Shown piece by piece: positions 1-64,000 of a DNA stretch of 64,000 nt (its first letter is position 1; every line of letters starts with the position of its first letter). The stretch comes from Cytophagales bacterium. GTDB taxonomy: Bacteria > Bacteroidota > Bacteroidia > Cytophagales > Spirosomataceae. Made by a program: the position numbers and the translations under genes. The notes below the pieces were generated by a model. That model did not search any database, had not been told where the DNA came from, and was given only the letters and a program-made list of their open reading frames with translations. Where the stretch lies: assembly GCA_013298125.1 (NCBI GenBank), contig JAAFJP010000032.1, positions 1 through 64,000 on the forward strand, read 5' to 3'.

Positions 1-438
1 TGGTTAGAAGGTGTTTCAGGCTTAGAAATTACGGATATGCACATTGATGGTTTTGCCAAATTTGCCAATAAGAATACGCTCGTAACCATGTCAAAAAATG
101 ATTTATTGTATTGGCAAGTTCCAAAGATAGATATTGATAAACTTTATGCCACTAAAAATAGAAATAATGTAGCTTATAATATCGTGCAATTGCCCTTAAC
201 CAAAAACAATGTTGTTACAGCCTATAACAAAAACTTAGGTTATAAAGGCTCTTATGCCAATTATTATATTGCTAATACATCTGTTTTAGTGCCAAATTAC
301 AACGACCCGAATGATGCAGTAGCCAATCAAATCATTCAAAAACTATATCCGACCAGAACCGTAATTGGCATTGATGTAAGAAATCTATACGCTAATGGCG
401 GGATGGTTCATTGTGTAACGCAACAACAGCCTAAGTAA
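1..438 (+). CDS. Agmatine deiminase / peptidylarginine deiminase family, C-terminal part (5' truncated by window)
   Basis: The reading frame is open from base 1, before the first ATG at 37, so the gene starts outside the window. The visible 145 or so residues carry the end of the guanidino-modifying deiminase fold: an early HxDG motif (catalytic His in this family) and the terminal GGMVHCVTQQ motif, whose Cys is the nucleophile in agmatine deiminases. Such enzymes hydrolyse agmatine to N-carbamoylputrescine and ammonia in the cytoplasm; secreted peptidylarginine deiminases share the fold, and the missing N-terminus prevents choosing between them. It converges on the AraC-type regulator gene and shares a terminator with it. 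The family call is firm; the substrate is inferred. Confidence 0.85.
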   Translation, partial: WLEGVSGLEITDMHIDGFAKFANKNTLVTMSKNDLLYWQVPKIDIDKLYATKNRNNVAYNIVQLPLTKNNVVTAYNKNLGYKGSYANYYIANTSVLVPNYNDPNDAVANQIIQKLYPTRTVIGIDVRNLYANGGMVHCVTQQQPK

Positions 439-439
439 A

Positions 440-486
440 AATAATGTTGGTTTATTACTGATTTTGCGTAATAAACCAACATTATT
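440..486. terminator. Bidirectional intrinsic terminator between convergent genes
   Basis: An 18-bp perfect inverted repeat (440-457 with 469-486) and an 11-nt loop lie between the two convergent stop codons. The arms are A/T-rich at their ends, giving U-rich tails in both directions. Confidence 0.8.
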
Positions 487-487
487 T

Positions 488-1348
488 TCACCTCTTCAAT
501 TCCCGATATTCACTCGGGGAAATTCCAGTTTGTTTTTTGAATAATTTTGCAAAATAATTGGGGTATTCAAAATCTAATAAATAAGCAATTTCTGAAACTG
601 AATGAGAAGTATATTCCAAATACTTCTTTGATTCTTCTATCAAATGCTCCTGTATCACTTGCAAAGCCGATTTTCCTACTACATTCTGACAAATCCTATT
701 CAGATGTACAGCACTTACATTGAGTTCTTGGGCAAATTCTGGAATAGTTTTGTTTTTTTCTGAGGTCTTGATTAATTTTTGAAAATGCTTGAAATGCAGT
801 AAAAAAGGGCTTTTTTCTTCATAGTTACTTTCACGGTTTTGTAATATTCGTTGAATAGTTACAAACAATTGGGTGATATATGTCTGCATCATCAATTGCC
901 TTTCTGGGAAATCTCCAAATAGTTCTTTATCAATATTTCTGATGAGATTTTGTATTTCTTCAAAAGTATATTCGTCCCCGAATTTCTCAATTAATTGTGG
1001 AGATGTCAGCGAAAGTAGCGTTGATGCTTGGAAAATATTTTCAAGAATTGATACCGAAATCGTTAGAATTCGCCCCTTTACATCTGGGCTATATCTGAGT
1101 CCGTGTAATGTAGCGGGTGGAATGATAATCAGGCAAGGACTTTCGACATTTTTTTCTTGAAAACTATCCTGAAACTTTAATTTACCAGATTCTACCATAA
1201 AAATCTGAAAAAGTTTGGTATGAATGTGCGGACGAATGACCCAATCGAAGTCTTTACTTCGGGTTGAAATTAGTTCTGAAAAAATATAATCGGAAGCCAG
1301 CGAAGCATTCAGTTCGCCATACAACCCGTCATAATGTTGAAATTTCAT
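488..1348 (-). CDS. AraC/XylS-family transcriptional regulator (PobR-like), probable regulator of the gallate island
   Basis: The 286-residue protein has an N-terminal cupin-like sensor region (about 20-130, with RPHIH and a PPATLHGL stretch) and a C-terminal double helix-turn-helix of AraC type (about 195-286, ending GISPSEYR). This architecture and length are typical of aromatic-acid-responsive activators such as PobR or HpaA. The gene is divergent from the DUF3500 / HupE / tannase / transporter run, with a shared 173-bp intergenic region, so it most likely binds there and responds to gallate or a tannin-derived ester. The regulatory target is inferred from divergence. Ligand identity cannot be read from the sequence. 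Confidence 0.85.
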   Translation of the reverse strand: MKFQHYDGLYGELNASLASDYIFSELISTRSKDFDWVIRPHIHTKLFQIFMVESGKLKFQDSFQEKNVESPCLIIIPPATLHGLRYSPDVKGRILTISVSILENIFQASTLLSLTSPQLIEKFGDEYTFEEIQNLIRNIDKELFGDFPERQLMMQTYITQLFVTIQRILQNRESNYEEKSPFLLHFKHFQKLIKTSEKNKTIPEFAQELNVSAVHLNRICQNVVGKSALQVIQEHLIEESKKYLEYTSHSVSEIAYLLDFEYPNYFAKLFKKQTGISPSEYRELKR

Positions 1349-1394
1349 CAGGATTAGGTTTAATTTTTACTCATAATACGTAAAAATGTCTCCT

Positions 1395-1423
1395 TTTGTT
1401 GGTAGTAGTATAGATTAATTTTG
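1395..1423 (+). promoter_or_regulatory. Candidate Bacteroidota promoter for the gallate island
   Basis: A perfect -7 box TAATTTTG (1416-1423) fits the Bacteroidota consensus TAnnTTTG. An upstream TTTG (1395-1398) is 17 nt away, slightly closer than the usual 19-21. It points into the DUF3500 gene and leaves a leader of about 90 nt. The AraC operator should lie around it, but I see no clear dyad. Confidence 0.4.
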
Positions 1424-1521
1424 TAGGCAATAAAATTACGTTGTTTTGGGTACGACTAAGTAAACAAGGTTTTGTGAAATTCATTAAACTTATTACACTG
1501 TTAATTAACAATAAAATTACC

Positions 1522-2901
1522 ATGAAAAGAATCATTTTTTTATCCCTGAGTTTATTCGTTTTGGTGTGGGCTTGCAAAACGACTGATACGAACGTTACGC
1601 CAAGTACCGCAACTGTTACTGCCCTGACTTGTTCATCAGTCAGTTTTTCGACAACTGCCTCCGCCAATACGGCTTACATTGGCACTGCCACAATTCCTTA
1701 TACGGGTGGTAACGGAGCGGCTTATGCGGCTGGCAGTGCTATTGCATCAACAGGCGTAACGGGCTTGTCGGCAACACTTTCCGCAAGTACGCTCACGAGT
1801 GGTGCGGGTAGCATCATCTATGCCATCACGGGTACGCCAAGCGGTGCAGGTACGGCTACTTTTGCTATCAGTTTTGGCGGACAATCTTGTAATATTGCTT
1901 TAACGGTTGGCTCTGCTCCAAGCACTGGTGGAACGGGGGCTGGCTTAGGAATCACGACTGATGTTGCTAAAATTGTAACCTTAGCGGAAGCTTTTAAAGC
2001 CACGCTCTCGGCAAGTCAGATAACAAGCCTACAATTAGTTTATTCAAAAGCCAATGCGGCAAGGTGGTCTAATTTACCAGAAGGGTTATATAAAAATCGT
2101 GTAGGATTAGCTACCAGTACGCTTTCGGCAACTCAAATGACGGCTTTCAAAAAGTTACTTCAAGCGGCAACTGGTACTGGTTCGGACGAAGGAAATACTG
2201 AAATGTTGGGTATCTTGGCAGCTGATGACTATTTGAATTCTATTGGTGGAGGTTCTGATTATGGCTCTGGGAATTATTACATCGCTTTTTTGGGAACTCC
2301 CAGTAATACAGGGCAATGGGAATTTCAGTTCGGGGGACATCATGGTACTCTTTCTAATACCTATAATTCGGGTAAACTATCAGGGTCGACACCTTCCTTC
2401 CGTTCTACTGAACCTTTCCCAGATTTTACTCAGGGAGGTGTGGCTTATAAACCGATTTTTCAAGAATTAAATGCCCTATCGGCTATGTTGAAAAGTTTGA
2501 GTGCAACGGAATTAACTACCGCAAAACGCTCAACGGCTCAGAATGATATTCAGTTAGGACCAGGGAAAGATGGTGTGTTTCCAACAACGAAAACTGGTTT
2601 GAAAGTTGGTAATTTGACGGCTACCCAAAAGGCTGCCGTATTGACTGCTATCAAAACTTATACTGACGACCTTGACGATGTTAGTGCAGCGGCTATTTTA
2701 ACTAAATACTCCTCTGAATTAGATAATACTTACATTTCTTACGCAGGAACAACAGCACTTACCCAACAAGGGGACTATGTATTAATTGACGGACCAAATG
2801 TTTGGATTGAGTTTGTGATGCAAGGCGGAGTTATCATTAGAAACGCCAATCATCCGCATTCGGTTTGGAGGGATAGAACGGGGGATTATGGTGGGAATTA
2901 G
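1522..2901 (+). CDS. DUF3500 lipoprotein with N-terminal Ig-like segment
   Basis: The start at 1522 is preferred over the upstream in-frame codon at 1441 because it gives a lipoprotein signal peptide (MKRIIFL... with lipobox Cys in VWAC). The mature protein is 459 residues: a Thr/Ser/Gly-rich, Ig-like stretch (about 30-125), then a DUF3500 domain (about 150-459) with family landmarks such as GTPSNTGQWEFQFGGHH, LGPGKDGVFP and the terminal NPHSVWRDRTGDYGG-like region (here NHPHSVWRDRTGD). DUF3500 has no established biochemical role that I know of. As first gene of the apparent tannin island, next to a HupE-like membrane protein and a tannase, it may be a cell-surface factor for polyphenol handling; that is inference from position only. 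Confidence 0.85.
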   Translation: MKRIIFLSLSLFVLVWACKTTDTNVTPSTATVTALTCSSVSFSTTASANTAYIGTATIPYTGGNGAAYAAGSAIASTGVTGLSATLSASTLTSGAGSIIYAITGTPSGAGTATFAISFGGQSCNIALTVGSAPSTGGTGAGLGITTDVAKIVTLAEAFKATLSASQITSLQLVYSKANAARWSNLPEGLYKNRVGLATSTLSATQMTAFKKLLQAATGTGSDEGNTEMLGILAADDYLNSIGGGSDYGSGNYYIAFLGTPSNTGQWEFQFGGHHGTLSNTYNSGKLSGSTPSFRSTEPFPDFTQGGVAYKPIFQELNALSAMLKSLSATELTTAKRSTAQNDIQLGPGKDGVFPTTKTGLKVGNLTATQKAAVLTAIKTYTDDLDDVSAAAILTKYSSELDNTYISYAGTTALTQQGDYVLIDGPNVWIEFVMQGGVIIRNANHPHSVWRDRTGDYGGN

Positions 2902-2920
2902 TTTAGTAATGGGTTTGACA

Positions 2921-3115
2921 GTAGGGGCGTATCGCATACGCCCTCTTGGACGATGAAACGGGCGTATGCGATACCAATGCTGTCAATTTAAGGTTTATAA
3001 TAACCTCGAAACGTAGTTTATTTCCAGTTTCAACGCTGGTAGGGTTTTGAACCCTACCAGCGTTAGTCGAACAAATTTCTTAAATTGACAGCATTGGTAT
3101 GCAATACGCCCCTAC
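2921..3115. repeat. Nested palindromic repeat, locus 1 (outer GTAGGGGCGTAT family with 126-bp inner element)
   Basis: The outer arms are the GTAGGGGCGTAT...ATACGCCCCTAC palindrome, which also occurs at 7106, 22387 and 62357. Its right half is interrupted by an inner element at 2973-3098 bounded by ACCAATGCTGTCAA / TTGACAGCATTGGT. At the centre of the inner element is the strong dyad CGCTGGTAGGG...CCCTACCAGCG. The right end of the repeat lies just before the HupE-like start codon at 3142. Confidence 0.9.
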
Positions 3116-3141
3116 ACAGCCAAACAATCGAAAATAGTCTA

Positions 3142-4488
3142 ATGATAAAATCAAAAATAGCCACTTTTCTAACAATAATATGCCTTTTCTTGGATGTAAA
3201 AGGCTTTTTGTACGCCCACCCAATGCCAAATTCTGTTGTTTTACTCAGTATTCAGCAAGATAAAATTACGGGTGAAATCCAGTTGCCATTGGGTGAATTA
3301 CAATCGGCTATTGGGATGGGTGCAAATGATAATTCGCAGGATTTGGTGAAACGTTTGGGGGGTACAATCAAGGCTTATTTATTCCAACATATTCACCCTA
3401 AAAGTTTTGATAATAAACTTTGGACGGTGGAATTGGGTGCTATGAAAGTGCTTTCTACTAAAAATCCTTTGAGTGGTGAATACAAAGAATTGGTGATTGA
3501 ATTTTCGATGAAACCACCCGCATTTTCAGACCTTCGGAATTTCTATTTTTATTACGATGTCATTGTACATCAGGTTATTACGCATAAAATTTTGATTTCG
3601 GTAAAACAAGATTGGCAACAAGGAATTGTCTCAGAAAATAAGCCCACCGAGGTAGGCATGATTGAGTTAGATATTCCTTCTGGAAAAGTGCCACCCTTTC
3701 AGATTAGCTTACAACAAGGCAGTACGTGGAAGGGTTTTGTGGGAATGTGCAAATTGGGTATCGACCATATTTCAGAAGGAACAGACCATTTGCTGTTTTT
3801 ATTGGCATTATTGCTTCCCGCCATGTTGAAGCCCCCCAGCCCCCAGAGGGGGAGCAAAATAAACTCCCCCTCTGGGGGCTGGGGGGCTTTTGGAGGAAAT
3901 CGTTATAGCTTTATCCGATTACTGAAAATTGTTACCGCTTTCACCCTCGGGCATTCCATCACACTTTTGATGGGTTCGTTGGGTTGGGTACATCTGCCGA
4001 GCCAATGGATTGAAATTGCCATTGCTTTTTCTATCTTGATTTCTGCTATCCATGCCATGAAGCCCATTTTTGCGGGTCGTGAGATTTATATTGCCAGTGG
4101 TTTTGGACTGATTCATGGTTTGGCTTTTGCCAATTCGCTGACAGATTTATCCCTCAATTCTCAACAAATGGCATTGAGTATTTTGGGGTTTAATGTGGGC
4201 ATAGAATTGATGCAGCTATTTATTATAATCCTTACTTTTCCATTTTTATTGCTTTTGAGTAGAGGTTCGTTCTATGTTATTTTTAGGAATACAGGGGCAG
4301 TTTTAGTAGCTATCTCCTCCCTTGCATGGATGATTGAACGTATCACGAACCAAGCGAATTTCATTACCCGAATTGTTGAAAATGTAGCAAATCAGGCTAT
4401 TGGGCTATATTTTGGTTTGATTATTTTATCTATAATTTCTTATTTTTATACATCAAAATCTTTATCCGAAATCAAAACTTCAAAGTAA
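3142..4488 (+). CDS. HupE/UreJ-like integral membrane protein with an in-frame repeat insertion
   Basis: I choose ATG 3142 because the upstream extension to 3085 lies in the repeat and because MIKSKIATFLT... gives a signal peptide ending near YAHPMP. The protein is 448 residues. After the signal comes a soluble domain (about 25-195) beginning HPMPNSVVLLSI, then about seven hydrophobic helices including a GTDHLLFLLALLLP segment with conserved His/Asp, as in the HupE/UreJ_2 family (putative metal or small-molecule membrane proteins). Residues about 230-249 are encoded by a GC-rich palindrome (3831-3887) inserted between membrane segments. Its stop codon overlaps the tannase start by one base. 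Function in the island is unknown; cation uptake for the metalloenzymes downstream is one possibility. Confidence 0.8.
   Translation: MIKSKIATFLTIICLFLDVKGFLYAHPMPNSVVLLSIQQDKITGEIQLPLGELQSAIGMGANDNSQDLVKRLGGTIKAYLFQHIHPKSFDNKLWTVELGAMKVLSTKNPLSGEYKELVIEFSMKPPAFSDLRNFYFYYDVIVHQVITHKILISVKQDWQQGIVSENKPTEVGMIELDIPSGKVPPFQISLQQGSTWKGFVGMCKLGIDHISEGTDHLLFLLALLLPAMLKPPSPQRGSKINSPSGGWGAFGGNRYSFIRLLKIVTAFTLGHSITLLMGSLGWVHLPSQWIEIAIAFSILISAIHAMKPIFAGREIYIASGFGLIHGLAFANSLTDLSLNSQQMALSILGFNVGIELMQLFIIILTFPFLLLLSRGSFYVIFRNTGAVLVAISSLAWMIERITNQANFITRIVENVANQAIGLYFGLIILSIISYFYTSKSLSEIKTSK
3831..3887. repeat. 57-nt GC-rich palindrome inside the hupE-like coding sequence
   Basis: GCCCCCCAGCCCCCAGAGGG and its inverse flank an AT-rich 11-nt loop. 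At 57 nt it keeps the frame and adds 19 codons (KPPSPQRGS...PSGGWG). The same family occurs in uvrA at 14977-15062. Confidence 0.9.
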
Positions 4489-5915
4489 TGAAATCCAAAA
4501 ACTCAATTCTCTCATTTTGCTCATTTTTTCTAATCTCGATAGCGTGTATAGGGCAACATTCTCTAACTTTCGACCCTTTAAAATACGTGGTTCAAACCCA
4601 AGAGTTTCAAGGAAAAACCGTAAAGGTCAGGTCTTTTGAAAAAATAATTTATGTGGCGAATCCTACTGATACAACAAAGCAAATCTTGAATATTTATGTT
4701 CCCGAAGAATATTTCAATGGCGGAACTATCAACGGCTATACGGCATCAAATGCTCCTATATTTTTTCCGAATAAAGTAGGTGGATATATGCCCGCCCAAC
4801 CCGCAACTTTTATTAATGCACAAGGCGGTGGCGGCATGGGCGGTCCTCCGAGTCAAGCCGTTGTGATGGCTTTATCGAAAGGTTTTGTGGTTGCTTCGGC
4901 GGGTGCAAGAGGGAAGATTTCGCCAATAGGAAAAGCTCCTGCGGGTATTGTAGATTTGAAGGCAGCCGTCAGATATTTGAAATTTAATGACAAAATCATG
5001 GCTGGCGATGCCGACAAAATTATTTCGAACGGCACGAGTGCGGGTGGTGCAATGTCCACTTTATTGGGAGCTACGGGCAATCATCCTGACTATGAACCCT
5101 ATCTGAAAGCCCTCGGTGCTGCCAATGCCACGGATGATATTTTTGCAGTATCGGCTTACTGCCCAATTATCAACCTCGAAAATGCCGATATGGCTTACGA
5201 ATGGCAGTTTAATCAGATTCATACTTTCAAAGGTCGAGGTGGAGAAGGCACTTTAAATGAAGCAGCTACAAAAGTTTCTGATGAATTGAAAAAGGCATTT
5301 CCGCAATATGTGAATGGGTTGAATTTGAAAGATAATAAAGGTGCGAAATTAGTATTGGATGAATCTGGCGAAGGAAATTTCAAGAAATTAGTAAAAACCT
5401 ACATCGTTGCCTCGGCACAAAAAGCCTTGGATTCGGGTGTTGATTTATCGAAACATAATTTTTTGAAAATAGAAAACAGGAAGGTAAAATCAGTAGATTT
5501 TGATAATTACCTTGTCTATATGGAACGAATGAAAACGCCTCCTGCCTTTGATGCCTTGGATAATAAATCGTTTGAGAATAATCTTTTTGGTACTAAAACT
5601 ATTGAAAATCAACACTTTACGGCATTTTCTATGCAACATTCAACGGCTACGAATGCTTCAATGGCGGACAAACAACAAATAAAAATGATGAATCCGATGA
5701 ATTATATTGGAGACAATACGGCTAAGACTTCTACGCATTGGCGAGTTAGACACGGTGCGAAAGATAGAGATACGGGGTTTGCCGTTCCAGTAATTTTAGC
5801 CACAACTTTACAAAATAAAGGTTTCAAAATAGATTTCGCTTTGCCTTGGGACAAACCCCACAGTGGCGATTATGACCTTGAAGAGCTGTTTGATTGGATA
5901 AAAGAATTGAAATAA
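4488..5915 (+). CDS. Subtype-B tannase (tannin acyl hydrolase), exported
   Basis: The 475-residue protein has a signal peptide (about 1-22) and an alpha/beta-hydrolase fold. The nucleophile elbow NGTSAGGAMS places Ser184 as catalytic, with Asp near 426-428 (HGAKDRDT) and His458 (DKPHSGDY) completing the triad, the pattern of Lactobacillus-type bacterial tannases. It would hydrolyse galloyl esters in hydrolysable tannins and release gallate in the periplasm. It is translationally coupled to the HupE-like gene (one-base overlap) and followed 16 nt later by an aromatic-acid transporter, then by gallate ring-degradation genes, which strongly supports the assignment. A feruloyl-esterase-like activity is a less likely alternative. 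Confidence 0.87.
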   Translation: MKSKNSILSFCSFFLISIACIGQHSLTFDPLKYVVQTQEFQGKTVKVRSFEKIIYVANPTDTTKQILNIYVPEEYFNGGTINGYTASNAPIFFPNKVGGYMPAQPATFINAQGGGGMGGPPSQAVVMALSKGFVVASAGARGKISPIGKAPAGIVDLKAAVRYLKFNDKIMAGDADKIISNGTSAGGAMSTLLGATGNHPDYEPYLKALGAANATDDIFAVSAYCPIINLENADMAYEWQFNQIHTFKGRGGEGTLNEAATKVSDELKKAFPQYVNGLNLKDNKGAKLVLDESGEGNFKKLVKTYIVASAQKALDSGVDLSKHNFLKIENRKVKSVDFDNYLVYMERMKTPPAFDALDNKSFENNLFGTKTIENQHFTAFSMQHSTATNASMADKQQIKMMNPMNYIGDNTAKTSTHWRVRHGAKDRDTGFAVPVILATTLQNKGFKIDFALPWDKPHSGDYDLEELFDWIKELK

Positions 5916-5931
5916 TAAGACCACTAAAATC

Positions 5932-7101
5932 ATGAAAAATCAAACCCTATCCACTATTCTCATCTGTTTTTTGATGAATATGCTTGATGGCATGGACGTT
6001 ATGGTAGTGTCTTATGCCTCTCCTAAAATTTCCAAAGATTGGTCAATTAGTCCGCAATCCTTAGGAATTGTATTCAGTGCAGGATTATTAGGAATGTCAA
6101 TCGGGGCGATGTTCCTTGCCCCAAGAGCCGATAAAATTGGCAGAAAGTCCATGATTTTGATTTGCAATATCATCATGGGCGTAAGCGTATTTGCGACTTC
6201 TTATGCAAATTCAGTTGAAATGCTTACTTTCTTTCGGGTAATTAGTGGCATTGGCATTGGTGGAATGTTGGCAAGTACCGCCACTTTAACCGCTGAGAAT
6301 GCACCCACAAAAACCAAGGATTTTTGGGTGAGTTTTGTCATGTCGGGTTATCCCATCGGAGCAGTAATTTCGGGTTTAGTAGCTGCCAACATTATTCCAA
6401 AATATGGTTGGCAGTCGATGTTTCAAGTAGCAGGAATCACTACTTTTATTACACTTCCAATTGTATTTTTATATTTGAAAGAATCAATGGAATTTTTAGA
6501 TAAATCGGTAGTAAAGAAAAGTCCAGCAGTAGGAGTATTATTAAAGGACAATTATAAAAAATCTACGCTCATGCTTTGGATTGCTATTTTTATGGCTTTT
6601 GCGAGTTTATATTTCCTCACTACTTGGATTCCAAAATTAGCATCGGTAACGGGACTTTCAGTTGAATTGGCAATTTATGCAGGAACAGTTTTCAATTTAG
6701 GAGCATTCTGTGGTATTGTATCACAAGGATATTTTTCTGGAAAATTTGGTTTACAAAAAACCATCTTTTCGTACCTCATACTTACCGCTTTGATGATGCT
6801 TATTTTCGGGTTTTTCAAAGGTTCAATACTCGTTTTAGTTCTCTTTGGACTAATTGGCTTTGGAATTCAAGGTGGTTTTGTGGGAATGTATAGTTTAGCT
6901 GCACGTTTATATCCGACCGAAATTAGAGCTACGGGTGTAGGTTGGGCTGTTGGAGCAGGTAGAATTGGAGCAATCTTTGGACCACTTTTAGGTGGATTTC
7001 TCATCGGTGCAGGTTTTTCGATGACGACTAATTTTATGATTTTTGCCATTCCAACGCTGATTGGTGGAGTAGCAACTTTATATGTTTCGATAAAGGAATA
7101 A
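5932..7101 (+). CDS. MFS transporter, aromatic acid:H+ symporter (AAHS) type, probable gallate importer
   Basis: The 389-residue protein has about 12 hydrophobic segments. An early LDGMDVMVVSYASP motif in TM1 resembles the DG(F/M)D signature of the AAHS group, followed by a loop 2-3 GRKSMI motif. AAHS members such as PcaK and GalT carry hydroxybenzoates inward with protons. Position directly after the tannase suggests that it imports the released gallate across the inner membrane. It is slightly short for the family (usually about 430-450). Substrate is inferred from context. Confidence 0.85.
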   Translation: MKNQTLSTILICFLMNMLDGMDVMVVSYASPKISKDWSISPQSLGIVFSAGLLGMSIGAMFLAPRADKIGRKSMILICNIIMGVSVFATSYANSVEMLTFFRVISGIGIGGMLASTATLTAENAPTKTKDFWVSFVMSGYPIGAVISGLVAANIIPKYGWQSMFQVAGITTFITLPIVFLYLKESMEFLDKSVVKKSPAVGVLLKDNYKKSTLMLWIAIFMAFASLYFLTTWIPKLASVTGLSVELAIYAGTVFNLGAFCGIVSQGYFSGKFGLQKTIFSYLILTALMMLIFGFFKGSILVLVLFGLIGFGIQGGFVGMYSLAARLYPTEIRATGVGWAVGAGRIGAIFGPLLGGFLIGAGFSMTTNFMIFAIPTLIGGVATLYVSIKE

Positions 7102-7105
7102 TGTT

Positions 7106-7297
7106 GTAGGGGCGTATCGCCTACCAATGCTGTCAATTTAAGAAATTTGTTCGACTAACGCTGGTAGGGTTTTGAACCCTACCAGCGTTCAAACGGGGTT
7201 ATTAAATATATTTTGACAAAAGTAAATCCTTAAGTTGACAGCATTGGTATCGCATACACCCGTTTCTTCCGTGGACGTATGCGATACGCCCCTGCCA
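7106..7297. repeat. Nested palindromic repeat, locus 2 (inner 126-bp element in opposite orientation to locus 1)
   Basis: The outer family is the same GTAGGGGCGTAT palindrome as at 2921. Here its left half is interrupted by the inner element at 7123-7248, also 126 bp and with the same ACCAATGCTGTCAA / TTGACAGCATTGGT ends, but reversed: the AGAAATTTGTTCGACTAACG arm is on the left here and on the right at locus 1. It lies between the transporter gene and the dioxygenase gene. Confidence 0.9.
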
Positions 7298-7316
7298 CAA
7301 AAACATTAAAAAATAA

Positions 7317-8270
7317 ATGAATAACATTACTTGGGAATTGGCACATCTTGCTCATGTTGAGCTACTTACGCCAAAATTAGAAGAAAGTACAAAATTTTTT
7401 ACCGATATATTGGGAATGTATATTTCCGAGATAAAAGGCGATTCAGTCTATCTACGTGCATACGACGACTACGAACATCATACTCTCAAACTCACTGCTC
7501 ACAAACATTCAGGGATAGGGCATTTTGCGTGGAGAACCAGAACTCCAGAAGCTCTTGAAGACAGAGTAAAAGCCATCGAAGCCACAGGTTTAGGCATTGG
7601 TTGGGAAGACCATGAATGTGGCTATGGCAAAGCCTACAAATTCCGTTATCCAGATGGTCATATTTGTGAACTTTATTTTGAGTCTAACAAATTCAAAGCA
7701 GATGAAAACACCAAGTCAGCGTTGAAAAATACCAACAGCAAATTCCCAGGACGTGGCATGAACGTTAGAAGAATTGACCACTTAAATTTATTAGCAAAAG
7801 ACATCGTTGCGTTCCGTGATTTTCAGTTTGGCGTTTTGGGTGGACGAATGACCGAAACCATCATTTTTGACGATGAACCAAAAGGCGTTTGGGTTTCGGT
7901 AAACTCCAAATCTTATGACTTAGCCATCACAGAAGACCACTCAGGCATGAATGGACGTTTTCATCATGTAACTTATGTCGTAAACAGTCGAGAAGAGGTA
8001 TTAATTGCCGCAGATATAGCCTTAGAAAACGGTATTTTTATTGAAACTGGTCCTCACAAACACGCAATTCAACAAACGTTTTTCTTGTATTTATACGAAC
8101 CAGGCGGCAATAGAATTGAGGTAGCCAATCCAACCGCAAGACTTATTTTAGACCCAGATTATGAAACTATCGTTTGGAACAAAGAAGAACGCATGAAAGG
8201 ACAGGCTTGGGGACTGAAAACTGTTGAGAGTTTTCATACAAGAGGGAATCCTATGCCGCATGAGTTATGA
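7317..8270 (+). CDS. Two-domain type I (VOC) extradiol dioxygenase, candidate gallate/catecholic acid dioxygenase
   Basis: The 317-residue protein consists of two vicinal-oxygen-chelate modules (about 8-122 and 150-275). The second carries the complete iron site: His155 (RRIDHLNLL), His217 (GRFHHVTYVV) and Glu268 (EPGGNRIEV). The spacing is almost that of homoprotocatechuate 2,3-dioxygenase (H155/H214/E267). The tail with VWNKEERMKGQAWGL is typical of catechol 2,3-dioxygenase-like enzymes. It lies between a tannase/transporter pair and genes that metabolise 4-oxalomesaconate, the product of gallate 4,5-cleavage. Known gallate dioxygenases (GalA, DesB) are unrelated LigAB-type proteins, so this may be a non-orthologous replacement. 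Protocatechuate or catechol cleavage remains possible. Confidence 0.85.
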   Translation: MNNITWELAHLAHVELLTPKLEESTKFFTDILGMYISEIKGDSVYLRAYDDYEHHTLKLTAHKHSGIGHFAWRTRTPEALEDRVKAIEATGLGIGWEDHECGYGKAYKFRYPDGHICELYFESNKFKADENTKSALKNTNSKFPGRGMNVRRIDHLNLLAKDIVAFRDFQFGVLGGRMTETIIFDDEPKGVWVSVNSKSYDLAITEDHSGMNGRFHHVTYVVNSREEVLIAADIALENGIFIETGPHKHAIQQTFFLYLYEPGGNRIEVANPTARLILDPDYETIVWNKEERMKGQAWGLKTVESFHTRGNPMPHEL

Positions 8271-8271
8271 G

Positions 8272-8590
8272 TTATACGAGTTCCATTTTTTCGAGATACA
8301 CAGGAATAATGTCGCTTTCAGGTATATTTTGGGTCAATCAATCTTTCGTAGAGCGTAGGGTCTATGCTTTCTTCGTGGATAAGTATCTTATCTTCTGTAA
8401 TTTCGACATGAGCTACTACATTGTAATAATGCTTATTGTTGTGCCAGCCGTTAAGTATCAAAATAAATTCTGATTGGCTATCATTGATAATTAAATGATT
8501 ACTCAACGTAGGTCTGTTGTTGGGAACACGTTTGGCTAAATTTTCTAAGATATTTTTAACCGATATTTTATATTGATTTATTCTATCCAT
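8272..8590 (-). pseudogene. XisI-like protein gene, probably frameshifted near the 3' end
   Basis: The intact frame (8590 to 8318, 90 residues) begins MDRINQYKISVKNILENLAK and contains GWHNNKHYYNVVAHVEI and KILIHEES, resembling XisI (fdxN-element excision controlling factor family, normally about 110 residues). It stops abruptly after IDPKYT. Slipping one base just after the K codon (about 8326, next to an A-run) opens 17 more family-like residues, IPESDIIPVYLEKMELV, ending at 8272-8274, two bases after the convergent dioxygenase stop. No XisH partner is present. Either a degraded gene or a sequencing slip; the family link is moderate. Confidence 0.6.
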
Positions 8591-8649
8591 GTTTATTTTT
8601 TATCATGAGTTTAATTTATACAAAAATAAATTATTTTACGGAATGTCTA

Positions 8650-8830
8650 TTATTAAGCAGACTACATTTAAGGTTGAATTTCTCCGAAGTTTATAAATAG
8701 CTACTTACTTTTTCCACAAAGGTTAAACCTCTCAGAGGTATATTCCACATAATTTCGGAGAAATTTAACCTTTGTAGAAAAGTAATAACCTCAGACTACT
8801 GGCTTCGGAGAAGCCCAACCTTGAATCCGT
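8650..8830. repeat. Complex imperfect palindrome upstream of galB-like gene
   Basis: Two nested inverted pairs are visible: AAGGTTGAATTTCTCCGAAG near 8671 with CTTCGGAGAAGCCCAACCTT near 8804, and ACTTTTTCCACAAAGGTTAAA near 8710 with TTTAACCTTTGTAGAAAAGT near 8767. The 290-base gap between the xisI-like start and the galB-like start holds little else; no clear promoter. Confidence 0.6.
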
Positions 8831-8880
8831 TGAATAGTAGATAGTTCCGTTATTTTATTAGAAAAACGTTAAATCAAAAA

Positions 8881-9600
8881 ATGAAAAAGAAACTATTAGT
8901 CATAAGTGCCCACAGTGCTGATTTCGTTTGGAGGTCAGGAGGTACAATAGCAAAATCAGTAGAAGAAGGAGCTGAAACCTTAGTAGTTTGCCTTTCTTTT
9001 GGAGAACGTGGCGAATCAGGCGAACTTTGGAAAGAAGACCCTAATCGTACTGAAGAAAGTGTGAAAATCATTCGCAAAGCACAAGCACAACAAGCCGCTG
9101 ATATTTTTGGAACACCCATTATGTTCTTAGATTGGGGCGATTATCCGATGTTGATTTCGGATGAAAGAATAGCACAATTAACCAAAATAATTGGTGATTT
9201 TGAGCCGACAGTTATCTTGACGCATACTGCCAAAGACCCTTTCAACCCTGACCATCCTTTGGCTTATCAGGCAACGGAGAGGGCAAGATTACTTTCGTGT
9301 GGTGCGGGCGTTGCCAGTGCCTTCAAGAATATTGACCCGCCGATGTGGTATTCATTTGAGCCTCATCAGCCCGAAATTTGCGAGTTCAAACCCGATACTT
9401 TCATAGATATTTCTTCGGTTTTTGATAAAAAAAATGCCGCCATGAACTGCATGGGAGCTCAAAAATATCTCGTAGAATATTATACCGAATTGGGAGGAAG
9501 AAGGGCAAATCATGCCCGTAGAATTTCGGGACAAAAAGATATAAAATACGCTGAGGCTCATCAAAGTCACTTGCCGAGGGTAACGGATAGTATATTTTGA
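8881..9600 (+). CDS. galB: 4-oxalomesaconate hydratase, GalB type (PIG-L fold)
   Basis: The 239-residue protein belongs to the PIG-L/LmbE metal-hydrolase fold, but has the GalB version of the metal motif, AHSADFVWRSGG, in place of AHPDDE. It shares other landmarks I recall from Pseudomonas putida GalB: VVCLSFGERGES, WGDYPM, DPFNPDHPLA and SFEPHQPEICEFKPDTF. GalB hydrates the enol form of 4-oxalomesaconate to 4-carboxy-4-hydroxy-2-oxoadipate. It follows the dioxygenase gene after the xisI-like insertion and repeat region. Family resemblance is extensive, so the assignment is strong although unrun by search. Confidence 0.9.
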   Translation: MKKKLLVISAHSADFVWRSGGTIAKSVEEGAETLVVCLSFGERGESGELWKEDPNRTEESVKIIRKAQAQQAADIFGTPIMFLDWGDYPMLISDERIAQLTKIIGDFEPTVILTHTAKDPFNPDHPLAYQATERARLLSCGAGVASAFKNIDPPMWYSFEPHQPEICEFKPDTFIDISSVFDKKNAAMNCMGAQKYLVEYYTELGGRRANHARRISGQKDIKYAEAHQSHLPRVTDSIF

Positions 9601-9635
9601 CTAATGTTTGATTAAAAAACATCAACCATTCAACA

Positions 9636-10280
9636 TTACTCGTTACTCATCAAATTCAGAACTAAGGCTTTGCATTTTTTTAGAATGGCGAAAATTGTAT
9701 AAATATCGTCGTCCGATGCATTATAGGCGTTACTCAAAACGTATTTATCTCTCTCCAAAACTACGAAAAACCAGTTACGACCAGATGTATAAGTACCAAA
9801 GATAGGCAATTTATTTTCATTTTTGTATTGAGCTGCCACCATCGCAATTAAGAGCTGCCCCAGAGGGTCATTATCTCTTCTGTTTTCTTGCTTATATTCG
9901 TGAAGACAGAAATAAGGCAATTTGGGAATAACTTTTCCTTTTGCTAACAAGAAATCCACCTTGCCCGAAGCTGATACCGTGGGGGTTTCTATTGTGAGTG
10001 TACGTTGAGTAAAAGGCTTAAAATATGGAGTTTTAAAATTGACCAAAGACATTAGTGGACCAATGAAAAAGAGTTTCATCTCATCTTCATTCCAGTTTTT
10101 AGCTTCCTCAAAAAGCAATTGTCTAAGTTCTTCTAAACCTTCTCTTTGCCTATCATTAGGCGAATATTCTGGTTCGGAGGGAGCATTAAGCCAGTCGGTA
10201 TAAAGTGGCGTTTTTTCCACAGGCTGGATTCTCATAATGTCCTCAACCTCTTCATAAGTCCAAGTTTCAAATGAACGCAT
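9636..10280 (-). CDS. Uncharacterised PD-(D/E)XK nuclease-like protein, inserted against the gal genes
   Basis: Start 10280 is chosen (MRSFETWTYEEVEDIMRI); the upstream extension to 10316 runs into the gap before galC. The protein is 214 residues. Residues about 106-130 show a core reminiscent of PD-(D/E)XK enzymes: GKVDFLL (Asp109) followed by LHEYKQE (Glu128, Lys130). I recognise the type as an uncharacterised Cytophagales protein; whether it cuts DNA is unknown. It lies on the opposite strand between the galB-like and galC-like genes and so interrupts the operon, suggesting a later insertion. Confidence 0.6.
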   Translation of the reverse strand: MRSFETWTYEEVEDIMRIQPVEKTPLYTDWLNAPSEPEYSPNDRQREGLEELRQLLFEEAKNWNEDEMKLFFIGPLMSLVNFKTPYFKPFTQRTLTIETPTVSASGKVDFLLAKGKVIPKLPYFCLHEYKQENRRDNDPLGQLLIAMVAAQYKNENKLPIFGTYTSGRNWFFVVLERDKYVLSNAYNASDDDIYTIFAILKKCKALVLNLMSNE

Positions 10281-10322
10281 AGCTTTACTTGTTATGTTTT
10301 TAGTAAAATTAAACAAAAAATA

Positions 10323-10940
10323 ATGACTATAATTGAAAAGCTCTCAAAATTCAGTGCTGCAACGCTCCATGAAGCCCTCGGGAAAACGGGTAATTTACCT
10401 TCGGGTATCAAACCAATAAGTTCAAAAATGAAAGTTTGTGGACCTGCTTTTACCGTAAAAACCATGCCTTGCGACAATATGCTCCTACATCGTGCCTACG
10501 CTTACGCAAAGGCAGGAGATGTTTTAGTAGTTAATTGTTCAAATTTTTACGAAGCTGGATATTGGGGTGATTTAATGAGTCTGGGGGCAAAAACAAAAGG
10601 CATCAATGGCTTAGTAATAGATGCTTGCGTGCGGGATGCCGATGATATTGAAGCCATGAGCTTTCCAGTTTTCAGTCGTGGGTTGTGCATTCGTGGTACT
10701 TCAAATCATGGCGATGGTACACTTAACGAACCTATTATTATTGGCGATGTACTGATAAATCCAGGAGATTATATCGTGGGAGACCGTGACGGTGTTGTTG
10801 TAATTCCACAAAACCGTATCGAAGAAGTTATCGAAAAAGCCATTGCCCGAGAAGCCAAAGAAGAACGTACAAGGGAAGAATTGAGAAAGGGCAGAACTTC
10901 TTTGCAAATCTATGGGTGGGATGAAAAATATGGGTATTGA
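10323..10940 (+). CDS. galC: 4-carboxy-4-hydroxy-2-oxoadipate aldolase (RraA-like), GalC/LigK type
   Basis: The 205-residue protein is of the RraA / HMG-CHA aldolase fold. Landmarks are the GKTGNLP start region, WGDLMSLGAKTKGI, the active-site stretch DACVRDADDI (Arg and Asp that bind pyruvate and the divalent metal) and VGDRDGVVVIP. Enzymes of this type split 4-carboxy-4-hydroxy-2-oxoadipate into pyruvate and oxaloacetate, the last step of the gallate/protocatechuate 4,5 pathway. RraA ribonuclease-regulator proteins share the fold, but the galB/galD context favours the aldolase. The next gene starts one base after its stop, implying coupling. Confidence 0.87.
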   Translation: MTIIEKLSKFSAATLHEALGKTGNLPSGIKPISSKMKVCGPAFTVKTMPCDNMLLHRAYAYAKAGDVLVVNCSNFYEAGYWGDLMSLGAKTKGINGLVIDACVRDADDIEAMSFPVFSRGLCIRGTSNHGDGTLNEPIIIGDVLINPGDYIVGDRDGVVVIPQNRIEEVIEKAIAREAKEERTREELRKGRTSLQIYGWDEKYGY

Positions 10941-10941
10941 T

Positions 10942-11721
10942 ATGATAAATAATAAATTAACTATTGCAATTTTAGGCTTAGGCGAAGCAGGTTCACATTT
11001 TGCCAATGACTTAGCAAATATGGGCGTGAATGTTATCGGCTATGACCCAAATCCTGTGCGGGTTTTACATGAAAATATCGTTTTAGCAACAAATAATTTG
11101 GAAGCTACCCGAAATGCAGATATTATTTTTAGCGTAAATCTGTTCTCAGTTTCCGAAGAAATCGCTCGTGAAGTAATGCCCATTTTGAATGAATCAAAGA
11201 TTTATTTAGAGATGAATACGTCTTCGCCCGATAAGAAAATTGCGATTTACGAAACCCTAAAATCAACGGGAATACAATACGTGGACTTGGCAATTATGGC
11301 TCCTGTACCACCCAAAGGCATCAAAACACCCTTTTTAGCTTCGGGAAATGGAGCAAAAATTTTCCAAGAAAAAGTAAAAGACCTAAACTTAAATCTTTCT
11401 GTTTTGAGTGATGTTGTAGGTGAAGCCTCTACTCGCAAACTCTTGCGTTCAATCGTGTATAAGGGCGTAGCAGCAGTGATTTGCGAAGCAATGGAAGCAG
11501 GACAAAAATTTGGTTTGGAAAATTACATCCGTGAACAAATCAGTTCGGTCATTGGTGGAAATGACGACTTGATTGACCGTTTTGTGGAAGGTAGCAAAAC
11601 CCACGCCCTCAGACGTATGCACGAAATGGAGGCTGTGGTTGAGATGCTAAAAGACCAAGATTTAGAGCCAATTATGAGTGAAGCAACAAGAGAAAATTTA
11701 GAAAAACTATTGAATAATTAA
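10942..11721 (+). CDS. 6-phosphogluconate dehydrogenase-like NAD(P)-binding protein (DUF1932 C-terminal domain)
   Basis: ATG 10942 is chosen because it follows the galC stop by one base; the extension to 10912 lies inside galC. The protein has a Rossmann NAD(P)-binding half (about 1-165, ILGLGEAGSHFANDLANMG) and a helical DUF1932-like half (about 190-255, with RRMHEMEAVVEML). It sits between galC and galD with tight spacing. The textbook gallate route needs no dehydrogenase here, so it may act on a side-chain or reduced intermediate, or on another aromatic acid feeding the same route. No substrate can be inferred. Confidence 0.75.
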   Translation: MINNKLTIAILGLGEAGSHFANDLANMGVNVIGYDPNPVRVLHENIVLATNNLEATRNADIIFSVNLFSVSEEIAREVMPILNESKIYLEMNTSSPDKKIAIYETLKSTGIQYVDLAIMAPVPPKGIKTPFLASGNGAKIFQEKVKDLNLNLSVLSDVVGEASTRKLLRSIVYKGVAAVICEAMEAGQKFGLENYIREQISSVIGGNDDLIDRFVEGSKTHALRRMHEMEAVVEMLKDQDLEPIMSEATRENLEKLLNN

Positions 11722-12806
11722 TGCAAAACTCCATTCCATTCATGCAAATCCGAGGGGGAAGTTCCAAAGGGCTTTTCTTTCAAGCAAAAGACTTACCTAC
11801 GGATGAAAACCTTCGTAATGACTTGATTTTGAAGGCAATGGAAGGTACAACCGAAGGCGACCCTCGACAAATTGACGGTTTGGGAGGAGCAAATTCATTA
11901 ACCAGTAAAGTTGCCATCGTAAGCCCTTCTACCAATCCTGATTGGGATTTAGACTATTTTTTTATTCAAGTAGTTGTTGGGAAAGGCAAAGTTTCAACCA
12001 CGCAAACCTGCGGAAATATCTTAGCGGGCGTATTGCCTTTTGCCATCGAATCGGGCATGATTAAGGCAGATTCGCCCACCACTTCGGCAAAAATTAATAT
12101 CGTCAATACGGGAGGAATTTGTGAATGTGTAGTGCAAACACCCAATGGAAAAGTCGAATATTCGGGTGATACAAAAATTGATGGCGTTGTCGGAACATCT
12201 GCCCCAATTATCTGTAATTATTTAGATACCGCAGGGGCAACTTGTGGCTCAATGCTTCCCACGGGCAATAATATTGATGTTTTTGATGGCATAGAAACCA
12301 CCTGTATCGACAACGGAATGCCCCTCGTAATCATGCGTGCGAGAGATTTTGGGCTTTCGGGAAATGAAAGTAAGGAAGATTTGGATGCCAACGAAGATTT
12401 AAAAAAGAAGATAGAAAATATCCGTTTACAGGCAGGTTTTCTGATGAATCTGGGCGATGTTTCCGAACAAACCATTCCCAAAATGTGCCTAATTTCTCCT
12501 GCCCAACATGGAGGAGTTGTAAATACCAGAATGTTTATCCCTCATGTAGTCCACGAAGCAATAGGCGTTTTAGCAGCCGTTTCTGTAGCAACGGCTTGTA
12601 TTCTACCATATTCAGTCTGTTCGAGAACTACCCCTAATCCCCAATCCCTAACCCCTAACCCCCAATTTTCGATTGAGCATCCTTCGGGAGAATTTACGGT
12701 TAATCTTGAATATGAATCTGTTGATAATCAGGTGATTATTCATAAGTCGGGGGTGATTCGGACGGCGAGATTATTGAGTAAGGGAGAGGTTTTTGTTGTG
12801 GCGTAA
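11721..12806 (+). CDS. galD: 4-oxalomesaconate tautomerase, GalD type (PrpF family)
   Basis: The 361-residue protein is of the PrpF isomerase family: MQIRGGSSKGLFFQAKDLP at the start, GLGGANSLTSKVAIV, TCGNILAGVLPFAIE and LISPAQHGGVVNTRMF later. GalD converts the keto form of 4-oxalomesaconate, formed after gallate ring opening, to the enol used by GalB. Its start overlaps the preceding stop by one base. Near residues 304-316 a run of five heptamers (12631-12665) encodes TPNPQSLTPNPQ, an insertion-like segment in an otherwise well-behaved protein. The alternative, a PrpF aconitate isomerase, is disfavoured by context. Confidence 0.88.
   Translation: MQNSIPFMQIRGGSSKGLFFQAKDLPTDENLRNDLILKAMEGTTEGDPRQIDGLGGANSLTSKVAIVSPSTNPDWDLDYFFIQVVVGKGKVSTTQTCGNILAGVLPFAIESGMIKADSPTTSAKINIVNTGGICECVVQTPNGKVEYSGDTKIDGVVGTSAPIICNYLDTAGATCGSMLPTGNNIDVFDGIETTCIDNGMPLVIMRARDFGLSGNESKEDLDANEDLKKKIENIRLQAGFLMNLGDVSEQTIPKMCLISPAQHGGVVNTRMFIPHVVHEAIGVLAAVSVATACILPYSVCSRTTPNPQSLTPNPQFSIEHPSGEFTVNLEYESVDNQVIIHKSGVIRTARLLSKGEVFVVA
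12631..12665. repeat. Five tandem heptamers inside galD
   Basis: Units are cccctaa, tccccaa, tccctaa, cccctaa and cccccaa. A 7-nt period read in triplets yields a 7-residue protein repeat. Confidence 0.85.
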
Positions 12807-12857
12807 TTTGATTGTTTAGGTTGAATTTCTATTGAAAAATTAGTATATATTCTAATT

Positions 12858-13208
12858 TCACATTCCAAATTTCATCATTTCATAAATCTTTACTTCTGTA
12901 TTTCCACTGTGATTCAGAATTTGAGATTTTATCTCGCCATCTCTAATCAAGTATATTTCCCCTTTGCCATGATTGAGTATGCCAAATTGTTGTTCAAAAA
13001 TTCTACACGATTCATCATCAATATCCATAATATAAAGTTTAGGGGATTCTAAGCTACTTTTTAGACAATTCAAAAGTGTTTTTAGGTTTATGAAATCATT
13101 ACTCCATGATGGATAAATAAAGACAATACCTTCGGAAATATCTGTTTTGTTAAGAGTTATAGAGAGATTTCCGTAGTTGTTTATTTGGAGGAATTGGTGG
13201 ATATTCAT
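12858..13208 (-). CDS. Hypothetical 116-residue protein
   Basis: Not recognised. The alpha/beta pattern (YGNLSITL..., GIVFIYPSW, PKLYIMDID, FGILNHGKGEIYLIRDGEI) loosely recalls thioredoxin-like chaperone proteins but has no CxxC. It lies 22 bases downstream of the vapC-like toxin gene on the same strand and may be the last gene of the uvrA-antitoxin-toxin transcript. Confidence 0.6.
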   Translation of the reverse strand: MNIHQFLQINNYGNLSITLNKTDISEGIVFIYPSWSNDFINLKTLLNCLKSSLESPKLYIMDIDDESCRIFEQQFGILNHGKGEIYLIRDGEIKSQILNHSGNTEVKIYEMMKFGM

Positions 13209-13229
13209 AATGATTTTGGGCTATTTAAT

Positions 13230-13646
13230 TTACGATTCATCAATCCAATTTTCAATCTCAATATTCTCTACCTTCCCAAGATGCTTTACATTTCTGGTAA
13301 CCATTATCATTTGATTAGTAACTGAAGTACAGCCAATAATAAGGTCAAATTCACCAATAGGAGTACCTTCTTTTCTGAGTCTTGCTTTCTCTTTTGCGTA
13401 TAGTTCAAAACAGGAATTGATAGGTATTATCCTGATTCCAAATGATAATTTTAGGTTATCTACGTTTTGTTGATTTTGTTCTCTTTTACTTTCAGCACTA
13501 TTTTCTACACCAAATAATAGTTCGGCAATAGTCAATTCTGAAATAAAACAATTTTCAAAACCTACTTTATCTATTTTACTTTGTAGGTTGAACTCTCCTT
13601 TTAAAAAGTGAACACAAATATTGGTATCTAAAAGATATTTCTTCAT
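13230..13646 (-). CDS. VapC-like PIN-domain toxin
   Basis: The 138-residue PIN-domain protein has LLDTNICVHFLKG at the N-terminus (Asp7), Glu42 in TIAELLFG and Asp101 in GEFDLIIG, the acidic residues that bind metal in VapC ribonucleases. Such toxins cleave tRNA or rRNA when released from their antitoxin. The start codon overlaps the antitoxin stop by four bases (13643-13646), the usual toxin-antitoxin coupling. Family assignment is strong; the target RNA is unknown. Confidence 0.88.
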   Translation of the reverse strand: MKKYLLDTNICVHFLKGEFNLQSKIDKVGFENCFISELTIAELLFGVENSAESKREQNQQNVDNLKLSFGIRIIPINSCFELYAKEKARLRKEGTPIGEFDLIIGCTSVTNQMIMVTRNVKHLGKVENIEIENWIDES

Positions 13647-13873
13647 AGTTCTATATTTCTTGGAGAGTCATTTCTTGCTTGATAAATTTCATTAACTATC
13701 TCATTACCAGATTTTTCTGATTGCCAAGAGCCAAAAAGTCTTTTAAATAGTTGAGCTTGTTCATCTACTGTTTCACTACTCTTTTCTGAAAATTTAATAC
13801 CCAGACGCTTTACCAATTCCGTGAGTAAATGGTAGTCGTTGTCATTATCTGTTTCTAAAATTAATGTTTTCAT
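13643..13873 (-). CDS. Antitoxin partner of the VapC-like toxin
   Basis: The 76-residue protein (MKTLILETDNDNDYHLLTELVKRLGIKF...) is acidic, short, directly upstream of and overlapping the PIN toxin, as expected for a type II antitoxin. The N-terminus may form the DNA-binding part and the C-terminus (EIVNEIYQARNDS) the toxin-wrapping part; this is inferred from position. It starts 28 bases after the uvrA stop on the same strand, so it is probably co-transcribed with or read through from uvrA. Confidence 0.75.
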   Translation of the reverse strand: MKTLILETDNDNDYHLLTELVKRLGIKFSEKSSETVDEQAQLFKRLFGSWQSEKSGNEIVNEIYQARNDSPRNIEL

Positions 13874-13901
13874 CTTGTTATTTTTTTACAAAGTTAATAT
13901 T

Positions 13902-16823
13902 TTACAAAACCTTCCCCTTCAAGAAGTCCGCCGTGTAATTCCCCTCAATCTTCACCATTTCCTCTGGTGTGCCTTCAAACGTAATGTAACCGCCTTTTTC
14001 GCCTCCTTCTGGACCGATGTCGATGATGTGGTCTGCCGATTTTATGACTTCCATGTTGTGTTCGATGATGATAACCGAATCGCCCTGTTCAACCAACGCA
14101 TTGATGGCTTTTAGGAGTTTTTTGATGTCGTGGAAATGTAAACCTGTGGTGGGTTCATCGAAAATAAAGAGTGTTTTTCCTTTGTTTGGATTGCCTTTGC
14201 CTAAGAAACTTGCTAATTTCACCCGTTGGGCTTCTCCACCCGACAATGAACTTGACGACTGCCCTAATTTGACATACCCCAAGCCTACTTCTTGCAAGGG
14301 CAACAATTTTTCCACTAATTTCGGTTGGTCTTTACTGAATAATTCAATGGATTCGTCCACGGTCATGTCCAAAATGTCGGCAATGTCGTTTTCGTGATAT
14401 TTTACGTCTAAAACTTCTTGTTTAAATCTCTTCCCTCCGCACGACTCGCATTTGAGTTTTACGTCTGCCATAAACTGCATTTCGATGGTTACAAAGCCTT
14501 CGCCTTGACAAGTTTCGCAACGTCCGCCTTCCACATTAAAAGAGAAACTGCCTGGTTTATATCCTCTTGATTTGGCAACGGGCAATTCTGAAAACAACAA
14601 ACGAATTTGGTCATAAGCCTTCACGTAAGTCACTGGATTTGAGCGAGATGACTTCCCGATTGGATTTTGGTCAATCATTTCTACGGATTCAATTTTACCG
14701 ATACTGCCCGCCATTTCACCAAATTTTCCTGATTCGTCGGTGTATGTTCCTAAGTGTTTTCCGAGGGCTGGGTATAAAATTTTACGTACCAAAGTAGATT
14801 TTCCAGAGCCACTTACGCCTGTAACCACATTGAGAATTCCCAAAGGAAATTTTACCGAAACATCCTTTAAATTATTCTCGTAAGCCCCTTTTATTTCGAT
14901 ATGACTGGTTGATTTTCTGCGAAATTTTGGGACTTCAATTTTGTCAGTGCCAAGGAGAAAATTTAGGGTGTGCGATAGCCCCCCAACCCCCAGAGGGGGA
15001 GCTACCGATTCCCAATCAGTGATATTATGTTCAGTGGCTCCTCCTCTGGGGGCGGGGGGGGCGATTTGTAACACCAACTCTCCTCCGTTTCTTCCTGCAT
15101 CGGGTCCAATGTCGATAATTTGGTCGGCGGCACGCATCACTTCTTCTTCGTGTTCTACCACGATTACGGTGTTGCCCATGTCTCGCAAAGATTCCAAAAC
15201 AGACACCAATCTGAGCGTATCTCTTGGGTGCAAACCGATGCTTGGTTCGTCCAAAATATACATTGAACCCACCAAGGCACTACCCAAAGAAGTAGCCAAT
15301 TTTATCCGTTGAAATTCACCGCCCGAAAGCGTGGAAGACAAGCGATTTAAACTCAAATATCCCAAGCCCACTTTGTTCATGTATTCCAAACGAGCATTGA
15401 TTTCTTGAAGGATTCTTTTTGATACACCTAATTGATAATCAGGGAGTTGCAGGTTATTGAAAAACGCTACGACATCCGTAATCGGCATCAAAACTAAGTC
15501 GATGATAGACCTCCCTCCTACCTTCACATACCCTGCATCTTGGCGTAGTCGTGAGCCTTTGCACTCGGGGCATGAGGTACGCCCACGATAGCGTGAGAGC
15601 ATCACTCGATACTGGATTTTGTGGGTCTCGGCTTCCAACATTTTGAAGAACGCATCCAAGCCCGTAAAGTATTGATTTCCAGTCCATAACAGAGCCTTTT
15701 GCTCGTCAGTAAGGTCTTTGTAAGGTCGGTGAATTGGGAAGTCGAATTTTGTTCCGTTTTTGATTAATGGAATCAAATATTCGCTCATTTTTTCGGTACG
15801 CCACGGAGCAATTGCCCCTTCGTAAATGGAAACACCTTTATCAGGAATTATCAAGTCGGGGTCAAGTCCTAAAATTCTCCCAAAACCCTCGCAACGCTTG
15901 CAAGCACCGTAGGGATTATTGAAGCTAAAAAGATTGAGGGAAGGCTCTTCAAACAACATTCCATCTGCCTCAAATTTATCAGAAAACACTTTCGTTTCTC
16001 CTCCAAAAACTTCCACAAAACACGCTCCGTCACCCTCAAAAAAGGCAGTTTGCACAGAATCCGATAGTCTAAATTGAGTTTCTTCTTCGGGCTGACCGTT
16101 TTCGTCTTTTTTGACTGCCACACGGTCAATCAGAATTTTATAATTATTAGCAAAGAGGTCAATGGGAGGCAGTTTTTTCAGTTCCTCCTTATTTTCCAAT
16201 AACTCTTCTAAAAATTTTATCTCTCCATCAATCACAATTCGAGTATAACCTTTCTGAATCAAGACCTTCATTTCCTCAACCAATTTTCTTTCTTGTTTCA
16301 AGAAAAAAGGTGCGAGAATCATCACACGGGTCGATTCTTCTAAGGTAAAAATATAATCCACCACGTCCGAAATGGTGTCTTTGGTAACTTCCTTACCCGT
16401 TACAGGCGAGTATGTTACGCCCGCACGAGCGAAGAGTAATTTCAGATAATCATAAATTTCAGTAGTTGTGCCAACCGTCGAGCGAGGGTTTTTGGTAGAA
16501 ACTCTTTGCTCAATGGCAATGGCTGGCGAAATGCCCTTGATATAATCTACATCGGGTTTTTCCATCCGTCCCAAAAACTGGCGAGTGTATGAACTCAGAC
16601 TTTCCACGTACATCCGTTGTCCCTCCGCAAAGAGCGTATCAAAAGCCAAAGACGACTTCCCCGAACCCGATAAACCCGTGATTACCACCAACTTATTGCG
16701 TGGAATGGCAACATCAATATTTTTAAGATTATTAACTCTCGCCCCTTTGATGATGATAAAACGCTTAGGGTCAAGGTCTTCGATTGCGGTATGATTTTGA
16801 TTCTGGATTTCGGTAATATTCAT
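13902..16823 (-). CDS. uvrA: Excinuclease ABC subunit A
   Basis: UvrA is the ATP-driven damage-recognition subunit of nucleotide excision repair. The 973-residue protein shows both ABC modules: Walker [10 protein letters not shown] near residue 45, two signature motifs LSGGE(F/A)QR, a second Walker [10 protein letters not shown], and Cys-x2-Cys zinc pairs (CKRC, CPEC, CETC, CESC). I prefer ATG 16823 (MNITEIQ); an in-frame ATG at 16856 would add 11 residues. The linker after the first ATPase half carries about 29 extra codons from a GC-rich palindrome (14977-15062), rich in Pro/Gly. It is followed by a toxin-antitoxin pair. Confidence 0.97.
14977..15062. repeat. 86-nt GC-rich palindrome inserted in frame in uvrA
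   Basis: AGCCCCCCAACCCCCAGAGG and its imperfect inverse (CTCCTCTGGGGGCGGGGGGG) flank a loop of about 35 nt. On the coding strand it gives [13 protein letters not shown]... and PPLGVGG. It is the same family as 3831-3887, and falls where UvrA normally has an EGTPEE-like linker. Confidence 0.88.
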
Positions 16824-16884
16824 GAATTTAGGGGATAGTGATGAGGAGTATTTCACCTTCTAAATCACTGGTAAAAGTATGTAA

Positions 16885-16892
16885 CAAAGATA
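16885..16892 (-). promoter_or_regulatory. Candidate -7 box for uvrA
   Basis: TATCTTTG on the minus strand fits TAnnTTTG, about 60 nt upstream of the uvrA start. The nearest TTTG (16917-16920) is 24 nt further, longer than ideal, so confidence is modest. Confidence 0.35.
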
Positions 16893-16933
16893 ACAAATTC
16901 TGAGAATGTTTAGTTACAAAAACATATCAACAC

Positions 16934-16976
16934 AAAAGAGGCTCATTCAAAAGAAATTTGAATGAGCCTCTTTTTT
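16934..16976 (-). terminator. Intrinsic terminator after the TPR gene
   Basis: A 14-bp perfect stem (16938-16951 with 16957-16970), 5-nt loop and flanking A/T tracts lie just past the TPR gene stop and before the uvrA promoter region. Confidence 0.8.
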
Positions 16977-16995
16977 AATTTTATAGCATCTACTA

Positions 16996-18234
16996 TCAAC
17001 CCTTTTTCCTTCTTGCTTTCTTCGCTTCTGCTAATAATTTTTTAGCTTCGTCTCGTTGGGCGGCTTTGCGGTCTGTGTCGTCAATAACTTGTTTGAAATA
17101 TTCAATGGCTTTGTCATAATCCTGTTCTTGCGAGGCTATTTTACCCAAAGCCAACATCGAAGACCAATAATATCCAGAGTTGGTTGTGCCTGTATTTTTG
17201 GCAAAATCTATCGTTTTTTGATAGTAACCTTTGGCTACTTTCATATCTTTGTCGTAGTTATAAGCGTAGTATGCCAATATGTAGGCGGCATAACGTCCAC
17301 TTACACCCTCATATCCAGCATAATGTTCATCTATTTTTTTTAAAATGCTATTTGCCAATGACTTAGCCTCACTTACGTGTCCCTGTACAAAGGCACTACG
17401 AGCGTGAAAACGCTCAAAAAATGGATTATCTGGGTAACTTTCGTGGGTATATTTTGCCAAATTCAACGCCTTTTCGTTCATGTTTTCAATACCATAAATC
17501 TGGAGAAGAAAATAACGGGCTTCTGTGCGGGTATAGAAAGCATTATAACTCACTTTCTCTAACTGACTGATTCCTTTGGGTTTATCGCCTTTTGGAAACA
17601 ACCAAAGCACTGGACGAAGCAATGGATAGTTTTCTTTTACGTAATAAAAATAATAATTATACAAACCGTCCCCAAACATTAATTCTGGACTAAAATCTGA
17701 GAAAGAACGTGATTTGTCTAAATATTTTAAAGCACTTTTTGCTGCAAATGTAGCCTTCGACCAATGTTTGCGTTCGGAGTGCAAACGACCTTTGAAAGCA
17801 TAAGCGGCAGCCATAAAAAAGGCGGCTTCGGGATTTTCGGTATCGTCCCAAATCTTCATGGCTTTGTCGATACTTTTATCCATATAACCCAAACATTTTT
17901 CGTCATAAAGGGCGTTCTCGGTGTTTGGAACAATCTTCCACCACTCCATCAAACCCAATAGAAATTCGGGCAGAGGGTGGTCTGGGTACTTAACTTTCAG
18001 ATACGTAAACTCTTTTTCGGCTTCGTAAAACTTAAAATTATACATATGATTGATAGCCTGTGAAGCCTCAATTTGTACCTCATTTGTGAGCAATAACATT
18101 CCCTTCGAGCGTTCTTTCTCAGCCTTTTCGGTGTCTTTCCACCATTGAGCCGTTGTGGTTTGTGTGTTGCAAACAAACAGCAAAATGATAAAAATCACTT
18201 TAACGATAATTCTAAAATTAACTTTGTTTTTCAT
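16996..18234 (-). CDS. Secreted tetratricopeptide-repeat protein
   Basis: ATG 18234 is chosen because it gives a signal peptide (MKNKVNFRIIVKVIFIILLF... ending TTAQ); the upstream extension to 18303 does not. The 412-residue mature-type protein has helical TPR-like repeats over most of its length, clearest near the C-terminus (YYWSSMLALGKIASQEQDYDKAIEYFKQVID). It ends in a Lys/Arg/Ala-rich tail. A periplasmic or outer-membrane scaffold role is plausible; no specific function is recognised. It is upstream of uvrA on the same strand but separated by a terminator. Confidence 0.8.
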   Translation of the reverse strand: MKNKVNFRIIVKVIFIILLFVCNTQTTTAQWWKDTEKAEKERSKGMLLLTNEVQIEASQAINHMYNFKFYEAEKEFTYLKVKYPDHPLPEFLLGLMEWWKIVPNTENALYDEKCLGYMDKSIDKAMKIWDDTENPEAAFFMAAAYAFKGRLHSERKHWSKATFAAKSALKYLDKSRSFSDFSPELMFGDGLYNYYFYYVKENYPLLRPVLWLFPKGDKPKGISQLEKVSYNAFYTRTEARYFLLQIYGIENMNEKALNLAKYTHESYPDNPFFERFHARSAFVQGHVSEAKSLANSILKKIDEHYAGYEGVSGRYAAYILAYYAYNYDKDMKVAKGYYQKTIDFAKNTGTTNSGYYWSSMLALGKIASQEQDYDKAIEYFKQVIDDTDRKAAQRDEAKKLLAEAKKARRKKG

Positions 18235-18434
18235 TTTGTAGTATCTAAATTTTGTCACAAAATTAACGAAAAGCAACCGCAAAAAGTATTTTAAAATTAC
18301 CATACGATGGATTGTTTCAGAATAATTTTCTAAAACAAAAAATAAATTTTAATTGATGTATTTCCAGATAATCTAAATATGAAATTGTATTTTTAACTTT
18401 ATGTACGAATTACTTAGGTTTTAATCAAAAATAT

Positions 18435-18662
18435 ATGACAACTATCGAATTAAAATCAGACCTTCATTTACTGATTGACCGTATTTCAGACAGTAGTGTT
18501 TTGGAAGCCTATCACACACTCTTAAAACGTGAGGTTAAAGAAGTAGGCGATTTTTGGGATGAATTAACAAATGCTCAAAAAGAGGATATTCAAGCGGGCA
18601 TTGAGGATTTAAAGGCAGGTCGGAAAAAGCCATTATCGGAGATAATGAGTAAATATTTATGA
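18435..18662 (+). CDS. Type II antitoxin (partner of ParE/RelE-like toxin)
   Basis: The 75-residue protein has the pattern of small antitoxins that neutralise RelE/ParE toxins: MTTIELKSDLHLLIDRISD..., then the FWDELTNAQKEDIQAGIEDLKAGRKKPLSEIM tail. Its stop overlaps the toxin start by four bases. It lacks an obvious ribbon-helix-helix, so autoregulation is uncertain. Confidence 0.85.
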   Translation: MTTIELKSDLHLLIDRISDSSVLEAYHTLLKREVKEVGDFWDELTNAQKEDIQAGIEDLKAGRKKPLSEIMSKYL

Positions 18663-18955
18663 AAGTATATCCCATTTTTGTCTCTGAACGAGCTGAACAA
18701 AACTTAGAAAAAATCCTTTTATATCTTGAAGAAAAATGGTCTGAAAGTGTGAAAAAGGCATTTTTGGAAGAATTAAATTTTAATTTTGAAAGAATCAGTT
18801 TGATGCCTTTTGTATTTCCAAAATCAGAAAAATTTGAGAATTTACGTAAAGGGCTTATTACTAAACACGCTAATATTTTCTATCAGGTTTTTGATGATTA
18901 CATTGATATCGTAACTATTCACGACACTCGCCAAAATCCTGATTTTTTAAGATGA
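18659..18955 (+). CDS. ParE/RelE-family toxin
   Basis: The 98-residue protein has the RelE/ParE fold signature: SERAEQNLEKILLYLEEKW at the N-terminus and VTIHDTRQNPDFL at the C-terminus. ParE relatives poison gyrase and RelE relatives cleave mRNA; which applies is not visible. Its stop is immediately followed by the recN start (18957), so toxin, antitoxin and recN look like one transcript. Confidence 0.88.
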   Translation: MKVYPIFVSERAEQNLEKILLYLEEKWSESVKKAFLEELNFNFERISLMPFVFPKSEKFENLRKGLITKHANIFYQVFDDYIDIVTIHDTRQNPDFLR

Positions 18956-18956
18956 A

Positions 18957-20645
18957 ATGCTAACAAACTTACAAATAAAAAACTACGCTCTCATTGAGCA
19001 TTTGGACTTTGCTCCTGACCGTGCCTTGAATATCATCACGGGCGAAACGGGTGCAGGGAAATCCATTATGTTGGGGGCTATTGGCTTGTTATTGGGCAAT
19101 CGTGCCGATACTCGCACGCTATATAATCCGTCTGAAAAATGTGTCATTGAGGGTGAATTTAATATTTCGGGTTACATTATTCGGAGTATTTTTGAGGAAG
19201 AGGAATTGGATTATGAAGAGCATTGCATCATCCGCCGAGAGATTTCTCCGCAAGGCAAAACTCGTGCCTTCGTGAACGATACGCCCGTGAATTTGGAAAC
19301 CCTCCGCAAGGTAACGTCGCAATTGATGGACGTGCATTCTCAGCATGATAATTTATTGTTGGGAGCAAATGATTATCAACTCCAAATTGTTGATACTTTT
19401 GCTCAAAATCATGAGTTTTTAGATAAGTATAAAGCTGATTATCAGGCATATAACAAGGCTCATCGTGCGTATGAGCAATTATTGAGCGAAGCCAAAGAAT
19501 CTAAAAAAGAGTTTGATTATAATGCTTTTTTGTTGGATGAATTACAAAAAGTGAAGTTGAAAGGCAATGAATTGGAAGGCTTGGAACAAGAACTAAACAA
19601 GCTCGAAAATGCAGAGGAGGTCAAGTCGAAATTGTTATTGGCTACGGAATATCTCAACGCTCCTGACCAATCAATTATCTCATTTTTGACCAGTGCCGTT
19701 GCCAATTTTAACGGAATCAGTAGCTACGGAGAACAATATGAGCAATTACGAAGCCGCTTACAAAGTTGTTTGATTGAGCTAAAAGACATTGCCGTAGAGG
19801 TAGAATCGGAGGCAGAAGAGGTAGAGTTGGATAATGAAAAAATCTCCGTCATTCAACAGCGACTTGATTCGTTGTACAGTCTTTTACAAAAACACCAAGT
19901 CAAAACGGACCGTGAATTAATTGAAGTTCAGAACGATTTGGAGAAGAAAGTTAGCAAGGTTTTAAACATGGACGAAGCCCTCGAAAAAGCCAAAGCCAAT
20001 GTTGAAAAAACCGAAAGATTGATGATTAAATCGGGGGAAGCATTATCAAAATCTCGGATTGCGGTTTTGCCCGTTATCGAAAAACAAATTTCAGATTTGT
20101 TGAAAGATTTAGGAATGCCCAACGCCAGTTTGAATATTAACAACGAAATCATCAAACCAACGCCTAATGGTCTGAATATCATCAACTTACTGTTTTCAGC
20201 CAATAAAGGAATCAAGCCTCAGCCCATCAAAAATGTGGCTTCTGGAGGTGAATTTAGTCGTTTGATGTTAGCGATAAAGTATATTTTAGCCAATAAAAGA
20301 GCCTTGCCAACCATCATTTTTGACGAAATTGATACAGGGATTTCGGGCGAGGTGTCGATAAAAGTGGGTAATATGATGCGTGAGATGAGTCGCAGTCACC
20401 AGTTGATTGCCATTACGCACTTGCACCAAATTGCGGCACAAGGTTCGGTTCATTATTTTGTGTATAAAGATAACTCGTCTGCCAAAACTGTTTCCCGTAT
20501 CAGGAAGTTAAACAATGAGGAACGTGTCATGGAAATCGCCCAAATGATTGGCGGACAAAACCCTTCAAAAGCCGTTGTGGACAACGCAAGGGAGATTTTG
20601 AGTAAACATTTAGTGGATAAGACGAATTATAAATTGGATTTGTAA
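18957..20645 (+). CDS. recN: DNA repair protein RecN
   Basis: RecN is an SMC-like ATPase that acts at double-strand breaks. The 562-residue protein has Walker A GETGAGKSIM near residue 35, a long coiled-coil middle (about 150-370), the ABC-type SGGEFSRLMLAIK signature near 425 and Walker B TIIFDEIDTGISGE with the following ITHLHQIAAQ. Length and motif order match RecN. It starts one base after the ParE-like toxin stop, an unusual partner. A degenerate heptamer tract follows the gene at 20651-20681. Confidence 0.97.
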   Translation: MLTNLQIKNYALIEHLDFAPDRALNIITGETGAGKSIMLGAIGLLLGNRADTRTLYNPSEKCVIEGEFNISGYIIRSIFEEEELDYEEHCIIRREISPQGKTRAFVNDTPVNLETLRKVTSQLMDVHSQHDNLLLGANDYQLQIVDTFAQNHEFLDKYKADYQAYNKAHRAYEQLLSEAKESKKEFDYNAFLLDELQKVKLKGNELEGLEQELNKLENAEEVKSKLLLATEYLNAPDQSIISFLTSAVANFNGISSYGEQYEQLRSRLQSCLIELKDIAVEVESEAEEVELDNEKISVIQQRLDSLYSLLQKHQVKTDRELIEVQNDLEKKVSKVLNMDEALEKAKANVEKTERLMIKSGEALSKSRIAVLPVIEKQISDLLKDLGMPNASLNINNEIIKPTPNGLNIINLLFSANKGIKPQPIKNVASGGEFSRLMLAIKYILANKRALPTIIFDEIDTGISGEVSIKVGNMMREMSRSHQLIAITHLHQIAAQGSVHYFVYKDNSSAKTVSRIRKLNNEERVMEIAQMIGGQNPSKAVVDNAREILSKHLVDKTNYKLDL

Positions 20646-20650
20646 GTAAA

Positions 20651-20681
20651 TAGGTGTTAGGGTTTAGGTGATAGGTATTAG
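20651..20681. repeat. Tandem heptamer tract after recN
   Basis: Units taggtgt, tagggtt, taggtga, taggtat and a partial unit run head to tail. There is no opposite arm, so this is a single-arm form of the heptamer repeats seen elsewhere in the window. Confidence 0.7.
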
Positions 20682-20717
20682 TGAAATAAATAGATAACGA
20701 ATTAGATTTTAGAAAAC

Positions 20718-21113
20718 ATGAAAAAAACAATAATCCCAATACTCCTTTTTGCCTCATTGGCGGCTTGCAAAAAGAATGCAGAAGAAAAACAGAAAGTAAT
20801 GATTGATGAGGTCATGGCGATACACGATGAGGTGATGCCCAAGATGGACGAAATCATGTCTTTGAAGAGTAGCTTGGATTCTGCCATCAAAATTTCACCT
20901 GATTCTGCGAAAGCTAAAACGCTTTATTCAAAATTACAATTAGCAGACGACGGCATGATGGATTGGATGGAAAACTACGATTCTGAATCGGTAAAAGATA
21001 AATCAGAAGTAGAAATTGAGAAGTATTTGAACGACCAAAAAATTAAAATTACAGAAGTTAAAGTGCTGACTGACAAGAGCATAGAAGAGGCTAAGGGTTT
21101 TTTGGGGAAGTAG
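20718..21113 (+). CDS. Small coiled-coil lipoprotein
   Basis: The 131-residue protein begins with a lipoprotein signal (MKKTIIPILLFASLAAC, Cys17) and continues with an amphipathic, Met/Glu/Lys-rich helix (VMIDEVMAIHDEVMPKMDEIM) that suggests a helical bundle or coiled coil. Similar Bacteroidota proteins are sometimes annotated as viral A-type-inclusion-like, a name without functional meaning. The next gene starts two bases after its stop. Function unknown. Confidence 0.75.
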   Translation: MKKTIIPILLFASLAACKKNAEEKQKVMIDEVMAIHDEVMPKMDEIMSLKSSLDSAIKISPDSAKAKTLYSKLQLADDGMMDWMENYDSESVKDKSEVEIEKYLNDQKIKITEVKVLTDKSIEEAKGFLGK

Positions 21114-21114
21114 A

Positions 21115-21618
21115 ATGAATCAAATTTATAGCATGGACATGTCTACTATCTTACAGCATTTTCATACTGAAAATACTATTTCAGATGAGGTTGTTTCTCT
21201 CATAATAGAAGATGATAACAATTTACGTTCAAAGTTGATTTATCATTTTTACGTAAACAAAGATAGAGATTTTGCAATATCTCTTTTAGATAAATTTATT
21301 TCAATTCGTAAAAATCCTGCTGGAGAAATGCCAGCGGAAAACTTAATGTTGGCTTGCTATATTTTAGGTCAACATCAGCAAATTGAAGATTGTCTGAAAA
21401 TTTGGGAAGCAAAAAATATTGATTTTGATACTTATTGCGGTTTAGACATTCAGTTAGTTCCTTTTACTGGTGTTTTAGAAACCATAACATATCTGGAAGA
21501 ACAAAATTCTCCTGAATCAATTAAAGCATTAAAATATGTTAAGGGTTGTTATGAATGTGGTGATTTTGATAATCTTGATGAATATTTTTCAAAGAACAAG
21601 TTACCTTGGTTTATTTGA
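21115..21618 (+). CDS. Hypothetical 167-residue helical protein
   Basis: Not recognised. It is soluble, acidic and mostly helical, with paired-helix segments (RSKLIYHFYVNKDRDFAISLLDKFI; ENLMLACYILGQHQQIEDCLKIWEAK) that suggest divergent TPR or HEAT-like repeats. An internal ATG at 21133 is an alternative start. It closely follows the lipoprotein gene. Confidence 0.6.
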   Translation: MNQIYSMDMSTILQHFHTENTISDEVVSLIIEDDNNLRSKLIYHFYVNKDRDFAISLLDKFISIRKNPAGEMPAENLMLACYILGQHQQIEDCLKIWEAKNIDFDTYCGLDIQLVPFTGVLETITYLEEQNSPESIKALKYVKGCYECGDFDNLDEYFSKNKLPWFI

Positions 21619-21678
21619 TTTTATGGTAAAGTTTAGTCAACTGCCTCACCCACAATAGAATTGAAAACACAAATTAAA

Positions 21679-22317
21679 ATGCAATTATCAATAAAGACAT
21701 CCCTTTTTTACATTGCCCTCACTTCCATACTCTCATGCAACCCAAAACCCGAAAAACTCCCAATTCTCGGCAATAAAGAAACAGTCGTAAAAACAGTTAA
21801 TGGAAAGCAAATTACGGACACCCTTTATCACCAAATCCCTGATTTTGAGTTTATTAACCAAGATTCTGTAAAAATTACGCAGAAGGATTATGAAGGTAAA
21901 ATCTATGTGGCTGACTTCTTTTTCACGACTTGTCCAACGATTTGCCCGAAGATGAAAACCCAAATGTTGCGGATTTATGAGAAGTTTAAGGATAACCCAA
22001 AAATTGGCATTCTCTCGCACACAATAGACCCACGCCATGATACGCCCGCCGTGCTGCGAGAGTTTATGAACAACTTAGGCATCCAGTCGAAAACATGGCA
22101 AATGGTAACGGGAGATAAAGCAAAAATTTACGAAATCGGACAAAAAAGCTATATGGTTTCCGCCACTGACGACCCAACCCAACCAGGCGGAATCGTCCAC
22201 AGCGGAGCATTTATTTTAGTCGATAAAAACCGACACATCAGAGGAATTTATGACGGAACAGTGCCTGAGAAAGTGGATAAATTGATGGAGGATATGGAGG
22301 TTTTGTTGAGTGAATAA
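21679..22317 (+). CDS. SCO1/SenC-family lipoprotein (copper chaperone for cytochrome oxidase)
   Basis: ATG 21679 is preferred to TTG 21661 as it gives a lipoprotein signal with Cys20 (SILSC). The 212-residue thioredoxin-fold protein has the copper-binding FFTTCPTICP motif (Cys85, Cys89) and the conserved distal His174 (GIVHSGAF), the three ligands of SCO proteins. SCO1 delivers copper to the CuA centre of cytochrome c oxidase at the outer face of the inner membrane. It is not next to oxidase genes here, which is common. Confidence 0.92.
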   Translation: MQLSIKTSLFYIALTSILSCNPKPEKLPILGNKETVVKTVNGKQITDTLYHQIPDFEFINQDSVKITQKDYEGKIYVADFFFTTCPTICPKMKTQMLRIYEKFKDNPKIGILSHTIDPRHDTPAVLREFMNNLGIQSKTWQMVTGDKAKIYEIGQKSYMVSATDDPTQPGGIVHSGAFILVDKNRHIRGIYDGTVPEKVDKLMEDMEVLLSE

Positions 22318-22386
22318 ATCGTTCAGTAAATGAGACAATAACTGATTCAAAATGATGGTTCTCTAACAATTTTTGTGGATAATATG

Positions 22387-22443
22387 GTAGGGGCGTATCG
22401 TATACGCCCTCGGACGAAATGGGCGTATGCGATACGCCCCTAC
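22387..22443. repeat. GTAGGGGCGTAT palindrome, uninterrupted copy
   Basis: A 57-nt near-perfect dyad with central loop TCGGACGAAAT-like sequence, flanked by TTTTTGTGGATA on the left and CCACAAAA on the right. It is an empty version of the nested repeats at 2921 and 7106 and matches 62357-62413. Confidence 0.9.
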
Positions 22444-22525
22444 CACAAAATTGGCAAATTAAAATTACTCAGTGTTAAAAAAAAATGTACTACCTTTCCT
22501 TTTAAATCAAAAGTCTTTGGGTAAC

Positions 22526-22560
22526 AAAAAGCCTTCACATATCACGCATGAAGGCTTTTT
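22526..22560. terminator. Intrinsic terminator between sco1-like and ruvB genes
   Basis: A 12-bp perfect stem (AAAAAGCCTTCA with TGAAGGCTTTTT) and 11-nt loop lie just beyond the ruvB stop; works in both directions. Confidence 0.85.
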
Positions 22561-22576
22561 ATTAACTTTTTAGAAA

Positions 22577-23602
22577 TCAAAATAACTGCCCTTCCCGATA
22601 CTTAGGTACAATGCCTAAGTGTACGTACGCCCGTTCAGTCGCCTCACGCCCACGAGAAGTCCGTTTCAGGAATCCTTCTTGAATCAAAAAAGGTTCGTAA
22701 ACTTCTTCGATGGTTTCTGCCTCTTCGCCACAAGCCGTTGCGATGGTCGAAAGCCCAACGGGTCCACCTTTGAATTTCTCCACAATGGTCGTCAGGATGC
22801 GGATATCCATTTCGTCCAAACCGTTTTTATCCACGTCCAGAGCCAACAAAGCCATTTCTGCAATGGCTACGGTGATGCGTCCGTCTCCTTTTACCTGAGC
22901 AAAATCACGGGTTCTTCTTAACAAATTATTGGCAATACGTGGCGTTCCACGGCTTCTACGAGCTATTTCAAAAGCGGCATCGTCGTCAATCGGTACATTC
23001 AAAATTGCACAAGAACGCTTGACGATGGAGGTCAATAATTTGGCATCATAATATTCTAAACGACAATTTATCCCAAATCTCGCCCGTAACGGAGAAGTCA
23101 GCATACCCGCCCGTGTGGTTGCTCCAATGAGCGTAAAAGGATTCAAAGAAATCTGAACACTACGGGCATTAGGACCCGAATCCAAGAGAATATCAATTTT
23201 ATAATCCTCCATTGCCGAGTACAAATATTCCTCAACGATAGGGTTCAGTCGATGGATTTCGTCAATAAAAAGCACATCATAAGGTTGCAGATTGGTCAAA
23301 AGTCCCGCCAAATCAGAGGGTTTATCCAAAACTGGTCCCGAGGTGATTTTGATATTTGCCTTCAATTCATTGGCTACAATGTTGGAGAGCGTAGTTTTGC
23401 CCAAGCCAGGAGGTCCATGTAGTAGCACATGGTCGAGGGCTTCTTCTCGCTGACGAGCCGCTACTACAAATACTTTTAGGTTCTCCAACACTTTATCTTG
23501 CCCCGAGAAATCATCAAAAGACAAGGGACGTAAAGCACGCTCAATTTCTTTTTCGACGGGTGATAGTGTTTCTTGGTCGCCTTTTAAATAATCTTCTCTC
23601 AT
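22577..23602 (-). CDS. ruvB: Holliday junction DNA helicase RuvB
   Basis: RuvB is the AAA+ motor that drives branch migration of Holliday junctions with RuvA. ATG 23602 gives the usual N-terminus [26 protein letters not shown]; the frame extends to 23635 but that adds a non-family stretch over the promoter. The 341-residue protein has Walker [11 protein letters not shown], Walker [10 protein letters not shown], sensor GATTRAGML and the C-terminal winged-helix region ending RAYVHLGI. ruvA and ruvC are not nearby. Confidence 0.97.
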
Positions 23603-23632
23603 AATCTTAATATCGAATTTCTTTTTTCCTTT

Positions 23633-23664
23633 CAAAAATACGGCTAATTCTGCTCTATACCAAA
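23633..23664 (-). promoter_or_regulatory. Bacteroidota-type promoter of ruvB
   Basis: On the minus strand TTTG (23661-23664), a 20-nt spacer and TATTTTTG (23633-23640) match the -33/-7 consensus TTTG / TAnnTTTG closely. The rest of the 329-base gap up to the subtilase start at 23932 holds no credible gene. Confidence 0.65.
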
Positions 23665-23931
23665 GTAGAGATGATTTTAGAGATAAACTATTACACCCGT
23701 AAGTACCCGATAATAATTAGTTTATGTTAGACCTATTAAACTCAAAACCTGTCAGGTTTGATTATCAACAAACATATCTTTCTTTTACGAAAGTGGGTAT
23801 AAGCAACACTTCACGCCCTTTTTACGTACTTCTACTACAAAAATCCCACTCAAACAAACTTTCAATAAAACTTCACGTAAGTTTTTTCGTTACCTTTATG
23901 TCCCTAATTTTCAGCAAACTAACATAATTAT

Positions 23932-26900
23932 ATGAAATCATTATTTTCGATTATACTCTTTCTATCTACGGTTACGCTTTCAGTTGCCCAAAAGAAACTT
24001 TACAGCGATACTCAGAATAAGAAATTAGACCAACTATCAGAACAATTAAGTACACAACAAAACCAAAACTACCAAAAGGCTTTGAAAATGGCTCGTCAAA
24101 AAAGCTGGCAAACCGAAGTCGATTTGGGTGACGGCAGAACGTTTCGTTTGAATGGAATAGACGAAACAGGTCAGCCTTTATATTTAGTAACTGAAAGTAA
24201 TGCTAATGCCTCTGGAACAACCCGCACAAACCAATTATATACGGGCGGTTCGTTGGGCTTGTCTTTGAACGGTAGTGGCGATGCTGTCAAAAATAGGTTA
24301 GGTATTTGGGACGGAGGCGGTGTGCTAACAACTCACCAAGAGTTTGGAACACGAGTTATACAACAAGATAATATCACTACTACAGACAATCATGCAACGC
24401 ACGTATCGGGTACACTGATTGCTACGGGAATCTCCGCACAGGCAAGAGGAATGGCTTTTGGGGCTAATCTCAAAGCATGGGATTTTTCGAGTGATGTATC
24501 TGAAATGACCGTCGCTGCCAAAGATTTAGCCATTTCAAACCACTCTTACGGATTTCAGGCGGGTTGGATTTTTAATAGCACCACCAACCGTTGGGCATGG
24601 TACGGGAGTACCAGTGTGAGTAATGTTGAGGATTATAAATTCGGATTTTATGATGGCTCGGCTCAGGCTTGGGATAAAATTGCCATTGCTGCCCCTTTTT
24701 ACTTAATTGTAAAATCAGTAGGCAATAATCGTAGTCAAAACGGACCCGCAGAAGGTACATACTATTTTTTAGGAGGTTCAACCAGAGATTCAAGTAATGT
24801 TGCCCGTAGCAAAAACGACAGTTACGATTGCGTTTCCACGACGGGCAATGCCAAAAATATTCTTTCGATTGGAGCAATTTCTGGAACAAATGGAAATCCT
24901 CCTGCTCAAAGTTCAGATATTAAAATTTCAAGTTTCAGTAGTTGGGGACCCACCGACGATGGTCGTATTAAACCCGACCTTGTGGCAGTAGGCGTTAATT
25001 TATTCTCTACTTCCAATTCTTCAACAACTGGTTATGCTGTTTTGAGTGGAACGTCGATGTCCACTCCACAGACTTCTGGAAGCCTTTTATTGCTTCAAGA
25101 AGCCTACGCAAATCTAAATGCTGGACAATTGATGCGTTCATCGACCTTGAAAGGCTTGGCATTGCATACTGCGGAAGATGCTGGTAATGTAGGACCTGAT
25201 TATGTTTACGGATGGGGACTTTTGAATACTGAAAAAGCCACTAAGGTGATTCTGAATACAGATAAATCAAATTCTTTGACGGAAAGAACCCTCACAAATG
25301 GAGGTAATTTTACCCAAAAAATAACTGCATCAGGAAAAGGAGCTTTGACTGCCACCATTTGTTGGACTGACCCCGAAGCTGCCGTTTATACAGTTTCCGC
25401 TGAGAACTTGAATAACCGTACACCAAAATTGGTCAATGATTTAGACATAAGAATCACAGACGGTACAAACAACTATTTACCGTTCATCTTAAATCCTGAC
25501 AAACCCGCTGATTTAGCTACTCGTGGAGATAATATCAGAGATAATGTTGAACAAATCCTCATCCCAGATGCTGTCCCTGGGCGTACTTATACGCTTACCG
25601 TGAGTCATAAAGGAACGTTGAGAAGTTCACAAGATTACGCCCTGATTATCAGCGGAATAGGTGGAAAAGATTACTGTACTTCGACTCCCACGACGGTTCA
25701 AGATAATATCGAAAGCGTAAAATTTGCGGGATTAACCAATAACGTTAAGGTTTCATCAGGGCAACAAGTAGCTCTGGAAATTGCGTTAAAAGGAACAAAT
25801 CCTAAAACTACCAATGTCTTTGTCGATTGGAATATTGATGGTGTTTTTGACGAAGCCACCGAGCGAGTAGCAAGCTCAGAAGCATTTGCAGGGAATAGTT
25901 TTACAACATCTTTTAAAGCACCCACGGGACTGTTGGCGGGTAACGGAACGTTGATGAGAGTTGTTTCGGTAGAAAATGAAACCGCTAATAACGTAAAAGG
26001 TTGCGGTACATACAGTCGTGGTGTGACAAAGGATATTGCCATTCAATTTGTTCGTCCAGAAGTTGATTTGAGCGTTTCCAACTTACTTACGCCCGAGGTC
26101 AGCTCTTTCTGTTCGGGTTCGGGTGGTAGTGTTTCTATTTCTTTAAAAAATGTAGGAAACACCGCTCAACAAGACATTCCTGTTTCAGTTAAAGTTTCTG
26201 ACAAAAATACAGTAGTTGCCACATTATCAGGCACATACAAAGGTTTATTAGCTCCTTTTGCAGAAGATAAACTTTTATTGGATGGCACTTTCAACGCCGT
26301 AGTGGGGATTAATTATTCTTTTGAGATTGCTATCAATTTACCCTCTGACCAAGATAATTCTAATAACGTTAAAACAATCACCAGAGAAGTTATTGCTACA
26401 ACATCACCAGCAACTGCCATAGCGACAATATGTGAAGGAACTACTAATTTGAGCATAAAAGCAAGCGAAAAAAGCCCTGTTTTGTGGTATGATGCCCCAA
26501 CGGGAGGCAATTTACTTTTTACAGGAAATACAGGCTCATTTACTAAACCAGCCAATTCTACTAAAATTTTTGCAGGGGTAAATGATTTCTCAGGTACGAT
26601 TGGCTACAAAGACAAATATGCCTTGGGTGGTGGGACATATTTTGAAAATTTTGGACCAGAACCTGTTATTGTTACGCAAACACCCTTGGTTATTGAGAGT
26701 GCAAGGGTGTATGTAGGCACACCAGGAACGATTACTTTTACAATCACCAGAGTATCAGATTTAACACCCATTTCGACGGTAACATTCAAAGTGGATGCTA
26801 CCCGCTCGAACGCAAATCAAACTCGAAACTCAGGGAGTCAGTTAATCGAAGACCCCAACGACCAAGGTGTAGTATTACCCCTAAATTTAACCATCCCAGT

Positions 26901-27885
26901 CGCTGGAACGTATAAATTGACGCAGGAGTGTACTGACGGAGCGAGTATTTATCGAAGTAACTTAAATGCTGGCTCTACGACAACAGGGGTAGAAATCAAG
27001 GGACATCCCTTCACGATACCAAATGTAATGAGTATTACAGGAGCTTTGTTTAATGGAAACATTATCAAAACGGGCTACTACTATACTTATGACATGAAAG
27101 TTAAATCAATGGGCTGTCCAAGTACCAGAGTGGAAGTGCCAATTACAAGTCAAGCACTCCCAAAAGCCAATGTAACACCCGCTGATAAGGTCGGTATTTG
27201 TCAAGATTTTACGAAAGATTTAACCACCAATACAGGTACAAATTATACTTACCAGTGGCTCAAAGATGGTGCAACCATTGCGGGAGCAAATGCAGCAACC
27301 TATAAAGTGGGTGCAGGCGGAGTGTATAGTGTAACAGTAACTGAAAATGGGCTTTGTAGTGCCACTTCAAATGCTGTTACGGCGAGCGTATTTCTTCCCA
27401 TTGCTCCTAAAATCACTTTTAACGGCAATGTTTTGAGTATTCCAACGGGTACAAATCCCGTTTGGTATTTTGGAGGAGTATTAGTTCCTGGGGCAAATCA
27501 GAATACGCTAACTCCCACAAAATCAGGAAATTATACCGTAAAGTCCACAGATTCAAATGGTTGCGAGGCGATTTCGGATGCCTATTCATTGACCATCACG
27601 GCAGTTGAGGAAGAGATTGTTTCGGAGGCAACAGCAAAAATTTTTCCAAATCCAGCAAGAGAGAAATTTAAAGTAGAATACCGTACGCCCGAAAATCCAA
27701 AAACTGTGCAAGCCGAAGTCATTAATATTTTAGGTATTACATTAAATACTAAAAATATGACCAAACAAAACGGCGTTTACAGTACAGACTTTGATGTGTC
27801 GAAACAAAGTCAAGGTAAGTATTTTATCAGAATTACGGCTGGTGAAACTGTAAAAACAATTCCGTTTATTGTTGGGGTGGAATAG
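23932..27885 (+). CDS. Giant secreted S8 subtilisin-like protease with type IX secretion C-terminus
   Basis: The 1317-residue protein has a signal peptide (about 1-20, ending LSVAQ) and a subtilase domain: Asp in GIWDGG (near 127), His in NHATHVSGT (near 156) and Ser in SGTSMSTPQTSG (near 372). A GEVED-like module (about 580-700), a CARDB-like segment (about 705-820), Ig-like modules with CEGTTNLSI and PKANVTPADKVGICQDF, and a C-terminal sorting domain (IFPNPAREKFKVEY... to the end, about 1235-1317) follow. That order predicts export by the type IX system and anchoring or release at the surface. A shorter relative is at 53550-56426. Substrate unknown; no SusCD genes adjoin. Confidence 0.93.
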   Translation: MKSLFSIILFLSTVTLSVAQKKLYSDTQNKKLDQLSEQLSTQQNQNYQKALKMARQKSWQTEVDLGDGRTFRLNGIDETGQPLYLVTESNANASGTTRTNQLYTGGSLGLSLNGSGDAVKNRLGIWDGGGVLTTHQEFGTRVIQQDNITTTDNHATHVSGTLIATGISAQARGMAFGANLKAWDFSSDVSEMTVAAKDLAISNHSYGFQAGWIFNSTTNRWAWYGSTSVSNVEDYKFGFYDGSAQAWDKIAIAAPFYLIVKSVGNNRSQNGPAEGTYYFLGGSTRDSSNVARSKNDSYDCVSTTGNAKNILSIGAISGTNGNPPAQSSDIKISSFSSWGPTDDGRIKPDLVAVGVNLFSTSNSSTTGYAVLSGTSMSTPQTSGSLLLLQEAYANLNAGQLMRSSTLKGLALHTAEDAGNVGPDYVYGWGLLNTEKATKVILNTDKSNSLTERTLTNGGNFTQKITASGKGALTATICWTDPEAAVYTVSAENLNNRTPKLVNDLDIRITDGTNNYLPFILNPDKPADLATRGDNIRDNVEQILIPDAVPGRTYTLTVSHKGTLRSSQDYALIISGIGGKDYCTSTPTTVQDNIESVKFAGLTNNVKVSSGQQVALEIALKGTNPKTTNVFVDWNIDGVFDEATERVASSEAFAGNSFTTSFKAPTGLLAGNGTLMRVVSVENETANNVKGCGTYSRGVTKDIAIQFVRPEVDLSVSNLLTPEVSSFCSGSGGSVSISLKNVGNTAQQDIPVSVKVSDKNTVVATLSGTYKGLLAPFAEDKLLLDGTFNAVVGINYSFEIAINLPSDQDNSNNVKTITREVIATTSPATAIATICEGTTNLSIKASEKSPVLWYDAPTGGNLLFTGNTGSFTKPANSTKIFAGVNDFSGTIGYKDKYALGGGTYFENFGPEPVIVTQTPLVIESARVYVGTPGTITFTITRVSDLTPISTVTFKVDATRSNANQTRNSGSQLIEDPNDQGVVLPLNLTIPVAGTYKLTQECTDGASIYRSNLNAGSTTTGVEIKGHPFTIPNVMSITGALFNGNIIKTGYYYTYDMKVKSMGCPSTRVEVPITSQALPKANVTPADKVGICQDFTKDLTTNTGTNYTYQWLKDGATIAGANAATYKVGAGGVYSVTVTENGLCSATSNAVTASVFLPIAPKITFNGNVLSIPTGTNPVWYFGGVLVPGANQNTLTPTKSGNYTVKSTDSNGCEAISDAYSLTITAVEEEIVSEATAKIFPNPAREKFKVEYRTPENPKTVQAEVINILGITLNTKNMTKQNGVYSTDFDVSKQSQGKYFIRITAGETVKTIPFIVGVE

Positions 27886-27891
27886 TGTTTT

Positions 27892-28006
27892 AGTAGGCAG
27901 TTGGTAGTAGGCAGTAGGCAGAGTATGTAGTTTAAGCAGTAAGAACAATATTTGTAACTTTATTGCTTACTGAACACTGCCTACTGCCTACTAAATACTG
28001 CCTACT
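27892..28006. repeat. Heptamer palindrome whose right arm covers the mazG stop codon
   Basis: Left arm: agtaggc, agttggt, agtaggc, agtaggc. Right arm: gcttact, gaacact, gcctact, gcctact, aaatact, gcctact, strictly in 7-nt register. The mazG TAG stop (28002-28004) lies in the final unit. Confidence 0.9.
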
Positions 28007-28820
28007 TCCTTTTAGCTTCCTCCCAATACACATCCATTTCTGCCAAAGTCATATCTTGTAGGGTTTTACCATTTTCTTTTGCCCTTGCTTCCAAATGATT
28101 GAAACGTTTGATAAATTTCTTATTAGTTCTTTCCAAAGCGGTTTCTACATTGATATTGATAAAACGAGCATAATTGACTAATGAAAACAATAAATCACCA
28201 AATTCTCCTTCGGCTTTTTCTACGTTAATTGCCTCATTTTCAACCACATTAAACTCATTTTTAAACTCTTCCATTTCTTCCTCAACCTTCTCCCAAACCT
28301 GCGTTTTTTCTTCCCAATCAAAACCAGCACCTCGGGCTTTTTCTTGAATTCGCATGGCTTTTACTAAGGCAGGCAAAGAGGCAGGCACTCCTCCCAGAAC
28401 CGATTTATTCCCCCCTCCTTCTTTCAATTTTATGGCTTCCCAATTCTGTTTTACTTGCTCTTCGTTCTCGACTTTCACATCGCCGTATATGTGCGGGTGA
28501 CGGTGAATTAATTTCTCACAAATGCCGTGCAGAACATCCGATACATCAAAGGCATTGGTCTCCGAAGCTATCTTTGAATAAAATACTAAATGTAACATCA
28601 CATCACCCAATTCTTTCTTGATTTCGTGCATATCACCCTCCATGATGGCATCAGAAAGTTCGTAGGTTTCTTCGATAGTGAGGTGTCTGAGGCTCTCAAT
28701 GGTCTGTTTTTTATCCCACGGGCATTGCTCACGGAGTTCGTCCATAATAGTCAAGAGACGGTCAAATGCCATTAATTGAGATTGACGTTTTTCAGGAAGA
28801 TTATTAAAGTCTTGATTCAT
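28002..28820 (-). CDS. mazG: Nucleoside triphosphate pyrophosphohydrolase MazG
   Basis: MazG removes pyrophosphate from non-canonical or excess NTPs. The 272-residue length and two-domain arrangement fit the enterobacterial type. The first domain has CPWDKKQTIESLRHLTIEETYELSDAI with the EExxE...ExxD metal-binding pattern (KKELGDVMLHLVF); the second repeats EEMEEFKNEF...EGEFGDLLFSLVNYAR. It ends inside a heptamer repeat, which may have replaced a few C-terminal residues. Confidence 0.95.
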   Translation of the reverse strand: MNQDFNNLPEKRQSQLMAFDRLLTIMDELREQCPWDKKQTIESLRHLTIEETYELSDAIMEGDMHEIKKELGDVMLHLVFYSKIASETNAFDVSDVLHGICEKLIHRHPHIYGDVKVENEEQVKQNWEAIKLKEGGGNKSVLGGVPASLPALVKAMRIQEKARGAGFDWEEKTQVWEKVEEEMEEFKNEFNVVENEAINVEKAEGEFGDLLFSLVNYARFININVETALERTNKKFIKRFNHLEARAKENGKTLQDMTLAEMDVYWEEAKRK

Positions 28821-28835
28821 ATTTTGTTGATTATT

Positions 28836-29000
28836 AAGGAACGGGTAAATAATAAGTTGTAATGATTGGTATGAATTATTTTATTGATAGATTGAGGGTA
28901 TTTTGAGGGGAATAGCATCGCTATTTACCGAAAAATACCCTCAATCTATCGGTAAAAGAAACTTAGAAATCGTTATAACTTATTGTTTACTCGTTCCTAA
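28836..29000. repeat. Long imperfect palindrome between mazG and helicase genes
   Basis: Outer arms AACGGGTAAATAATAAGTTG and TTATAACTTATTGTTTACTC are imperfect inverses. The inner arms (28886-28904 with 28932-28950) are a perfect 19-bp inverted repeat. No gene lies within. It falls between two minus-strand genes, just downstream of the helicase stop, so it could act as a terminator or processing stem for the helicase transcript. Confidence 0.75.
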
Positions 29001-29027
29001 AACAAAGATAAAGCTAAAATCTACATT

Positions 29028-31472
29028 TTATTCAACCTGCATCGAAGCCCCCACCAGTCTGATTTCACCATAGCTATAATCTTCGCCCAGAGCCTCTTTT
29101 AAGGCTGACCCCTTCAAATCTGGATTTTCTAACATAAATTCTCTGATGACTTTTATCTTCTTTAAATCCATAATACTTTCTACTGACAAAAGCCCTTTTT
29201 TGACGTATTCGCCAAGGTGTCCTTCAATAGTGGAAGCGGTAAGTTGGCGTATTTCGGCTATTTCGGCAATCGTTTTTCCTTCTTTGAATAAATTATAACT
29301 CATCTCCTGTGTCGAACCTTTTACCACGGCTTTTTTTGCAGGTTTACGAACCCTCTCAATCGTAGGAACTTCAATACCATTTGCCTCACAAAATTCTATG
29401 ATGATGTCCAAAATCTCATCACCGTATTGTTGAATTTTGATTCTACCAAAACCTGAAATTTCTGCCAATCCTACTTTGCTTCGAGGCATTTCTTCGGCTA
29501 AGGCTTGCAGCGTTTTTTGAGATAAGACCATGTATTTTTCAATATTCTTATCAACGGCTACGCTATCTCGCCAAACCCTCAATTGATTGAACAAATCATC
29601 ATTATTACCGCCCGATTCAGTCACTTTTTGGCTTTTCAATAACCTTGATTTTTCTACCTCAAAATCAAGCGAAATGTTGGCTTTTGTACTGAGATATTTC
29701 GTAGAATCAAAACCTTGTTGCGTATTTTGGAGAAGCATTAATTTCTCGAAAGTATGCTTCAATCCTTGCTCCCAAATTTTTACAACACCACTTTTTGTTT
29801 CTTTATTATCACAAGATAAATCAATGATTTTCAGGGGATTATAAGTTAATTCTTGTAATTTTTCTGAAAGATAAACACTCCCTTTTTTGATGCGTTCTTG
29901 TAGTTCTGTATTCTCTTCGGGCAATTGAGACTGAGCAATGAGTGACTCTAATTGTCTCGAAAATTTGTCAATGACCGTATCAATTTCCACTTGATAAATG
30001 TTCACAATTTCAGAAACATCTTGCAAGGTTTTACTAACGAATTGACCCTGAGCCGCTTCTATAGTTTGGCGGAAGTAATTGAGGTTACTTTTTATCGATT
30101 TAAAATCAAATAAATCTCGAATCCAGTCGCTTTGGGTGATTTTCTTGGCTTCAAACAAAGCATTTTCGGATAAATCTTGTTTTTCGGTTTCTTGGTCAAA
30201 ACTCGAAATGGTACTATCCGATTTCACACTTTCAGACGTGATGGGCGTACTCAAAACCAAACCCTCAAAAGTCTTGCAACGACTCAAAGCCACATACACC
30301 TGACCATGGGCAAAAGACGAAGCCGCATCAATAATGGCTCTGTCGAAAGTCAAACCCTGACTTTTATGAATTGTAATTGCCCACGCCGCTTTGATGGGAA
30401 ATTGGCTAAATGTTCCTATAACGTGTTCCTGCATGGTTTTGGAGTCATCCAGCACGTATTTTATATTGCCCCAAATGGCTCTGGAAACAGTTATTTTTTC
30501 AGTTTCATTTGGGCATTTTACCGAAATAGTATCATCATCTATGGCTGTGATTTCGCCTAATTTTCCGTTAAAATATCGTTTTTCTTGTCCAATGTCATTT
30601 TTTACAAACATCACCTGAGCCCCCACTTTTAGCTCCAAATTCAATTCATTTGGGTACATACTTTCAGGAAACTCCTCCGTTATTTCAGCAATAAATGAAT
30701 GTGTTTTGCCTTCAAGTTCATTCAATTTTCGAGTATTGATTGCCAAAGCGGCTTTATTATGACTGGTCAGGGTTATGTATTTTTCATCCGTATCTCCCTT
30801 AAAATCAGGAATATAGCGAGAGTTTAGGAGCTTTGTACTTTCGGCATCCAATTTTTTATCTCGTACTTTATTCAAAAGACTAATAAACTGTTCGTCAGCC
30901 TGTCTGAAAATATGCGTTAATTCTATGGTGATAAACTGACTCTGGGCAAGAGCCTTGCTTTCAAAGAAATACACACTCGGATAATAGGGTCTGAGCATAC
31001 TCCACTCTTCGTCCTTTATAACGGGAGCAAGTTGGTGCAAATCCCCAATCATGAGTAATTGTACACCTCCAAAAGGCAAATTCCGATTTCTGTATCTTCT
31101 CAAAACCTCATCAATCGCATCCAACACATCCGCCCGCACCATACTGATTTCATCAATCACCAAGAGGTCAATCGCTTTGATAGCTTTAATCTTTTCGCCA
31201 CTAACTCTGCGTTCAGGAGGATTATTGCCAGGAATATTTGGACCAAATGACAACTGAAAAAAGGAGTGAATCGTAACGCCACCCGCATTAATCGCCGCCA
31301 CGCCCGTAGGAGCAACAATGACAATACGCTTAGGAGAAGTAGCTTTAATATTTTTGAGAAAAGTGGTTTTGCCCGTACCCGCTTTGCCCGTCAGAAAAAC
31401 GTTAGTATTTGTAAATCGAACGTATTGGTCAGCAAGTTCAAGGCGTGAGTTTGATTGGAAAGGAGTTTGCAT
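29028..31472 (-). CDS. Pif1/RecD-like helicase with HRDC and helix-turn-helix tail
   Basis: The 814-residue protein starts with a superfamily 1B helicase core: Walker A GKAGTGKTTFL near residue 34, Walker B LLVIDEISMV near 110, a GDLHQLAPV motif and C-terminal helicase motifs AWAITIHKSQGLTFDRAII and YVALSRCK near 370-400. A linker, an HRDC-like domain (about 620-705, VLSQKTLQALAEEMPRSKVGLAEISGFG) and an HTH_40-like domain (about 725-800, SYNLFKEGKTIAEIAEIRQLTASTIEGHL) follow. This combination is typical of Bacteroidota. It may unwind G-quadruplex or stalled-fork DNA; the precise task is not known. Confidence 0.9.
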   Translation of the reverse strand: MQTPFQSNSRLELADQYVRFTNTNVFLTGKAGTGKTTFLKNIKATSPKRIVIVAPTGVAAINAGGVTIHSFFQLSFGPNIPGNNPPERRVSGEKIKAIKAIDLLVIDEISMVRADVLDAIDEVLRRYRNRNLPFGGVQLLMIGDLHQLAPVIKDEEWSMLRPYYPSVYFFESKALAQSQFITIELTHIFRQADEQFISLLNKVRDKKLDAESTKLLNSRYIPDFKGDTDEKYITLTSHNKAALAINTRKLNELEGKTHSFIAEITEEFPESMYPNELNLELKVGAQVMFVKNDIGQEKRYFNGKLGEITAIDDDTISVKCPNETEKITVSRAIWGNIKYVLDDSKTMQEHVIGTFSQFPIKAAWAITIHKSQGLTFDRAIIDAASSFAHGQVYVALSRCKTFEGLVLSTPITSESVKSDSTISSFDQETEKQDLSENALFEAKKITQSDWIRDLFDFKSIKSNLNYFRQTIEAAQGQFVSKTLQDVSEIVNIYQVEIDTVIDKFSRQLESLIAQSQLPEENTELQERIKKGSVYLSEKLQELTYNPLKIIDLSCDNKETKSGVVKIWEQGLKHTFEKLMLLQNTQQGFDSTKYLSTKANISLDFEVEKSRLLKSQKVTESGGNNDDLFNQLRVWRDSVAVDKNIEKYMVLSQKTLQALAEEMPRSKVGLAEISGFGRIKIQQYGDEILDIIIEFCEANGIEVPTIERVRKPAKKAVVKGSTQEMSYNLFKEGKTIAEIAEIRQLTASTIEGHLGEYVKKGLLSVESIMDLKKIKVIREFMLENPDLKGSALKEALGEDYSYGEIRLVGASMQVE

Positions 31473-31494
31473 TTTTATTTAGGAGTTAGGTATC

Positions 31495-31530
31495 AAAAAA
31501 GCCTCCAAATCATACAATTTGAAGGCTTTT
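31495..31530. terminator. Intrinsic terminator after the coiled-coil lipoprotein gene
   Basis: AAAAGCCTCCAAAT pairs with ATTTGAAGGCTTTT through a single G-U, with a short loop. It lies between the lipoprotein stop (31598) and the helicase start (31472), both on the minus strand. Confidence 0.7.
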
Positions 31531-31597
31531 CAATATATAAATATCTAAAAATCAATTTATTAAGTTTTCGGATTTGAGCCAAGAACTAACCAATAAA

Positions 31598-32014
31598 TTA
31601 GTCTCTACGAACACGTCTGCCTTTCGCAGTTCTGATTTGTCTCATTCTTTCTTCTAACTCAGCAATAACTCTTGTTGAGTTTTCTTTACTTGCTTCGTAA
31701 GTCTCGTTCAATGATTTATAAGAAGATTGTAACTTGTTATAATCATCCAATAAACGGTTATATTTGATACTCAAAGACTCAAAAGTCTCTTTACTGTCTT
31801 CTTGACATTTTACATAGTCCTCACTTTTTTTCTTGAACTGACTCTCCAAGCTAAAACGGAAACTACTTAATTCAGCATTTTCTTGACGCTCTTTCAAAAC
31901 CTGACTCTCCAAACGGCGAACTTGGTCTTGCATTTCTGTAATCTTTTTGGTGTCAGTACAACCCGATAAGGTTATTGAAACAGCCGCTGCGATGAATAAT
32001 AAACTTTTTTTCAT
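31598..32014 (-). CDS. Coiled-coil lipoprotein
   Basis: The 138-residue protein has a lipoprotein signal (MKKSLLFIAAAVSITLSGC, Cys19) and then a nearly continuous heptad-patterned coiled coil (EMQDQVRRLESQVLKERQEN... to ELEERMRQI), finishing with a basic GRRVRRD tail. It resembles Lpp/OmpH-like envelope tethers in architecture, the basic tail perhaps contacting peptidoglycan or LPS, but no specific homologue is recognised. Confidence 0.75.
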   Translation of the reverse strand: MKKSLLFIAAAVSITLSGCTDTKKITEMQDQVRRLESQVLKERQENAELSSFRFSLESQFKKKSEDYVKCQEDSKETFESLSIKYNRLLDDYNKLQSSYKSLNETYEASKENSTRVIAELEERMRQIRTAKGRRVRRD

Positions 32015-32208
32015 GGGATTTGTGTGGGTTGATAGATAACTACTTGAAAATCAAAGATTATGCCAACGTTATCTTTTCGTTTTGAATGTACAATTAATCA
32101 GTGGCGGAAAAACAGTACGATAAATATAATAAGGATAAATATAATAACAAATTTACTTCTTATTTTTTATACATAAAATGAATCACTAAACTTTTTTCTC
32201 AAAATTTC

Positions 32209-32238
32209 TTGATTACACCAAATTCTTTGTTAAATTTG
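32209..32238 (+). promoter_or_regulatory. Bacteroidota-type promoter of the sulfite reductase gene
   Basis: TTG (32209-32211), a 19-nt spacer and TAAATTTG (32231-32238) match the -33/-7 consensus. Transcription would start near 32245, leaving a leader of about 120 nt before the start at 32364. Confidence 0.65.
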
Positions 32239-32363
32239 CATTAAATCTATATAGTTAGTAGAGTAAACTAAATTGCTAAGTTTTCTGTTATTTTGTTGTT
32301 AAATTGTACCTATACATTAACAACCTAAAAACTAACAACTTAACAAATCATTCAGATAATTTT

Positions 32364-34466
32364 ATGCAAAGTTTCAGAACTGAACTCGAAAATCCGCTTG
32401 TCGAAAAAGATATTGTTGATTTAGCACGTAAAATAGAATTGTTCCGTGAAGGAAAAATTCACGAAGAAAAATTCCGTAGCCTTCGCCTCGCACGTGGGGT
32501 CTATGGGCAACGCCAGCAAGGCGTTCAGATGGTGCGTATAAAGCTCCCGTACGGCAAGATGACCTTCAAACAATGGAAGCGAATTGCTGATATTTCAGAC
32601 GAATATTCTACGGGGAATCTTCATTTAACGACTCGTCAGGATGTCCAGATTCACTTCGTTTCGTTGGACAGAACACCTGAACTATGGGCTAAATTAGAAC
32701 AAGATGATATTACGCTTCGTGAGGCTTGTGGCAATACAGTTCGTAACGTAACTGCCTCACCCTCAGCGGGTATTGACCCAAAAGAGCCTTTTGATATTAC
32801 GCCTTATGCCGATGCCGTTTTTAGGTATTTTCTAAGAAATCCAATCTGCCAGGAAATGGGTCGCAAGTTCAAAATTGCCTTCTCAAATACCGACGAAGAC
32901 ACCGCTTTGACTTATATGCACGACATGGGTTTTATTCCAAAAATTCAAGACGGCAAACGTGGGTTCAAAGTAGTCGTTGGGGGAGGTTTGGGAGCTCAAC
33001 CTTTGTTGGCAAAAATAGCGTATGAGTTTTTGGCAGAAGACCAAATTATTCCCTATTTAGAGGCAACACTTCGAGTTTTTGACCGTCACGGTGAGCGTAA
33101 CTCACGTCACAAGGCACGTATCAAATTCTTGATTCAAAAGATTGGCTTTGAGGCACTTGTAGCACTGATTGAAGAAGAAAGATTGGCACTAAAAAATCAA
33201 TCTGTTCAAATAGATACAACTACGGGCAAATGGAACGTGGAAGCTCACGAAATGCCTTCAAAAACGGATGCCAACGTAGTAGAAACCAACACAGGATTTG
33301 AATTATGGAAGGCTACGAATACTTTTGAGCAAAAGCAAAAAGGGTTTTATGGAGTCTATGTCAGAATCTTGAATGGAAATATTCACTCAACAACTTCACG
33401 CTCTTTGATTGAACAATTGGAAGGCTACATTGCTGATGATGTGAGAGTTACGATTAATCAAGGTTTGATGTTGAAGTTTGTACCAGAGGCTAATTTGCAA
33501 TACGTTTATGCAGTCTTGGCGGCTCACGATTTGGCGGCAGCGGGTGCAAATTCGATGGCAAATATTACGGCTTGCCCAGGGACTGATACTTGTAACTTGG
33601 CGATTTCGGATAGTACCAATATCACTTCAAAATTAGAATCGGTCATCACCGAAGACTTCCCCGAGTTGATTCATAATAACGAAATCAAAATCAAGATTTC
33701 GGGTTGTATGAATTCGTGCGGACAACACGGTATGGCAAATATCGGCTTTCATGGTTCGTCTCTGAAAGCCGCTGATAAACGTGTTTTGCCAGCTTTGCAG
33801 GTGCTTTTGGGCGGTGGAACGGTTGGCGATGGCGTTGGTCGTGTGGCGGATAAAGTAATTAAAGTACCTTCAAAAAGAGGTCCAGAGGTGTTGAGAGTAG
33901 TGTTGAATAATTATGAAGAAAATGCCAACGAAGGCGAATATTTCAATGATTATTATGACCGTCAAGGCGAGAAATATTTTTATTCACTATTAAAACCCGT
34001 TGCAGATTTAACAACCTTGAAAGACGATGATTTCATCGATTGGGGTCAATCAGAGCAATTTGCTACTGAAATTGGGGTAGGCGAATGTGCCTCAGTAATC
34101 ATCGACTTAGTAGCGACTTTGTTGATGGAATCAGAAGAAAAATTTGATTGGACGAAAGAGGCTTACGAAGAGAATCGTTTTGCCGATTCAATTTACCACG
34201 CATACAGTGTGTTTGTGAGTGCGGCTAAGGCTTTGTTGTTGGATAAATCAGTAAGTGCTTCGACTCAAAGTGGCGTGATTGATAAATTCCAAGAGAATTT
34301 TGTAGCAACTGGTGATATTACGTTGGGAGAAAAAACCTTCCAAGAATTAGTATTACAGATTAATAAAAACGAACCTTCACAAGCATTCGCAAAATCGTAT
34401 ATCGCTGAGGCTCAGGCATTTTTGAGTTTAGCAAAAGCGTATCGTGAGGAGTTGGTGGCGGCTTAA
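32364..34466 (+). CDS. Ferredoxin-type sulfite/nitrite reductase with C-terminal HEPN-like domain
   Basis: ATG 32364 (MQSFRTELENP) is preferred to the upstream 32304. The first 560 residues form the duplicated siroheme/4Fe-4S reductase fold. The cluster ligands are visible: Cys404 and Cys410 (ACPGTDTCNL) and Cys448 and Cys452 (SGCMNSCGQHG), the C-x5-C / C-x3-C set that also ligates siroheme. Residues about 590-700 (AYEENRFADSIYHAYSVFVSAAKALLL...) add a helical HEPN-like domain that is common in Bacteroidota enzymes of this kind. A uroporphyrinogen methylase gene for siroheme follows, consistent with assimilatory sulfite (or nitrite) reduction. Which anion is used cannot be decided. Confidence 0.92.
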   Translation: MQSFRTELENPLVEKDIVDLARKIELFREGKIHEEKFRSLRLARGVYGQRQQGVQMVRIKLPYGKMTFKQWKRIADISDEYSTGNLHLTTRQDVQIHFVSLDRTPELWAKLEQDDITLREACGNTVRNVTASPSAGIDPKEPFDITPYADAVFRYFLRNPICQEMGRKFKIAFSNTDEDTALTYMHDMGFIPKIQDGKRGFKVVVGGGLGAQPLLAKIAYEFLAEDQIIPYLEATLRVFDRHGERNSRHKARIKFLIQKIGFEALVALIEEERLALKNQSVQIDTTTGKWNVEAHEMPSKTDANVVETNTGFELWKATNTFEQKQKGFYGVYVRILNGNIHSTTSRSLIEQLEGYIADDVRVTINQGLMLKFVPEANLQYVYAVLAAHDLAAAGANSMANITACPGTDTCNLAISDSTNITSKLESVITEDFPELIHNNEIKIKISGCMNSCGQHGMANIGFHGSSLKAADKRVLPALQVLLGGGTVGDGVGRVADKVIKVPSKRGPEVLRVVLNNYEENANEGEYFNDYYDRQGEKYFYSLLKPVADLTTLKDDDFIDWGQSEQFATEIGVGECASVIIDLVATLLMESEEKFDWTKEAYEENRFADSIYHAYSVFVSAAKALLLDKSVSASTQSGVIDKFQENFVATGDITLGEKTFQELVLQINKNEPSQAFAKSYIAEAQAFLSLAKAYREELVAA

Positions 34467-34479
34467 AATTTTTGTCTTA

Positions 34480-34580
34480 ATTTTCAATATCCAATACTCA
34501 ATGTACAATTTTCAAGTTTAGTTATCTGATATAGTAATTTTTTACTTGAACATTGGGTATTGAACATTGAGCATTGAAAA
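34480..34580. repeat. Heptamer palindrome between sulfite reductase and cobA
   Basis: Left arm, five 7-nt units: attttca, atatcca, atactca, atgtaca, attttca (34480-34514). Right arm, five: ttgaaca, ttgggta, ttgaaca, ttgagca, ttgaaaa (34546-34580). The arms are imperfect inverses around a 31-nt loop and sit in the intercistronic space. Confidence 0.92.
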
Positions 34581-34594
34581 TTAATTTTTTGATA

Positions 34595-35371
34595 ATGAGC
34601 AACTTAGAACATTTCCATACATTAGACCCCAGACCCAAACTTACTGTTGTAGGGGCAGGTCCAGGCGACCCTGATTTGATTACAGTCAAGGCAATAAAGG
34701 CATTGAAAAGTGCCGATGTAGTCTTGTACGATGCTTTGATTGCGGATGAATTATTGGATTATTGCAAACCCGAAACTGAGAAAATCTACGTAGGAAAACG
34801 CCCAGGGGAAAGTCATTCGCAAGATGCTATTAATTTTATGATTGTCGAGAAGGCGTATATGTACGGACACGTAGTACGCTTGAAAGGGGGCGACCCATTC
34901 ATCTTCGGGCGTGGGATGGAAGAGATTGAATATGCTAAAAATTTTGGATTAGAAACCGCCTATATTCCTGGGATTTCATCATCAGTTGCGGCGGCGGGTT
35001 ATGCAGGTATTCCCCTGACAACCAGAGGAGTAAGTGAAAGTTTTTGGGTAATCACAGGTACAAAAACGGACGGTTCACTCTCCAAAGATTTGGAACTTGC
35101 TCTACAAACAACGGCTACGATTGTGGTATTGATGGGCATGAATAAATTGACCCAGATTTCAGAAATTTGTCAAGTAATCGGAAAAGAAGATTTGCCAGTA
35201 GCCATCATCCAAAACGGAACAACTGAAAATCAGCAAGTTGGAGTGGGACTTGCCAAAGATTTGAAAATGATTGCGGAAGAGAATAACCTCTCTAATCCTG
35301 CGGTAATTGTGTTGGGGGAAGTGGTAAAGTATGCTTCGGTTGAAGAAATTTTGGAAGTTTATAAATCGTAG
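34595..35371 (+). CDS. cobA: Uroporphyrinogen-III C-methyltransferase
   Basis: SUMT makes precorrin-2, the precursor of siroheme and cobalamin, by two SAM-dependent methylations. ATG 34595 is preferred over 34574, which lies in the repeat arm. The 258-residue protein has the tetrapyrrole methylase motifs VVGAGPGDPDLITVKA, YVGKRPGESHSQD and VRLKGGDPFIFGRG, and a late TIVVLMGMN. Position after the siroheme-dependent reductase implies a role in siroheme supply. No CysG dehydrogenase/ferrochelatase fusion is present. Confidence 0.93.
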   Translation: MSNLEHFHTLDPRPKLTVVGAGPGDPDLITVKAIKALKSADVVLYDALIADELLDYCKPETEKIYVGKRPGESHSQDAINFMIVEKAYMYGHVVRLKGGDPFIFGRGMEEIEYAKNFGLETAYIPGISSSVAAAGYAGIPLTTRGVSESFWVITGTKTDGSLSKDLELALQTTATIVVLMGMNKLTQISEICQVIGKEDLPVAIIQNGTTENQQVGVGLAKDLKMIAEENNLSNPAVIVLGEVVKYASVEEILEVYKS

Positions 35372-35420
35372 GAAGAAAACTGAGAAAAAAACTTTCTTCG
35401 GCAATATAAATCTGGTTCAA

Positions 35421-35527
35421 CTATAATTTATACTGGATTATAGAGTAGAATAGGTTTCTAACCTGTTCATCGGACTCCATAAACAGGTTAGAAACCTGTT
35501 CTACTCTTCATCCCGTATAAATTGTAG
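35421..35527. repeat. Palindrome with GTAGAATAGGTTTCTAACCT core
   Basis: CTATAATTTATAC...GAGTAGAATAGGTTTCTAACC pairs with GGTTAGAAACCTGTTCTACT...GTATAAATTGTAG. It lies between convergent genes. A short related segment with TTTGTACGGGATTATAAAG is at 62270-62303. Confidence 0.8.
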
Positions 35528-35568
35528 AAAACCATAAATATCTTTTACAAAATCAAAGAAAGTCCTCC

Positions 35569-36600
35569 CTAATTCCTCCCCAACCACTCCAAAAAATCCT
35601 CCGAAACCTTATCGCCCTGATACACCTTATCAATCACCTTTCCAGAGGCATCTTTTTTCAATTCAAAAAATTGATGGTCACAATTTACGTAGGCTTTCAG
35701 GGTCAAATTTTTCTTTCCTTTTTCAGTAAAATCTAAGGGTAAAAAATCTAATTCAATTGCAATTTCGTTATCATCTGTTCCGTAAGCTATATACAACGGA
35801 GTATTGATTTTCAGTAAGTTATCTAAATTTTTAGTAGAAAAAGAATGTGATGCATAGTAGGTATCACCTTGTCCTTTATCAATAGATTTTGGGTATTTGC
35901 AAATATCTTCCCAATATTTATAAAGTTCTTCTATTTCTTTTTGTGCCTCCTCGGCGGTCACTTTACCCTCCTTAGCAGCTTGACGAGTTTGATAGATTTC
36001 ATTCTCAAAACGTCTTCCTGTTCGACCTGAATACAGAATCGTATGCGTAACTGATTTATTGAAATTTGCCACCAAATTCGCTCCAACCGTAAAGCCTTCT
36101 GAACCTCCACAAAAAACGATTTTTTGAGTATCAATCCACGGCTGTTTGACCAAAAAATTAATCACCTGATTACTTTGAGCTGTGGCTTTGTCAAGGTGGT
36201 TATTTTCTTGATATTTTTTTGTCAAAAATCGAGGGTCTCCTATTTTCATGCCTTCGTTAAATGACTCCAAATAGGTTGAATCAGCAACCAATCGAGTACC
36301 AGATTTCTGAACCATCACCAAGTGATATTTATCTGTAAATGATTTTACTGGAAAAGGAAAGCTGAGGTAATATTTACCTCTATAAAGTTCAATCAATGGC
36401 TCAGGGCGAGAACCTTGTCGGAAGAAGAAAAGGGGCTTTTTGATTTTCAGGGATTCTTTGTTACCCCAAACCACAAAAGTAGTCGTGTCTTTGCCGTCAG
36501 GAAGGTGAAAAACCTGACAGGCATCTTCTAATCTTTGGTTTTGCGAAAATCCAGCGAAGATTTTTAAAAATAATAGCACGAGTAAAATAGTTTTTTTCAT
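35569..36600 (-). CDS. Exported alpha/beta-hydrolase-like protein
   Basis: ATG 36600 is chosen because MKKTILLVLLFLKIFAGFSQ is a clean signal peptide; the 56-residue upstream extension runs through a repeat (36660-36729). The 343-residue mature-type protein has a hydrolase-like nucleophile elbow, KIVFCGGSEGFTVGANL (Ser near 148), and a late CDHQFFEL segment supplying His. The Asp may lie in YIAYGTDDNEIAIEL. The substrate is unknown; it is probably periplasmic. Confidence 0.78.
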   Translation of the reverse strand: MKKTILLVLLFLKIFAGFSQNQRLEDACQVFHLPDGKDTTTFVVWGNKESLKIKKPLFFFRQGSRPEPLIELYRGKYYLSFPFPVKSFTDKYHLVMVQKSGTRLVADSTYLESFNEGMKIGDPRFLTKKYQENNHLDKATAQSNQVINFLVKQPWIDTQKIVFCGGSEGFTVGANLVANFNKSVTHTILYSGRTGRRFENEIYQTRQAAKEGKVTAEEAQKEIEELYKYWEDICKYPKSIDKGQGDTYYASHSFSTKNLDNLLKINTPLYIAYGTDDNEIAIELDFLPLDFTEKGKKNLTLKAYVNCDHQFFELKKDASGKVIDKVYQGDKVSEDFLEWLGRN

Positions 36601-36659
36601 GATTTTAGAATAAGTTTGATTCTCTTCCATTTTGTTGAATGTTCCATAAGTCGTTGTAA

Positions 36660-36729
36660 TACTGTGGCTCGAAGTGGCACTTCGAGACGTTGGAGTACGA
36701 TTCTCGAAGTGCCACTTCGAGCTACAGTA
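36660..36729. repeat. 70-nt hairpin repeat, copy 1
   Basis: TACTGTGGCTCGAAGTGGCA ... TGCCACTTCGAGCTACAGTA forms a long stem. Copy 2 (59688-59757) has the same length with paired changes (GGCAC/GTGCC here, GGTAC/GTACC there). Confidence 0.93.
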
Positions 36730-36817
36730 TCCTCTAATTTCTTCTAACACAAAAGGATTAAAAACCAAAACACGTTCTTTTATTCTAATAAGACAAGTCG
36801 CTTAACAATTTTTAACA

Positions 36818-37816
36818 ATGAAATCCAAAACTTTCAAAGCCCTCCAAATTTCAGAAAATGCTGAAAAACAATATGTTAGAGAAATAATCACTCGCCAAAT
36901 CTCAGATTTACCAACGGGTGAAATCTTGGTGCGAGTGCATTATTCAGCTTTGAATTATAAAGATGCGTTGTCATCCATTGGCAACAAAGGCGTTACTCGA
37001 AATTACCCACATACCCCAGGCATTGATGCCGTTGGAGTTATCGAAATGAGCGAATCGCCCGATTTTAAAATTGGTGATGAAGTCATCGTAACAAGTTATG
37101 ATTTGGGCATGAACACCTCGGGCGGGTTAGCCGAGTATATTCGTGTCCCCGCCCGTTGGGTTGTGCCTTTACCTATGGGCTTGTCCATGCGTGAGGCTAT
37201 GATAAACGGCACGGCAGGATTTACGGCAGCCATGTGTATTAGTTCCTTGATTAACAATGGATTATCTCCAAAAAAAGGAAAAGTATTAGTAACAGGCTCA
37301 ACGGGTGGTGTTGGAATATTGGCGGTGGCAATGTTGAAAAAATTAGGTTTTGATATAACGGCAGTAACTGGCAAGTCCGAAGCCCATGAATTTTTGACAA
37401 AAGTCGGAGCAAGTGAAATTCTGTCGAGAGAGGATTTGGATGATAAATCTGGTCGTCCGATGTTGAAGTCGGTCTATGCGGGAGTGATAGATACTGTAGG
37501 AGGAAATATTTTAGCAACCGCCTTAAAATCATTGACTTACGGAGGAGTGGCTGCCATTTGTGGCTTAGTTGCTTCGCCCGATTTACCTACTTCGGTATTA
37601 CCATTTATCCTTCGAGGAAATTCTCTTTTTGGCATAGATTCCGCTGAATGCCCGATGCCTTTACGCAAAAAAATTTGGCAAAAATTAGCCACTGATTATA
37701 AACCCGCTGATTTGGAGTTTTTAGCAACTGAAATCAGCTTGGAAGAAGTCCCTGAGAAGTTGGATTTGATGTTGAGAGGTGGAGCTTTGGGGAAATATTT
37801 GGTGAGATTAGGGTAA
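36818..37816 (+). CDS. acuI: YhdH/AcuI-type zinc-free medium-chain reductase
   Basis: The 332-residue protein has the MDR fold without catalytic zinc: GroES-like half (NYKDALSSIGNKGVTRNYPHTPGIDAVG) and Rossmann half (VLVTGSTGGVGILAVAML, a GxGGVG NADPH motif), with AKYL-like C-terminus LGKYLVRLG. YhdH/AcuI enzymes reduce acrylyl-CoA or related enoyl compounds with NADPH. The gene is alone on its strand, divergent from the hydrolase. The symbol reflects family only. Confidence 0.85.
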   Translation: MKSKTFKALQISENAEKQYVREIITRQISDLPTGEILVRVHYSALNYKDALSSIGNKGVTRNYPHTPGIDAVGVIEMSESPDFKIGDEVIVTSYDLGMNTSGGLAEYIRVPARWVVPLPMGLSMREAMINGTAGFTAAMCISSLINNGLSPKKGKVLVTGSTGGVGILAVAMLKKLGFDITAVTGKSEAHEFLTKVGASEILSREDLDDKSGRPMLKSVYAGVIDTVGGNILATALKSLTYGGVAAICGLVASPDLPTSVLPFILRGNSLFGIDSAECPMPLRKKIWQKLATDYKPADLEFLATEISLEEVPEKLDLMLRGGALGKYLVRLG

Positions 37817-37852
37817 GTTTTATACTAAAAATTACCGTTTGATAATTTCTAT

Positions 37853-37892
37853 AAAAAACGCAGACTAATTCCGCTAAGTCTGCGTTTTTTTT
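37853..37892 (+). terminator. Intrinsic terminator after acuI-like gene
   Basis: A perfect stem AAAACGCAGACT / AGTCTGCGTTTT with 10-nt loop and an eight-T tail. Confidence 0.88.
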
Positions 37893-37895
37893 GAG

Positions 37896-37903
37896 TAAAT
37901 TTG
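37896..37903 (+). promoter_or_regulatory. Candidate -7 box for the HAD phosphatase gene
   Basis: TAAATTTG fits TAnnTTTG exactly and follows the terminator; no good TTTG lies at the expected upstream distance. Confidence 0.35.
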
Positions 37904-38031
37904 TCCAAAACAAAGGAATTTATTAATTTTATACAAAAAAATAATTATATATTCATATTTAAAAGCCTCGGTAATTGATTTGCCTAAAAGTAGTTAGTCA
38001 AAATTTATTCAAATCAATACAAAAAACTACT

Positions 38032-38541
38032 ATGAACAAATGTATTTTCTTAGACCGTGACGGTGTTCTGAATGTCGATAGAGTAGATTATGTCTATCGA
38101 ATTGAAGATTTTATTATTCCCGAAGGAACGATTGAAGCCCTCCAAAAACTCAAAGCCGCAGGGTATTTATTGATTGTGATTACGAATCAGTCGGGCATTG
38201 CGAAGGGGATTTATTCTCGTGAGGATGTCTGGAAATGCCATAATTATTTACAAGAAAAATGCGGAAATTTGATAGATGATATTTATTTCAGTCCACACCA
38301 CGAAAAGTTTACGACCAATTCTCTGACTCGTAAACCTGACTCGCTAATGATTGAAAAAGCCATGGCAAAATACCAAATCGATCCCAATGCTTCTTGGATG
38401 ATTGGGGATGCTCACAGGGACATACACGCAGGGAAAAAGGCGGGTGTAAAAACCATTCATATTACGCATAAACCGCAAGAGTCACATTCTGCCATTACGA
38501 CGGATAACTTACTGAAAGCTAGCGAGTTGGTTTTGAGTTAA
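38032..38541 (+). CDS. HAD-IIIA phosphatase, GmhB-like (heptose 1,7-bisphosphate 7-phosphatase family)
   Basis: ATG 38032 is preferred to 37975. The 169-residue protein has HAD motif I FLDRDGVLN (Asp7, Asp9), motif II VITNQSG and motif III/IV RKPDSLM and MIGDAHRDIHAG. These match GmhB and the HisB N-terminal phosphatase. The Cys/His zinc loop of GmhB (CxH...CxC) is not visible: the segment reads SPHHEKFTTNSLTRKP. It could thus act in LPS heptose synthesis or on another sugar bisphosphate. No heptose genes adjoin. Confidence 0.8.
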   Translation: MNKCIFLDRDGVLNVDRVDYVYRIEDFIIPEGTIEALQKLKAAGYLLIVITNQSGIAKGIYSREDVWKCHNYLQEKCGNLIDDIYFSPHHEKFTTNSLTRKPDSLMIEKAMAKYQIDPNASWMIGDAHRDIHAGKKAGVKTIHITHKPQESHSAITTDNLLKASELVLS

Positions 38542-38552
38542 ATTGTTGTTGT

Positions 38553-38586
38553 AACCCTCCTAAGCGTTTGAAACGCTTAGGAGGGT
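38553..38586. repeat. Short perfect hairpin AACCCTCCTAAGCGTTT
   Basis: AACCCTCCTAAGCGTTT and its perfect inverse, AAACGCTTAGGAGGGTT, are directly adjacent, between the phosphatase stop and the following terminator. It resembles the AGGGTT-type cores of the other repeats (inside 2973-3098 and at 56551). Confidence 0.75.
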
Positions 38587-38590
38587 TTAT

Positions 38591-38631
38591 AAAAAATGGC
38601 GAATAATCGTTACGATTATTCGCCATTTTTT
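38591..38631. terminator. Bidirectional intrinsic terminator between convergent genes
   Basis: AAAAAATGGCGAATAATCG and CGATTATTCGCCATTTTTT form a long perfect stem with tiny loop, between the phosphatase and rnr stops. Confidence 0.88.
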
Positions 38632-38636
38632 GTGTT

Positions 38637-41024
38637 TTACCTTCTCTTCTTCCTATCCCCACTTCTCGGATTTTTCCCTCCACCTTTTGGATTTCCACCT
38701 CTCGAATCCTTAGATTTTCGTCTCGAATCGTCTCTTCTTGATGTTCTTTCTCCACCTCTTTGAACTTTGCCATTTGCTCCAACCAACAACAAATCCATAC
38801 TTCTACGGGCGAGGTTACACTCTTTTACTTTCACTTGTAATTTGTCTCCGAAGGTATAAACTTTACCATTTCGTTGCCCTACGATTCTGTAATTTTCACG
38901 GTCATATTCATAGAAATCGTCTTTTAAATCCATCATTCTAATCATCCCTTCCGATGCCGTTTCTGTGATTTCTACAAAGATTCCAAACTCTGCCACGCCC
39001 GAAATGATACCGTCCCAGACTTTGTCTTCGTCCATCGTACTCATGTATTCCACTTGCTTGTATTTGATGGATGCTCTCTCGGCTTCGGCTGCCATTTTTT
39101 CTCTTTCCGAACTGTGCTTGCAACGCATTTCCCAAGGAGCTTTTTCCAATACCTCTTTTCCATCAAGATAATGCTGCAACATTCGGTGAGCCATCATATC
39201 AGGATAACGCCTGATGGGACTCGTGAAGTGTGAATAAAACGGAAATGCCAAGCCAAAATGTCCGATGGGGTCGGTGCTATATTTTGCCTTCGACATGGTA
39301 CGAACGGCTAAATTTTCAAGAATATTTTGCTCTGGTTTGCCCTCCACGTCGTGCATTAAGGCATTGAAAGAGGTACTAATTCTACCCACTTCGGTATCAA
39401 CATTATACCCAAAACGCTTGGCGAATGTTGAGAAATTTTTGAGCTTTTCGGGGTCTGGGGCTTCGTGGGTACGATACACCATCGTGTTACGAGGCTCTGA
39501 TTTTTTGAGATTAAAGACGTATTCTGCCACTTTTTTATTGGCAAGCAACATAAATTCTTCAATCAATTTATGAGCATCTACTCGTACCTTTTGATACACA
39601 CCCAAAGGTTTTCCATTTTCGTCTAATTGGAATTTCACTTCAACCGTTTCAAAATTCACCGCCCCCTTCGCAAATCGGTCAGCACGTAATTTGTGAGCGA
39701 GATTGTTAAGAATGTTTAGTTCTTTTCGGAAGTTATTTTGGCTTTCAGCTTTTGGCTTTTGGCTCTTAGCTTTTTTCAAAATTTCAATTTCCTCTGCATC
39801 CAATACAAACTCATCAGAACTATTACTATTAACTGTTAATTGTTCATTGTTGATTGTCAATTGTTCCTGTGCTTCTTCGTAACTAAACCGCTTATCCGAA
39901 TGAATCACAGTCCGCCCGAACCATTCTTTGACGACCTTCGCTTGTGGGGTAATTTCAAAAACTGCCGAGAAGGTCAATTTATCCTCATTTGGGCGAAGTG
40001 AACACAATCCGTTCGAGAGTTTTTCAGGTAACATCGGCACAACTCTATCCACCAAGTACACGGACGTAGCCCGCATAAAAGCCTCTTGTTCGAGGGCAGA
40101 TTCGGGGGTAACGTAATGCGTAACGTCGGCAATGTGAACGCCAATTTCGTAGTTTCCATTCTCTAAAAACTCAAAACTCAGGGCATCATCAAAGTCTTTT
40201 GCATCAACAGGGTCGATGGTAAAAGTGGTCGTTTTTCTAAAATCACGACGCTTTTTGATTTCGCTCGCTGAGATTTTCGTAGGAATGTTATCAGCTTCTT
40301 TTTCAATGTTTACGGGGAAACTAATCGGTAAACCAAACTCCGCCAAAATAGCGTGCATTTCAGTATTATTCTCTCCCGATTTACCCAAAACCTCCGCTAC
40401 AATTCCTTCCATTTTACGCTCATCTTCTGCGTATTTGGTGATTTTTACGATAACTTTATCACCGTGTTGAGCGTTTTTGAGGTCATTTTTTGAAACGAAA
40501 ATATCGCCAAAAATCTTCTTAGAACTTGCCGTTACGAAGGCATAATTAGGCATTATTTCGATTGTACCTACGATTTCCGCCCGTCCTCTTCTAACGATTT
40601 CTACAACTTCTCCCTCAGTTCGGTCAGTTGATTTTTTCTTTTTGGTCGATACCAAAACTTTCACCGTATCACCATCAATGGCTCCGTTCATATCACGGGC
40701 ATTCACGAGAATATCGCCCTCACGACCTTCCACAACCACGAACCCGAAACGTACATTCACGTGATCCATGCGACCTTCCAGAAATTCCGTTGAGGCATCA
40801 ATGATATAATGTCCCTCCGACATCCTGATAAGTTTTTTGTCCTTGTGAAGTTCAATCATCAAATCCCCGAAGAGGTCTTTGGTTTTACGGTCACGAATGG
40901 CGAAGGCTTTATGCACTTGGTTTAGCGACCAAGCGGTTTCTTCGTTCAATTGGAAGAATTCAAGGATTTCTGCCTTGATTCTATCTTTATATATTTGTTC
41001 TTTTGTTGGTTTTTTGTTTGTCAT
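38637..41024 (-). CDS. rnr: Ribonuclease R with heptamer-encoded insertions
   Basis: RNase R is the processive 3'-5' exoribonuclease that degrades structured RNA. The 795-residue protein has an N-terminal winged helix, cold-shock OB folds, the RNB domain with catalytic acids in TIDPVDAKDFDDALSFE (near 270-280), the TSPIRRYPDMMAHR motif, an S1 domain (WDGIISGVAEFGIFVEI) and a basic Gly/Arg/Ser-rich tail. Residues near 385-435 contain EQLTINNEQLTVNSNSSDE and KKAKSQKPKAESQ, both written by tandem heptamers, an insertion in the RNB domain before the conserved NLAHKLRADRFAKGAV stretch. The position suggests a surface loop that tolerates extra sequence. Confidence 0.95.
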   Translation of the reverse strand: MTNKKPTKEQIYKDRIKAEILEFFQLNEETAWSLNQVHKAFAIRDRKTKDLFGDLMIELHKDKKLIRMSEGHYIIDASTEFLEGRMDHVNVRFGFVVVEGREGDILVNARDMNGAIDGDTVKVLVSTKKKKSTDRTEGEVVEIVRRGRAEIVGTIEIMPNYAFVTASSKKIFGDIFVSKNDLKNAQHGDKVIVKITKYAEDERKMEGIVAEVLGKSGENNTEMHAILAEFGLPISFPVNIEKEADNIPTKISASEIKKRRDFRKTTTFTIDPVDAKDFDDALSFEFLENGNYEIGVHIADVTHYVTPESALEQEAFMRATSVYLVDRVVPMLPEKLSNGLCSLRPNEDKLTFSAVFEITPQAKVVKEWFGRTVIHSDKRFSYEEAQEQLTINNEQLTVNSNSSDEFVLDAEEIEILKKAKSQKPKAESQNNFRKELNILNNLAHKLRADRFAKGAVNFETVEVKFQLDENGKPLGVYQKVRVDAHKLIEEFMLLANKKVAEYVFNLKKSEPRNTMVYRTHEAPDPEKLKNFSTFAKRFGYNVDTEVGRISTSFNALMHDVEGKPEQNILENLAVRTMSKAKYSTDPIGHFGLAFPFYSHFTSPIRRYPDMMAHRMLQHYLDGKEVLEKAPWEMRCKHSSEREKMAAEAERASIKYKQVEYMSTMDEDKVWDGIISGVAEFGIFVEITETASEGMIRMMDLKDDFYEYDRENYRIVGQRNGKVYTFGDKLQVKVKECNLARRSMDLLLVGANGKVQRGGERTSRRDDSRRKSKDSRGGNPKGGGKNPRSGDRKKRR
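39736..39777. repeat. Six tandem heptamers inside rnr
   Basis: Units on the plus strand: ttttggc, tttcagc, ttttggc, ttttggc, tcttagc, ttttttc. They encode the KAKSQKPKAESQ segment. Confidence 0.88.
39831..39865. repeat. Five tandem heptamers inside rnr, second tract
   Basis: Units on the plus strand: aactgtt, aattgtt, cattgtt, gattgtc, aattgtt. They encode QLTINNEQLTVN. Confidence 0.88.
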
Positions 41025-41054
41025 TTTTTGTTGATTTATTGATTTTAATAGGTG

Positions 41055-41465
41055 TTATTGAATATCTTTTTGCGTAATTACTAAGGTGTAAGTCCTTGAT
41101 TCGCAGTATGAATCACTATATTTCTTTGCTTCCAATGTCCATCTTTCATCTTTAACAGGACTCAATGTAAAAGCTAAACTCTTTTTGTTATTCACAACGG
41201 CAAAGATACTTATTTTAGAATATCGGTTAGAAGGTATCGGGTTATAACCAAAATCACTTTCCTCCCCAATCTTTAAAATCTTATTTGTCGCAACTTCAAC
41301 AGAGTCATTTTTTCCATTAAAATATTTTGAGACTGACTCAAATACTAATGTTTTATCGCTTTCATTTTTTATGAAAAAAGTGCTGTTGCCCGCACATCCG
41401 TCTTGTCCATGTGAACATCCAAATAAAGCCCCAATTATGAAGATAAAAATTACAATATTTTTCAT
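41055..41465 (-). CDS. Hypothetical lipoprotein, 136 residues
   Basis: It has a lipoprotein signal (MKNIVIFIFIIGALFGC, Cys17) and no recognisable domain. Four further Cys (HGQDGC and YCESRTY among them) could form disulfides. A beta-rich pattern (STFFIKNESDKTLVFESV, ISIFAVVNNKKSLAFTL) suggests an Ig-like sandwich. It sits just upstream of rnr on the same strand. Function unknown. Confidence 0.68.
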   Translation of the reverse strand: MKNIVIFIFIIGALFGCSHGQDGCAGNSTFFIKNESDKTLVFESVSKYFNGKNDSVEVATNKILKIGEESDFGYNPIPSNRYSKISIFAVVNNKKSLAFTLSPVKDERWTLEAKKYSDSYCESRTYTLVITQKDIQ

Positions 41466-41535
41466 TATTTGATGTGTTTAAGTTTGTATATAGAAACGTT
41501 ATTTGAACACAATAAGTTATTTGATAAATTAAACT

Positions 41536-41577
41536 AAAAAGGCGTAAAAATGGATTTCCACCGTTTTTACGCCTTTT
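41536..41577. terminator. Intrinsic terminator
   Basis: AAAAAGGCGTAAAAA pairs with TTTTTACGCCTTTT, 12-nt loop. It lies downstream of the small minus-strand ORF at 41601. Confidence 0.85.
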
Positions 41578-41600
41578 CGGTTATCTATTTTTGTAATTTT

Positions 41601-41747
41601 CTAATTTAAGGCTTCATCCAAATTTTTAATTTTGGCAAGCATTTTATTAACAATATTAGTTTTGTACTGAGATGCTTCTTCCAAAGTAGCAAATCTTCCC
41701 ATTTGCGTTTTTGGGGCTGATTGTCTTTTGATTATTGATGTTTTCAT
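41601..41747 (-). CDS. Small 48-residue protein
   Basis: A short frame, MKTSIIKRQSAPKTQMGR through to KMLAKIKNLDEALN, is basic at the N-terminus and helical at the C-terminus (FATLEEASQYKTNIVNKML). A terminator starts 24 bases after its stop, which supports a real transcript. A competing longer frame over the same DNA lacks protein-like composition. Function unknown; moderately confident that it is translated. Confidence 0.5.
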   Translation of the reverse strand: MKTSIIKRQSAPKTQMGRFATLEEASQYKTNIVNKMLAKIKNLDEALN

Positions 41748-41868
41748 AGATTTTAATTACAAACGAATTTAATGAAAATATCTTAACGAATCCATTTATT
41801 ACTGATTTCAAAACATAAAAAATACAATATTCATTCCACAAACTCCAAAATATCAGCGGGTTGGCAGT

Positions 41869-42972
41869 TTAGTTCTTATATTTTTCTTTAAAAAACTCCT
41901 CATGCAACCTAATCCCCTCATAAAAAAAGAACGTCTCGCCTTGAATATTGTTCCTCCTATTTTCATCAATCATTTGTTGTAAGAAGGCTGGGCTTGGAGT
42001 ATATTTCCCTACTTTCAATAAAACGCCTGGTGATAAAATATGTAGTTTTTCTTTCGGAATCTGTTGATTTACAAGCAATTGTATTTCCTTTTGATATTTG
42101 GCAAAATCATATCGGTATATCTGCGGACAGACCATATCTACCCAACCCTCACGCACCCACGTAACCCAATCTTGCAAATACTGTTCTTTGCTCCAAGGAA
42201 AAATACTTGGCGACATCGAAATCTGTATCTTTGGATTTACTTTTTTTAAGTCGAAATATAGACGTTTTTGAAACTGATTTAATCGTTCGGCTCGCCAATT
42301 TACCCAATTGGTGTCCAAGTGATTTTTGGGTGCAATTTGTCCCGTCTCAGTTTTGTATTGTTTCGTAATTGCCTCATTATAACCACATTCCGAGGGCAAA
42401 GCGGGCAAACGGTCATCGCCTTGAATCCCGTCTAAATCAGGATATTGAACGATAGTTTCTTTCAATAATGACAACATAAAATCCTGCACTTCGGGGTCGA
42501 GGGCATTCATCCACTTGAAGCCATTTTTCACGACTACCTTTCCATCATTTCCCAAAGCTGCCCATTGTGGTTTTGTCTCCAAAATGTGCTTACCAAAGCC
42601 ATTATTTTCAGCCGAAAACCCAAACTCAAACCATGCATAAACTTTGATATTTTTAGCATGGGCTTCGTTCAACATTTCACGTAAAGGGTCACGTCCTGCG
42701 AGTTTTTCTTCGATGGGGATATGGAAAGTTTTATCCATAATTTTACTTGGATAAAGCGTTCGCCCTTTGTTCCACATCACCACAAAAATATGATTGATGC
42801 CGCTTTCTTGGCATACTTTTACGGCTTCCCTAATGCCTTCCTTTGTGTACATCACCTGACTATCCACGTTGGTAATCCACACACCTCTGATGGGGGTTTT
42901 TGTAGGGATTTGTTGGGTTTTGCAGGAATTGAAGATGAGGAGAAATGAGAGGATGATGAGGGTTGATTTCAT
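41869..42972 (-). CDS. Lipoprotein glycoside-hydrolase-like protein (DUF187 / GHL10 family)
   Basis: The 367-residue protein has a lipoprotein signal (LIFNSC, Cys17). The TIM-barrel-like GHL10 landmarks follow: RGVWITNVDSQVMYT at the start of the barrel, INHIFVVMWNKGRTLYPS, VYAWFEFGFSAENNG, LDGIQGDDRLPALPSECGYNE and VCPQIYRYDF. FenI/YngK-like members are thought to act on polysaccharide or peptidoglycan, with little biochemistry available. It is outer-membrane or periplasm anchored. The downstream repeat 42987-43051 separates it from proC. Confidence 0.85.
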   Translation of the reverse strand: MKSTLIILSFLLIFNSCKTQQIPTKTPIRGVWITNVDSQVMYTKEGIREAVKVCQESGINHIFVVMWNKGRTLYPSKIMDKTFHIPIEEKLAGRDPLREMLNEAHAKNIKVYAWFEFGFSAENNGFGKHILETKPQWAALGNDGKVVVKNGFKWMNALDPEVQDFMLSLLKETIVQYPDLDGIQGDDRLPALPSECGYNEAITKQYKTETGQIAPKNHLDTNWVNWRAERLNQFQKRLYFDLKKVNPKIQISMSPSIFPWSKEQYLQDWVTWVREGWVDMVCPQIYRYDFAKYQKEIQLLVNQQIPKEKLHILSPGVLLKVGKYTPSPAFLQQMIDENRRNNIQGETFFFYEGIRLHEEFFKEKYKN

Positions 42973-42986
42973 GGTTTTAAATATTT

Positions 42987-43051
42987 GTAACCTGATGTTT
43001 CCACATCGGATGGAAGTAAATTCCGATGCAGAAGCAGAAGCATCAGGTTAC
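42987..43051. repeat. Palindrome GTAACCTGATG...CATCAGGTTAC
   Basis: The ends GTAACCTGATG and CATCAGGTTAC are perfect inverses, with a second internal dyad around ACATCGGA and TCCGATGC. It lies between the proC stop and the GHL10 gene start, both minus strand. Confidence 0.8.
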
Positions 43052-43055
43052 AGTT

Positions 43056-43856
43056 TTACTTCGACAACTCAGTTGCCCGTTTCTGAGCTGCAAAAATGCC
43101 TTCTTTCAGATTCTGCGACAATAACCCTTCTTCAAAACGCTTCAAAGCGGCTTCGGTTGTTCCACCTTTTGAGGCTACGGCTTTGATGAGTTCGTCGAGA
43201 TTTTTCTCTGAATTATTGATGAGATGATATGAGCCTAACATCGTTTGTTTTACCAAAAGCGAAGCCATTGAATCTTCAAAACCCATCTCTTTTCCTGCCT
43301 CAATCATAGCTTTTACCAGATAGAAAAAATACGCTGGACCACTACCACTCAAAGCCGTCACGGCATCCAAAAGACTTTCATCTTCCAAGAAAATAGCCCT
43401 TCCCGTTGAATTGATAAGGTTTTCGACTTTTTTTAACTGGCTCAATGTGATGTCTCCCGCCGCCGAGAAGGCAGTCATTCCCATACCCAAGAGGGCGGGC
43501 GTATTGGGCATTGCACGTAAGATGAGATTATGATTGAGAGACGATTTAATTTTCTCAATCGAAATACCAGCCATGATGCTCAAAATCAGTTGATTAGGTT
43601 GAATAACGGCACGTAATTCGTCTTGAAGAGAAGCAAAATCTTGGGGTTTTACAGACAGAATAATCAAATCATATTCTCCGATTTTGGTGTTGATGGTGTC
43701 AATAACTGCCCCCGCTTTTTCTTGGCGGAGAGCCTCGGCACGTTCGGCATTTTTTTCAATCAAGAACAGGTTTTCTTTCTTGACTAATTCGTATTGGATA
43801 AATGATTTGGCAAATGCCATGCCCATATTTCCAGCTCCGATGATGGCTACTTTCAT
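43056..43856 (-). CDS. proC: Pyrroline-5-carboxylate reductase
   Basis: ProC reduces 1-pyrroline-5-carboxylate to proline with NAD(P)H. The 266-residue protein has the N-terminal Rossmann motif AIIGAGNMGMAF, the mid segment LILRAMPNTPALLGMGMTAF and the conserved C-terminal DAVTALSGSGPAYFFYLVKAMIEAG and SKGGTTEAALKRFEE. Length and motifs are canonical. Its upstream region contains the CATTGCGAAC-type repeat. Confidence 0.96.
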   Translation of the reverse strand: MKVAIIGAGNMGMAFAKSFIQYELVKKENLFLIEKNAERAEALRQEKAGAVIDTINTKIGEYDLIILSVKPQDFASLQDELRAVIQPNQLILSIMAGISIEKIKSSLNHNLILRAMPNTPALLGMGMTAFSAAGDITLSQLKKVENLINSTGRAIFLEDESLLDAVTALSGSGPAYFFYLVKAMIEAGKEMGFEDSMASLLVKQTMLGSYHLINNSEKNLDELIKAVASKGGTTEAALKRFEEGLLSQNLKEGIFAAQKRATELSK

Positions 43857-43876
43857 GTTGTTAGATTTTCTGCCTT

Positions 43877-43975
43877 GTCATTGCGAACGCAGTGAAGCAA
43901 TCTGTTGGATTGATGGAAGGGAATTTAAGTTTTTTGCATCATTCTAACAGATTGCCACGCTTCGCTCGCAATGAC
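43877..43975. repeat. GTCATTGCGA-type dispersed palindrome upstream of proC
   Basis: GTCATTGCGAACGCAGTGAA...CAATCTGTT pairs with AACAGATTG...CGCTCGCAATGAC. I recognise the CATTGCGAGC...GCAATCTG theme from repeats in several phyla; that is recollection, not a search. Confidence 0.85.
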
Positions 43976-44025
43976 AGGGCTTATAATTTTTTATAATTGA
44001 CCGTTTTTAAGAACAAAAATACATG

Positions 44026-44061
44026 AAAAAACCCTGATAATCTGGAAATTATCAGGGTTTT
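44026..44061 (-). terminator. Intrinsic terminator after tlpA-like gene
   Basis: AAAACCCTGATAATCTGGAA folds with TTATCAGGGTTTT; placed directly beyond the stop at 44075 on the minus strand. Confidence 0.82.
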
Positions 44062-44074
44062 AAAATCATCTTTT

Positions 44075-45223
44075 CTATTTTAATACTTCTTCAAGTTTCC
44101 GTTCCAAATCTTCCCCACGCAAATATTTTGCAATCACTTTCCCTTCCTTATCCAACAAAAATGTAGCTGGAATGCCTTGTACGCCATACGCAGCGGCGGC
44201 GGCTGAGTTCCAATGTTGTAGGTCAGAGACGTGATGCCAAGGCAAACCGTCTTTTTCAATGGCGTTCACCCATGAGGTTTTTTCTTGGTCGAGGCTTACC
44301 CCAAAAATATCAAAACCTTTGTCTTTAAATTTATAATACATTCTCACCACATTTGGATTTTCCTTTCTGCATGGTCCACACCAACTTGCCCAGAAGTCAA
44401 TCAGCACATATTTTCCACGTAATGAAGAAAGGGCTAAGGTACTATCATTGGGCATTTTCATCGCAATTTCTGGGGCTTCTGAACCTACGTCCACGCCCTT
44501 CAAACGCATGATTTGCTGATGAAAAGTCTTGATATGAATGTTGGGAGAATTTGGTTTTTCAGCCTTGAATTTATCCGAAACTTGAATCAAGGTTTCTAAA
44601 TCATTTTCTGGATTCAAGAAGTTTCCTGCCGTCCAAAGTGCTACTAAATTTGTACCCATTTCAGGCAATAAAGCCTTGATTTTGTTTACGTTAGCTGATT
44701 GTGCCGCTTGAAATTCTCCTTGGATTTTCTGTAAAGTTACTTCGTCTTTTTTCTCTTGGGCAATGGCAACTTGCTTATTCCACGCCTCAACTTTTCCTTG
44801 TAATTCTTGATTAATTTTAATCACACGATTAAAATATTCAATGTTTTTTGAAGCACTGGTTATCTGAAAAGTACCACGCTTGTTGGGCATATCCATTCCA
44901 TCGGCAATGACATTGACGGTCTCGCCACCTTCCAAAATCAACAGAATTTTCTGACTCAAATCCATACCAAAGAAATTGAGAAGATAATAACCTCCACCCT
45001 CAATGATTCTGGAATTAAATTTAAAGGATTTGTCCGCCGCAACGTTAGAAGAGTCCATCGTGATAGGCGTGCCTCTGCCGTTGATAAATTGAAGGAATAC
45101 CTTTTTGTCGGGTACTACATTATTTACCTTTCCAGTTATCGTAACTGGCTTACCATTAGGCACTTGGCTGAATAATAGCGTGGTTATGCAAGCGAATATT
45201 ACGCTTAAAAATAGCTTTTTCAT
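44075..45223 (-). CDS. TlpA-like thioredoxin-family protein with DUF4369 N-terminus
   Basis: The 382-residue protein has a signal peptide (MKKLFLSVIFACITTLLFSQ), a DUF4369-type beta-rich domain (about 25-130), a helical linker and a C-terminal thioredoxin domain (about 245-382) with FWASWCGPCRKENP (CGPC active site) and the cis-Pro region GIPATFLLDKEG. Such Bacteroidota proteins are periplasmic disulfide reductases that may serve cytochrome c maturation or respond to oxidants. Specific partner unknown. A 114-nt palindrome separates it from gatB. Confidence 0.9.
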   Translation of the reverse strand: MKKLFLSVIFACITTLLFSQVPNGKPVTITGKVNNVVPDKKVFLQFINGRGTPITMDSSNVAADKSFKFNSRIIEGGGYYLLNFFGMDLSQKILLILEGGETVNVIADGMDMPNKRGTFQITSASKNIEYFNRVIKINQELQGKVEAWNKQVAIAQEKKDEVTLQKIQGEFQAAQSANVNKIKALLPEMGTNLVALWTAGNFLNPENDLETLIQVSDKFKAEKPNSPNIHIKTFHQQIMRLKGVDVGSEAPEIAMKMPNDSTLALSSLRGKYVLIDFWASWCGPCRKENPNVVRMYYKFKDKGFDIFGVSLDQEKTSWVNAIEKDGLPWHHVSDLQHWNSAAAAAYGVQGIPATFLLDKEGKVIAKYLRGEDLERKLEEVLK

Positions 45224-45236
45224 TATGTTTGTTTGA

Positions 45237-45350
45237 ACCTCACCTGAGCGTCGGTCGCCCCGACCCCTCTCCTACTGAGAGGGGAGAATTCGTCCGCAAA
45301 CTCCCCTCTCAGTAGGAGAGGGGTCGGGGCGACCGACGCTCGGGTGAGGT
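45237..45350. repeat. CCTCACC...CCCCTCTCCTACTGAGAGGG palindrome, copy 1
   Basis: A 114-nt dyad with arms ACCTCACCTGAGCGTCGGTC and its inverse, inner arms CCCCTCTCCTACTGAGAGGG. Further copies at 48854-48942 and 51907-52009. It lies between gatB and the tlpA-like gene. Confidence 0.93.
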
Positions 45351-45359
45351 ATTTTCGTA

Positions 45360-46814
45360 CTACAATTCTAACGATTTCTGCAATAATTCCGTAGTAACTT
45401 TCGGGTCGGCAGAGCCTTTTGATTTTTTCATAATTTCACCCATGAACATACCCAAAAGCCCTTTTTTACCTGATTTGTACTCCTTAACTTTCGCTGAATT
45501 ATTTGCTAAAACTTCATCAATTAACGCTTGCAAGGCATCCGTATTGCTTTGCTGAATCAGATTCTTTGTTTCGGCAATTTGCAGGGGTGTTTTTTCAATA
45601 TCAATCAGCATTTCTGGGAAAATCTGTTGAGCCGCCGTTGAGGTACTTACTTTACCATCATCAATTAGATTAATCAATGCTCCCAAACGCTCTGGACTTA
45701 ATGATAACTGATTGATTTCTAAGTTATTATCATTCAAATACGACTTCACCGTTCCCATAATCCAGTTAGAAACAGCCTTGTAATTTTTGGTGAATTGACA
45801 AGTTGCTTCAAAATATTCTGCCACCTCACGAGTGTCTGTAAGTACGCCCGCATCGTAATCTGGCAAGCCGTATTGTTTCGTAAATTTCTCTAAAAGCTCC
45901 CACGGTAAGGCTGGCATTTGACTTTTTACTTCATTTAACCATGCTTCCGAAATCGTCAATGGCACTAAATCTGGTTCTGGAAAATAGCGATAGTCATTCT
46001 GTGTTTCCTTCTCACGCATACCCGAAGTACGCCCCGTTGCAGGGTCAAAACTACGAGTTTCTTGGATGATTGGAATGTTATTTTCAACGGCATCTATTTG
46101 TCTAACTATCTCATATTCAATGGCTTTCTGAATAAATTTCATTGAATTCATATTCTTGATTTCGACCTTCGTACCGAAGACTTTACTACCCACGGGCATC
46201 ACCGAAACATTGACATCGCAACGCAACGAACCTTCTTCCATGTTGCCATCACATATCCCCAAATACCGCACCAATTTGCGGACTTCGGTCATAAAAGTGG
46301 CTGCCTCTTCGGCTGATTTGATTTCTGGTTCAGTTACCATCTCGATTAATGGCGTTCCTGCACGGTTGTAGTCCAATAAACTATCCGTTGAGCCGTCTGC
46401 ATGGAGCGATTTTCCTGCATCTTCTTCTAAGTGAATATGATGAAAACGTACTCGTTTTTCGCCCGTAGAAAGTTTTACATTTACGCCCCCACCCATACAA
46501 ATTGGCGTTTTGTCTTGGGTGATTTGGTAGCCTTTCGGAAGGTCAGGATAGAAGTAATTTTTACGGTCAAAATATTGATTTTCAGTGATTTGTGATTGAC
46601 AAGCCAAGCCCATTTTCATCGCATATTCCACTGCCCGACGATTCAGTTTTGGCAAAGTCCCAGGATGTCCGAGCGTGATGGGTGATATATGGGTATTGGG
46701 CGAGCCACCAAATGAGGCAGCATCGGCGGCAAAAATCTTGCTTTCGGTCTGTAATTGAGCGTGAACTTCAAGTCCAATCACGACTTCGTATTTATCTCTA
46801 ATTTCTTGTTTCAT
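45360..46814 (-). CDS. gatB: Aspartyl/glutamyl-tRNA(Asn/Gln) amidotransferase subunit B
   Basis: GatB is the kinase/transfer subunit that converts Glu-tRNA(Gln) and Asp-tRNA(Asn). ATG 46814 (MKQEIRDKYEVVIGLEVHAQL) starts the family; a 69-residue upstream extension to 47021 looks non-coding. The 484-residue protein has GLEVHAQL, GHPGTLPKLNRRAVEYAMKMG, RFHHIHLEEDAGK, EEGSLRCDVNVSV and the C-terminal tRNA-binding YqeY-like tail (KKGLLGMFMGEIMKKSKGSADPK). gatA and gatC are elsewhere. Confidence 0.97.
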   Translation of the reverse strand: MKQEIRDKYEVVIGLEVHAQLQTESKIFAADAASFGGSPNTHISPITLGHPGTLPKLNRRAVEYAMKMGLACQSQITENQYFDRKNYFYPDLPKGYQITQDKTPICMGGGVNVKLSTGEKRVRFHHIHLEEDAGKSLHADGSTDSLLDYNRAGTPLIEMVTEPEIKSAEEAATFMTEVRKLVRYLGICDGNMEEGSLRCDVNVSVMPVGSKVFGTKVEIKNMNSMKFIQKAIEYEIVRQIDAVENNIPIIQETRSFDPATGRTSGMREKETQNDYRYFPEPDLVPLTISEAWLNEVKSQMPALPWELLEKFTKQYGLPDYDAGVLTDTREVAEYFEATCQFTKNYKAVSNWIMGTVKSYLNDNNLEINQLSLSPERLGALINLIDDGKVSTSTAAQQIFPEMLIDIEKTPLQIAETKNLIQQSNTDALQALIDEVLANNSAKVKEYKSGKKGLLGMFMGEIMKKSKGSADPKVTTELLQKSLEL

Positions 46815-46837
46815 TGCGTATTTGAAAAATCTATTTG

Positions 46838-46875
46838 CAAATTTACCACAAAAGACACAAAAGTAAACAAAGGTA
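46838..46875 (-). promoter_or_regulatory. Two candidate -7 boxes for gatB
   Basis: TAAATTTG (46838-46845) and TACCTTTG (46868-46875) on the minus strand both fit TAnnTTTG. Neither has a good TTTG at 19-21 nt. The remaining 200 bases up to 47084 hold no credible gene. Confidence 0.35.
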
Positions 46876-47084
46876 TTTTTCATTAACCAAATGCAGATGT
46901 GGGCGTGCCACGGTTTGCGTTGGATTGGAGCAAGAGACCCGTAAGGATTCATATGAGTTGAGTTATATAACGAATTCATAAATGTGTATATAGATTCAAG
47001 TGCCATTAAAATAATATTCACTAATTTTATTGTTAGTTAAGTTATAATAATACATATTTGTAAAAAAACCATTAATAAACATAG

Positions 47085-47963
47085 ATGAAACCAATTTTTG
47101 ATTCTACAATACACGACATTTTAAATGAGCGTTTATTGAAACTTGAAACTCATTTTGATGCAGATGTTGTATTTTACTACGGTCCAATATCAAGTTCTCT
47201 TGAACAGCCTTTCAGAGATTTTATTGAAGAATTAAAAACAGATTCCGAAGATAAAAATAGAAAAACTCTTTGTATCTTTTTGAACACCCCTGGCGGAAGT
47301 GCGGAAACAGTTGAGAAGTTTGTCAAAGTTACTCGATTTCATTACGAAGAGGTAATTTTTGTTGTTCCTGATGCAGCATATTCGGCTGGCACGATTTTTT
47401 GTATGTCTGGTGATAAGATTTACATGGATTATTCCTCATCTCTTGGACCTATTGACCCACAAGTATTTAATGGGAAGAATTGGGTTCCAGCATTAGGTTA
47501 TCTTGATAAAGTAGAAGAATTGATAGAAAAATCTATCAACGGTACTCTATCACAGGCAGAATTATTGATGCTAACTCAACAGGATCTTGCAATGCTTCGA
47601 CGCCATGAACAAGCAAGAGATCTAACGATTGCCCTATTAAAGGAATGGTTAGTAAAATATAAATTTAAAAATTGGGATTTTCATGAAACTACCACCACAA
47701 TATTAGGGCAGCCTGTTACGAAGGAGCAAAAAGATCAAAGAGCGGAAGAAATTGCAAAATTATTGGGAAATAATAAACTATGGCATTCTCATGGTCGTTC
47801 AATAGATATTGAAGCGTTGAGAAGTATATTAAAACTTAAAATAGAAGATTTTTCGAAAGATCTATCTTTAAAAAAAATCATACGAGAGTATAACGACCTT
47901 ATATGTCAATTCATAATACGTAATGAATCAGAAGTATTTCTTCATTCCAGAAAATCCATATAA
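47085..47963 (+). CDS. Clp/SDH-fold serine protease-like protein
   Basis: The 292-residue soluble protein has the ClpP/crotonase fold of the SDH_sah (serine dehydrogenase proteinase) family: oxyanion-hole NTPGGSAETVEKFV (about 67-80), nucleophile elbow DAAYSAGTIFCMSGD with Ser100, then SSSLGPIDPQVF (Asp124). No signal peptide or membrane segment is seen, unlike SppA. The C-terminal half is helical. Substrate unknown; it could act as a membrane-protein-like or stress-response protease. A small 65-residue ORF follows 34 bases later. Confidence 0.8.
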   Translation: MKPIFDSTIHDILNERLLKLETHFDADVVFYYGPISSSLEQPFRDFIEELKTDSEDKNRKTLCIFLNTPGGSAETVEKFVKVTRFHYEEVIFVVPDAAYSAGTIFCMSGDKIYMDYSSSLGPIDPQVFNGKNWVPALGYLDKVEELIEKSINGTLSQAELLMLTQQDLAMLRRHEQARDLTIALLKEWLVKYKFKNWDFHETTTTILGQPVTKEQKDQRAEEIAKLLGNNKLWHSHGRSIDIEALRSILKLKIEDFSKDLSLKKIIREYNDLICQFIIRNESEVFLHSRKSI

Positions 47964-47997
47964 AACTTATCCTTTAACTAACATATTACTATTAATC

Positions 47998-48195
47998 ATG
48001 ATGAAAACTATCGTAAAACAATTAGAAGACACTCTTGTAAGAGAAAGTCTTAAATCAAACAATGATTTAAAAAATCAAGATTATAACAAAATGCTTGAAC
48101 AGTTAGAAATCTTGGGATTATCAAAAAAATCTAATTACTCCTTACCTTTGGTTGATACAATCGGTAGAGGTTATTATGCTTCAAAAAAAGTGTAG
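47998..48195 (+). CDS. Small protein downstream of the Clp/SDH-like protease
   Basis: The 65-residue frame starts with a double Met (47998 and 48001), then KTIVKQLEDTLVRESLK and ends IGRGYYASKKV. The frame continues upstream into the protease gene but the Met pair is the natural start. A terminator begins 22 bases after its stop. It may be an adaptor, inhibitor or substrate of the protease; that is inference from the pair arrangement. Confidence 0.65.
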   Translation: MMKTIVKQLEDTLVRESLKSNNDLKNQDYNKMLEQLEILGLSKKSNYSLPLVDTIGRGYYASKKV

Positions 48196-48216
48196 AGCTA
48201 AAAATTTTATTTTTAG

Positions 48217-48246
48217 AAGGTCAGTTTTATAGCTGACCTTTTTTTG
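48217..48246 (+). terminator. Intrinsic terminator
   Basis: AAGGTCAG / CTGACCTT stem, 8-nt loop and a T-rich tail after the small ORF. Confidence 0.85.
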
Positions 48247-48288
48247 TGGAAAATATTTTAACCACCATTCCAACCGTTTTAAACTAAA

Positions 48289-48852
48289 TTGGGTCTTTAT
48301 AAAAATGATGTAGCAAAACTCTCCTTGGAAACCGAAGCACAGCTCATACAAGCCTGTTTACGTAATGACCGCAATGCCCAACGCAAGCTCTACAATGCCT
48401 ACGCAGGGAGGATGCTGGTCGTCTGTATTCGGTATGTCCAAAATCAGGCGGAGGCGGAGGATATTTTGCAAGAATCATTCATTAAAATTTTTCAGAATTT
48501 AGATAAATTTCGTTCTGAAAGTACGTTGGGAGCTTGGATAAAACGGATTGTGGTCAATACTGCCATCAACCAAATTCGTTCGCAACAGCATTTCCAGAAT
48601 ATGGATGATGTGCAGGAACACGAGAATCAAGTAACTGATAATCAGTCGGGTATAGAAGGAATCCATTTTCAGGAATTGATTGAGATGATTCAAAAATTGC
48701 CCAAAGGTTGTCAGGCGGTGTTCAATTTATTTGCGATTGAGGGGTATAAACACCACGAAATTGCGGAGCTTTTGAACATCACAGAAGGAACGTCAAAGTC
48801 ACAATACGCTCGTGCAAGAGTAATTTTGCAGAGTATGTTGTCAGTAAAATAA
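48289..48852 (+). CDS. ECF-family RNA polymerase sigma factor (TTG start)
   Basis: The frame opens with TTG 48289 after a stop at 48280-48282; no in-frame ATG precedes region 2, so TTG is the likely start. The 187-residue protein has sigma region 2 (YVQNQAEAEDILQESFIKIFQNLDKFRSES) and region 4 (LPKGCQAVFNLFAIEGYKHHEIAELLNITEGTSKSQYARAR). It is followed by a membrane protein with an anti-sigma look, then envelope lipoproteins, suggesting an envelope stress regulon. A large palindrome separates it from the anti-sigma-like gene. Confidence 0.93.
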   Translation: MGLYKNDVAKLSLETEAQLIQACLRNDRNAQRKLYNAYAGRMLVVCIRYVQNQAEAEDILQESFIKIFQNLDKFRSESTLGAWIKRIVVNTAINQIRSQQHFQNMDDVQEHENQVTDNQSGIEGIHFQELIEMIQKLPKGCQAVFNLFAIEGYKHHEIAELLNITEGTSKSQYARARVILQSMLSVK

Positions 48853-48853
48853 A

Positions 48854-48942
48854 AACCTCACCCCCAACCCCTCTCCTACTGAGAGGGGAAAAATCGGACG
48901 AATAACTCCCCTCTCAGTAGGAGAGGGGTTGGGGGTGAGGTT
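48854..48942. repeat. CCTCACC palindrome, copy 2 (between sigma and anti-sigma-like genes)
   Basis: An 89-nt dyad AACCTCACCCCCAACCCCTC...GAGGGGTTGGGGGTGAGGTT, the same family as 45237 and 51907. It starts 2 bases past the sigma stop. Confidence 0.92.
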
Positions 48943-48954
48943 GTAGGATAAAAT

Positions 48955-49575
48955 ATGAACAATTCAACGAATAATTCTTTCGAGGAACAATGGCAACGTG
49001 CCTTTGATGATGCCTCACTGCCCCCTTCGGATGCGGTGTGGGAGAAGATTGAATTGGGTTTGGGAAATGATAATATTCCACCCAAATCTGGCAATGGTTC
49101 GTATTATGTAAGAGGGGTAATTTTGACCGTAATTTTAGGTCTTGGAATTTGGTATTTTTTTAATCAAAAAGAAGAAATAAAATCAACGCAAGTAACTGAA
49201 AATAAGGAGATTAAACAAGAAGAGAAGATTGAAAATGTAGTCGTAGAAAAGGTAGAAAAAGAGGTTGTCGAACCAAAAGAAATAAAAACAAATAAAAGGA
49301 TAATTATTCCTAAAAAAGAAGAGGTTGAAGAAGTTATAAATGAGCCTGAAATCGTAATGCAAGAGCCTGAGATTCAGACAAGAATTATTACCGATTCGAT
49401 TGATTTTATCAGTCCTAAAATTTCTACCAAAAACATGAACACCGACTTTGAAAATCCAAGTATAGAAATACCATTTCAACCAACACCCTACTACGAAAAA
49501 CCAATTCCTAAACCTAAGAAAAAGTCAATTTGGGATAGAGTTAGAATTTCGGGAGGTGTAGGGATTTATCAGTAA
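48955..49575 (+). CDS. Putative anti-sigma / single-pass membrane protein
   Basis: The 206-residue protein has an N-terminal segment FEEQWQRAFDDASLPPSDAVWEKIE, like the cytoplasmic sigma-binding region of Bacteroidota anti-sigma proteins, one membrane helix (about 50-70, GVILTVILGLGIWYFF), then a long charged Glu/Lys-rich and Pro-rich periplasmic region. It follows the ECF sigma gene. That context supports an anti-sigma role; direct family evidence is limited. Confidence 0.7.
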   Translation: MNNSTNNSFEEQWQRAFDDASLPPSDAVWEKIELGLGNDNIPPKSGNGSYYVRGVILTVILGLGIWYFFNQKEEIKSTQVTENKEIKQEEKIENVVVEKVEKEVVEPKEIKTNKRIIIPKKEEVEEVINEPEIVMQEPEIQTRIITDSIDFISPKISTKNMNTDFENPSIEIPFQPTPYYEKPIPKPKKKSIWDRVRISGGVGIYQ

Positions 49576-49641
49576 TGCAACCACATAGATATTGTAGGTA
49601 ACATAGGTAAACAGAAGTCGTAAGTCATAAATTTAGAACCA

Positions 49642-50151
49642 ATGAAAAAATACATATTTTCCATCCTACTCCCAACGATTTTAGGAGCGATGGCTTGCCA
49701 AAAAGAAGAAGTAAATATAAAGCCTGACGAGTACCTTGTTTTCGGATACATAGGCATAGGTTGGAAATGTAAAGTACTTGCAATACATATGATTGCAGAT
49801 GGAAAACTATACACCGATACGAGTAATGTTTATTGTAAAGATCAAGAAAAATATTCATTCTCTGGCTATCAACTATCTGATAATGAATACAATAAAGTCA
49901 AAAATTTAGTGGCTCAATTTCCTGCCGAATTATTGAAAGAAGGTACTAAGACCTTCGGCTGTCCAGGTTGTGCAGATGGTGGAATGCTCTATATTCAACG
50001 AAAAGAAAAAGGGAAAGATGTCCAAACTTGGCGAATTGATGATTCTATCTTTTATCGTGACACTGATGTAAATAATGATAAATTTCCCGCTTACTTGTTG
50101 CTTTATGGAAGGGCTTTGGGGAAAGGTATGGCTGAAATAAAGTATAGATAG
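49642..50151 (+). CDS. Hypothetical lipoprotein, 169 residues
   Basis: It has a lipoprotein signal (AMAC, Cys19), a beta-rich domain and a CPGCADGGMLYIQR motif (near 110) whose Cys pair may be redox or metal active. Not recognised. It is followed by more lipoproteins in the same direction. Confidence 0.68.
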   Translation: MKKYIFSILLPTILGAMACQKEEVNIKPDEYLVFGYIGIGWKCKVLAIHMIADGKLYTDTSNVYCKDQEKYSFSGYQLSDNEYNKVKNLVAQFPAELLKEGTKTFGCPGCADGGMLYIQRKEKGKDVQTWRIDDSIFYRDTDVNNDKFPAYLLLYGRALGKGMAEIKYR

Positions 50152-50179
50152 ATTAAAATCATAAACTTTAAAAATCATC

Positions 50180-50575
50180 ATGAAAACGCTCATTTCAAAA
50201 TTCATAATTCTTGGTTTTGTACTATTTATGTCTTGTGCAAAAGAGGATGTTGCAGATAACGGTTCATTTGCCATTGCCGACGATAAAAAGTTAGAAGTTT
50301 TAGGTAAAGAAATAGAAGAATTTGCCAAAAATAAAGCCTGTACAGGAGGAGATAATTGTCGCTCAATGGCAGTTGGAAGTAAGCCTTGCGGTGGACCAAC
50401 GAGTTACATTATTTATTCATTATCCAAAACAGACGAAAAGGTATTATCCGAAAAAGTCAAACAATATACTGATTTACAAAAAGAGTTGAACATCAAATAT
50501 AACAGAATCTCAGATTGTAGTCTTTTAATTCCCCCAACGGTTGATTGCCTCAATGGGGTGTGTACTTCCAAATAA
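50180..50575 (+). CDS. Hypothetical lipoprotein, 131 residues
   Basis: It has a lipoprotein signal (FVLFMSC, Cys17) and an unusual Cys-rich centre (NKACTGGDNCRSMAVGSKPCGGP) with later Cys (SDCSLLIPPTVDCLNGVC), suggesting disulfides or metal binding. Not recognised. Next gene starts 16 bases downstream. Confidence 0.7.
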   Translation: MKTLISKFIILGFVLFMSCAKEDVADNGSFAIADDKKLEVLGKEIEEFAKNKACTGGDNCRSMAVGSKPCGGPTSYIIYSLSKTDEKVLSEKVKQYTDLQKELNIKYNRISDCSLLIPPTVDCLNGVCTSK

Positions 50576-50591
50576 TTAATTCTCAAATATC

Positions 50592-51890
50592 ATGAAAAAA
50601 TTTCTATCCAAAACGCTCCTGATGGTAGCGTTAGCCACTGCTTTTGTCTCATGCAAGGACAATTGCGTGCAAACCGTAACTTACAGAGGTACGGAGTCTG
50701 TTAGAGTAACTTTGAGTGAGTTACGAACGAGCATAAAAACACTCCCCGCCCAAGATTTAGAGAACCCTGGGAAAATTTATGTAAAAGATAACTACTTGTT
50801 TATCAACGAAGTAAAGAAAGGGATTCACGTAATTGATAATTCTAATCCGTCTTCGCCAAGGGCAATTTCATTTATTCCTATTCTGGGAAATGTGGATATT
50901 GCCGTGAAGGGAAACATCTTGTATGCTGATAGTTATACGGATTTCATAGCCCTTGATATTAGTAATCCGAATGCTGTAAAGGAAGTTTCAAGAACCAATC
51001 TTGTGTTTACGAATGGGCAAGTTGAGGGGCTTTGGTGGAACTACAACCCCAATGACCAAACCATCAATGATTCACGGTATCGAATGTACACCACTACCCA
51101 AGAAGTAGCTTGCGACCAACCAAATCCGCAATCTGTTAACTGGGGATGGGGATTTCCTACGGCATTCGCTTCTTTTGATTCCAGGAGTGCATCGGCATCA
51201 CCAAGTCCGAAAACTTCGGGCGTGGGTGGTTCATCGGCACGTTTTGCCATCGTCAATGACCGTATTTATGCTGTTACTCAGAATGATATGAAACTTTTTA
51301 ATATCAAATCGCCCACACAGCCTACTTTCGAGAGTTCGGTAGCATTGGGATTTGGTATCGAGACTATTTTTCCATATAAAGAAAAACTATTCTTAGGCAC
51401 AACCACTGGCGTACAGATTTGGGATAATAAAAACCCTCAAAAACCTACTTTTCTCTCACGTCTCGAACACGTACGAGCCTGTGACCCTGTGGTCGTTGAG
51501 AACGATATTGCCTACGTAACGCTCCGTTCAGTCGATAATTTTACGCCGTGTGGCGTGGCAATTGCTAATCAATTAGAAGTGATTGATGTGGTAGATCCAG
51601 CTTCTCCAAAACGTCTCAAAATCTATCCAATGGAAAGCCCGTACGGTTTGGGAATAGATAATAAAAAACTTTTTATCTGTGAAGGGACAAAAGGTTTGAA
51701 AACTTTTGATGCGAATAACGTGCTGGATATTAAGCAATTACAGCATTTTAAAGACATAAATGCCTTTGACGTAATTCCGTTAAATAATACCCTAATGATG
51801 ATTGGGAAAGATGGATTGTATCAATACGATTATTCTAATCCGAATAGTTTGAAGTTGTTGAGTAAGATAGCGGTAAAGGTAAAAAGTTAA
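50592..51890 (+). CDS. LVIVD-repeat lipoprotein (beta-propeller)
   Basis: The 432-residue protein has a lipoprotein signal (FVSC, Cys21) and a series of LVIVD-like blades: NYLFINEVKKGIHVIDNSNPSSPRAI near 75, ILYADSYTDFIALDISNP near 115, KLFLGTTTGVQIWDNKNPQKPTFL near 275, AIANQLEVIDVVDPASPKRLKIY near 330. It is predicted to form a surface beta-propeller. Related lipoproteins occur widely in Cytophagales; ligand unknown. A palindrome separates it from the next gene. Confidence 0.85.
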   Translation: MKKFLSKTLLMVALATAFVSCKDNCVQTVTYRGTESVRVTLSELRTSIKTLPAQDLENPGKIYVKDNYLFINEVKKGIHVIDNSNPSSPRAISFIPILGNVDIAVKGNILYADSYTDFIALDISNPNAVKEVSRTNLVFTNGQVEGLWWNYNPNDQTINDSRYRMYTTTQEVACDQPNPQSVNWGWGFPTAFASFDSRSASASPSPKTSGVGGSSARFAIVNDRIYAVTQNDMKLFNIKSPTQPTFESSVALGFGIETIFPYKEKLFLGTTTGVQIWDNKNPQKPTFLSRLEHVRACDPVVVENDIAYVTLRSVDNFTPCGVAIANQLEVIDVVDPASPKRLKIYPMESPYGLGIDNKKLFICEGTKGLKTFDANNVLDIKQLQHFKDINAFDVIPLNNTLMMIGKDGLYQYDYSNPNSLKLLSKIAVKVKS

Positions 51891-51906
51891 AGGAAATTAT
51901 CCGTAG

Positions 51907-52009
51907 AACCTCACCCGAGCGTCGGTCGCCCCAGCCCCTCTCCTACTGAGAGGGGAGCAATCGTTCGAGTAACTCCCCTCTCAGCAGGAGAGGGGTCGGG
52001 GGTGAGGTT
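51907..52009. repeat. CCTCACC palindrome, copy 3
   Basis: A 103-nt dyad AACCTCACCCGAGCGTCGGT...CGGGGGTGAGGTT with the CCCCTCTCCTACTGAGAGGG core, same family as 45237 and 48854. Confidence 0.92.
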
Positions 52010-52037
52010 ATGCGGAATTTTAAACATAAAATATAAA

Positions 52038-52658
52038 ATGAAAAAAATACTCACACTCTTCCTCTCGCTCGTATGTACGCTCACGTACGCCCAAGAGCAA
52101 AAAAAGCAAAGTTCATTTAAGAATTTTGTCAAAGAAAACTACGTCAATTTTACAGAATTTGGCGGATTATTCGGAAAATCTTATCATATAACAAATATTT
52201 CAAATTATAATTTACCTGTAAAAGCAAGTACCAACTTTACGATTCAAACATATAACGGCGTTAAAGTTTATAGAAATTTATCGGTTGGGGCAACCGTTGG
52301 CGTTGATTGGTTCAATAACTATCAAGTAATTCCCCTTTCGTTGGGTATCAGAAATACTTTTGGGAATCTTAGAACCAAAAAAGTCAAGACCTTTGCGGGC
52401 ATAGATGCAGGCTATGGTTTTATGTGGTTGAATGATAAAGTCTCTGATAATCAGGAAATTAACGGAGGGTTGGCTCTAAGTCCCACAATTGGCTTACTGA
52501 TTCCTACGGGTGGAAATGCTAATTTTATATTGAGTATCGGCTATAAGCGAAATGCTTTCAATACTAAAACTGAAACAGGTACAGAGAATAATCCATATAC
52601 CACAATAACAGATTATAATTTGAATAGGATGTCGGTGCGGTTGGGGGTTAATTTTTAA
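52038..52658 (+). CDS. Small outer-membrane beta-barrel-like protein
   Basis: ATG 52038 gives signal peptide MKKILTLFLSLVCTLTYAQ; the 52002 extension lies in the repeat. The 206-residue protein has alternating aromatic beta strands (VKVYRNLSVGATVGVDWFN, YGFMWLN, NFILSIGYKRNAF) and ends with an aromatic residue, VRLGVNF, as in outer-membrane barrels. No family name can be given. Confidence 0.75.
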   Translation: MKKILTLFLSLVCTLTYAQEQKKQSSFKNFVKENYVNFTEFGGLFGKSYHITNISNYNLPVKASTNFTIQTYNGVKVYRNLSVGATVGVDWFNNYQVIPLSLGIRNTFGNLRTKKVKTFAGIDAGYGFMWLNDKVSDNQEINGGLALSPTIGLLIPTGGNANFILSIGYKRNAFNTKTETGTENNPYTTITDYNLNRMSVRLGVNF

Positions 52659-52810
52659 AAAACAAGCGAAAAATCAATCAAAAAGTACCGTTAAATAAAA
52701 ACAGATACCGTTAAATAAGAACTTCTGTCATCTCCTGATTTAACTATTTAGTTTTATCTCGAATTACAGGGGTATCGAGACCTCATGTTTTAAACTTAAA
52801 AAATAAAATC

Positions 52811-53452
52811 ATGAAAAATTTAACGAAAAGTTTACCCATTCTTGGGTTATTGATTTTTGCTATGGCGTGTAGCAAAAAAGACACAACGGTTGCACCAGAC
52901 CCAACAGTTGGATTCTCGGCTGCCGTTCAGAAAGTAGCTCCACAAGCTACCATTGATGCCCTCCGTAAGTTGGGGATGACGATTAATGAGGGTACAGCCC
53001 CACCCAATGTTACAGGTATTTTCCTCGAAAGCCCTACTATTTTATTGGCTACTTATCCAGGAGATACAAAAAAAGTAGGGGATAAAGTGGTGGATTACAC
53101 GTACAAATTCTTTGAACCAAGTGCAGATAATACTACCATCAAGGTATCGTATAAATCATCTGCAGGCGATGCAAATGGTTTGGGTAGTGTAGTTGCTGGC
53201 AATGGAAAGAAGTTTACTATTTTCTCTGAATTAATTAGCACATCGGGACTCACTTACATCAATATCATCTCAGGTGAAATGACTTCTACGGGTATTAAAG
53301 ATTGGCAAGATTCTTATGTATTAAAAACTGAATTAGAGAAAAATCGTGTTTGGAAAGATGGTGATGGCTTTTCTGAATTGAAATCTTCTTTCCGTAAAGC
53401 TGCTCCTTCGGAGGATGAACAAAATGTTGTTTTGGGAGGTAAGGAAGATTAA
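52811..53452 (+). CDS. Hypothetical lipoprotein, 213 residues
   Basis: It has a lipoprotein signal (IFAMAC, Cys20) and a central beta-rich domain; no motif is recognised. The C-terminus has GDGFSELKSSFRKAAPSEDEQNV. It ends a run of envelope genes downstream of the ECF sigma factor, followed by a terminator. Confidence 0.7.
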   Translation: MKNLTKSLPILGLLIFAMACSKKDTTVAPDPTVGFSAAVQKVAPQATIDALRKLGMTINEGTAPPNVTGIFLESPTILLATYPGDTKKVGDKVVDYTYKFFEPSADNTTIKVSYKSSAGDANGLGSVVAGNGKKFTIFSELISTSGLTYINIISGEMTSTGIKDWQDSYVLKTELEKNRVWKDGDGFSELKSSFRKAAPSEDEQNVVLGGKED

Positions 53453-53473
53453 TTTTACTGGTTCCGTTAAAAT

Positions 53474-53510
53474 AAAAAACCTTCTCAATTCAACACTGAG
53501 AAGGTTTTTT
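53474..53510. terminator. Bidirectional intrinsic terminator
   Basis: AAAAAACCTTCTCA and TGAGAAGGTTTTTT, 9-nt loop, between convergent lipoprotein and subtilase genes. Confidence 0.88.
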
Positions 53511-53549
53511 GTTTGATATTCGATAAGAACATTTATCACTTTTACTTCA

Positions 53550-56426
53550 TTACTCCCCTCTCAAAAACTTCTTTACCAAAACTTTTTGCCCATCCATAAT
53601 TCTCACAAAATACATTCCCGTCGTGAGGTCACGGACGTTGATTTCTTTGATAAAATATTGAGGATTATTTTTTTCTAATTTATCGGATAAAATACTTATT
53701 CCCAAGGCATTAACTACTTCAAAAGAAGGCTCTGAGTCTGTTTTTTCTGAATTAAAATACTGAATTTTTAGCCATTCATTTGTAGGATTTGGGGAAAGAA
53801 TTAAAGGCTCTGTATCAAGAGTTTGATGCTCATCATCAAATGCCATCACCCTCGAAGCACTCACTACTTCGTATTCAACTACGCCCGAAACTGATACACA
53901 TTTACCCGCTGTAGCTCTGACGGTATATTTCCCGCCTTGTCGTACATTGATGCTTGAATTAGTGGCATTTGGAATGGCTACCCCATTTCTAAACCACTGA
54001 AAATTATACTTCAAATTACCCGTTGTAATAGCTTGAATTGTGTTGGAATAACCTCCAATGAGCAAATATTTACCCGTTTCTGGATTAGTCGAAATGGGTG
54101 TGCCAGTGTTATTGATATTAAATGGAATTGAGGTCGCCGTACAATTGTTTTGTGTTGTTCTTACGGTATAATCGCCTGTTTCTGAGATATTTAGCGTTGA
54201 ATTTGTAGCTTTTGAAATATCTTTTCCATCCTTTGCCCATTGATATTTAATACCTGTTCCCGTGAGGTTTTTGATGCTCAAATTGATGTTTCCTGTACAA
54301 ATATTTGAACCATTATCGGATGAAATTATCGGAGCTTGGACGGTTTCAACCGTTACAGTTGGTGAGGTCGCAGAGCATTTTCCTTGTGTGATTGTTACTG
54401 AAAATTTACCCGCTACTCTGGCAATAAAAGAGGGTGAATCCGTCAAGGGCATGGGTTGGTCATTCCAGTTCCAAGTGTAAAATAAATCAGTCCCCGAATT
54501 GGTCAATAATTTTACAGAACCATTGCAAAGCGAAGTATTCCCAGAAGCCGTAATGGCAGCCGATGCTTGGCAAGGTCTTCCCGTTAAGCCACTGACAATC
54601 AGGGAGTAATATTGAATGTCTCCCTTCAAAGAAGAACCTTTATGATTAACAGTGATGGTATAAGTTCTGCCCGCTACGGGTTTTTCGATATAAATTTGTT
54701 CAACATTGTCTCGAATATTGTCTCCTTGCGTAGCCGCCTGATTGGGTGCATCAGGATTCAAAACCCATGGTAAAAATATACCTTGCTCATCCACAATACG
54801 GATGTCTAAATCATTAATCAATTTAGGCTTTCTATTATTCAGATTTTCAGGTTTTACATCAGTGGGCGAAGCCTCGGGGTCTGTCCAACAAATGGTTGCT
54901 ACAAGTGGCGATTTTCCAGAAGCAACCAACTGGAAACTATTAGTTGAATTTCTGTATAAAACGCTCTCCGTGATAAAATGATTTTGGGTTTTATTCGCTA
55001 TCACCTCGGCGGCACGCTCAATATTCAAAAGTCCCCAACCATACTGATAATCAGGACCTTGTGACGTTCCACACTCGTTGGCAGTATGAATGGTTAAACC
55101 TTTGAGGGTAGAGGCACGCATCGTAAAACCGTAATTTTGTTTGGTATAATATTCTTGTAAAAGTAGTAGCGAGCCAGAAACATTGGGGGCAGAAACGGAC
55201 GTTCCACTATACGTTGCGTAAGAATCATCCCCGTTGGCAGAAGCCGAAAAAATAGCCTCACCCACGCCCACAAGGTCGGGTTTAATACGCCCATCGTCGG
55301 TAGGTCCCCAACTACTATACGCCGACATTTTAATATCCGAAGGTTTGGTGGGTACGATGTCACCTCCATCAATTGCCCCAACAGTCAGAATATTTTTGGC
55401 GTTTCCGTCCATCGGGATTGTGTCGTAGCCATCGTTTTTATTTCTCGAAACGGTACTTTTCGTATTAGTGTTTCGTAAATAATATGGAACACCTGCGGGC
55501 GGTCCATTCTCATTTCGCTTATTATCTGCCGATTTTACGATGAGATAATAAGGAGCATTGTAGGCAATTTTATCAATCTCACTTGATTTTTTATCATAAA
55601 ATCCAAAACGATAATCCTCTGACTTTGAGATAGTTGTATCGCCCCACCACTCCCATTTGAGCTTATCATCCACAAACACGATTCCGTTTCTATCTGGATT
55701 AAAAACCCAACCAGCCAATACGCCATAAGAATGATTAGAGACCAATAAACCATTGGCAGCAAATGCCATTTCTGAGACATCATCCGAAAAATCCCAAATT
55801 TTAAGGTTACTCCCAAACGCCATTCCACGGGCTTTTTTGTTTACCCCAGTACCCATCAAAATTCCCGCTACGTGGGTGGCGTGTTCGTTTAGATAGGCGG
55901 GAGAATCAATTTGTTTGATACGATTATTGCCAAATTCTTGATGAGTCGTTCTGATTAATCCACCGTCCCAAAGACCAAGTTTATTTCTGATATTTGAACT
56001 CGCCCCGCTCAAACTCACGCCTAAACTTCCGCCTGCATACAGGGAGTTTGTGCGAGTACAAGCCGAAGGTGAAACTTGTCCGTGTGTGATATAATAAATG
56101 GGATTTTGGGATTCGTCAATACCTTGTAATGTGAGCGTACGACCATCTGAGAGGTTTTGTTGTAAAACCCAATCATGTAATTTTGCTAAACGTAAAGTGT
56201 TTTTGAAATTGGTTTTAACCTCAGATTGGACAGATTTTCCAATCTTCCGAAGGGCTTTTTCGGAGGTGGGTTGAATAGAAAAATTTACAACAGATTTTAC
56301 TTCATCTGATGTCTGAGCGGTGGTGTTAGAAAGATTGAAAAATAGTAAAAAAGGAATGATTAAAATTGCTTTTTTATTACTCAAAACTCTAATCCATGAA
56401 CAATCCTCTGGCGGAAAGATATTCAT
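53550..56426 (-). CDS. Secreted S8 subtilisin-like protease with type IX secretion C-terminus (second copy)
   Basis: The 958-residue protein has a signal-like N-terminus (about 18-38, AILIIPFLLFFNLSNTTAQ) and a subtilase core: Asp in LGLWDGG (near 146), His in EHATHVAGIL (near 184) and Ser in SGTSVSAPNVSG (near 410). Ig-like repeats with CTGNINLSIKNLTGTGIKYQW and ATAGKCVSVSG follow, then a C-terminal sorting domain (LSPNPTNEWLKIQYFN to VKKFLRGE). It is clearly paralogous to 23932-27885, with the GEVED/CARDB middle missing. Surface or secreted protease; substrate unknown. Confidence 0.92.
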   Translation of the reverse strand: MNIFPPEDCSWIRVLSNKKAILIIPFLLFFNLSNTTAQTSDEVKSVVNFSIQPTSEKALRKIGKSVQSEVKTNFKNTLRLAKLHDWVLQQNLSDGRTLTLQGIDESQNPIYYITHGQVSPSACTRTNSLYAGGSLGVSLSGASSNIRNKLGLWDGGLIRTTHQEFGNNRIKQIDSPAYLNEHATHVAGILMGTGVNKKARGMAFGSNLKIWDFSDDVSEMAFAANGLLVSNHSYGVLAGWVFNPDRNGIVFVDDKLKWEWWGDTTISKSEDYRFGFYDKKSSEIDKIAYNAPYYLIVKSADNKRNENGPPAGVPYYLRNTNTKSTVSRNKNDGYDTIPMDGNAKNILTVGAIDGGDIVPTKPSDIKMSAYSSWGPTDDGRIKPDLVGVGEAIFSASANGDDSYATYSGTSVSAPNVSGSLLLLQEYYTKQNYGFTMRASTLKGLTIHTANECGTSQGPDYQYGWGLLNIERAAEVIANKTQNHFITESVLYRNSTNSFQLVASGKSPLVATICWTDPEASPTDVKPENLNNRKPKLINDLDIRIVDEQGIFLPWVLNPDAPNQAATQGDNIRDNVEQIYIEKPVAGRTYTITVNHKGSSLKGDIQYYSLIVSGLTGRPCQASAAITASGNTSLCNGSVKLLTNSGTDLFYTWNWNDQPMPLTDSPSFIARVAGKFSVTITQGKCSATSPTVTVETVQAPIISSDNGSNICTGNINLSIKNLTGTGIKYQWAKDGKDISKATNSTLNISETGDYTVRTTQNNCTATSIPFNINNTGTPISTNPETGKYLLIGGYSNTIQAITTGNLKYNFQWFRNGVAIPNATNSSINVRQGGKYTVRATAGKCVSVSGVVEYEVVSASRVMAFDDEHQTLDTEPLILSPNPTNEWLKIQYFNSEKTDSEPSFEVVNALGISILSDKLEKNNPQYFIKEINVRDLTTGMYFVRIMDGQKVLVKKFLRGE

Positions 56427-56550
56427 TTTGATATGTTTTAGTTGAAAATATTTGTGTAGTATTTACAGCAAAAAATGTGCCTTGATTGAAATGGGGCTTG
56501 ATTATTTTTTAGTAGGTACTCAAATTGGTTATTTAAGTTGTACTTGTCAA

Positions 56551-56586
56551 AATCCCTCCCAAGGGTTCAAAACCCTTGGGAGGGTT
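56551..56586. repeat. Short hairpin ATCCCTCCCAAGGGTT with flanking dyad
   Basis: CCCTCCCAAGGGTT and AACCCTTGGGAGGG pair directly. A wider weaker dyad (GGTTATTTAAGTTGTACTTG near 56527 with TAATTAACCATTTCAAGTAG near 56616) flanks it. Confidence 0.78.
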
Positions 56587-56640
56587 AGTTCGTAAGATTT
56601 TTCTTGGGTATAACCTAATTAACCATTTCAAGTAGTATTT

Positions 56641-56721
56641 AATAGGCAGTAGGTAGTAAATTATAAATACGTTCTGATAGTTTTAAAAACTGCCTACTGC
56701 AAACTAAAATACTGCCTACTT
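56641..56721. repeat. Heptamer palindrome upstream of the btuB riboswitch
   Basis: Left arm with ataggca and gtaggta units, right arm with actgcct, actgcaa and tactgcct units, like the repeat next to mazG (27892). The gap 56427-57319 holds repeats, promoter and riboswitch but no gene. Confidence 0.78.
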
Positions 56722-56767
56722 CTCATCAATAATTCAACAAATCAACCATTCTCACCTAATTTCCCTC

Positions 56768-56775
56768 TACCTTTG
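56768..56775 (+). promoter_or_regulatory. -7 box of the riboswitch-btuB transcript
   Basis: TACCTTTG fits TAnnTTTG exactly and ends seven bases before the first riboswitch base (56782), the spacing expected for transcription start. The upstream TTG is not clear. Confidence 0.6.
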
Positions 56776-56781
56776 TATCAG

Positions 56782-57152
56782 TTTATGGTGCTTTGTGTCT
56801 GGAATCGTCCAGACGTGATGCTTAATAGGGAAATCGATAAAAGCCGATACTGTCCCCGCAACTGTAAGTTTTTTTGGTAATTGGTAATGAGTGATTGGTG
56901 ATTAGTTTTAGTCAATCAACTTATTAACAATCAATTACTTAATCGTTTCCATACTTCGATAACCACTGGAGTTGGTTATTGGTTATTGGTTAATTGGTTA
57001 ATTGGTTATCGGTTAATGGTGTATTTTGGAGTTAATAACAATGCTCTAATTATCTTCCATCAACTAATAACCAATCAACCAGTAACCAATCAACCAGTAA
57101 CCAAATCTGGGAAGGTTCAGGAAAACGATAAAACGAGTCAGGAGACCTGCCA
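56782..57152 (+). ncRNA. Cobalamin (adenosylcobalamin-class) riboswitch with repeat-expanded stems
   Basis: The conserved core is intact: TGGTGCTTTGTGTCTGG at the 5' end, GATGCTTAATAGGGAAATCG, ACTGTCCCCGCAACTGTAAG (to about 56867), CGATAACCACTGG, CTGGGAAGGTTCAGG and GAGTCAGGAGACCTGCC (to 57152). These match the class I cobalamin riboswitch that binds adenosylcobalamin and shuts off downstream genes. It is much longer than usual (371 nt) because two peripheral hairpins (56873-56945 and 56974-57105) contain tandem 7/8-nt repeats. It lies upstream of a BtuB-type receptor, the classic target. Confidence 0.93.
56974..57105. repeat. 7/8-nt tandem repeat hairpin inside the riboswitch
   Basis: Left arm: ggttatt, ggttatt, ggttaatt, ggttaatt, ggttatc, ggttaat. 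Right arm (57067-57105): ataaccaatcaaccagtaac repeated. The arms pair, extending a peripheral stem of the aptamer. Confidence 0.88.
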
Positions 57153-57268
57153 TTAAATCATTCTTGGTTTTTGTTTACGGAGGATGAACAAAATCGAGCG
57201 TTCGATTATCTTTTTATGTAGGTTTTTAGTGTTGATTAATTGAGATTTTGGGATAATATTCGTTCCAA

Positions 57269-57313
57269 TTCCCTAATCCCCAATTACCCAACCCCTAATC
57301 CCTACCTCCCAAT
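57269..57313 (+). repeat. C-rich heptamer tract in the btuB leader
   Basis: Units such as tccctaa, tccccaa and ccctaat follow each other and end 7 bases before the btuB start codon, where a ribosome-binding region would lie. Similar to the tract in galD. Confidence 0.7.
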
Positions 57314-57319
57314 CAAACA

Positions 57320-59293
57320 ATGTTCAAATCATTTCAAAAAACGCTCCTTACGTTAGCCGTATGCTTGTCGTCGTGTGCGTATGCACAGGAAACTGTTAAA
57401 ACCAAAAATTTAGAAGAGGTCGTCATCACGGCTAACAAAACCGAACAAAAACTCTCGCAGACGGGAAAAGTAATCACTGTACTGTCAGATTCTGTTTTGC
57501 AAAAGTATCAATCTCAGACTGTTACAGAATTATTGACTCGTCAGGCGGGTTTTATGATTGTGGGTTCGCAAGGCACAAACGGTACAAACCAAGACGTATA
57601 TCTCAGAGGGGCAAGCGTGGGAAATACACTCATTTTGATTGACGGAATGCCCATGTATGACCCATCAAGTATTTCTTCCAATTTTGACCTAAACCTCATC
57701 ACCGTTGGCGAGTGCGAGCGTATCGAAATCTTGAAAGGGGCTCAATCAACGCTTTATGGTTCTGATGCAGTAGCGGGGGTAATTAATATTTTTACGAAAA
57801 AAGGAAAATCAGTGAAACCAATTGGCGGAAATACCTCAATTAATGCAGGTACATTCGGGACTTTCAGAGGAACAGTAGGCTTAAATGGCTCATTTTCAAA
57901 AGGTTATTATAATGTTCAATACACTCGTTTTCAGTCAGATGGATTCTCGAATGCTACTGATAAAGAAGGGAACAAAAATTTTGACAATGATGGCATCAAA
58001 CAAAATAATATCTTGGCAAATGTGGGATTGAATCTTTCAAAAAATGTCATTCTAAAACTTCGTACGGTTCAAAATAATTACAAAACAGACATTGATGCAG
58101 GGGCATTTGCGGACGAAAAAGACTATACCGTAAAAAATAACTTTTCCATGATAGCAATGGGTTTAGACTATCGTTATGCCAAAGGAAAATTAACCTTTAA
58201 TTACGGATTTAGCAAAACCGAAAAGACCTTCATTGATGATTCTACGTCTGTCGAAAAAACGGCTTTTGATAAATACTCAAAGACTTACTACGGGGGCAAT
58301 TCTCATTATGCAGAAATATATAACTCATTGAAAATCAATGACAATATTGAGTTTGTAGCGGGAGCGGATTATCGTGTAGCCAATACGAATCAGACTTATG
58401 TATCAATTAGTGATTTTGGAAATTACACTGCTCCGCCCATCGGTTCAGATACTTCCAAAACCAATATTTTCAGTGTTTATGCTTCGGGATTGATGAAAAC
58501 AAAATTTGGCTTATTCTTAGAATTTGGAGGACGTTATAACAATCATTCTATCTACGGGAACAACTTTACTTACTCGTTTAATCCTTCTTATTTAGTGAAT
58601 GATAAATTGAAGTTTTTTGTTAATCTTTCAACGGGTTTTAAAGCACCGTCTTTGTATCAATTATTTTCGATTTATGGAAATAAGAATCTGAAACCAGAGA
58701 TTTCTGTTTCAAGAGAAATAGGATTTCAAGTATTTTCAAAAGATAAAAAAACCGACCTCAGAGCCTTGTATTTTGACCGTCATATAGACGATGTGTTTTT
58801 CTTTAAATCCTTGTCGAAACCTCCTTACGGGCAGTACATCAACTTCGATAAACAGCATGATTATGGTTGGGAAATTGAAGCAAAAACCCAAATCGGGAAG
58901 GCAAATATTTGGGGAAATTTGACACTTTTACAAGGAGCAATTACTACAAAAGTGGCTGGAAAAGATACGGTTTTCAATAATTTATATCGCCGTCCAAAGA
59001 GTACATTTAACTTAGGTATTGGTTATCAAGTGTCTAAAAATCTGTATCTTAGCTCAAATATACGAAACGTGGGCGAACGCTCTGACCTCTATTTTAATAA
59101 CGATACTTACAAAACCGAAAACGTAAAATTAGAAAGCTATTCAACCATAGATTTTTATGTAGAATACAAATTTTCAAAAAGCATAAAAACGTATATTGAT
59201 GCTAAAAATTTGACCGATACTAAATACGTGGATATTTACGGATATAATACTCGTAGGTTTAACTTTATGGCTGGATTGTCAGTAGAATTTTAA
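57320..59293 (+). CDS. btuB: TonB-dependent vitamin B12 receptor (BtuB-like)
   Basis: The 657-residue protein has a signal peptide (ending AYAQ), a TonB box-like and plug domain (about 30-160: EEVVITANKTEQKLSQTGKV, NTLILIDGMPMYDPSS, RIEILKGAQSTLYGSDAVAGVINI) and a 22-strand-type barrel ending in Phe (MAGLSVEF). The cobalamin riboswitch in its leader is strong evidence for a corrinoid substrate. It imports B12 across the outer membrane with TonB energy; low B12 should derepress it. Confidence 0.92.
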   Translation: MFKSFQKTLLTLAVCLSSCAYAQETVKTKNLEEVVITANKTEQKLSQTGKVITVLSDSVLQKYQSQTVTELLTRQAGFMIVGSQGTNGTNQDVYLRGASVGNTLILIDGMPMYDPSSISSNFDLNLITVGECERIEILKGAQSTLYGSDAVAGVINIFTKKGKSVKPIGGNTSINAGTFGTFRGTVGLNGSFSKGYYNVQYTRFQSDGFSNATDKEGNKNFDNDGIKQNNILANVGLNLSKNVILKLRTVQNNYKTDIDAGAFADEKDYTVKNNFSMIAMGLDYRYAKGKLTFNYGFSKTEKTFIDDSTSVEKTAFDKYSKTYYGGNSHYAEIYNSLKINDNIEFVAGADYRVANTNQTYVSISDFGNYTAPPIGSDTSKTNIFSVYASGLMKTKFGLFLEFGGRYNNHSIYGNNFTYSFNPSYLVNDKLKFFVNLSTGFKAPSLYQLFSIYGNKNLKPEISVSREIGFQVFSKDKKTDLRALYFDRHIDDVFFFKSLSKPPYGQYINFDKQHDYGWEIEAKTQIGKANIWGNLTLLQGAITTKVAGKDTVFNNLYRRPKSTFNLGIGYQVSKNLYLSSNIRNVGERSDLYFNNDTYKTENVKLESYSTIDFYVEYKFSKSIKTYIDAKNLTDTKYVDIYGYNTRRFNFMAGLSVEF

Positions 59294-59322
59294 GGGAAAT
59301 TATAAAAATAAGAGTATCGTCT

Positions 59323-59355
59323 AACTTCCCGAAAGTTTGAAACTTTCGGGAAGTT
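59323..59355. repeat. Hairpin AACTTCCCGAAAGTTTGAAA after btuB
   Basis: AACTTCCCGAAAGTT and AACTTTCGGGAAGTT pair with a tiny loop; possibly the btuB terminator, with no strong T tract. A second dyad, AACCTTATAGGATCTCGAAA, lies at 59405-59439. Confidence 0.7.
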
Positions 59356-59453
59356 CCTCCAAGTTAAATACGGTACGTTTAAATTTAGAATTTCCCCAAA
59401 CTAAAAAACCTTATAGGATCTCGAAATCCTATCAGGTTTAAACAAATATTCCA

Positions 59454-59675
59454 ATGGAAAAACACGCACCAGACAGTTGCCAAAGATGTGGCGACATTTT
59501 CGTTTGTAAAGCAAATAATGTCTTGCAATGCGACTGCATGAAAATCAGCCTGACCAAAGCCGAAACGGAGTATATTAGAGATATTACGGAATGGGAATAT
59601 GATGGTAATTGTTTATGTATTAAGTGTTTAGAAGAATTGAAAAAAAAGATTACTCCCTTTACGTTAAATATTTAA
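59454..59675 (+). CDS. Cysteine-rich CWC-family small protein
   Basis: The 73-residue protein has three Cys pairs: CQRCGDIFVC, CDC and CLCIKCLEEL, the pattern of the Cys-rich CWC family, likely zinc or redox. No function is established for the family that I know of. A 70-nt hairpin repeat follows. Confidence 0.8.
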   Translation: MEKHAPDSCQRCGDIFVCKANNVLQCDCMKISLTKAETEYIRDITEWEYDGNCLCIKCLEELKKKITPFTLNI

Positions 59676-59687
59676 TAAATTCTTGTA

Positions 59688-59757
59688 ATACTGTAGCTCG
59701 AAGTGGTACTTCGAGACGTTGGAGCCCGATTCTCGAAGTACCACTTCGAGCTACAGT
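59688..59757. repeat. 70-nt hairpin repeat, copy 2
   Basis: TACTGTAGCTCGAAGTGGTA ... TACCACTTCGAGCTACAGTA; same length as copy 1 at 36660 with compensatory pair change. Confidence 0.93.
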
Positions 59758-59824
59758 AATCTTACATTGCTTTTAGCAGAAAGGAGATTAATGAATAGGA
59801 TTTTTACCTTAAATTATCCAAATT

Positions 59825-60166
59825 ATGTATAAAATATACGGCATCAAAAATTGTGAGACCATGAAAAAAGCCTTTGACTGGCTGACTGAAAATAATATTC
59901 CTTACGAGTTTCACGACTATAAAAAATCAGGGATTTCGGAAGCGAAAATTCAAGAATGGCTTACCCAAAAACCGTGGGACGTGCTCATCAATCGAGCGGG
60001 TACGACTTGGAAAAAGCTCTCAGACGATGAGAAATCTACTGACGAAACAGGAGCTATAAAACTTATGATAGAGAAGCCCTCTATGATAAAACGACCCATT
60101 ATTGAAAATGAAAATATCAAAGTAATGGGCTTTAATTCAGACATTTACGAGCAAATTTTTAAATGA
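59825..60166 (+). CDS. ArsC/Spx-family (YffB-like) protein
   Basis: The 113-residue thioredoxin-fold protein starts YKIYGIKNCETMKKAFDWL, with one conserved Cys at 10 (single-Cys type), then a helical middle (EAKIQEWLTQKPWDVLINRAGTTWKKL) and IKRPIIENENIKVMGF. ArsC-type reductases, YffB and Spx share this; with CxxT and no CxxC an Spx transcription factor is unlikely. Its stop overlaps the next start by four bases. Confidence 0.85.
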   Translation: MYKIYGIKNCETMKKAFDWLTENNIPYEFHDYKKSGISEAKIQEWLTQKPWDVLINRAGTTWKKLSDDEKSTDETGAIKLMIEKPSMIKRPIIENENIKVMGFNSDIYEQIFK

Positions 60167-60954
60167 AACTATCATTCATCGGAGCGGGTAATGTCTCGTG
60201 GCATCTCTCACAGGCACTCGAAAACGCAGGTCATGGCGTGGAGGAAGTTTTTAGTAGAAATAATAAAAATGCCGAAGAACTCACCAAGCATTTATACAAT
60301 GCCAAAGTTCAACGAGATTTAAACTTTTCAAAATCGAAGGCACAGGTTTTTTTCCTTTGTGTTACTGACGACTCTATGATTGAGGTCGTGAAGCAATTAG
60401 TCCTTCCCGAAGGCTCTATGTTGATTCATACTTCGGGCAGTAAGTCGTTGAGCGAGTTGGACGAATTGCTCAGGATAAACAGCGATATTACCATACAATC
60501 GGGCGTTTTTTATCCTTTACAGACGTTCACTAAAAATTATAAAGTAGATTTTTCAGAAATTCCCATTTGTATAGAGTCCGAGGATGCGGAGGTCGAGAAA
60601 GTATTGATAAACTTAGGGCAAGATATTTCGGATATAACCTATATGGTAAACTCTGAAGAAAGGCGTGTACTGCACGTAGCGGCAATTTTTGCTTGTAATT
60701 TCACCAATCATCTCTGGGGAGTTGCCCAAGAAATTGTACAAGATAATCATTTAGAGTTTGACCTTTTGAAGCCCCTCATCAACGAAACATTCCGCAAGGC
60801 AATGGCTTCGGAAGATATTTTCAAAGCCCAGACTGGTCCCGCTCGCCGTGGAGATAATAAAATCATCAACCAACATCTTCTTTTCTTAAAACAACAACCT
60901 GATTATCAACAAGTTTATCGGGTTTTGTCGGAAGGGATTTTGAAGAAAAAATAG
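60163..60954 (+). CDS. DUF2520-containing Rossmann protein
   Basis: The 263-residue protein has an N-terminal NADP-type Rossmann motif (SFIGAGNVSWHLSQALENAGH) and the DUF2520 C-terminal helical domain (about 130-250: HVAAIFACNFTNHLWGVAQEIV, FDLLKPLINETFRKAM, TGPARRGD). These resemble F420-NADP oxidoreductase/ketopantoate-reductase-like proteins; a substrate is not known. It overlaps the ArsC-like gene by four bases. Confidence 0.82.
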   Translation: MKLSFIGAGNVSWHLSQALENAGHGVEEVFSRNNKNAEELTKHLYNAKVQRDLNFSKSKAQVFFLCVTDDSMIEVVKQLVLPEGSMLIHTSGSKSLSELDELLRINSDITIQSGVFYPLQTFTKNYKVDFSEIPICIESEDAEVEKVLINLGQDISDITYMVNSEERRVLHVAAIFACNFTNHLWGVAQEIVQDNHLEFDLLKPLINETFRKAMASEDIFKAQTGPARRGDNKIINQHLLFLKQQPDYQQVYRVLSEGILKKK

Positions 60955-60955
60955 G

Positions 60956-61201
60956 ATGATATTTGACCTAATGCTAAATGCTATTACTTCTTTTGTAGGA
61001 ATTATTTTTCTATGGATAAAATTCAAAGGGAAGAAATCTATCAAAGAACTCAGAAAAGAAGCCGAGGATGAATCTTTTGCCTTTGAAGGGACAAAAGTGA
61101 TAGTTGTTGTCGTTGGAGGAACAATGGTTTTAGGGATCTTGATTTTTTTATTTATGATGATTTATCAAATGTTTTTAAACTCATGGCATGACTTAAAGTA
61201 G
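60956..61201 (+). CDS. Small membrane protein, 81 residues
   Basis: The protein has two hydrophobic helices (about 3-24 and 50-72) with a short charged loop (KGKKSIKELRKEAEDES). It starts two bases after the DUF2520 stop, so is cotranscribed. Not recognised. Confidence 0.68.
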   Translation: MIFDLMLNAITSFVGIIFLWIKFKGKKSIKELRKEAEDESFAFEGTKVIVVVVGGTMVLGILIFLFMMIYQMFLNSWHDLK

Positions 61202-61248
61202 TCATACCATGAGTAATTTTGCACAAATACTTAATAATCGAAAAACCG

Positions 61249-62244
61249 ATGAATATTCCTAATCCAATCCGCTGGGGCATACTTGCCTGCGGTAAAATAG
61301 CCGAAAAATTTGCCGATGATTTAGTCGCTCACGTACCCGATGCTGTTGTGTATGCAGTCGCCTCACGTGAACTGTCGAAAGCCCAAACTTTTGGACAAAA
61401 ATATAATGCTACCAAAGCCTTTGGTTCATACCAAGAACTCGCTGACTGTGCGGAGGTAGATGTCATTTATATCGCTTCGCCTCACGCCCAGCATCACGAA
61501 AATACTTTGATGTGCCTCAATGCAGGGAAAGCGGTTTTATGTGAAAAAGCCTTTGCCATCAATACAACAATGGTACAGGAAATGATTGCGAAATCAAAGG
61601 AAAAGAATGTTTTTTTGATGGAGGCTATCTGGACCAGATTTCACCCATCCATTGCCAAAACTTTGGAGATTATTCAGTCGGGAGACATTGGGCATATTAT
61701 TCATCTTGCAGCCGATTTTGGTTTCAAGGCAGATTATGACGAAAATTCACGCCTTTTTAATCCAGCACTGACGGGTGGTTCTTTGTATGATATTGGCATT
61801 TATCCCCTCTTTATCAGCAAGTTAATTTTAGGAAATCCAAAGGAAATCAAAGCTGTGGCTTCCATGACTCCTTCGGGTGTGGATATGAATACGTCAATGG
61901 CTTTGAATTATGAAAGTGGAGCAACGGCTTCGTTATTTTCAACTTTTGCTACCAAGACTGACACTACTTGCACGATTTATGGAACAAAGGGGAAAATTTA
62001 TCTACATGAAAGATTCCACGAAACCAAAGGCTTGACATTAGAAATTTATGGACAAGAACCCCAAGTTTTCACGACTGAAAGATTAGGCTGGGGCTATTCC
62101 TACGAGGCTCAGGAAGTCCAAAGATGTTTGAAATTAGGTAAAACTGAAAGCGATAAATTGCCCCTACAATTTAGTTTAGAATTGATGGAATTGTTATGTG
62201 AAATTCGTGAGCAGATTGGTTTGGTTTATCCGCAGGAAGTGTGA
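61249..62244 (+). CDS. Gfo/Idh/MocA-family oxidoreductase
   Basis: ATG 61249 (MNIPNPIRWGILACGKIAEKF) is preferred to the TTG at 61219. The 331-residue protein has the N-terminal GxGxxx-like Rossmann (here GILACGKIAEKF), the VIYIASPHAQHHENTLMCLNAGKAVLCEKAFA motif with EKxxA catalytic Lys, and the GGSLYDIGIYPLF motif. NAD(P)-dependent sugar or trans-dihydrodiol dehydrogenases belong here; substrate not determined. Confidence 0.88.
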   Translation: MNIPNPIRWGILACGKIAEKFADDLVAHVPDAVVYAVASRELSKAQTFGQKYNATKAFGSYQELADCAEVDVIYIASPHAQHHENTLMCLNAGKAVLCEKAFAINTTMVQEMIAKSKEKNVFLMEAIWTRFHPSIAKTLEIIQSGDIGHIIHLAADFGFKADYDENSRLFNPALTGGSLYDIGIYPLFISKLILGNPKEIKAVASMTPSGVDMNTSMALNYESGATASLFSTFATKTDTTCTIYGTKGKIYLHERFHETKGLTLEIYGQEPQVFTTERLGWGYSYEAQEVQRCLKLGKTESDKLPLQFSLELMELLCEIREQIGLVYPQEV

Positions 62245-62269
62245 ATAATTAAAAGTTAAAAATTAAGAT

Positions 62270-62303
62270 TCTACTATGATTTGTACGGGATTATAAAGTA
62301 GAA
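62270..62303. repeat. Partial copy of the 35421 repeat
   Basis: TACTATGATTTGTACGGGATTATAAAGTAGAA resembles the right flank of the 35421 element without its partner arm. Confidence 0.5.
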
Positions 62304-62356
62304 GAACCAAAATTAAAAATTAAAAAGTTCTCTGACAGTTTTTGTGGATAAGCATT

Positions 62357-62413
62357 GTAGGGGCGTATTGCATACGCCCTCCGACGAAATAGGCGTATGC
62401 GATACGCCCCTAC
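62357..62413. repeat. GTAGGGGCGTAT palindrome, second uninterrupted copy
   Basis: 57 nt like 22387-22443, with flanks TTTTTGTGGATA and CCACAAAAATT, giving a larger dyad of about 100 nt between convergent genes. Confidence 0.9.
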
Positions 62414-62455
62414 CACAAAAATTATCAGACTACCAATTAAAAGTGTTGTATTACG

Positions 62456-63028
62456 CTAACTTCTCGAAATTTTACCCTCAAAAAGGTTTATTTCGAGAGG
62501 TTTAATCTTAAATATTAACACTCCATCATCTTTAAAATGCCTATCAATTAATTCAAAACCGCATTTATTTAAGATTTCAACTAACTCATTCTCTGTAAAA
62601 AGTCTCTTCCCACAACCTTCATGGATTTCGCCAGAGGACTTAGCTACTTGTTCTTCAATAAATAACTTTCCATCTGATTTTAAACCCGTATGAATATCCT
62701 GCAAAATAAATTCAGGCATTTCAAATTCATGTAAACTATTGATGATTAAGATTTTATCAAAAATTTCTTCTGGTAAATTAGTTTTGGATTGTGTCCCGAT
62801 GATAGGAATAAATTTCCCTGAGATGGGTTTTTGAAGGAGTTTTTCGTAGTAGTTTATACCATAATTTATTTCATCCTGATTACAATTCAATGGGTCAATA
62901 TCTTGTAAATAAAAAGTCAGATTCTCTACCTGCGAAGCAAACCAAATTTCCCAAACACCACTACTTGCCCCGATAGAAGCAATGACTTCGTTTGGCTTGA
63001 AATTATAAATGGAGAGGGACTTTTGCAT
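62456..63028 (-). CDS. SAM-dependent methyltransferase-like protein
   Basis: The 190-residue protein has a class I methyltransferase layout: EVIASIGASSGVWEIWFA (motif I, SAM binding), FYLQDIDP, IFDKILIINSLHEF and SDGKLFIEEQV. It lacks an obvious substrate domain. Convergent with the Gfo/Idh gene. Substrate unknown. Confidence 0.78.
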   Translation of the reverse strand: MQKSLSIYNFKPNEVIASIGASSGVWEIWFASQVENLTFYLQDIDPLNCNQDEINYGINYYEKLLQKPISGKFIPIIGTQSKTNLPEEIFDKILIINSLHEFEMPEFILQDIHTGLKSDGKLFIEEQVAKSSGEIHEGCGKRLFTENELVEILNKCGFELIDRHFKDDGVLIFKIKPLEINLFEGKISRS

Positions 63029-63092
63029 TATGGAGTATTCTCAAACCAATATTCATGGGAAAAATAATAGTATTTGAAAAACTTTAAGTTGT

Positions 63093-63168
63093 CGGAACAC
63101 GATTTTAGGATTGATAAGATTTTCAAGACTAATCCTATCAATCTGATGAATCTTTAAATCGTGTTCTG
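63093..63168. repeat. Imperfect palindrome CGGAACACGATTT
   Basis: CGGAACACGATTT pairs with AAATCGTGTTCTG, internal dyad AGGATTGATAAGATT / AATCCTATCAATCT. It lies in the gap upstream of the methyltransferase start. Confidence 0.7.
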
Positions 63169-63233
63169 ATGGTAAATAAGACGGGGTCGCCCAGACCATT
63201 TAAAGTTTACCAAATAATAGAATCAATATTCCA

Positions 63234-63968
63234 CTATTTGAAGAAACCAATTGGATCTGCTTGTTTCGCTAAAAGCTCTTGTAAATAAGCCGTATCTACA
63301 AACGATACATCCAGACTCCTGCATCTGTGGAGATACTCCCATGCTTTGTCATAATGTTCTAATTGAAATTCGGCGATGGAATATTTTAGCCAGCCGTTGG
63401 CATTTGAAGGGTCCGTTTGAAGCGATTTTTCTAATAATCTGAGGGCATCGTCAATATCATCACAATTCCTTTTTGATTTATAACATGCCAACTGAACAGT
63501 AGCTATATCAACCATCAAAGTTGGGTTTTCAGGTGCTAATAAAAGTCCTTTCCGAAGTAATTTCGATGATTCTTCAAAATTTCCTTTCTGATAACTGATT
63601 GAACCTAAGCCCCAATACGCCTCCACATTTTCTTGGTTCAAGAGAAAGCAAAGATTAAAACGGTAAGTGGCAGTATCTAAAAGTCCTTCGTTAAGATATT
63701 CCCAACCTCGGTCTGCGAAAAATTTACTGGCATCTAATCGGTCTCTGAAACTTTTATCACATTTTATCAAAAACTCAGTCGCATTGAGCATTTCTTCTTC
63801 GGCTTTTTTCTTACTACCAAAAAGTGGAAGAAATTTAACCTCCTGGCTATCAGCTTCTATGGCTTCTTTTTTTGTCGTTTCTTTACTACTCGCCAAAGGC
63901 AAAGAAGGCGTTTGGGCTAATGCCGAGACACAAGAAGTAAGAATAAAAATGTAAACAAAAGCTTTCAT
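63234..63968 (-). CDS. Exported TPR-repeat protein
   Basis: ATG 63968 gives the signal peptide MKAFVYIFILTSCVSALAQ; the extension to 63983 is less natural. The 244-residue protein has TPR-like repeats (DTATYRFNLCFLLNQENVEAYWGLGSISYQKGNFEESSKLLRKG; NGWLKYSIAEFQLEHYDKAWEYL). Periplasmic protein-interaction role likely; partner unknown. Confidence 0.8.
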   Translation of the reverse strand: MKAFVYIFILTSCVSALAQTPSLPLASSKETTKKEAIEADSQEVKFLPLFGSKKKAEEEMLNATEFLIKCDKSFRDRLDASKFFADRGWEYLNEGLLDTATYRFNLCFLLNQENVEAYWGLGSISYQKGNFEESSKLLRKGLLLAPENPTLMVDIATVQLACYKSKRNCDDIDDALRLLEKSLQTDPSNANGWLKYSIAEFQLEHYDKAWEYLHRCRSLDVSFVDTAYLQELLAKQADPIGFFK

Positions 63969-64000
63969 ATAGATTAACAACACTCAATAATAACGCCAAA

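Follow-up and report, generated by a model that had tools for sequence, protein, structure and literature searches.

An operon for the catabolism of galloyl esters and gallate, in which a type I extradiol dioxygenase (EDO) would open the gallate ring, GalD, GalB and GalC would finish the degradation and an AraC-type protein would exert control, is predicted at positions 1522-12806 of a 64,000-nt window (the whole stretch analyzed) of contig JAAFJP010000032.1 (GCA_013298125.1) of an Arcicella-related bacterium. We assign this reading a probability of roughly 0.8; its substrate, ring-cleavage position, export, transport and regulation are what we infer. Gallate comes from hydrolysable tannins, and the literature consulted presents its bacterial ring opening as the work of LigB-type enzymes. 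In the proposed route, an exported subtype B tannase would free gallate from galloyl esters (plant tannins) and an MFS symporter would bring it into the cell. The EDO, with its VOC fold, would then open the ring to give 4-oxalomesaconate (OMA), which GalD (tautomerase), GalB (hydratase) and GalC (aldolase) would convert to pyruvate and oxaloacetate. Cleavage of gallate yields OMA directly (PMC12314914). The distinguished features are as follows:

488..1348, minus strand: divergent AraC-family regulator (PF12833/PF00165/PF02311)
1522..2901, plus strand: DUF3500 protein, ATG at 1522 (PF12006, 204 bits)
3142..4488, plus strand: HupE/UreJ_2-like membrane protein (PF13795, 149.5 bits)
4488..5915, plus strand: subtype B tannase (tannin acylhydrolase; NF041556, 646 bits against a cut-off of 300)
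5932..7101, plus strand: putative MFS aromatic acid:H+ symporter (PF07690; best match TIGR00895)
7317..8270, plus strand: EDO, type I (VOC) extradiol dioxygenase by sequence (PF00903, two stretches)
8318..8590, minus strand: XisI-like ORF, outside the pathway (PF08869, 57 bits)
8660..8835, no strand: dispersed repeat with inverted-repeat ends, between the EDO gene and galB, outside the pathway (genome search)
8881..9600, plus strand: GalB-type PIG-L 4-oxalomesaconate (KCH) hydratase (PF02585)
9636..10280, minus strand: ORF between galB and galC, outside the pathway (ORF call)
10323..10940, plus strand: CHA aldolase, GalC (NF006731, 205.9 against a cut-off of 179)
10912..11721 (start may be 10924), plus strand: 6PGDH-like NAD(P) dehydrogenase with DUF1932 (PF03446 and PF09130)
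11721..12806, plus strand: GalD, PrpF-family 4-oxalomesaconate tautomerase (NF033377, 484.4 against a cut-off of 440)

The genes that a first-pass annotation had placed in this interval are real open reading frames at the positions it gave (ORF and family scans), and Pfam agrees with its identification of the DUF3500, HupE_UreJ_2 and dehydrogenase (6PGDH-like/DUF1932) genes. The divergent AraC regulator is likewise present, although it lies beyond the interval of 1522-12806 to which the cluster had been assigned. The galB-, galC- and galD-like proteins do not fall into unrelated families: the tannase, the CHA aldolase and the OMA tautomerase each score above the NCBI curated cut-off, and GalB is 48% identical to Pseudomonas GalB (231.6 bits to PDB 5cgz, named 4-oxalmesaconate hydratase). 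Gene families and comparative context lend good support to the claimed route from galloyl esters through gallate to pyruvate and oxaloacetate. It differs from the Pseudomonas route, however, in that the ring would be opened here by a VOC/type I protein of another superfamily than GalA (LigB, type II). This class of ring-cleavage enzyme had been overlooked in the earlier reading.

By sequence, the EDO is a type I enzyme (VOC, catechol-2,3-dioxygenase-like) and not a LigB-type GalA, which family scans did not find in the cluster. Its best-scoring model is TIGR03211 (catechol 2,3-dioxygenase), at 307.5 bits slightly under the cut-off of 320.2; the Pantoea copy reaches 291.5 bits. Family scan, alignment and fold matching of the predicted model agree on a two-domain VOC fold with His-His-Glu ligands: the best Foldseek matches of the AF2 model (pLDDT 90) are two AphC structures (7q2a and 3lm4), and alignment with AphC and HPCD, to which the EDO is 39% and about 22-27% identical, identifies the metal ligands H155, H217 and E268, invariant across 48 sequences. 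K198, Y200 and R292 are residues of the EDO subfamily; unlike the EDO, neither AphC nor HPCD has Lys198 or Arg292. All three residues are shared by the closest solved relative by sequence (PDB 9wgj, 50% identity), whose deposited name, ‘Catechol 1,2-dioxygenase’, does not fit the EDO family; open-access searches gave no paper carrying this code. The pair at positions 198/200 is K/Y in 40 of the 47 EDOs from named genomes and A/H in the other seven, all actinobacterial and from loci with DUF6282. K198/Y200 was rejected as a gallate fingerprint because copies from Thermus, Roseomonas and Methylobacterium share these residues. Tyr in the EDO occupies the position of His200 of HPCD, a catalytic residue, which raises a mechanistic question about EDO chemistry.

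In an EDO tree built by a quick method, the Bacteroidota sequences formed a 28-row group (SH-aLRT 100). Only this group was used, the placement of PDB_7q2a and PDB_HPCD on long branches being unreliable, and the 27 loci fetched from the family were left out, as some of them duplicate named genomes. A paralogue at G000:C12 adjoins pyranose-oxidase-like, FAD-monooxygenase-like and fumarylacetoacetase-like genes and apparently belongs to a different pathway.

The assignment of the EDO as a gallate dioxygenase is proposed from its context. Each of the 27 family loci fetched contains both the EDO gene and galB, and 25 contain galD; the remaining two end at contig edges. The order EDO-galB-galC-(dehydrogenase)-galD is repeated across these loci beyond chance, and the conserved synteny that the first-pass annotation had named as a check was found. 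Its single isolated island does not hold, as the module occurs on Cytophagales-, Chitinophagales- and Sphingobacteriaceae-labelled contigs. Among 80 galB loci of named genomes, 47 have only an EDO, seven only a LigB-type enzyme, none both and 26 neither within reach; 28 of the 80 are from Bacteroidota, and all but one of these have an EDO. A match to GalA of at least 50% is seen in just three of the seven LigB-type loci, and that in L112 is weak (78 bits). Within 10 kb of 60 plasmid-borne galB places, an EDO was found in 43, a LigB-type enzyme in 4, both in 0 and neither in 13. Of the 26 loci with neither enzyme, 24 carry DUF6282 and three a galD match, and no ring cleaver was recognised in ten ORFs scanned from four of them.

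The DUF1932 dehydrogenase, which had been regarded as an added peculiarity, is an ordinary accessory companion of gal clusters: it occurs in 23 of the 27 family loci, and on Klebsiella, Pantoea and Sodalis plasmids the gene immediately after galB-galC-galD encodes an oxidoreductase that matches it at 28-31%. The Pantoea plasmid carries genes for a VOC enzyme, galT, galR, galBCD and the dehydrogenase, and a comparable Klebsiella cluster has galA, galT, galR, galBCD and the dehydrogenase. The idea that the VOC enzyme sits in the exact slot of galA was dropped: the neighbours are alike, but the dioxygenase and galT genes differ in order and orientation. The plasmid clusters of Klebsiella aerogenes and Pantoea piersonii thus resemble that of the host in galBCD followed by a DUF1932-type dehydrogenase, and Pantoea also in its VOC enzyme; they differ in having a LysR regulator and, in Klebsiella, GalA, and no tannase is annotated in the stretches viewed.

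An AraC match was found in 26 of the 27 family loci, divergent from the EDO gene in 25 and on the same strand in one, at only 29%. The host protein, which scores 129.8 bits against TIGR02297 (HpaA; cut-off 274.65), probably controls the operon. Tannase genes are present in only nine of the 27 loci. The host tannase matches the PDB tannase 6yq4 (E 8e-133), and an N-terminal hydrophobic stretch, judged by eye, suggests that it is exported. Among 200 family genomes, tannase B is above cut-off in 16, 14 of which are among the 31 genomes with an EDO and two of which lack it (Fisher p 2.3e-11 for co-occurrence, kinship not corrected for). The MFS protein scores 323.4 bits against TIGR00895 (aromatic acid/H+ symport), below the cut-off of 418.55; it is presumed to be a GalT-like gallate importer, and an MFS gene lies near the cluster in only seven of the 27 loci, in one at 33%. 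At 60% coverage or more, DUF3500 is found in eight loci, in varying positions, and the HupE/UreJ_2-like gene in six, adjoining DUF3500; in the host copy of the latter, a palindromic insert lies in frame at about 3829-3889.

The operon is broken by two minus-strand ORFs and a dispersed repeat, which had gone unnoticed in the earlier reading. The XisI-like ORF has one partial match (23%) among the loci of the 27 relatives. The ORF at 9636..10280 has no counterpart in these loci, and a Pfam scan of 9636-10277 gave nothing at E<=0.01. The repeat gave 39 matching rows genome-wide, both strands and itself included.

The gal system of Pseudomonas putida KT2440 (galTAP / galBCD, GalR) is similar in its GalB, GalC and GalD homologues, aromatic-acid MFS protein, dedicated regulator and proposed end products (PMC12314914). 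It differs in its GalA, which is LigB/type II (AromaDeg, PMC4250580) where the host has a VOC/type I enzyme, and in its LysR regulator in place of AraC. The host cluster, in turn, has a tannase within the operon, and none of the ten proteins scanned is a porin. DesB of Sphingobium sp. SYK-6 also opens the gallate ring and, unlike the EDO, is a type II extradiol enzyme (PMC3962378). The catechol 2,3-dioxygenase BLC23O of Bacillus ligniniphilus, a 283-aa enzyme of broad specificity, is reported to have lowered the phenolic content of gallic acid by 14% in 6 h; the sections consulted name no product and mention no gal cluster (PMC9925492). Among the matches listed by open-access searches, and in the relevant sections of PMC4250580, PMC2784041, PMC5264521, PMC9925492 and PMC12314914, neither a gal cluster with a type I gallate dioxygenase nor a Bacteroidota gal pathway was found (subscription journals lie mostly outside this scope).

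Outside Bacteroidota, a galD match is lacking in 19 of the 20 EDO-galB loci from named genomes (7 from Chloroflexota and 12 of 13 from Actinomycetota), the galC match is only 29-43%, and DUF6282 is present in 11 of the 47 EDO loci; for these reasons, the wider EDO subfamily may serve substrates other than gallate. The Thermus oshimai copy adjoins genes for 4-hydroxybenzoate 3-monooxygenase, aldehyde dehydrogenase and DUF6282; the 12.7 kb viewed there contain no annotated galD, and no galB is annotated in the 17 kb viewed for the Roseomonas and Methylobacterium copies.

Enzymes of the GalB, GalC and GalD type also act in the protocatechuate 4,5-cleavage route, so the EDO might instead convert protocatechuate to CHMS, to be oxidised by an unlinked or the DUF1932 dehydrogenase before GalD, GalB and GalC finish. 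The neighbourhood of the Thermus relative fits such a role, as does a 4-hydroxybenzoate 3-monooxygenase match at the edge of three of the 27 family loci. However, in one of these three, L048, the monooxygenase is separated from the cluster by a complete protocatechuate 3,4-cleavage operon, which argues against protocatechuate. The sole 4,5-looking locus among the 28 from Bacteroidota, L088, encodes a LigB-type dioxygenase together with a 4-hydroxybenzoate 3-monooxygenase, and also LigC-like dehydrogenase and LigI-like hydrolase proteins. The protocatechuate route to the OMA branch requires extra enzymes. Probes for one aldehyde dehydrogenase, two amidohydrolases and DUF6282 (a set without the LigC-like dehydrogenase) matched none of the 27 family loci, and no LigB-type dioxygenase, CHMS dehydrogenase (LigC) or PDC hydrolase (LigI) was recognised in ten window proteins scanned. 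The DUF1932 protein was rejected as a CHMS dehydrogenase, since it also follows galBCD where GalA cleaves the ring, and the tannase points to gallate. On the probe results, L048 and L088, protocatechuate was rejected as the substrate and we consider it unlikely.

Even less probable is syringate-derived 3-O-methylgallate, with the cluster esterase acting as a methylesterase on the ring-cleavage product. Pseudomonas sp. NGC7 channels this compound into GalDBC via MgaAB, MgaC and MgaD, and carboxylesterases occur in some family loci, but the NGC7 3MGA dioxygenase has alpha and beta subunits (PMC12314914). Moreover, the window esterase is a subtype B tannase and no O-demethylase gene was recognised in the ten window proteins scanned. 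We regard as equally improbable that the EDO belongs to another pathway as a generalist catechol 2,3-dioxygenase, as its best-scoring model might suggest, and that an unlinked LigB enzyme opens the gallate ring. The host genome does encode two PF02900 (LigB) proteins, but these, of about 280-320 aa, we take by eye to be YgiD/DODA-like, and the LigB gallate dioxygenase model NF009904 has no match in the host genome and is above cut-off in none of the 200 family genomes; a LigB gallate opener elsewhere in the genome was rejected on these grounds. The pairing of the EDO with galB throughout the 27 family loci, and never with a LigB-type enzyme in the 80 galB loci, also argues against it.

With gallate as the preferred substrate, we consider it likely that bacterial gallate ring opening evolved twice, the VOC subfamily being the usual ring cleaver of Bacteroidota gal clusters, found also in Rhizobiaceae and on some Pantoea plasmids, and the LigB-type GalA that of Pseudomonas and Klebsiella; the galD-less relatives from Chloroflexota, Actinomycetota and Thermus would form a wider subfamily with other substrates. 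If the VOC enzyme is indeed a gallate dioxygenase, GalA-based searches overlook clusters like that of the host, and a specific substrate would be gained for a family whose present annotation is ‘catechol 2,3-dioxygenase’ or ‘VOC family protein’. One ring-opening step would then be served by two unrelated enzyme superfamilies, interchangeable in otherwise alike clusters.

The contig that contains the window as its bases 1-64000 is 70,526 bases long and belongs to a genome of 5.85 Mb. The predicted gallate cluster opens with a gene encoding an AraC-type regulator (minus strand), followed by genes for a DUF3500 protein, a HupE-like protein, a tannase, an MFS transporter and a type I (VOC) extradiol dioxygenase (EDO). 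After two interruptions, an XisI-like ORF (minus) and a dispersed repeat, come galB (hydratase), another ORF (minus), galC (CHA aldolase), a DUF1932 dehydrogenase gene (DH) and galD (4-oxalomesaconate, OMA, tautomerase). The located features of the window are as follows.

37-438, left contig end: C-terminal portion (profile positions 192-321 of 321) of a peptidyl-arginine deiminase of Porphyromonas type (PF04371)
3829-3889: palindromic repeat, in frame within the HupE-like gene
7317-8270 (plus): EDO, the proposed gallate dioxygenase
8318-8590 (minus): XisI-like ORF (PF08869), within the operon
8660-8835: between EDO and galB, dispersed repeat of about 160 bp whose ends are inverted repeats
14965-15075: palindromic repeat, in frame within uvrA (13902-16856)

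Curated profile searches bore out the tannase (NF041556, 646 against a cut-off of 300), CHA aldolase (NF006731, 205.9 against 179) and tautomerase (NF033377, 484.4 against 440) named in the first-pass annotation. Its GalB-like hydratase was likewise recovered as a PIG-L protein matching 4-oxalmesaconate hydratase (PDB 5cgz) with 231.6 bits. For the proposed aromatic-acid transporter, the best match of the MFS protein is the aromatic acid/H+ symport family, but its score lies below the cut-off of that family. The nearest curated model of the AraC regulator is HpaA, also below cut-off.

The 8660-8835 repeat has 39 matching rows genome-wide (itself and both strands included). Copies of the palindromic repeat are spread over dozens of genomic sites (53 matching rows for the HupE copy and 68 for the uvrA copy, both strands included), and the HupE copy is a near-perfect hairpin (MFE -66 kcal/mol). 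At this site 5 of 6 alignable HupE relatives have a gap of 10-11 residues, and the uvrA site carries additional residues relative to a solved UvrA. We take these in-frame repeats to be reminiscent of the protein-coding palindromic elements of Rickettsia.

EDO (317 aa) is a glyoxalase/VOC protein matching PF00903 over two stretches; its nearest curated model is catechol 2,3-dioxygenase (307.5, below the cut-off of 320.2). It shares 50% identity with the solved structure 9wgj, 39% with AphC (PDB 7q2a, 3lm4) and 22-27% with homoprotocatechuate 2,3-dioxygenase (HPCD), and its AlphaFold model (mean pLDDT 90.1) predicts the same fold as in these relatives. The metal ligands H155, H217 and E268 are invariant across 48 sequences. 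The position of HPCD His200 is occupied by Tyr, and Lys198 and Arg292 are also present. The K198/Y200 pair was found in 27/27 EDO loci of the window's family and in 40 of 47 EDOs from named genomes; the other seven, all actinobacterial and all in DUF6282 loci, have A/H instead. AromaDeg assigns gallate dioxygenases to the LigB superfamily (PMC4250580), and the gallate dioxygenase DesB is termed type II in PMC3962378. The genome of the window also encodes a second VOC extradiol dioxygenase (G000:C12:36148-37047; L152:8128-9114), 36% identical to EDO and neighboured by pyranose-oxidase-like, FAD monooxygenase-like and fumarylacetoacetase-like genes; many family genomes have comparable copies (34-40%).

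A close EDO was identified in 31 of the 200 family genomes. In 30, among which is the genome of the window, it is near full-length with at least 65% identity; in one it is a 144-residue fragment. Loci were fetched from 27 of the 29 other near-full-length genomes; the remaining two were found in the galB scan (L066 and L073), both with galB. The synteny that the first-pass annotation proposed to look for is evident: galB is present in 27/27 loci, galC in 26/27 (once in two pieces) and galD in 25/27 (once in two pieces, both misses stopping at a contig edge). An AraC match accompanies 26/27 (25 divergent) and DH 23/27. A relative, Arcicella aurantiaca DSM 22214 (L070), likewise has the cluster genes. 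Full-length tannase (9/27), DUF3500 (8/27), MFS (7/27) and HupE (6/27) are rarer, so neither tannase nor transporter belongs to the constant core. In some other loci a carboxylesterase gene (PF00135) separates galB from galC, or there is a BD-FAE esterase gene close to EDO, which suggests one core fed by differing ester sources. Tannase B scored above cut-off in 16/200 family genomes; 14 of these 16 have EDO, versus 17 of the remaining 184 (Fisher p = 2.3e-11, kinship ignored). The two genes lie on separate contigs in 3 of the 14 genomes (G053, G066, G078), and two tannase genomes, G029 and G135, have no EDO. The gallate dioxygenase model reached its cut-off in 0/200 family genomes, with one weak 19.6-bit stretch containing stops.

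Scanning genome contigs with a GalB alignment gave at least 583 relatives, of which the best 80 were retained, a set skewed towards the window's GalB and drawn partly from the same genomes as the 27 family loci. Among them 47 have EDO, 7 a LigB-type enzyme, none both and 26 neither; in the Bacteroidota subset EDO is present in 27/28, the sole exception being L088. Compared with GalA, the LigB-type gallate dioxygenase of Pseudomonas, three of the seven show at least 50% identity (L140, L142, L143), three 41-43% (L088, L107, L116) and L112 a weak match (27%, 78 bits). At the best 60 galB places of 105 plasmid records, a VOC enzyme lies within 10 kb in 43 (about 22 once near-identical plasmids are collapsed), a LigB-type enzyme in 4, both in none and neither in 13, the last an upper bound, as the comparison was confined to the 60 best rows among 314 VOC and 184 GalA records. 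On a Pantoea piersonii plasmid, VOC, galT and galR (minus) adjoin galB-galC-galD-DH. A Klebsiella aerogenes plasmid carries galT-galA, galR (minus) and galB-galC-galD-DH, with GalA as ring cleaver in place of the window's VOC EDO; this GalA shares 70% identity with the GalA of P. oryzihabitans, for which the gallate dioxygenase model gives a score of 798. The two layouts thus have like neighbours, while dioxygenase and galT differ in order and orientation. Rhizobium sp. SL42 and Agrobacterium vitis show galB-VOC-galC-galD, with VOC enzymes 53-54% identical to EDO.

Protocatechuate rather than gallate seems a very improbable substrate of the window cluster. An EDO-type copy in Thermus oshimai does neighbour genes for 4-hydroxybenzoate 3-monooxygenase, an aldehyde dehydrogenase and DUF6282, and a 4-hydroxybenzoate 3-monooxygenase probe matched 3/27 family loci (L047, L048, L060), each at the far edge. 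However, of these three the gene scan covered L048, which has a complete pcaDC-pcaH-pcaG-pcaIJ-pcaF-pcaB operon between that match and the EDO cluster, so protocatechuate is already served there by its own route. Moreover, four tblastn probes, which came from the plasmid clusters and covered DUF6282, an aldehyde dehydrogenase and two amidohydrolases, matched 0/27 family loci, and gallate cleavage yields OMA directly (PMC12314914). L088:5507-13388 (Saprospiraceae MAG), by contrast, resembles the protocatechuate 4,5-cleavage cluster to be expected in Bacteroidota: it has two 4-hydroxybenzoate-3-monooxygenase-like genes, a LigB-type dioxygenase gene, a gene like that of inositol dehydrogenase (LigC-like), galB, galC and a gene resembling lactone hydrolases.

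Members of the broader EDO subfamily may act on other substrates. Among the 47 EDO loci from named genomes, galD is present in 23; the other 24 comprise 5 Bacteroidota contigs stopping near galB/galC, 7 Chloroflexota and 12 Actinomycetota. No annotated galB was seen within the stretches viewed around Roseomonas and Methylobacterium copies. DUF6282 had matches in 37 of the 115 loci that were compared, one being the locus of the query itself; examples are actinobacterial L102, L117 and L120 and Thermus L144. It occurs in 11/47 named EDO loci and in 24 of the 26 galB loci with neither dioxygenase, which possibly represent a separate pathway with GalB-like hydratases.

A tree built by a quick method places the Bacteroidota EDOs, the window's included, in one group of 28 (SH-aLRT 100) adjacent to Chloroflexota sequences. 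GalB (E ≤ 1e-30) was detected in 2 of 395 genomes of a phylum sample, namely that of the window and another from the same family, a patchy distribution that would fit horizontal transfer. Judged from gene context, the window cluster would serve to degrade gallate and would open its ring with a non-homologous enzyme (probability roughly 0.8). Neither the lack of galD in most loci outside Bacteroidota nor the Pantoea/Klebsiella gene order alters this estimate, because the claim for the window and Bacteroidota is independent of both; the two results do narrow the more novel reading. The pathway itself, gallate catabolism, is known; what would be new is its non-homologous ring-opening enzyme.
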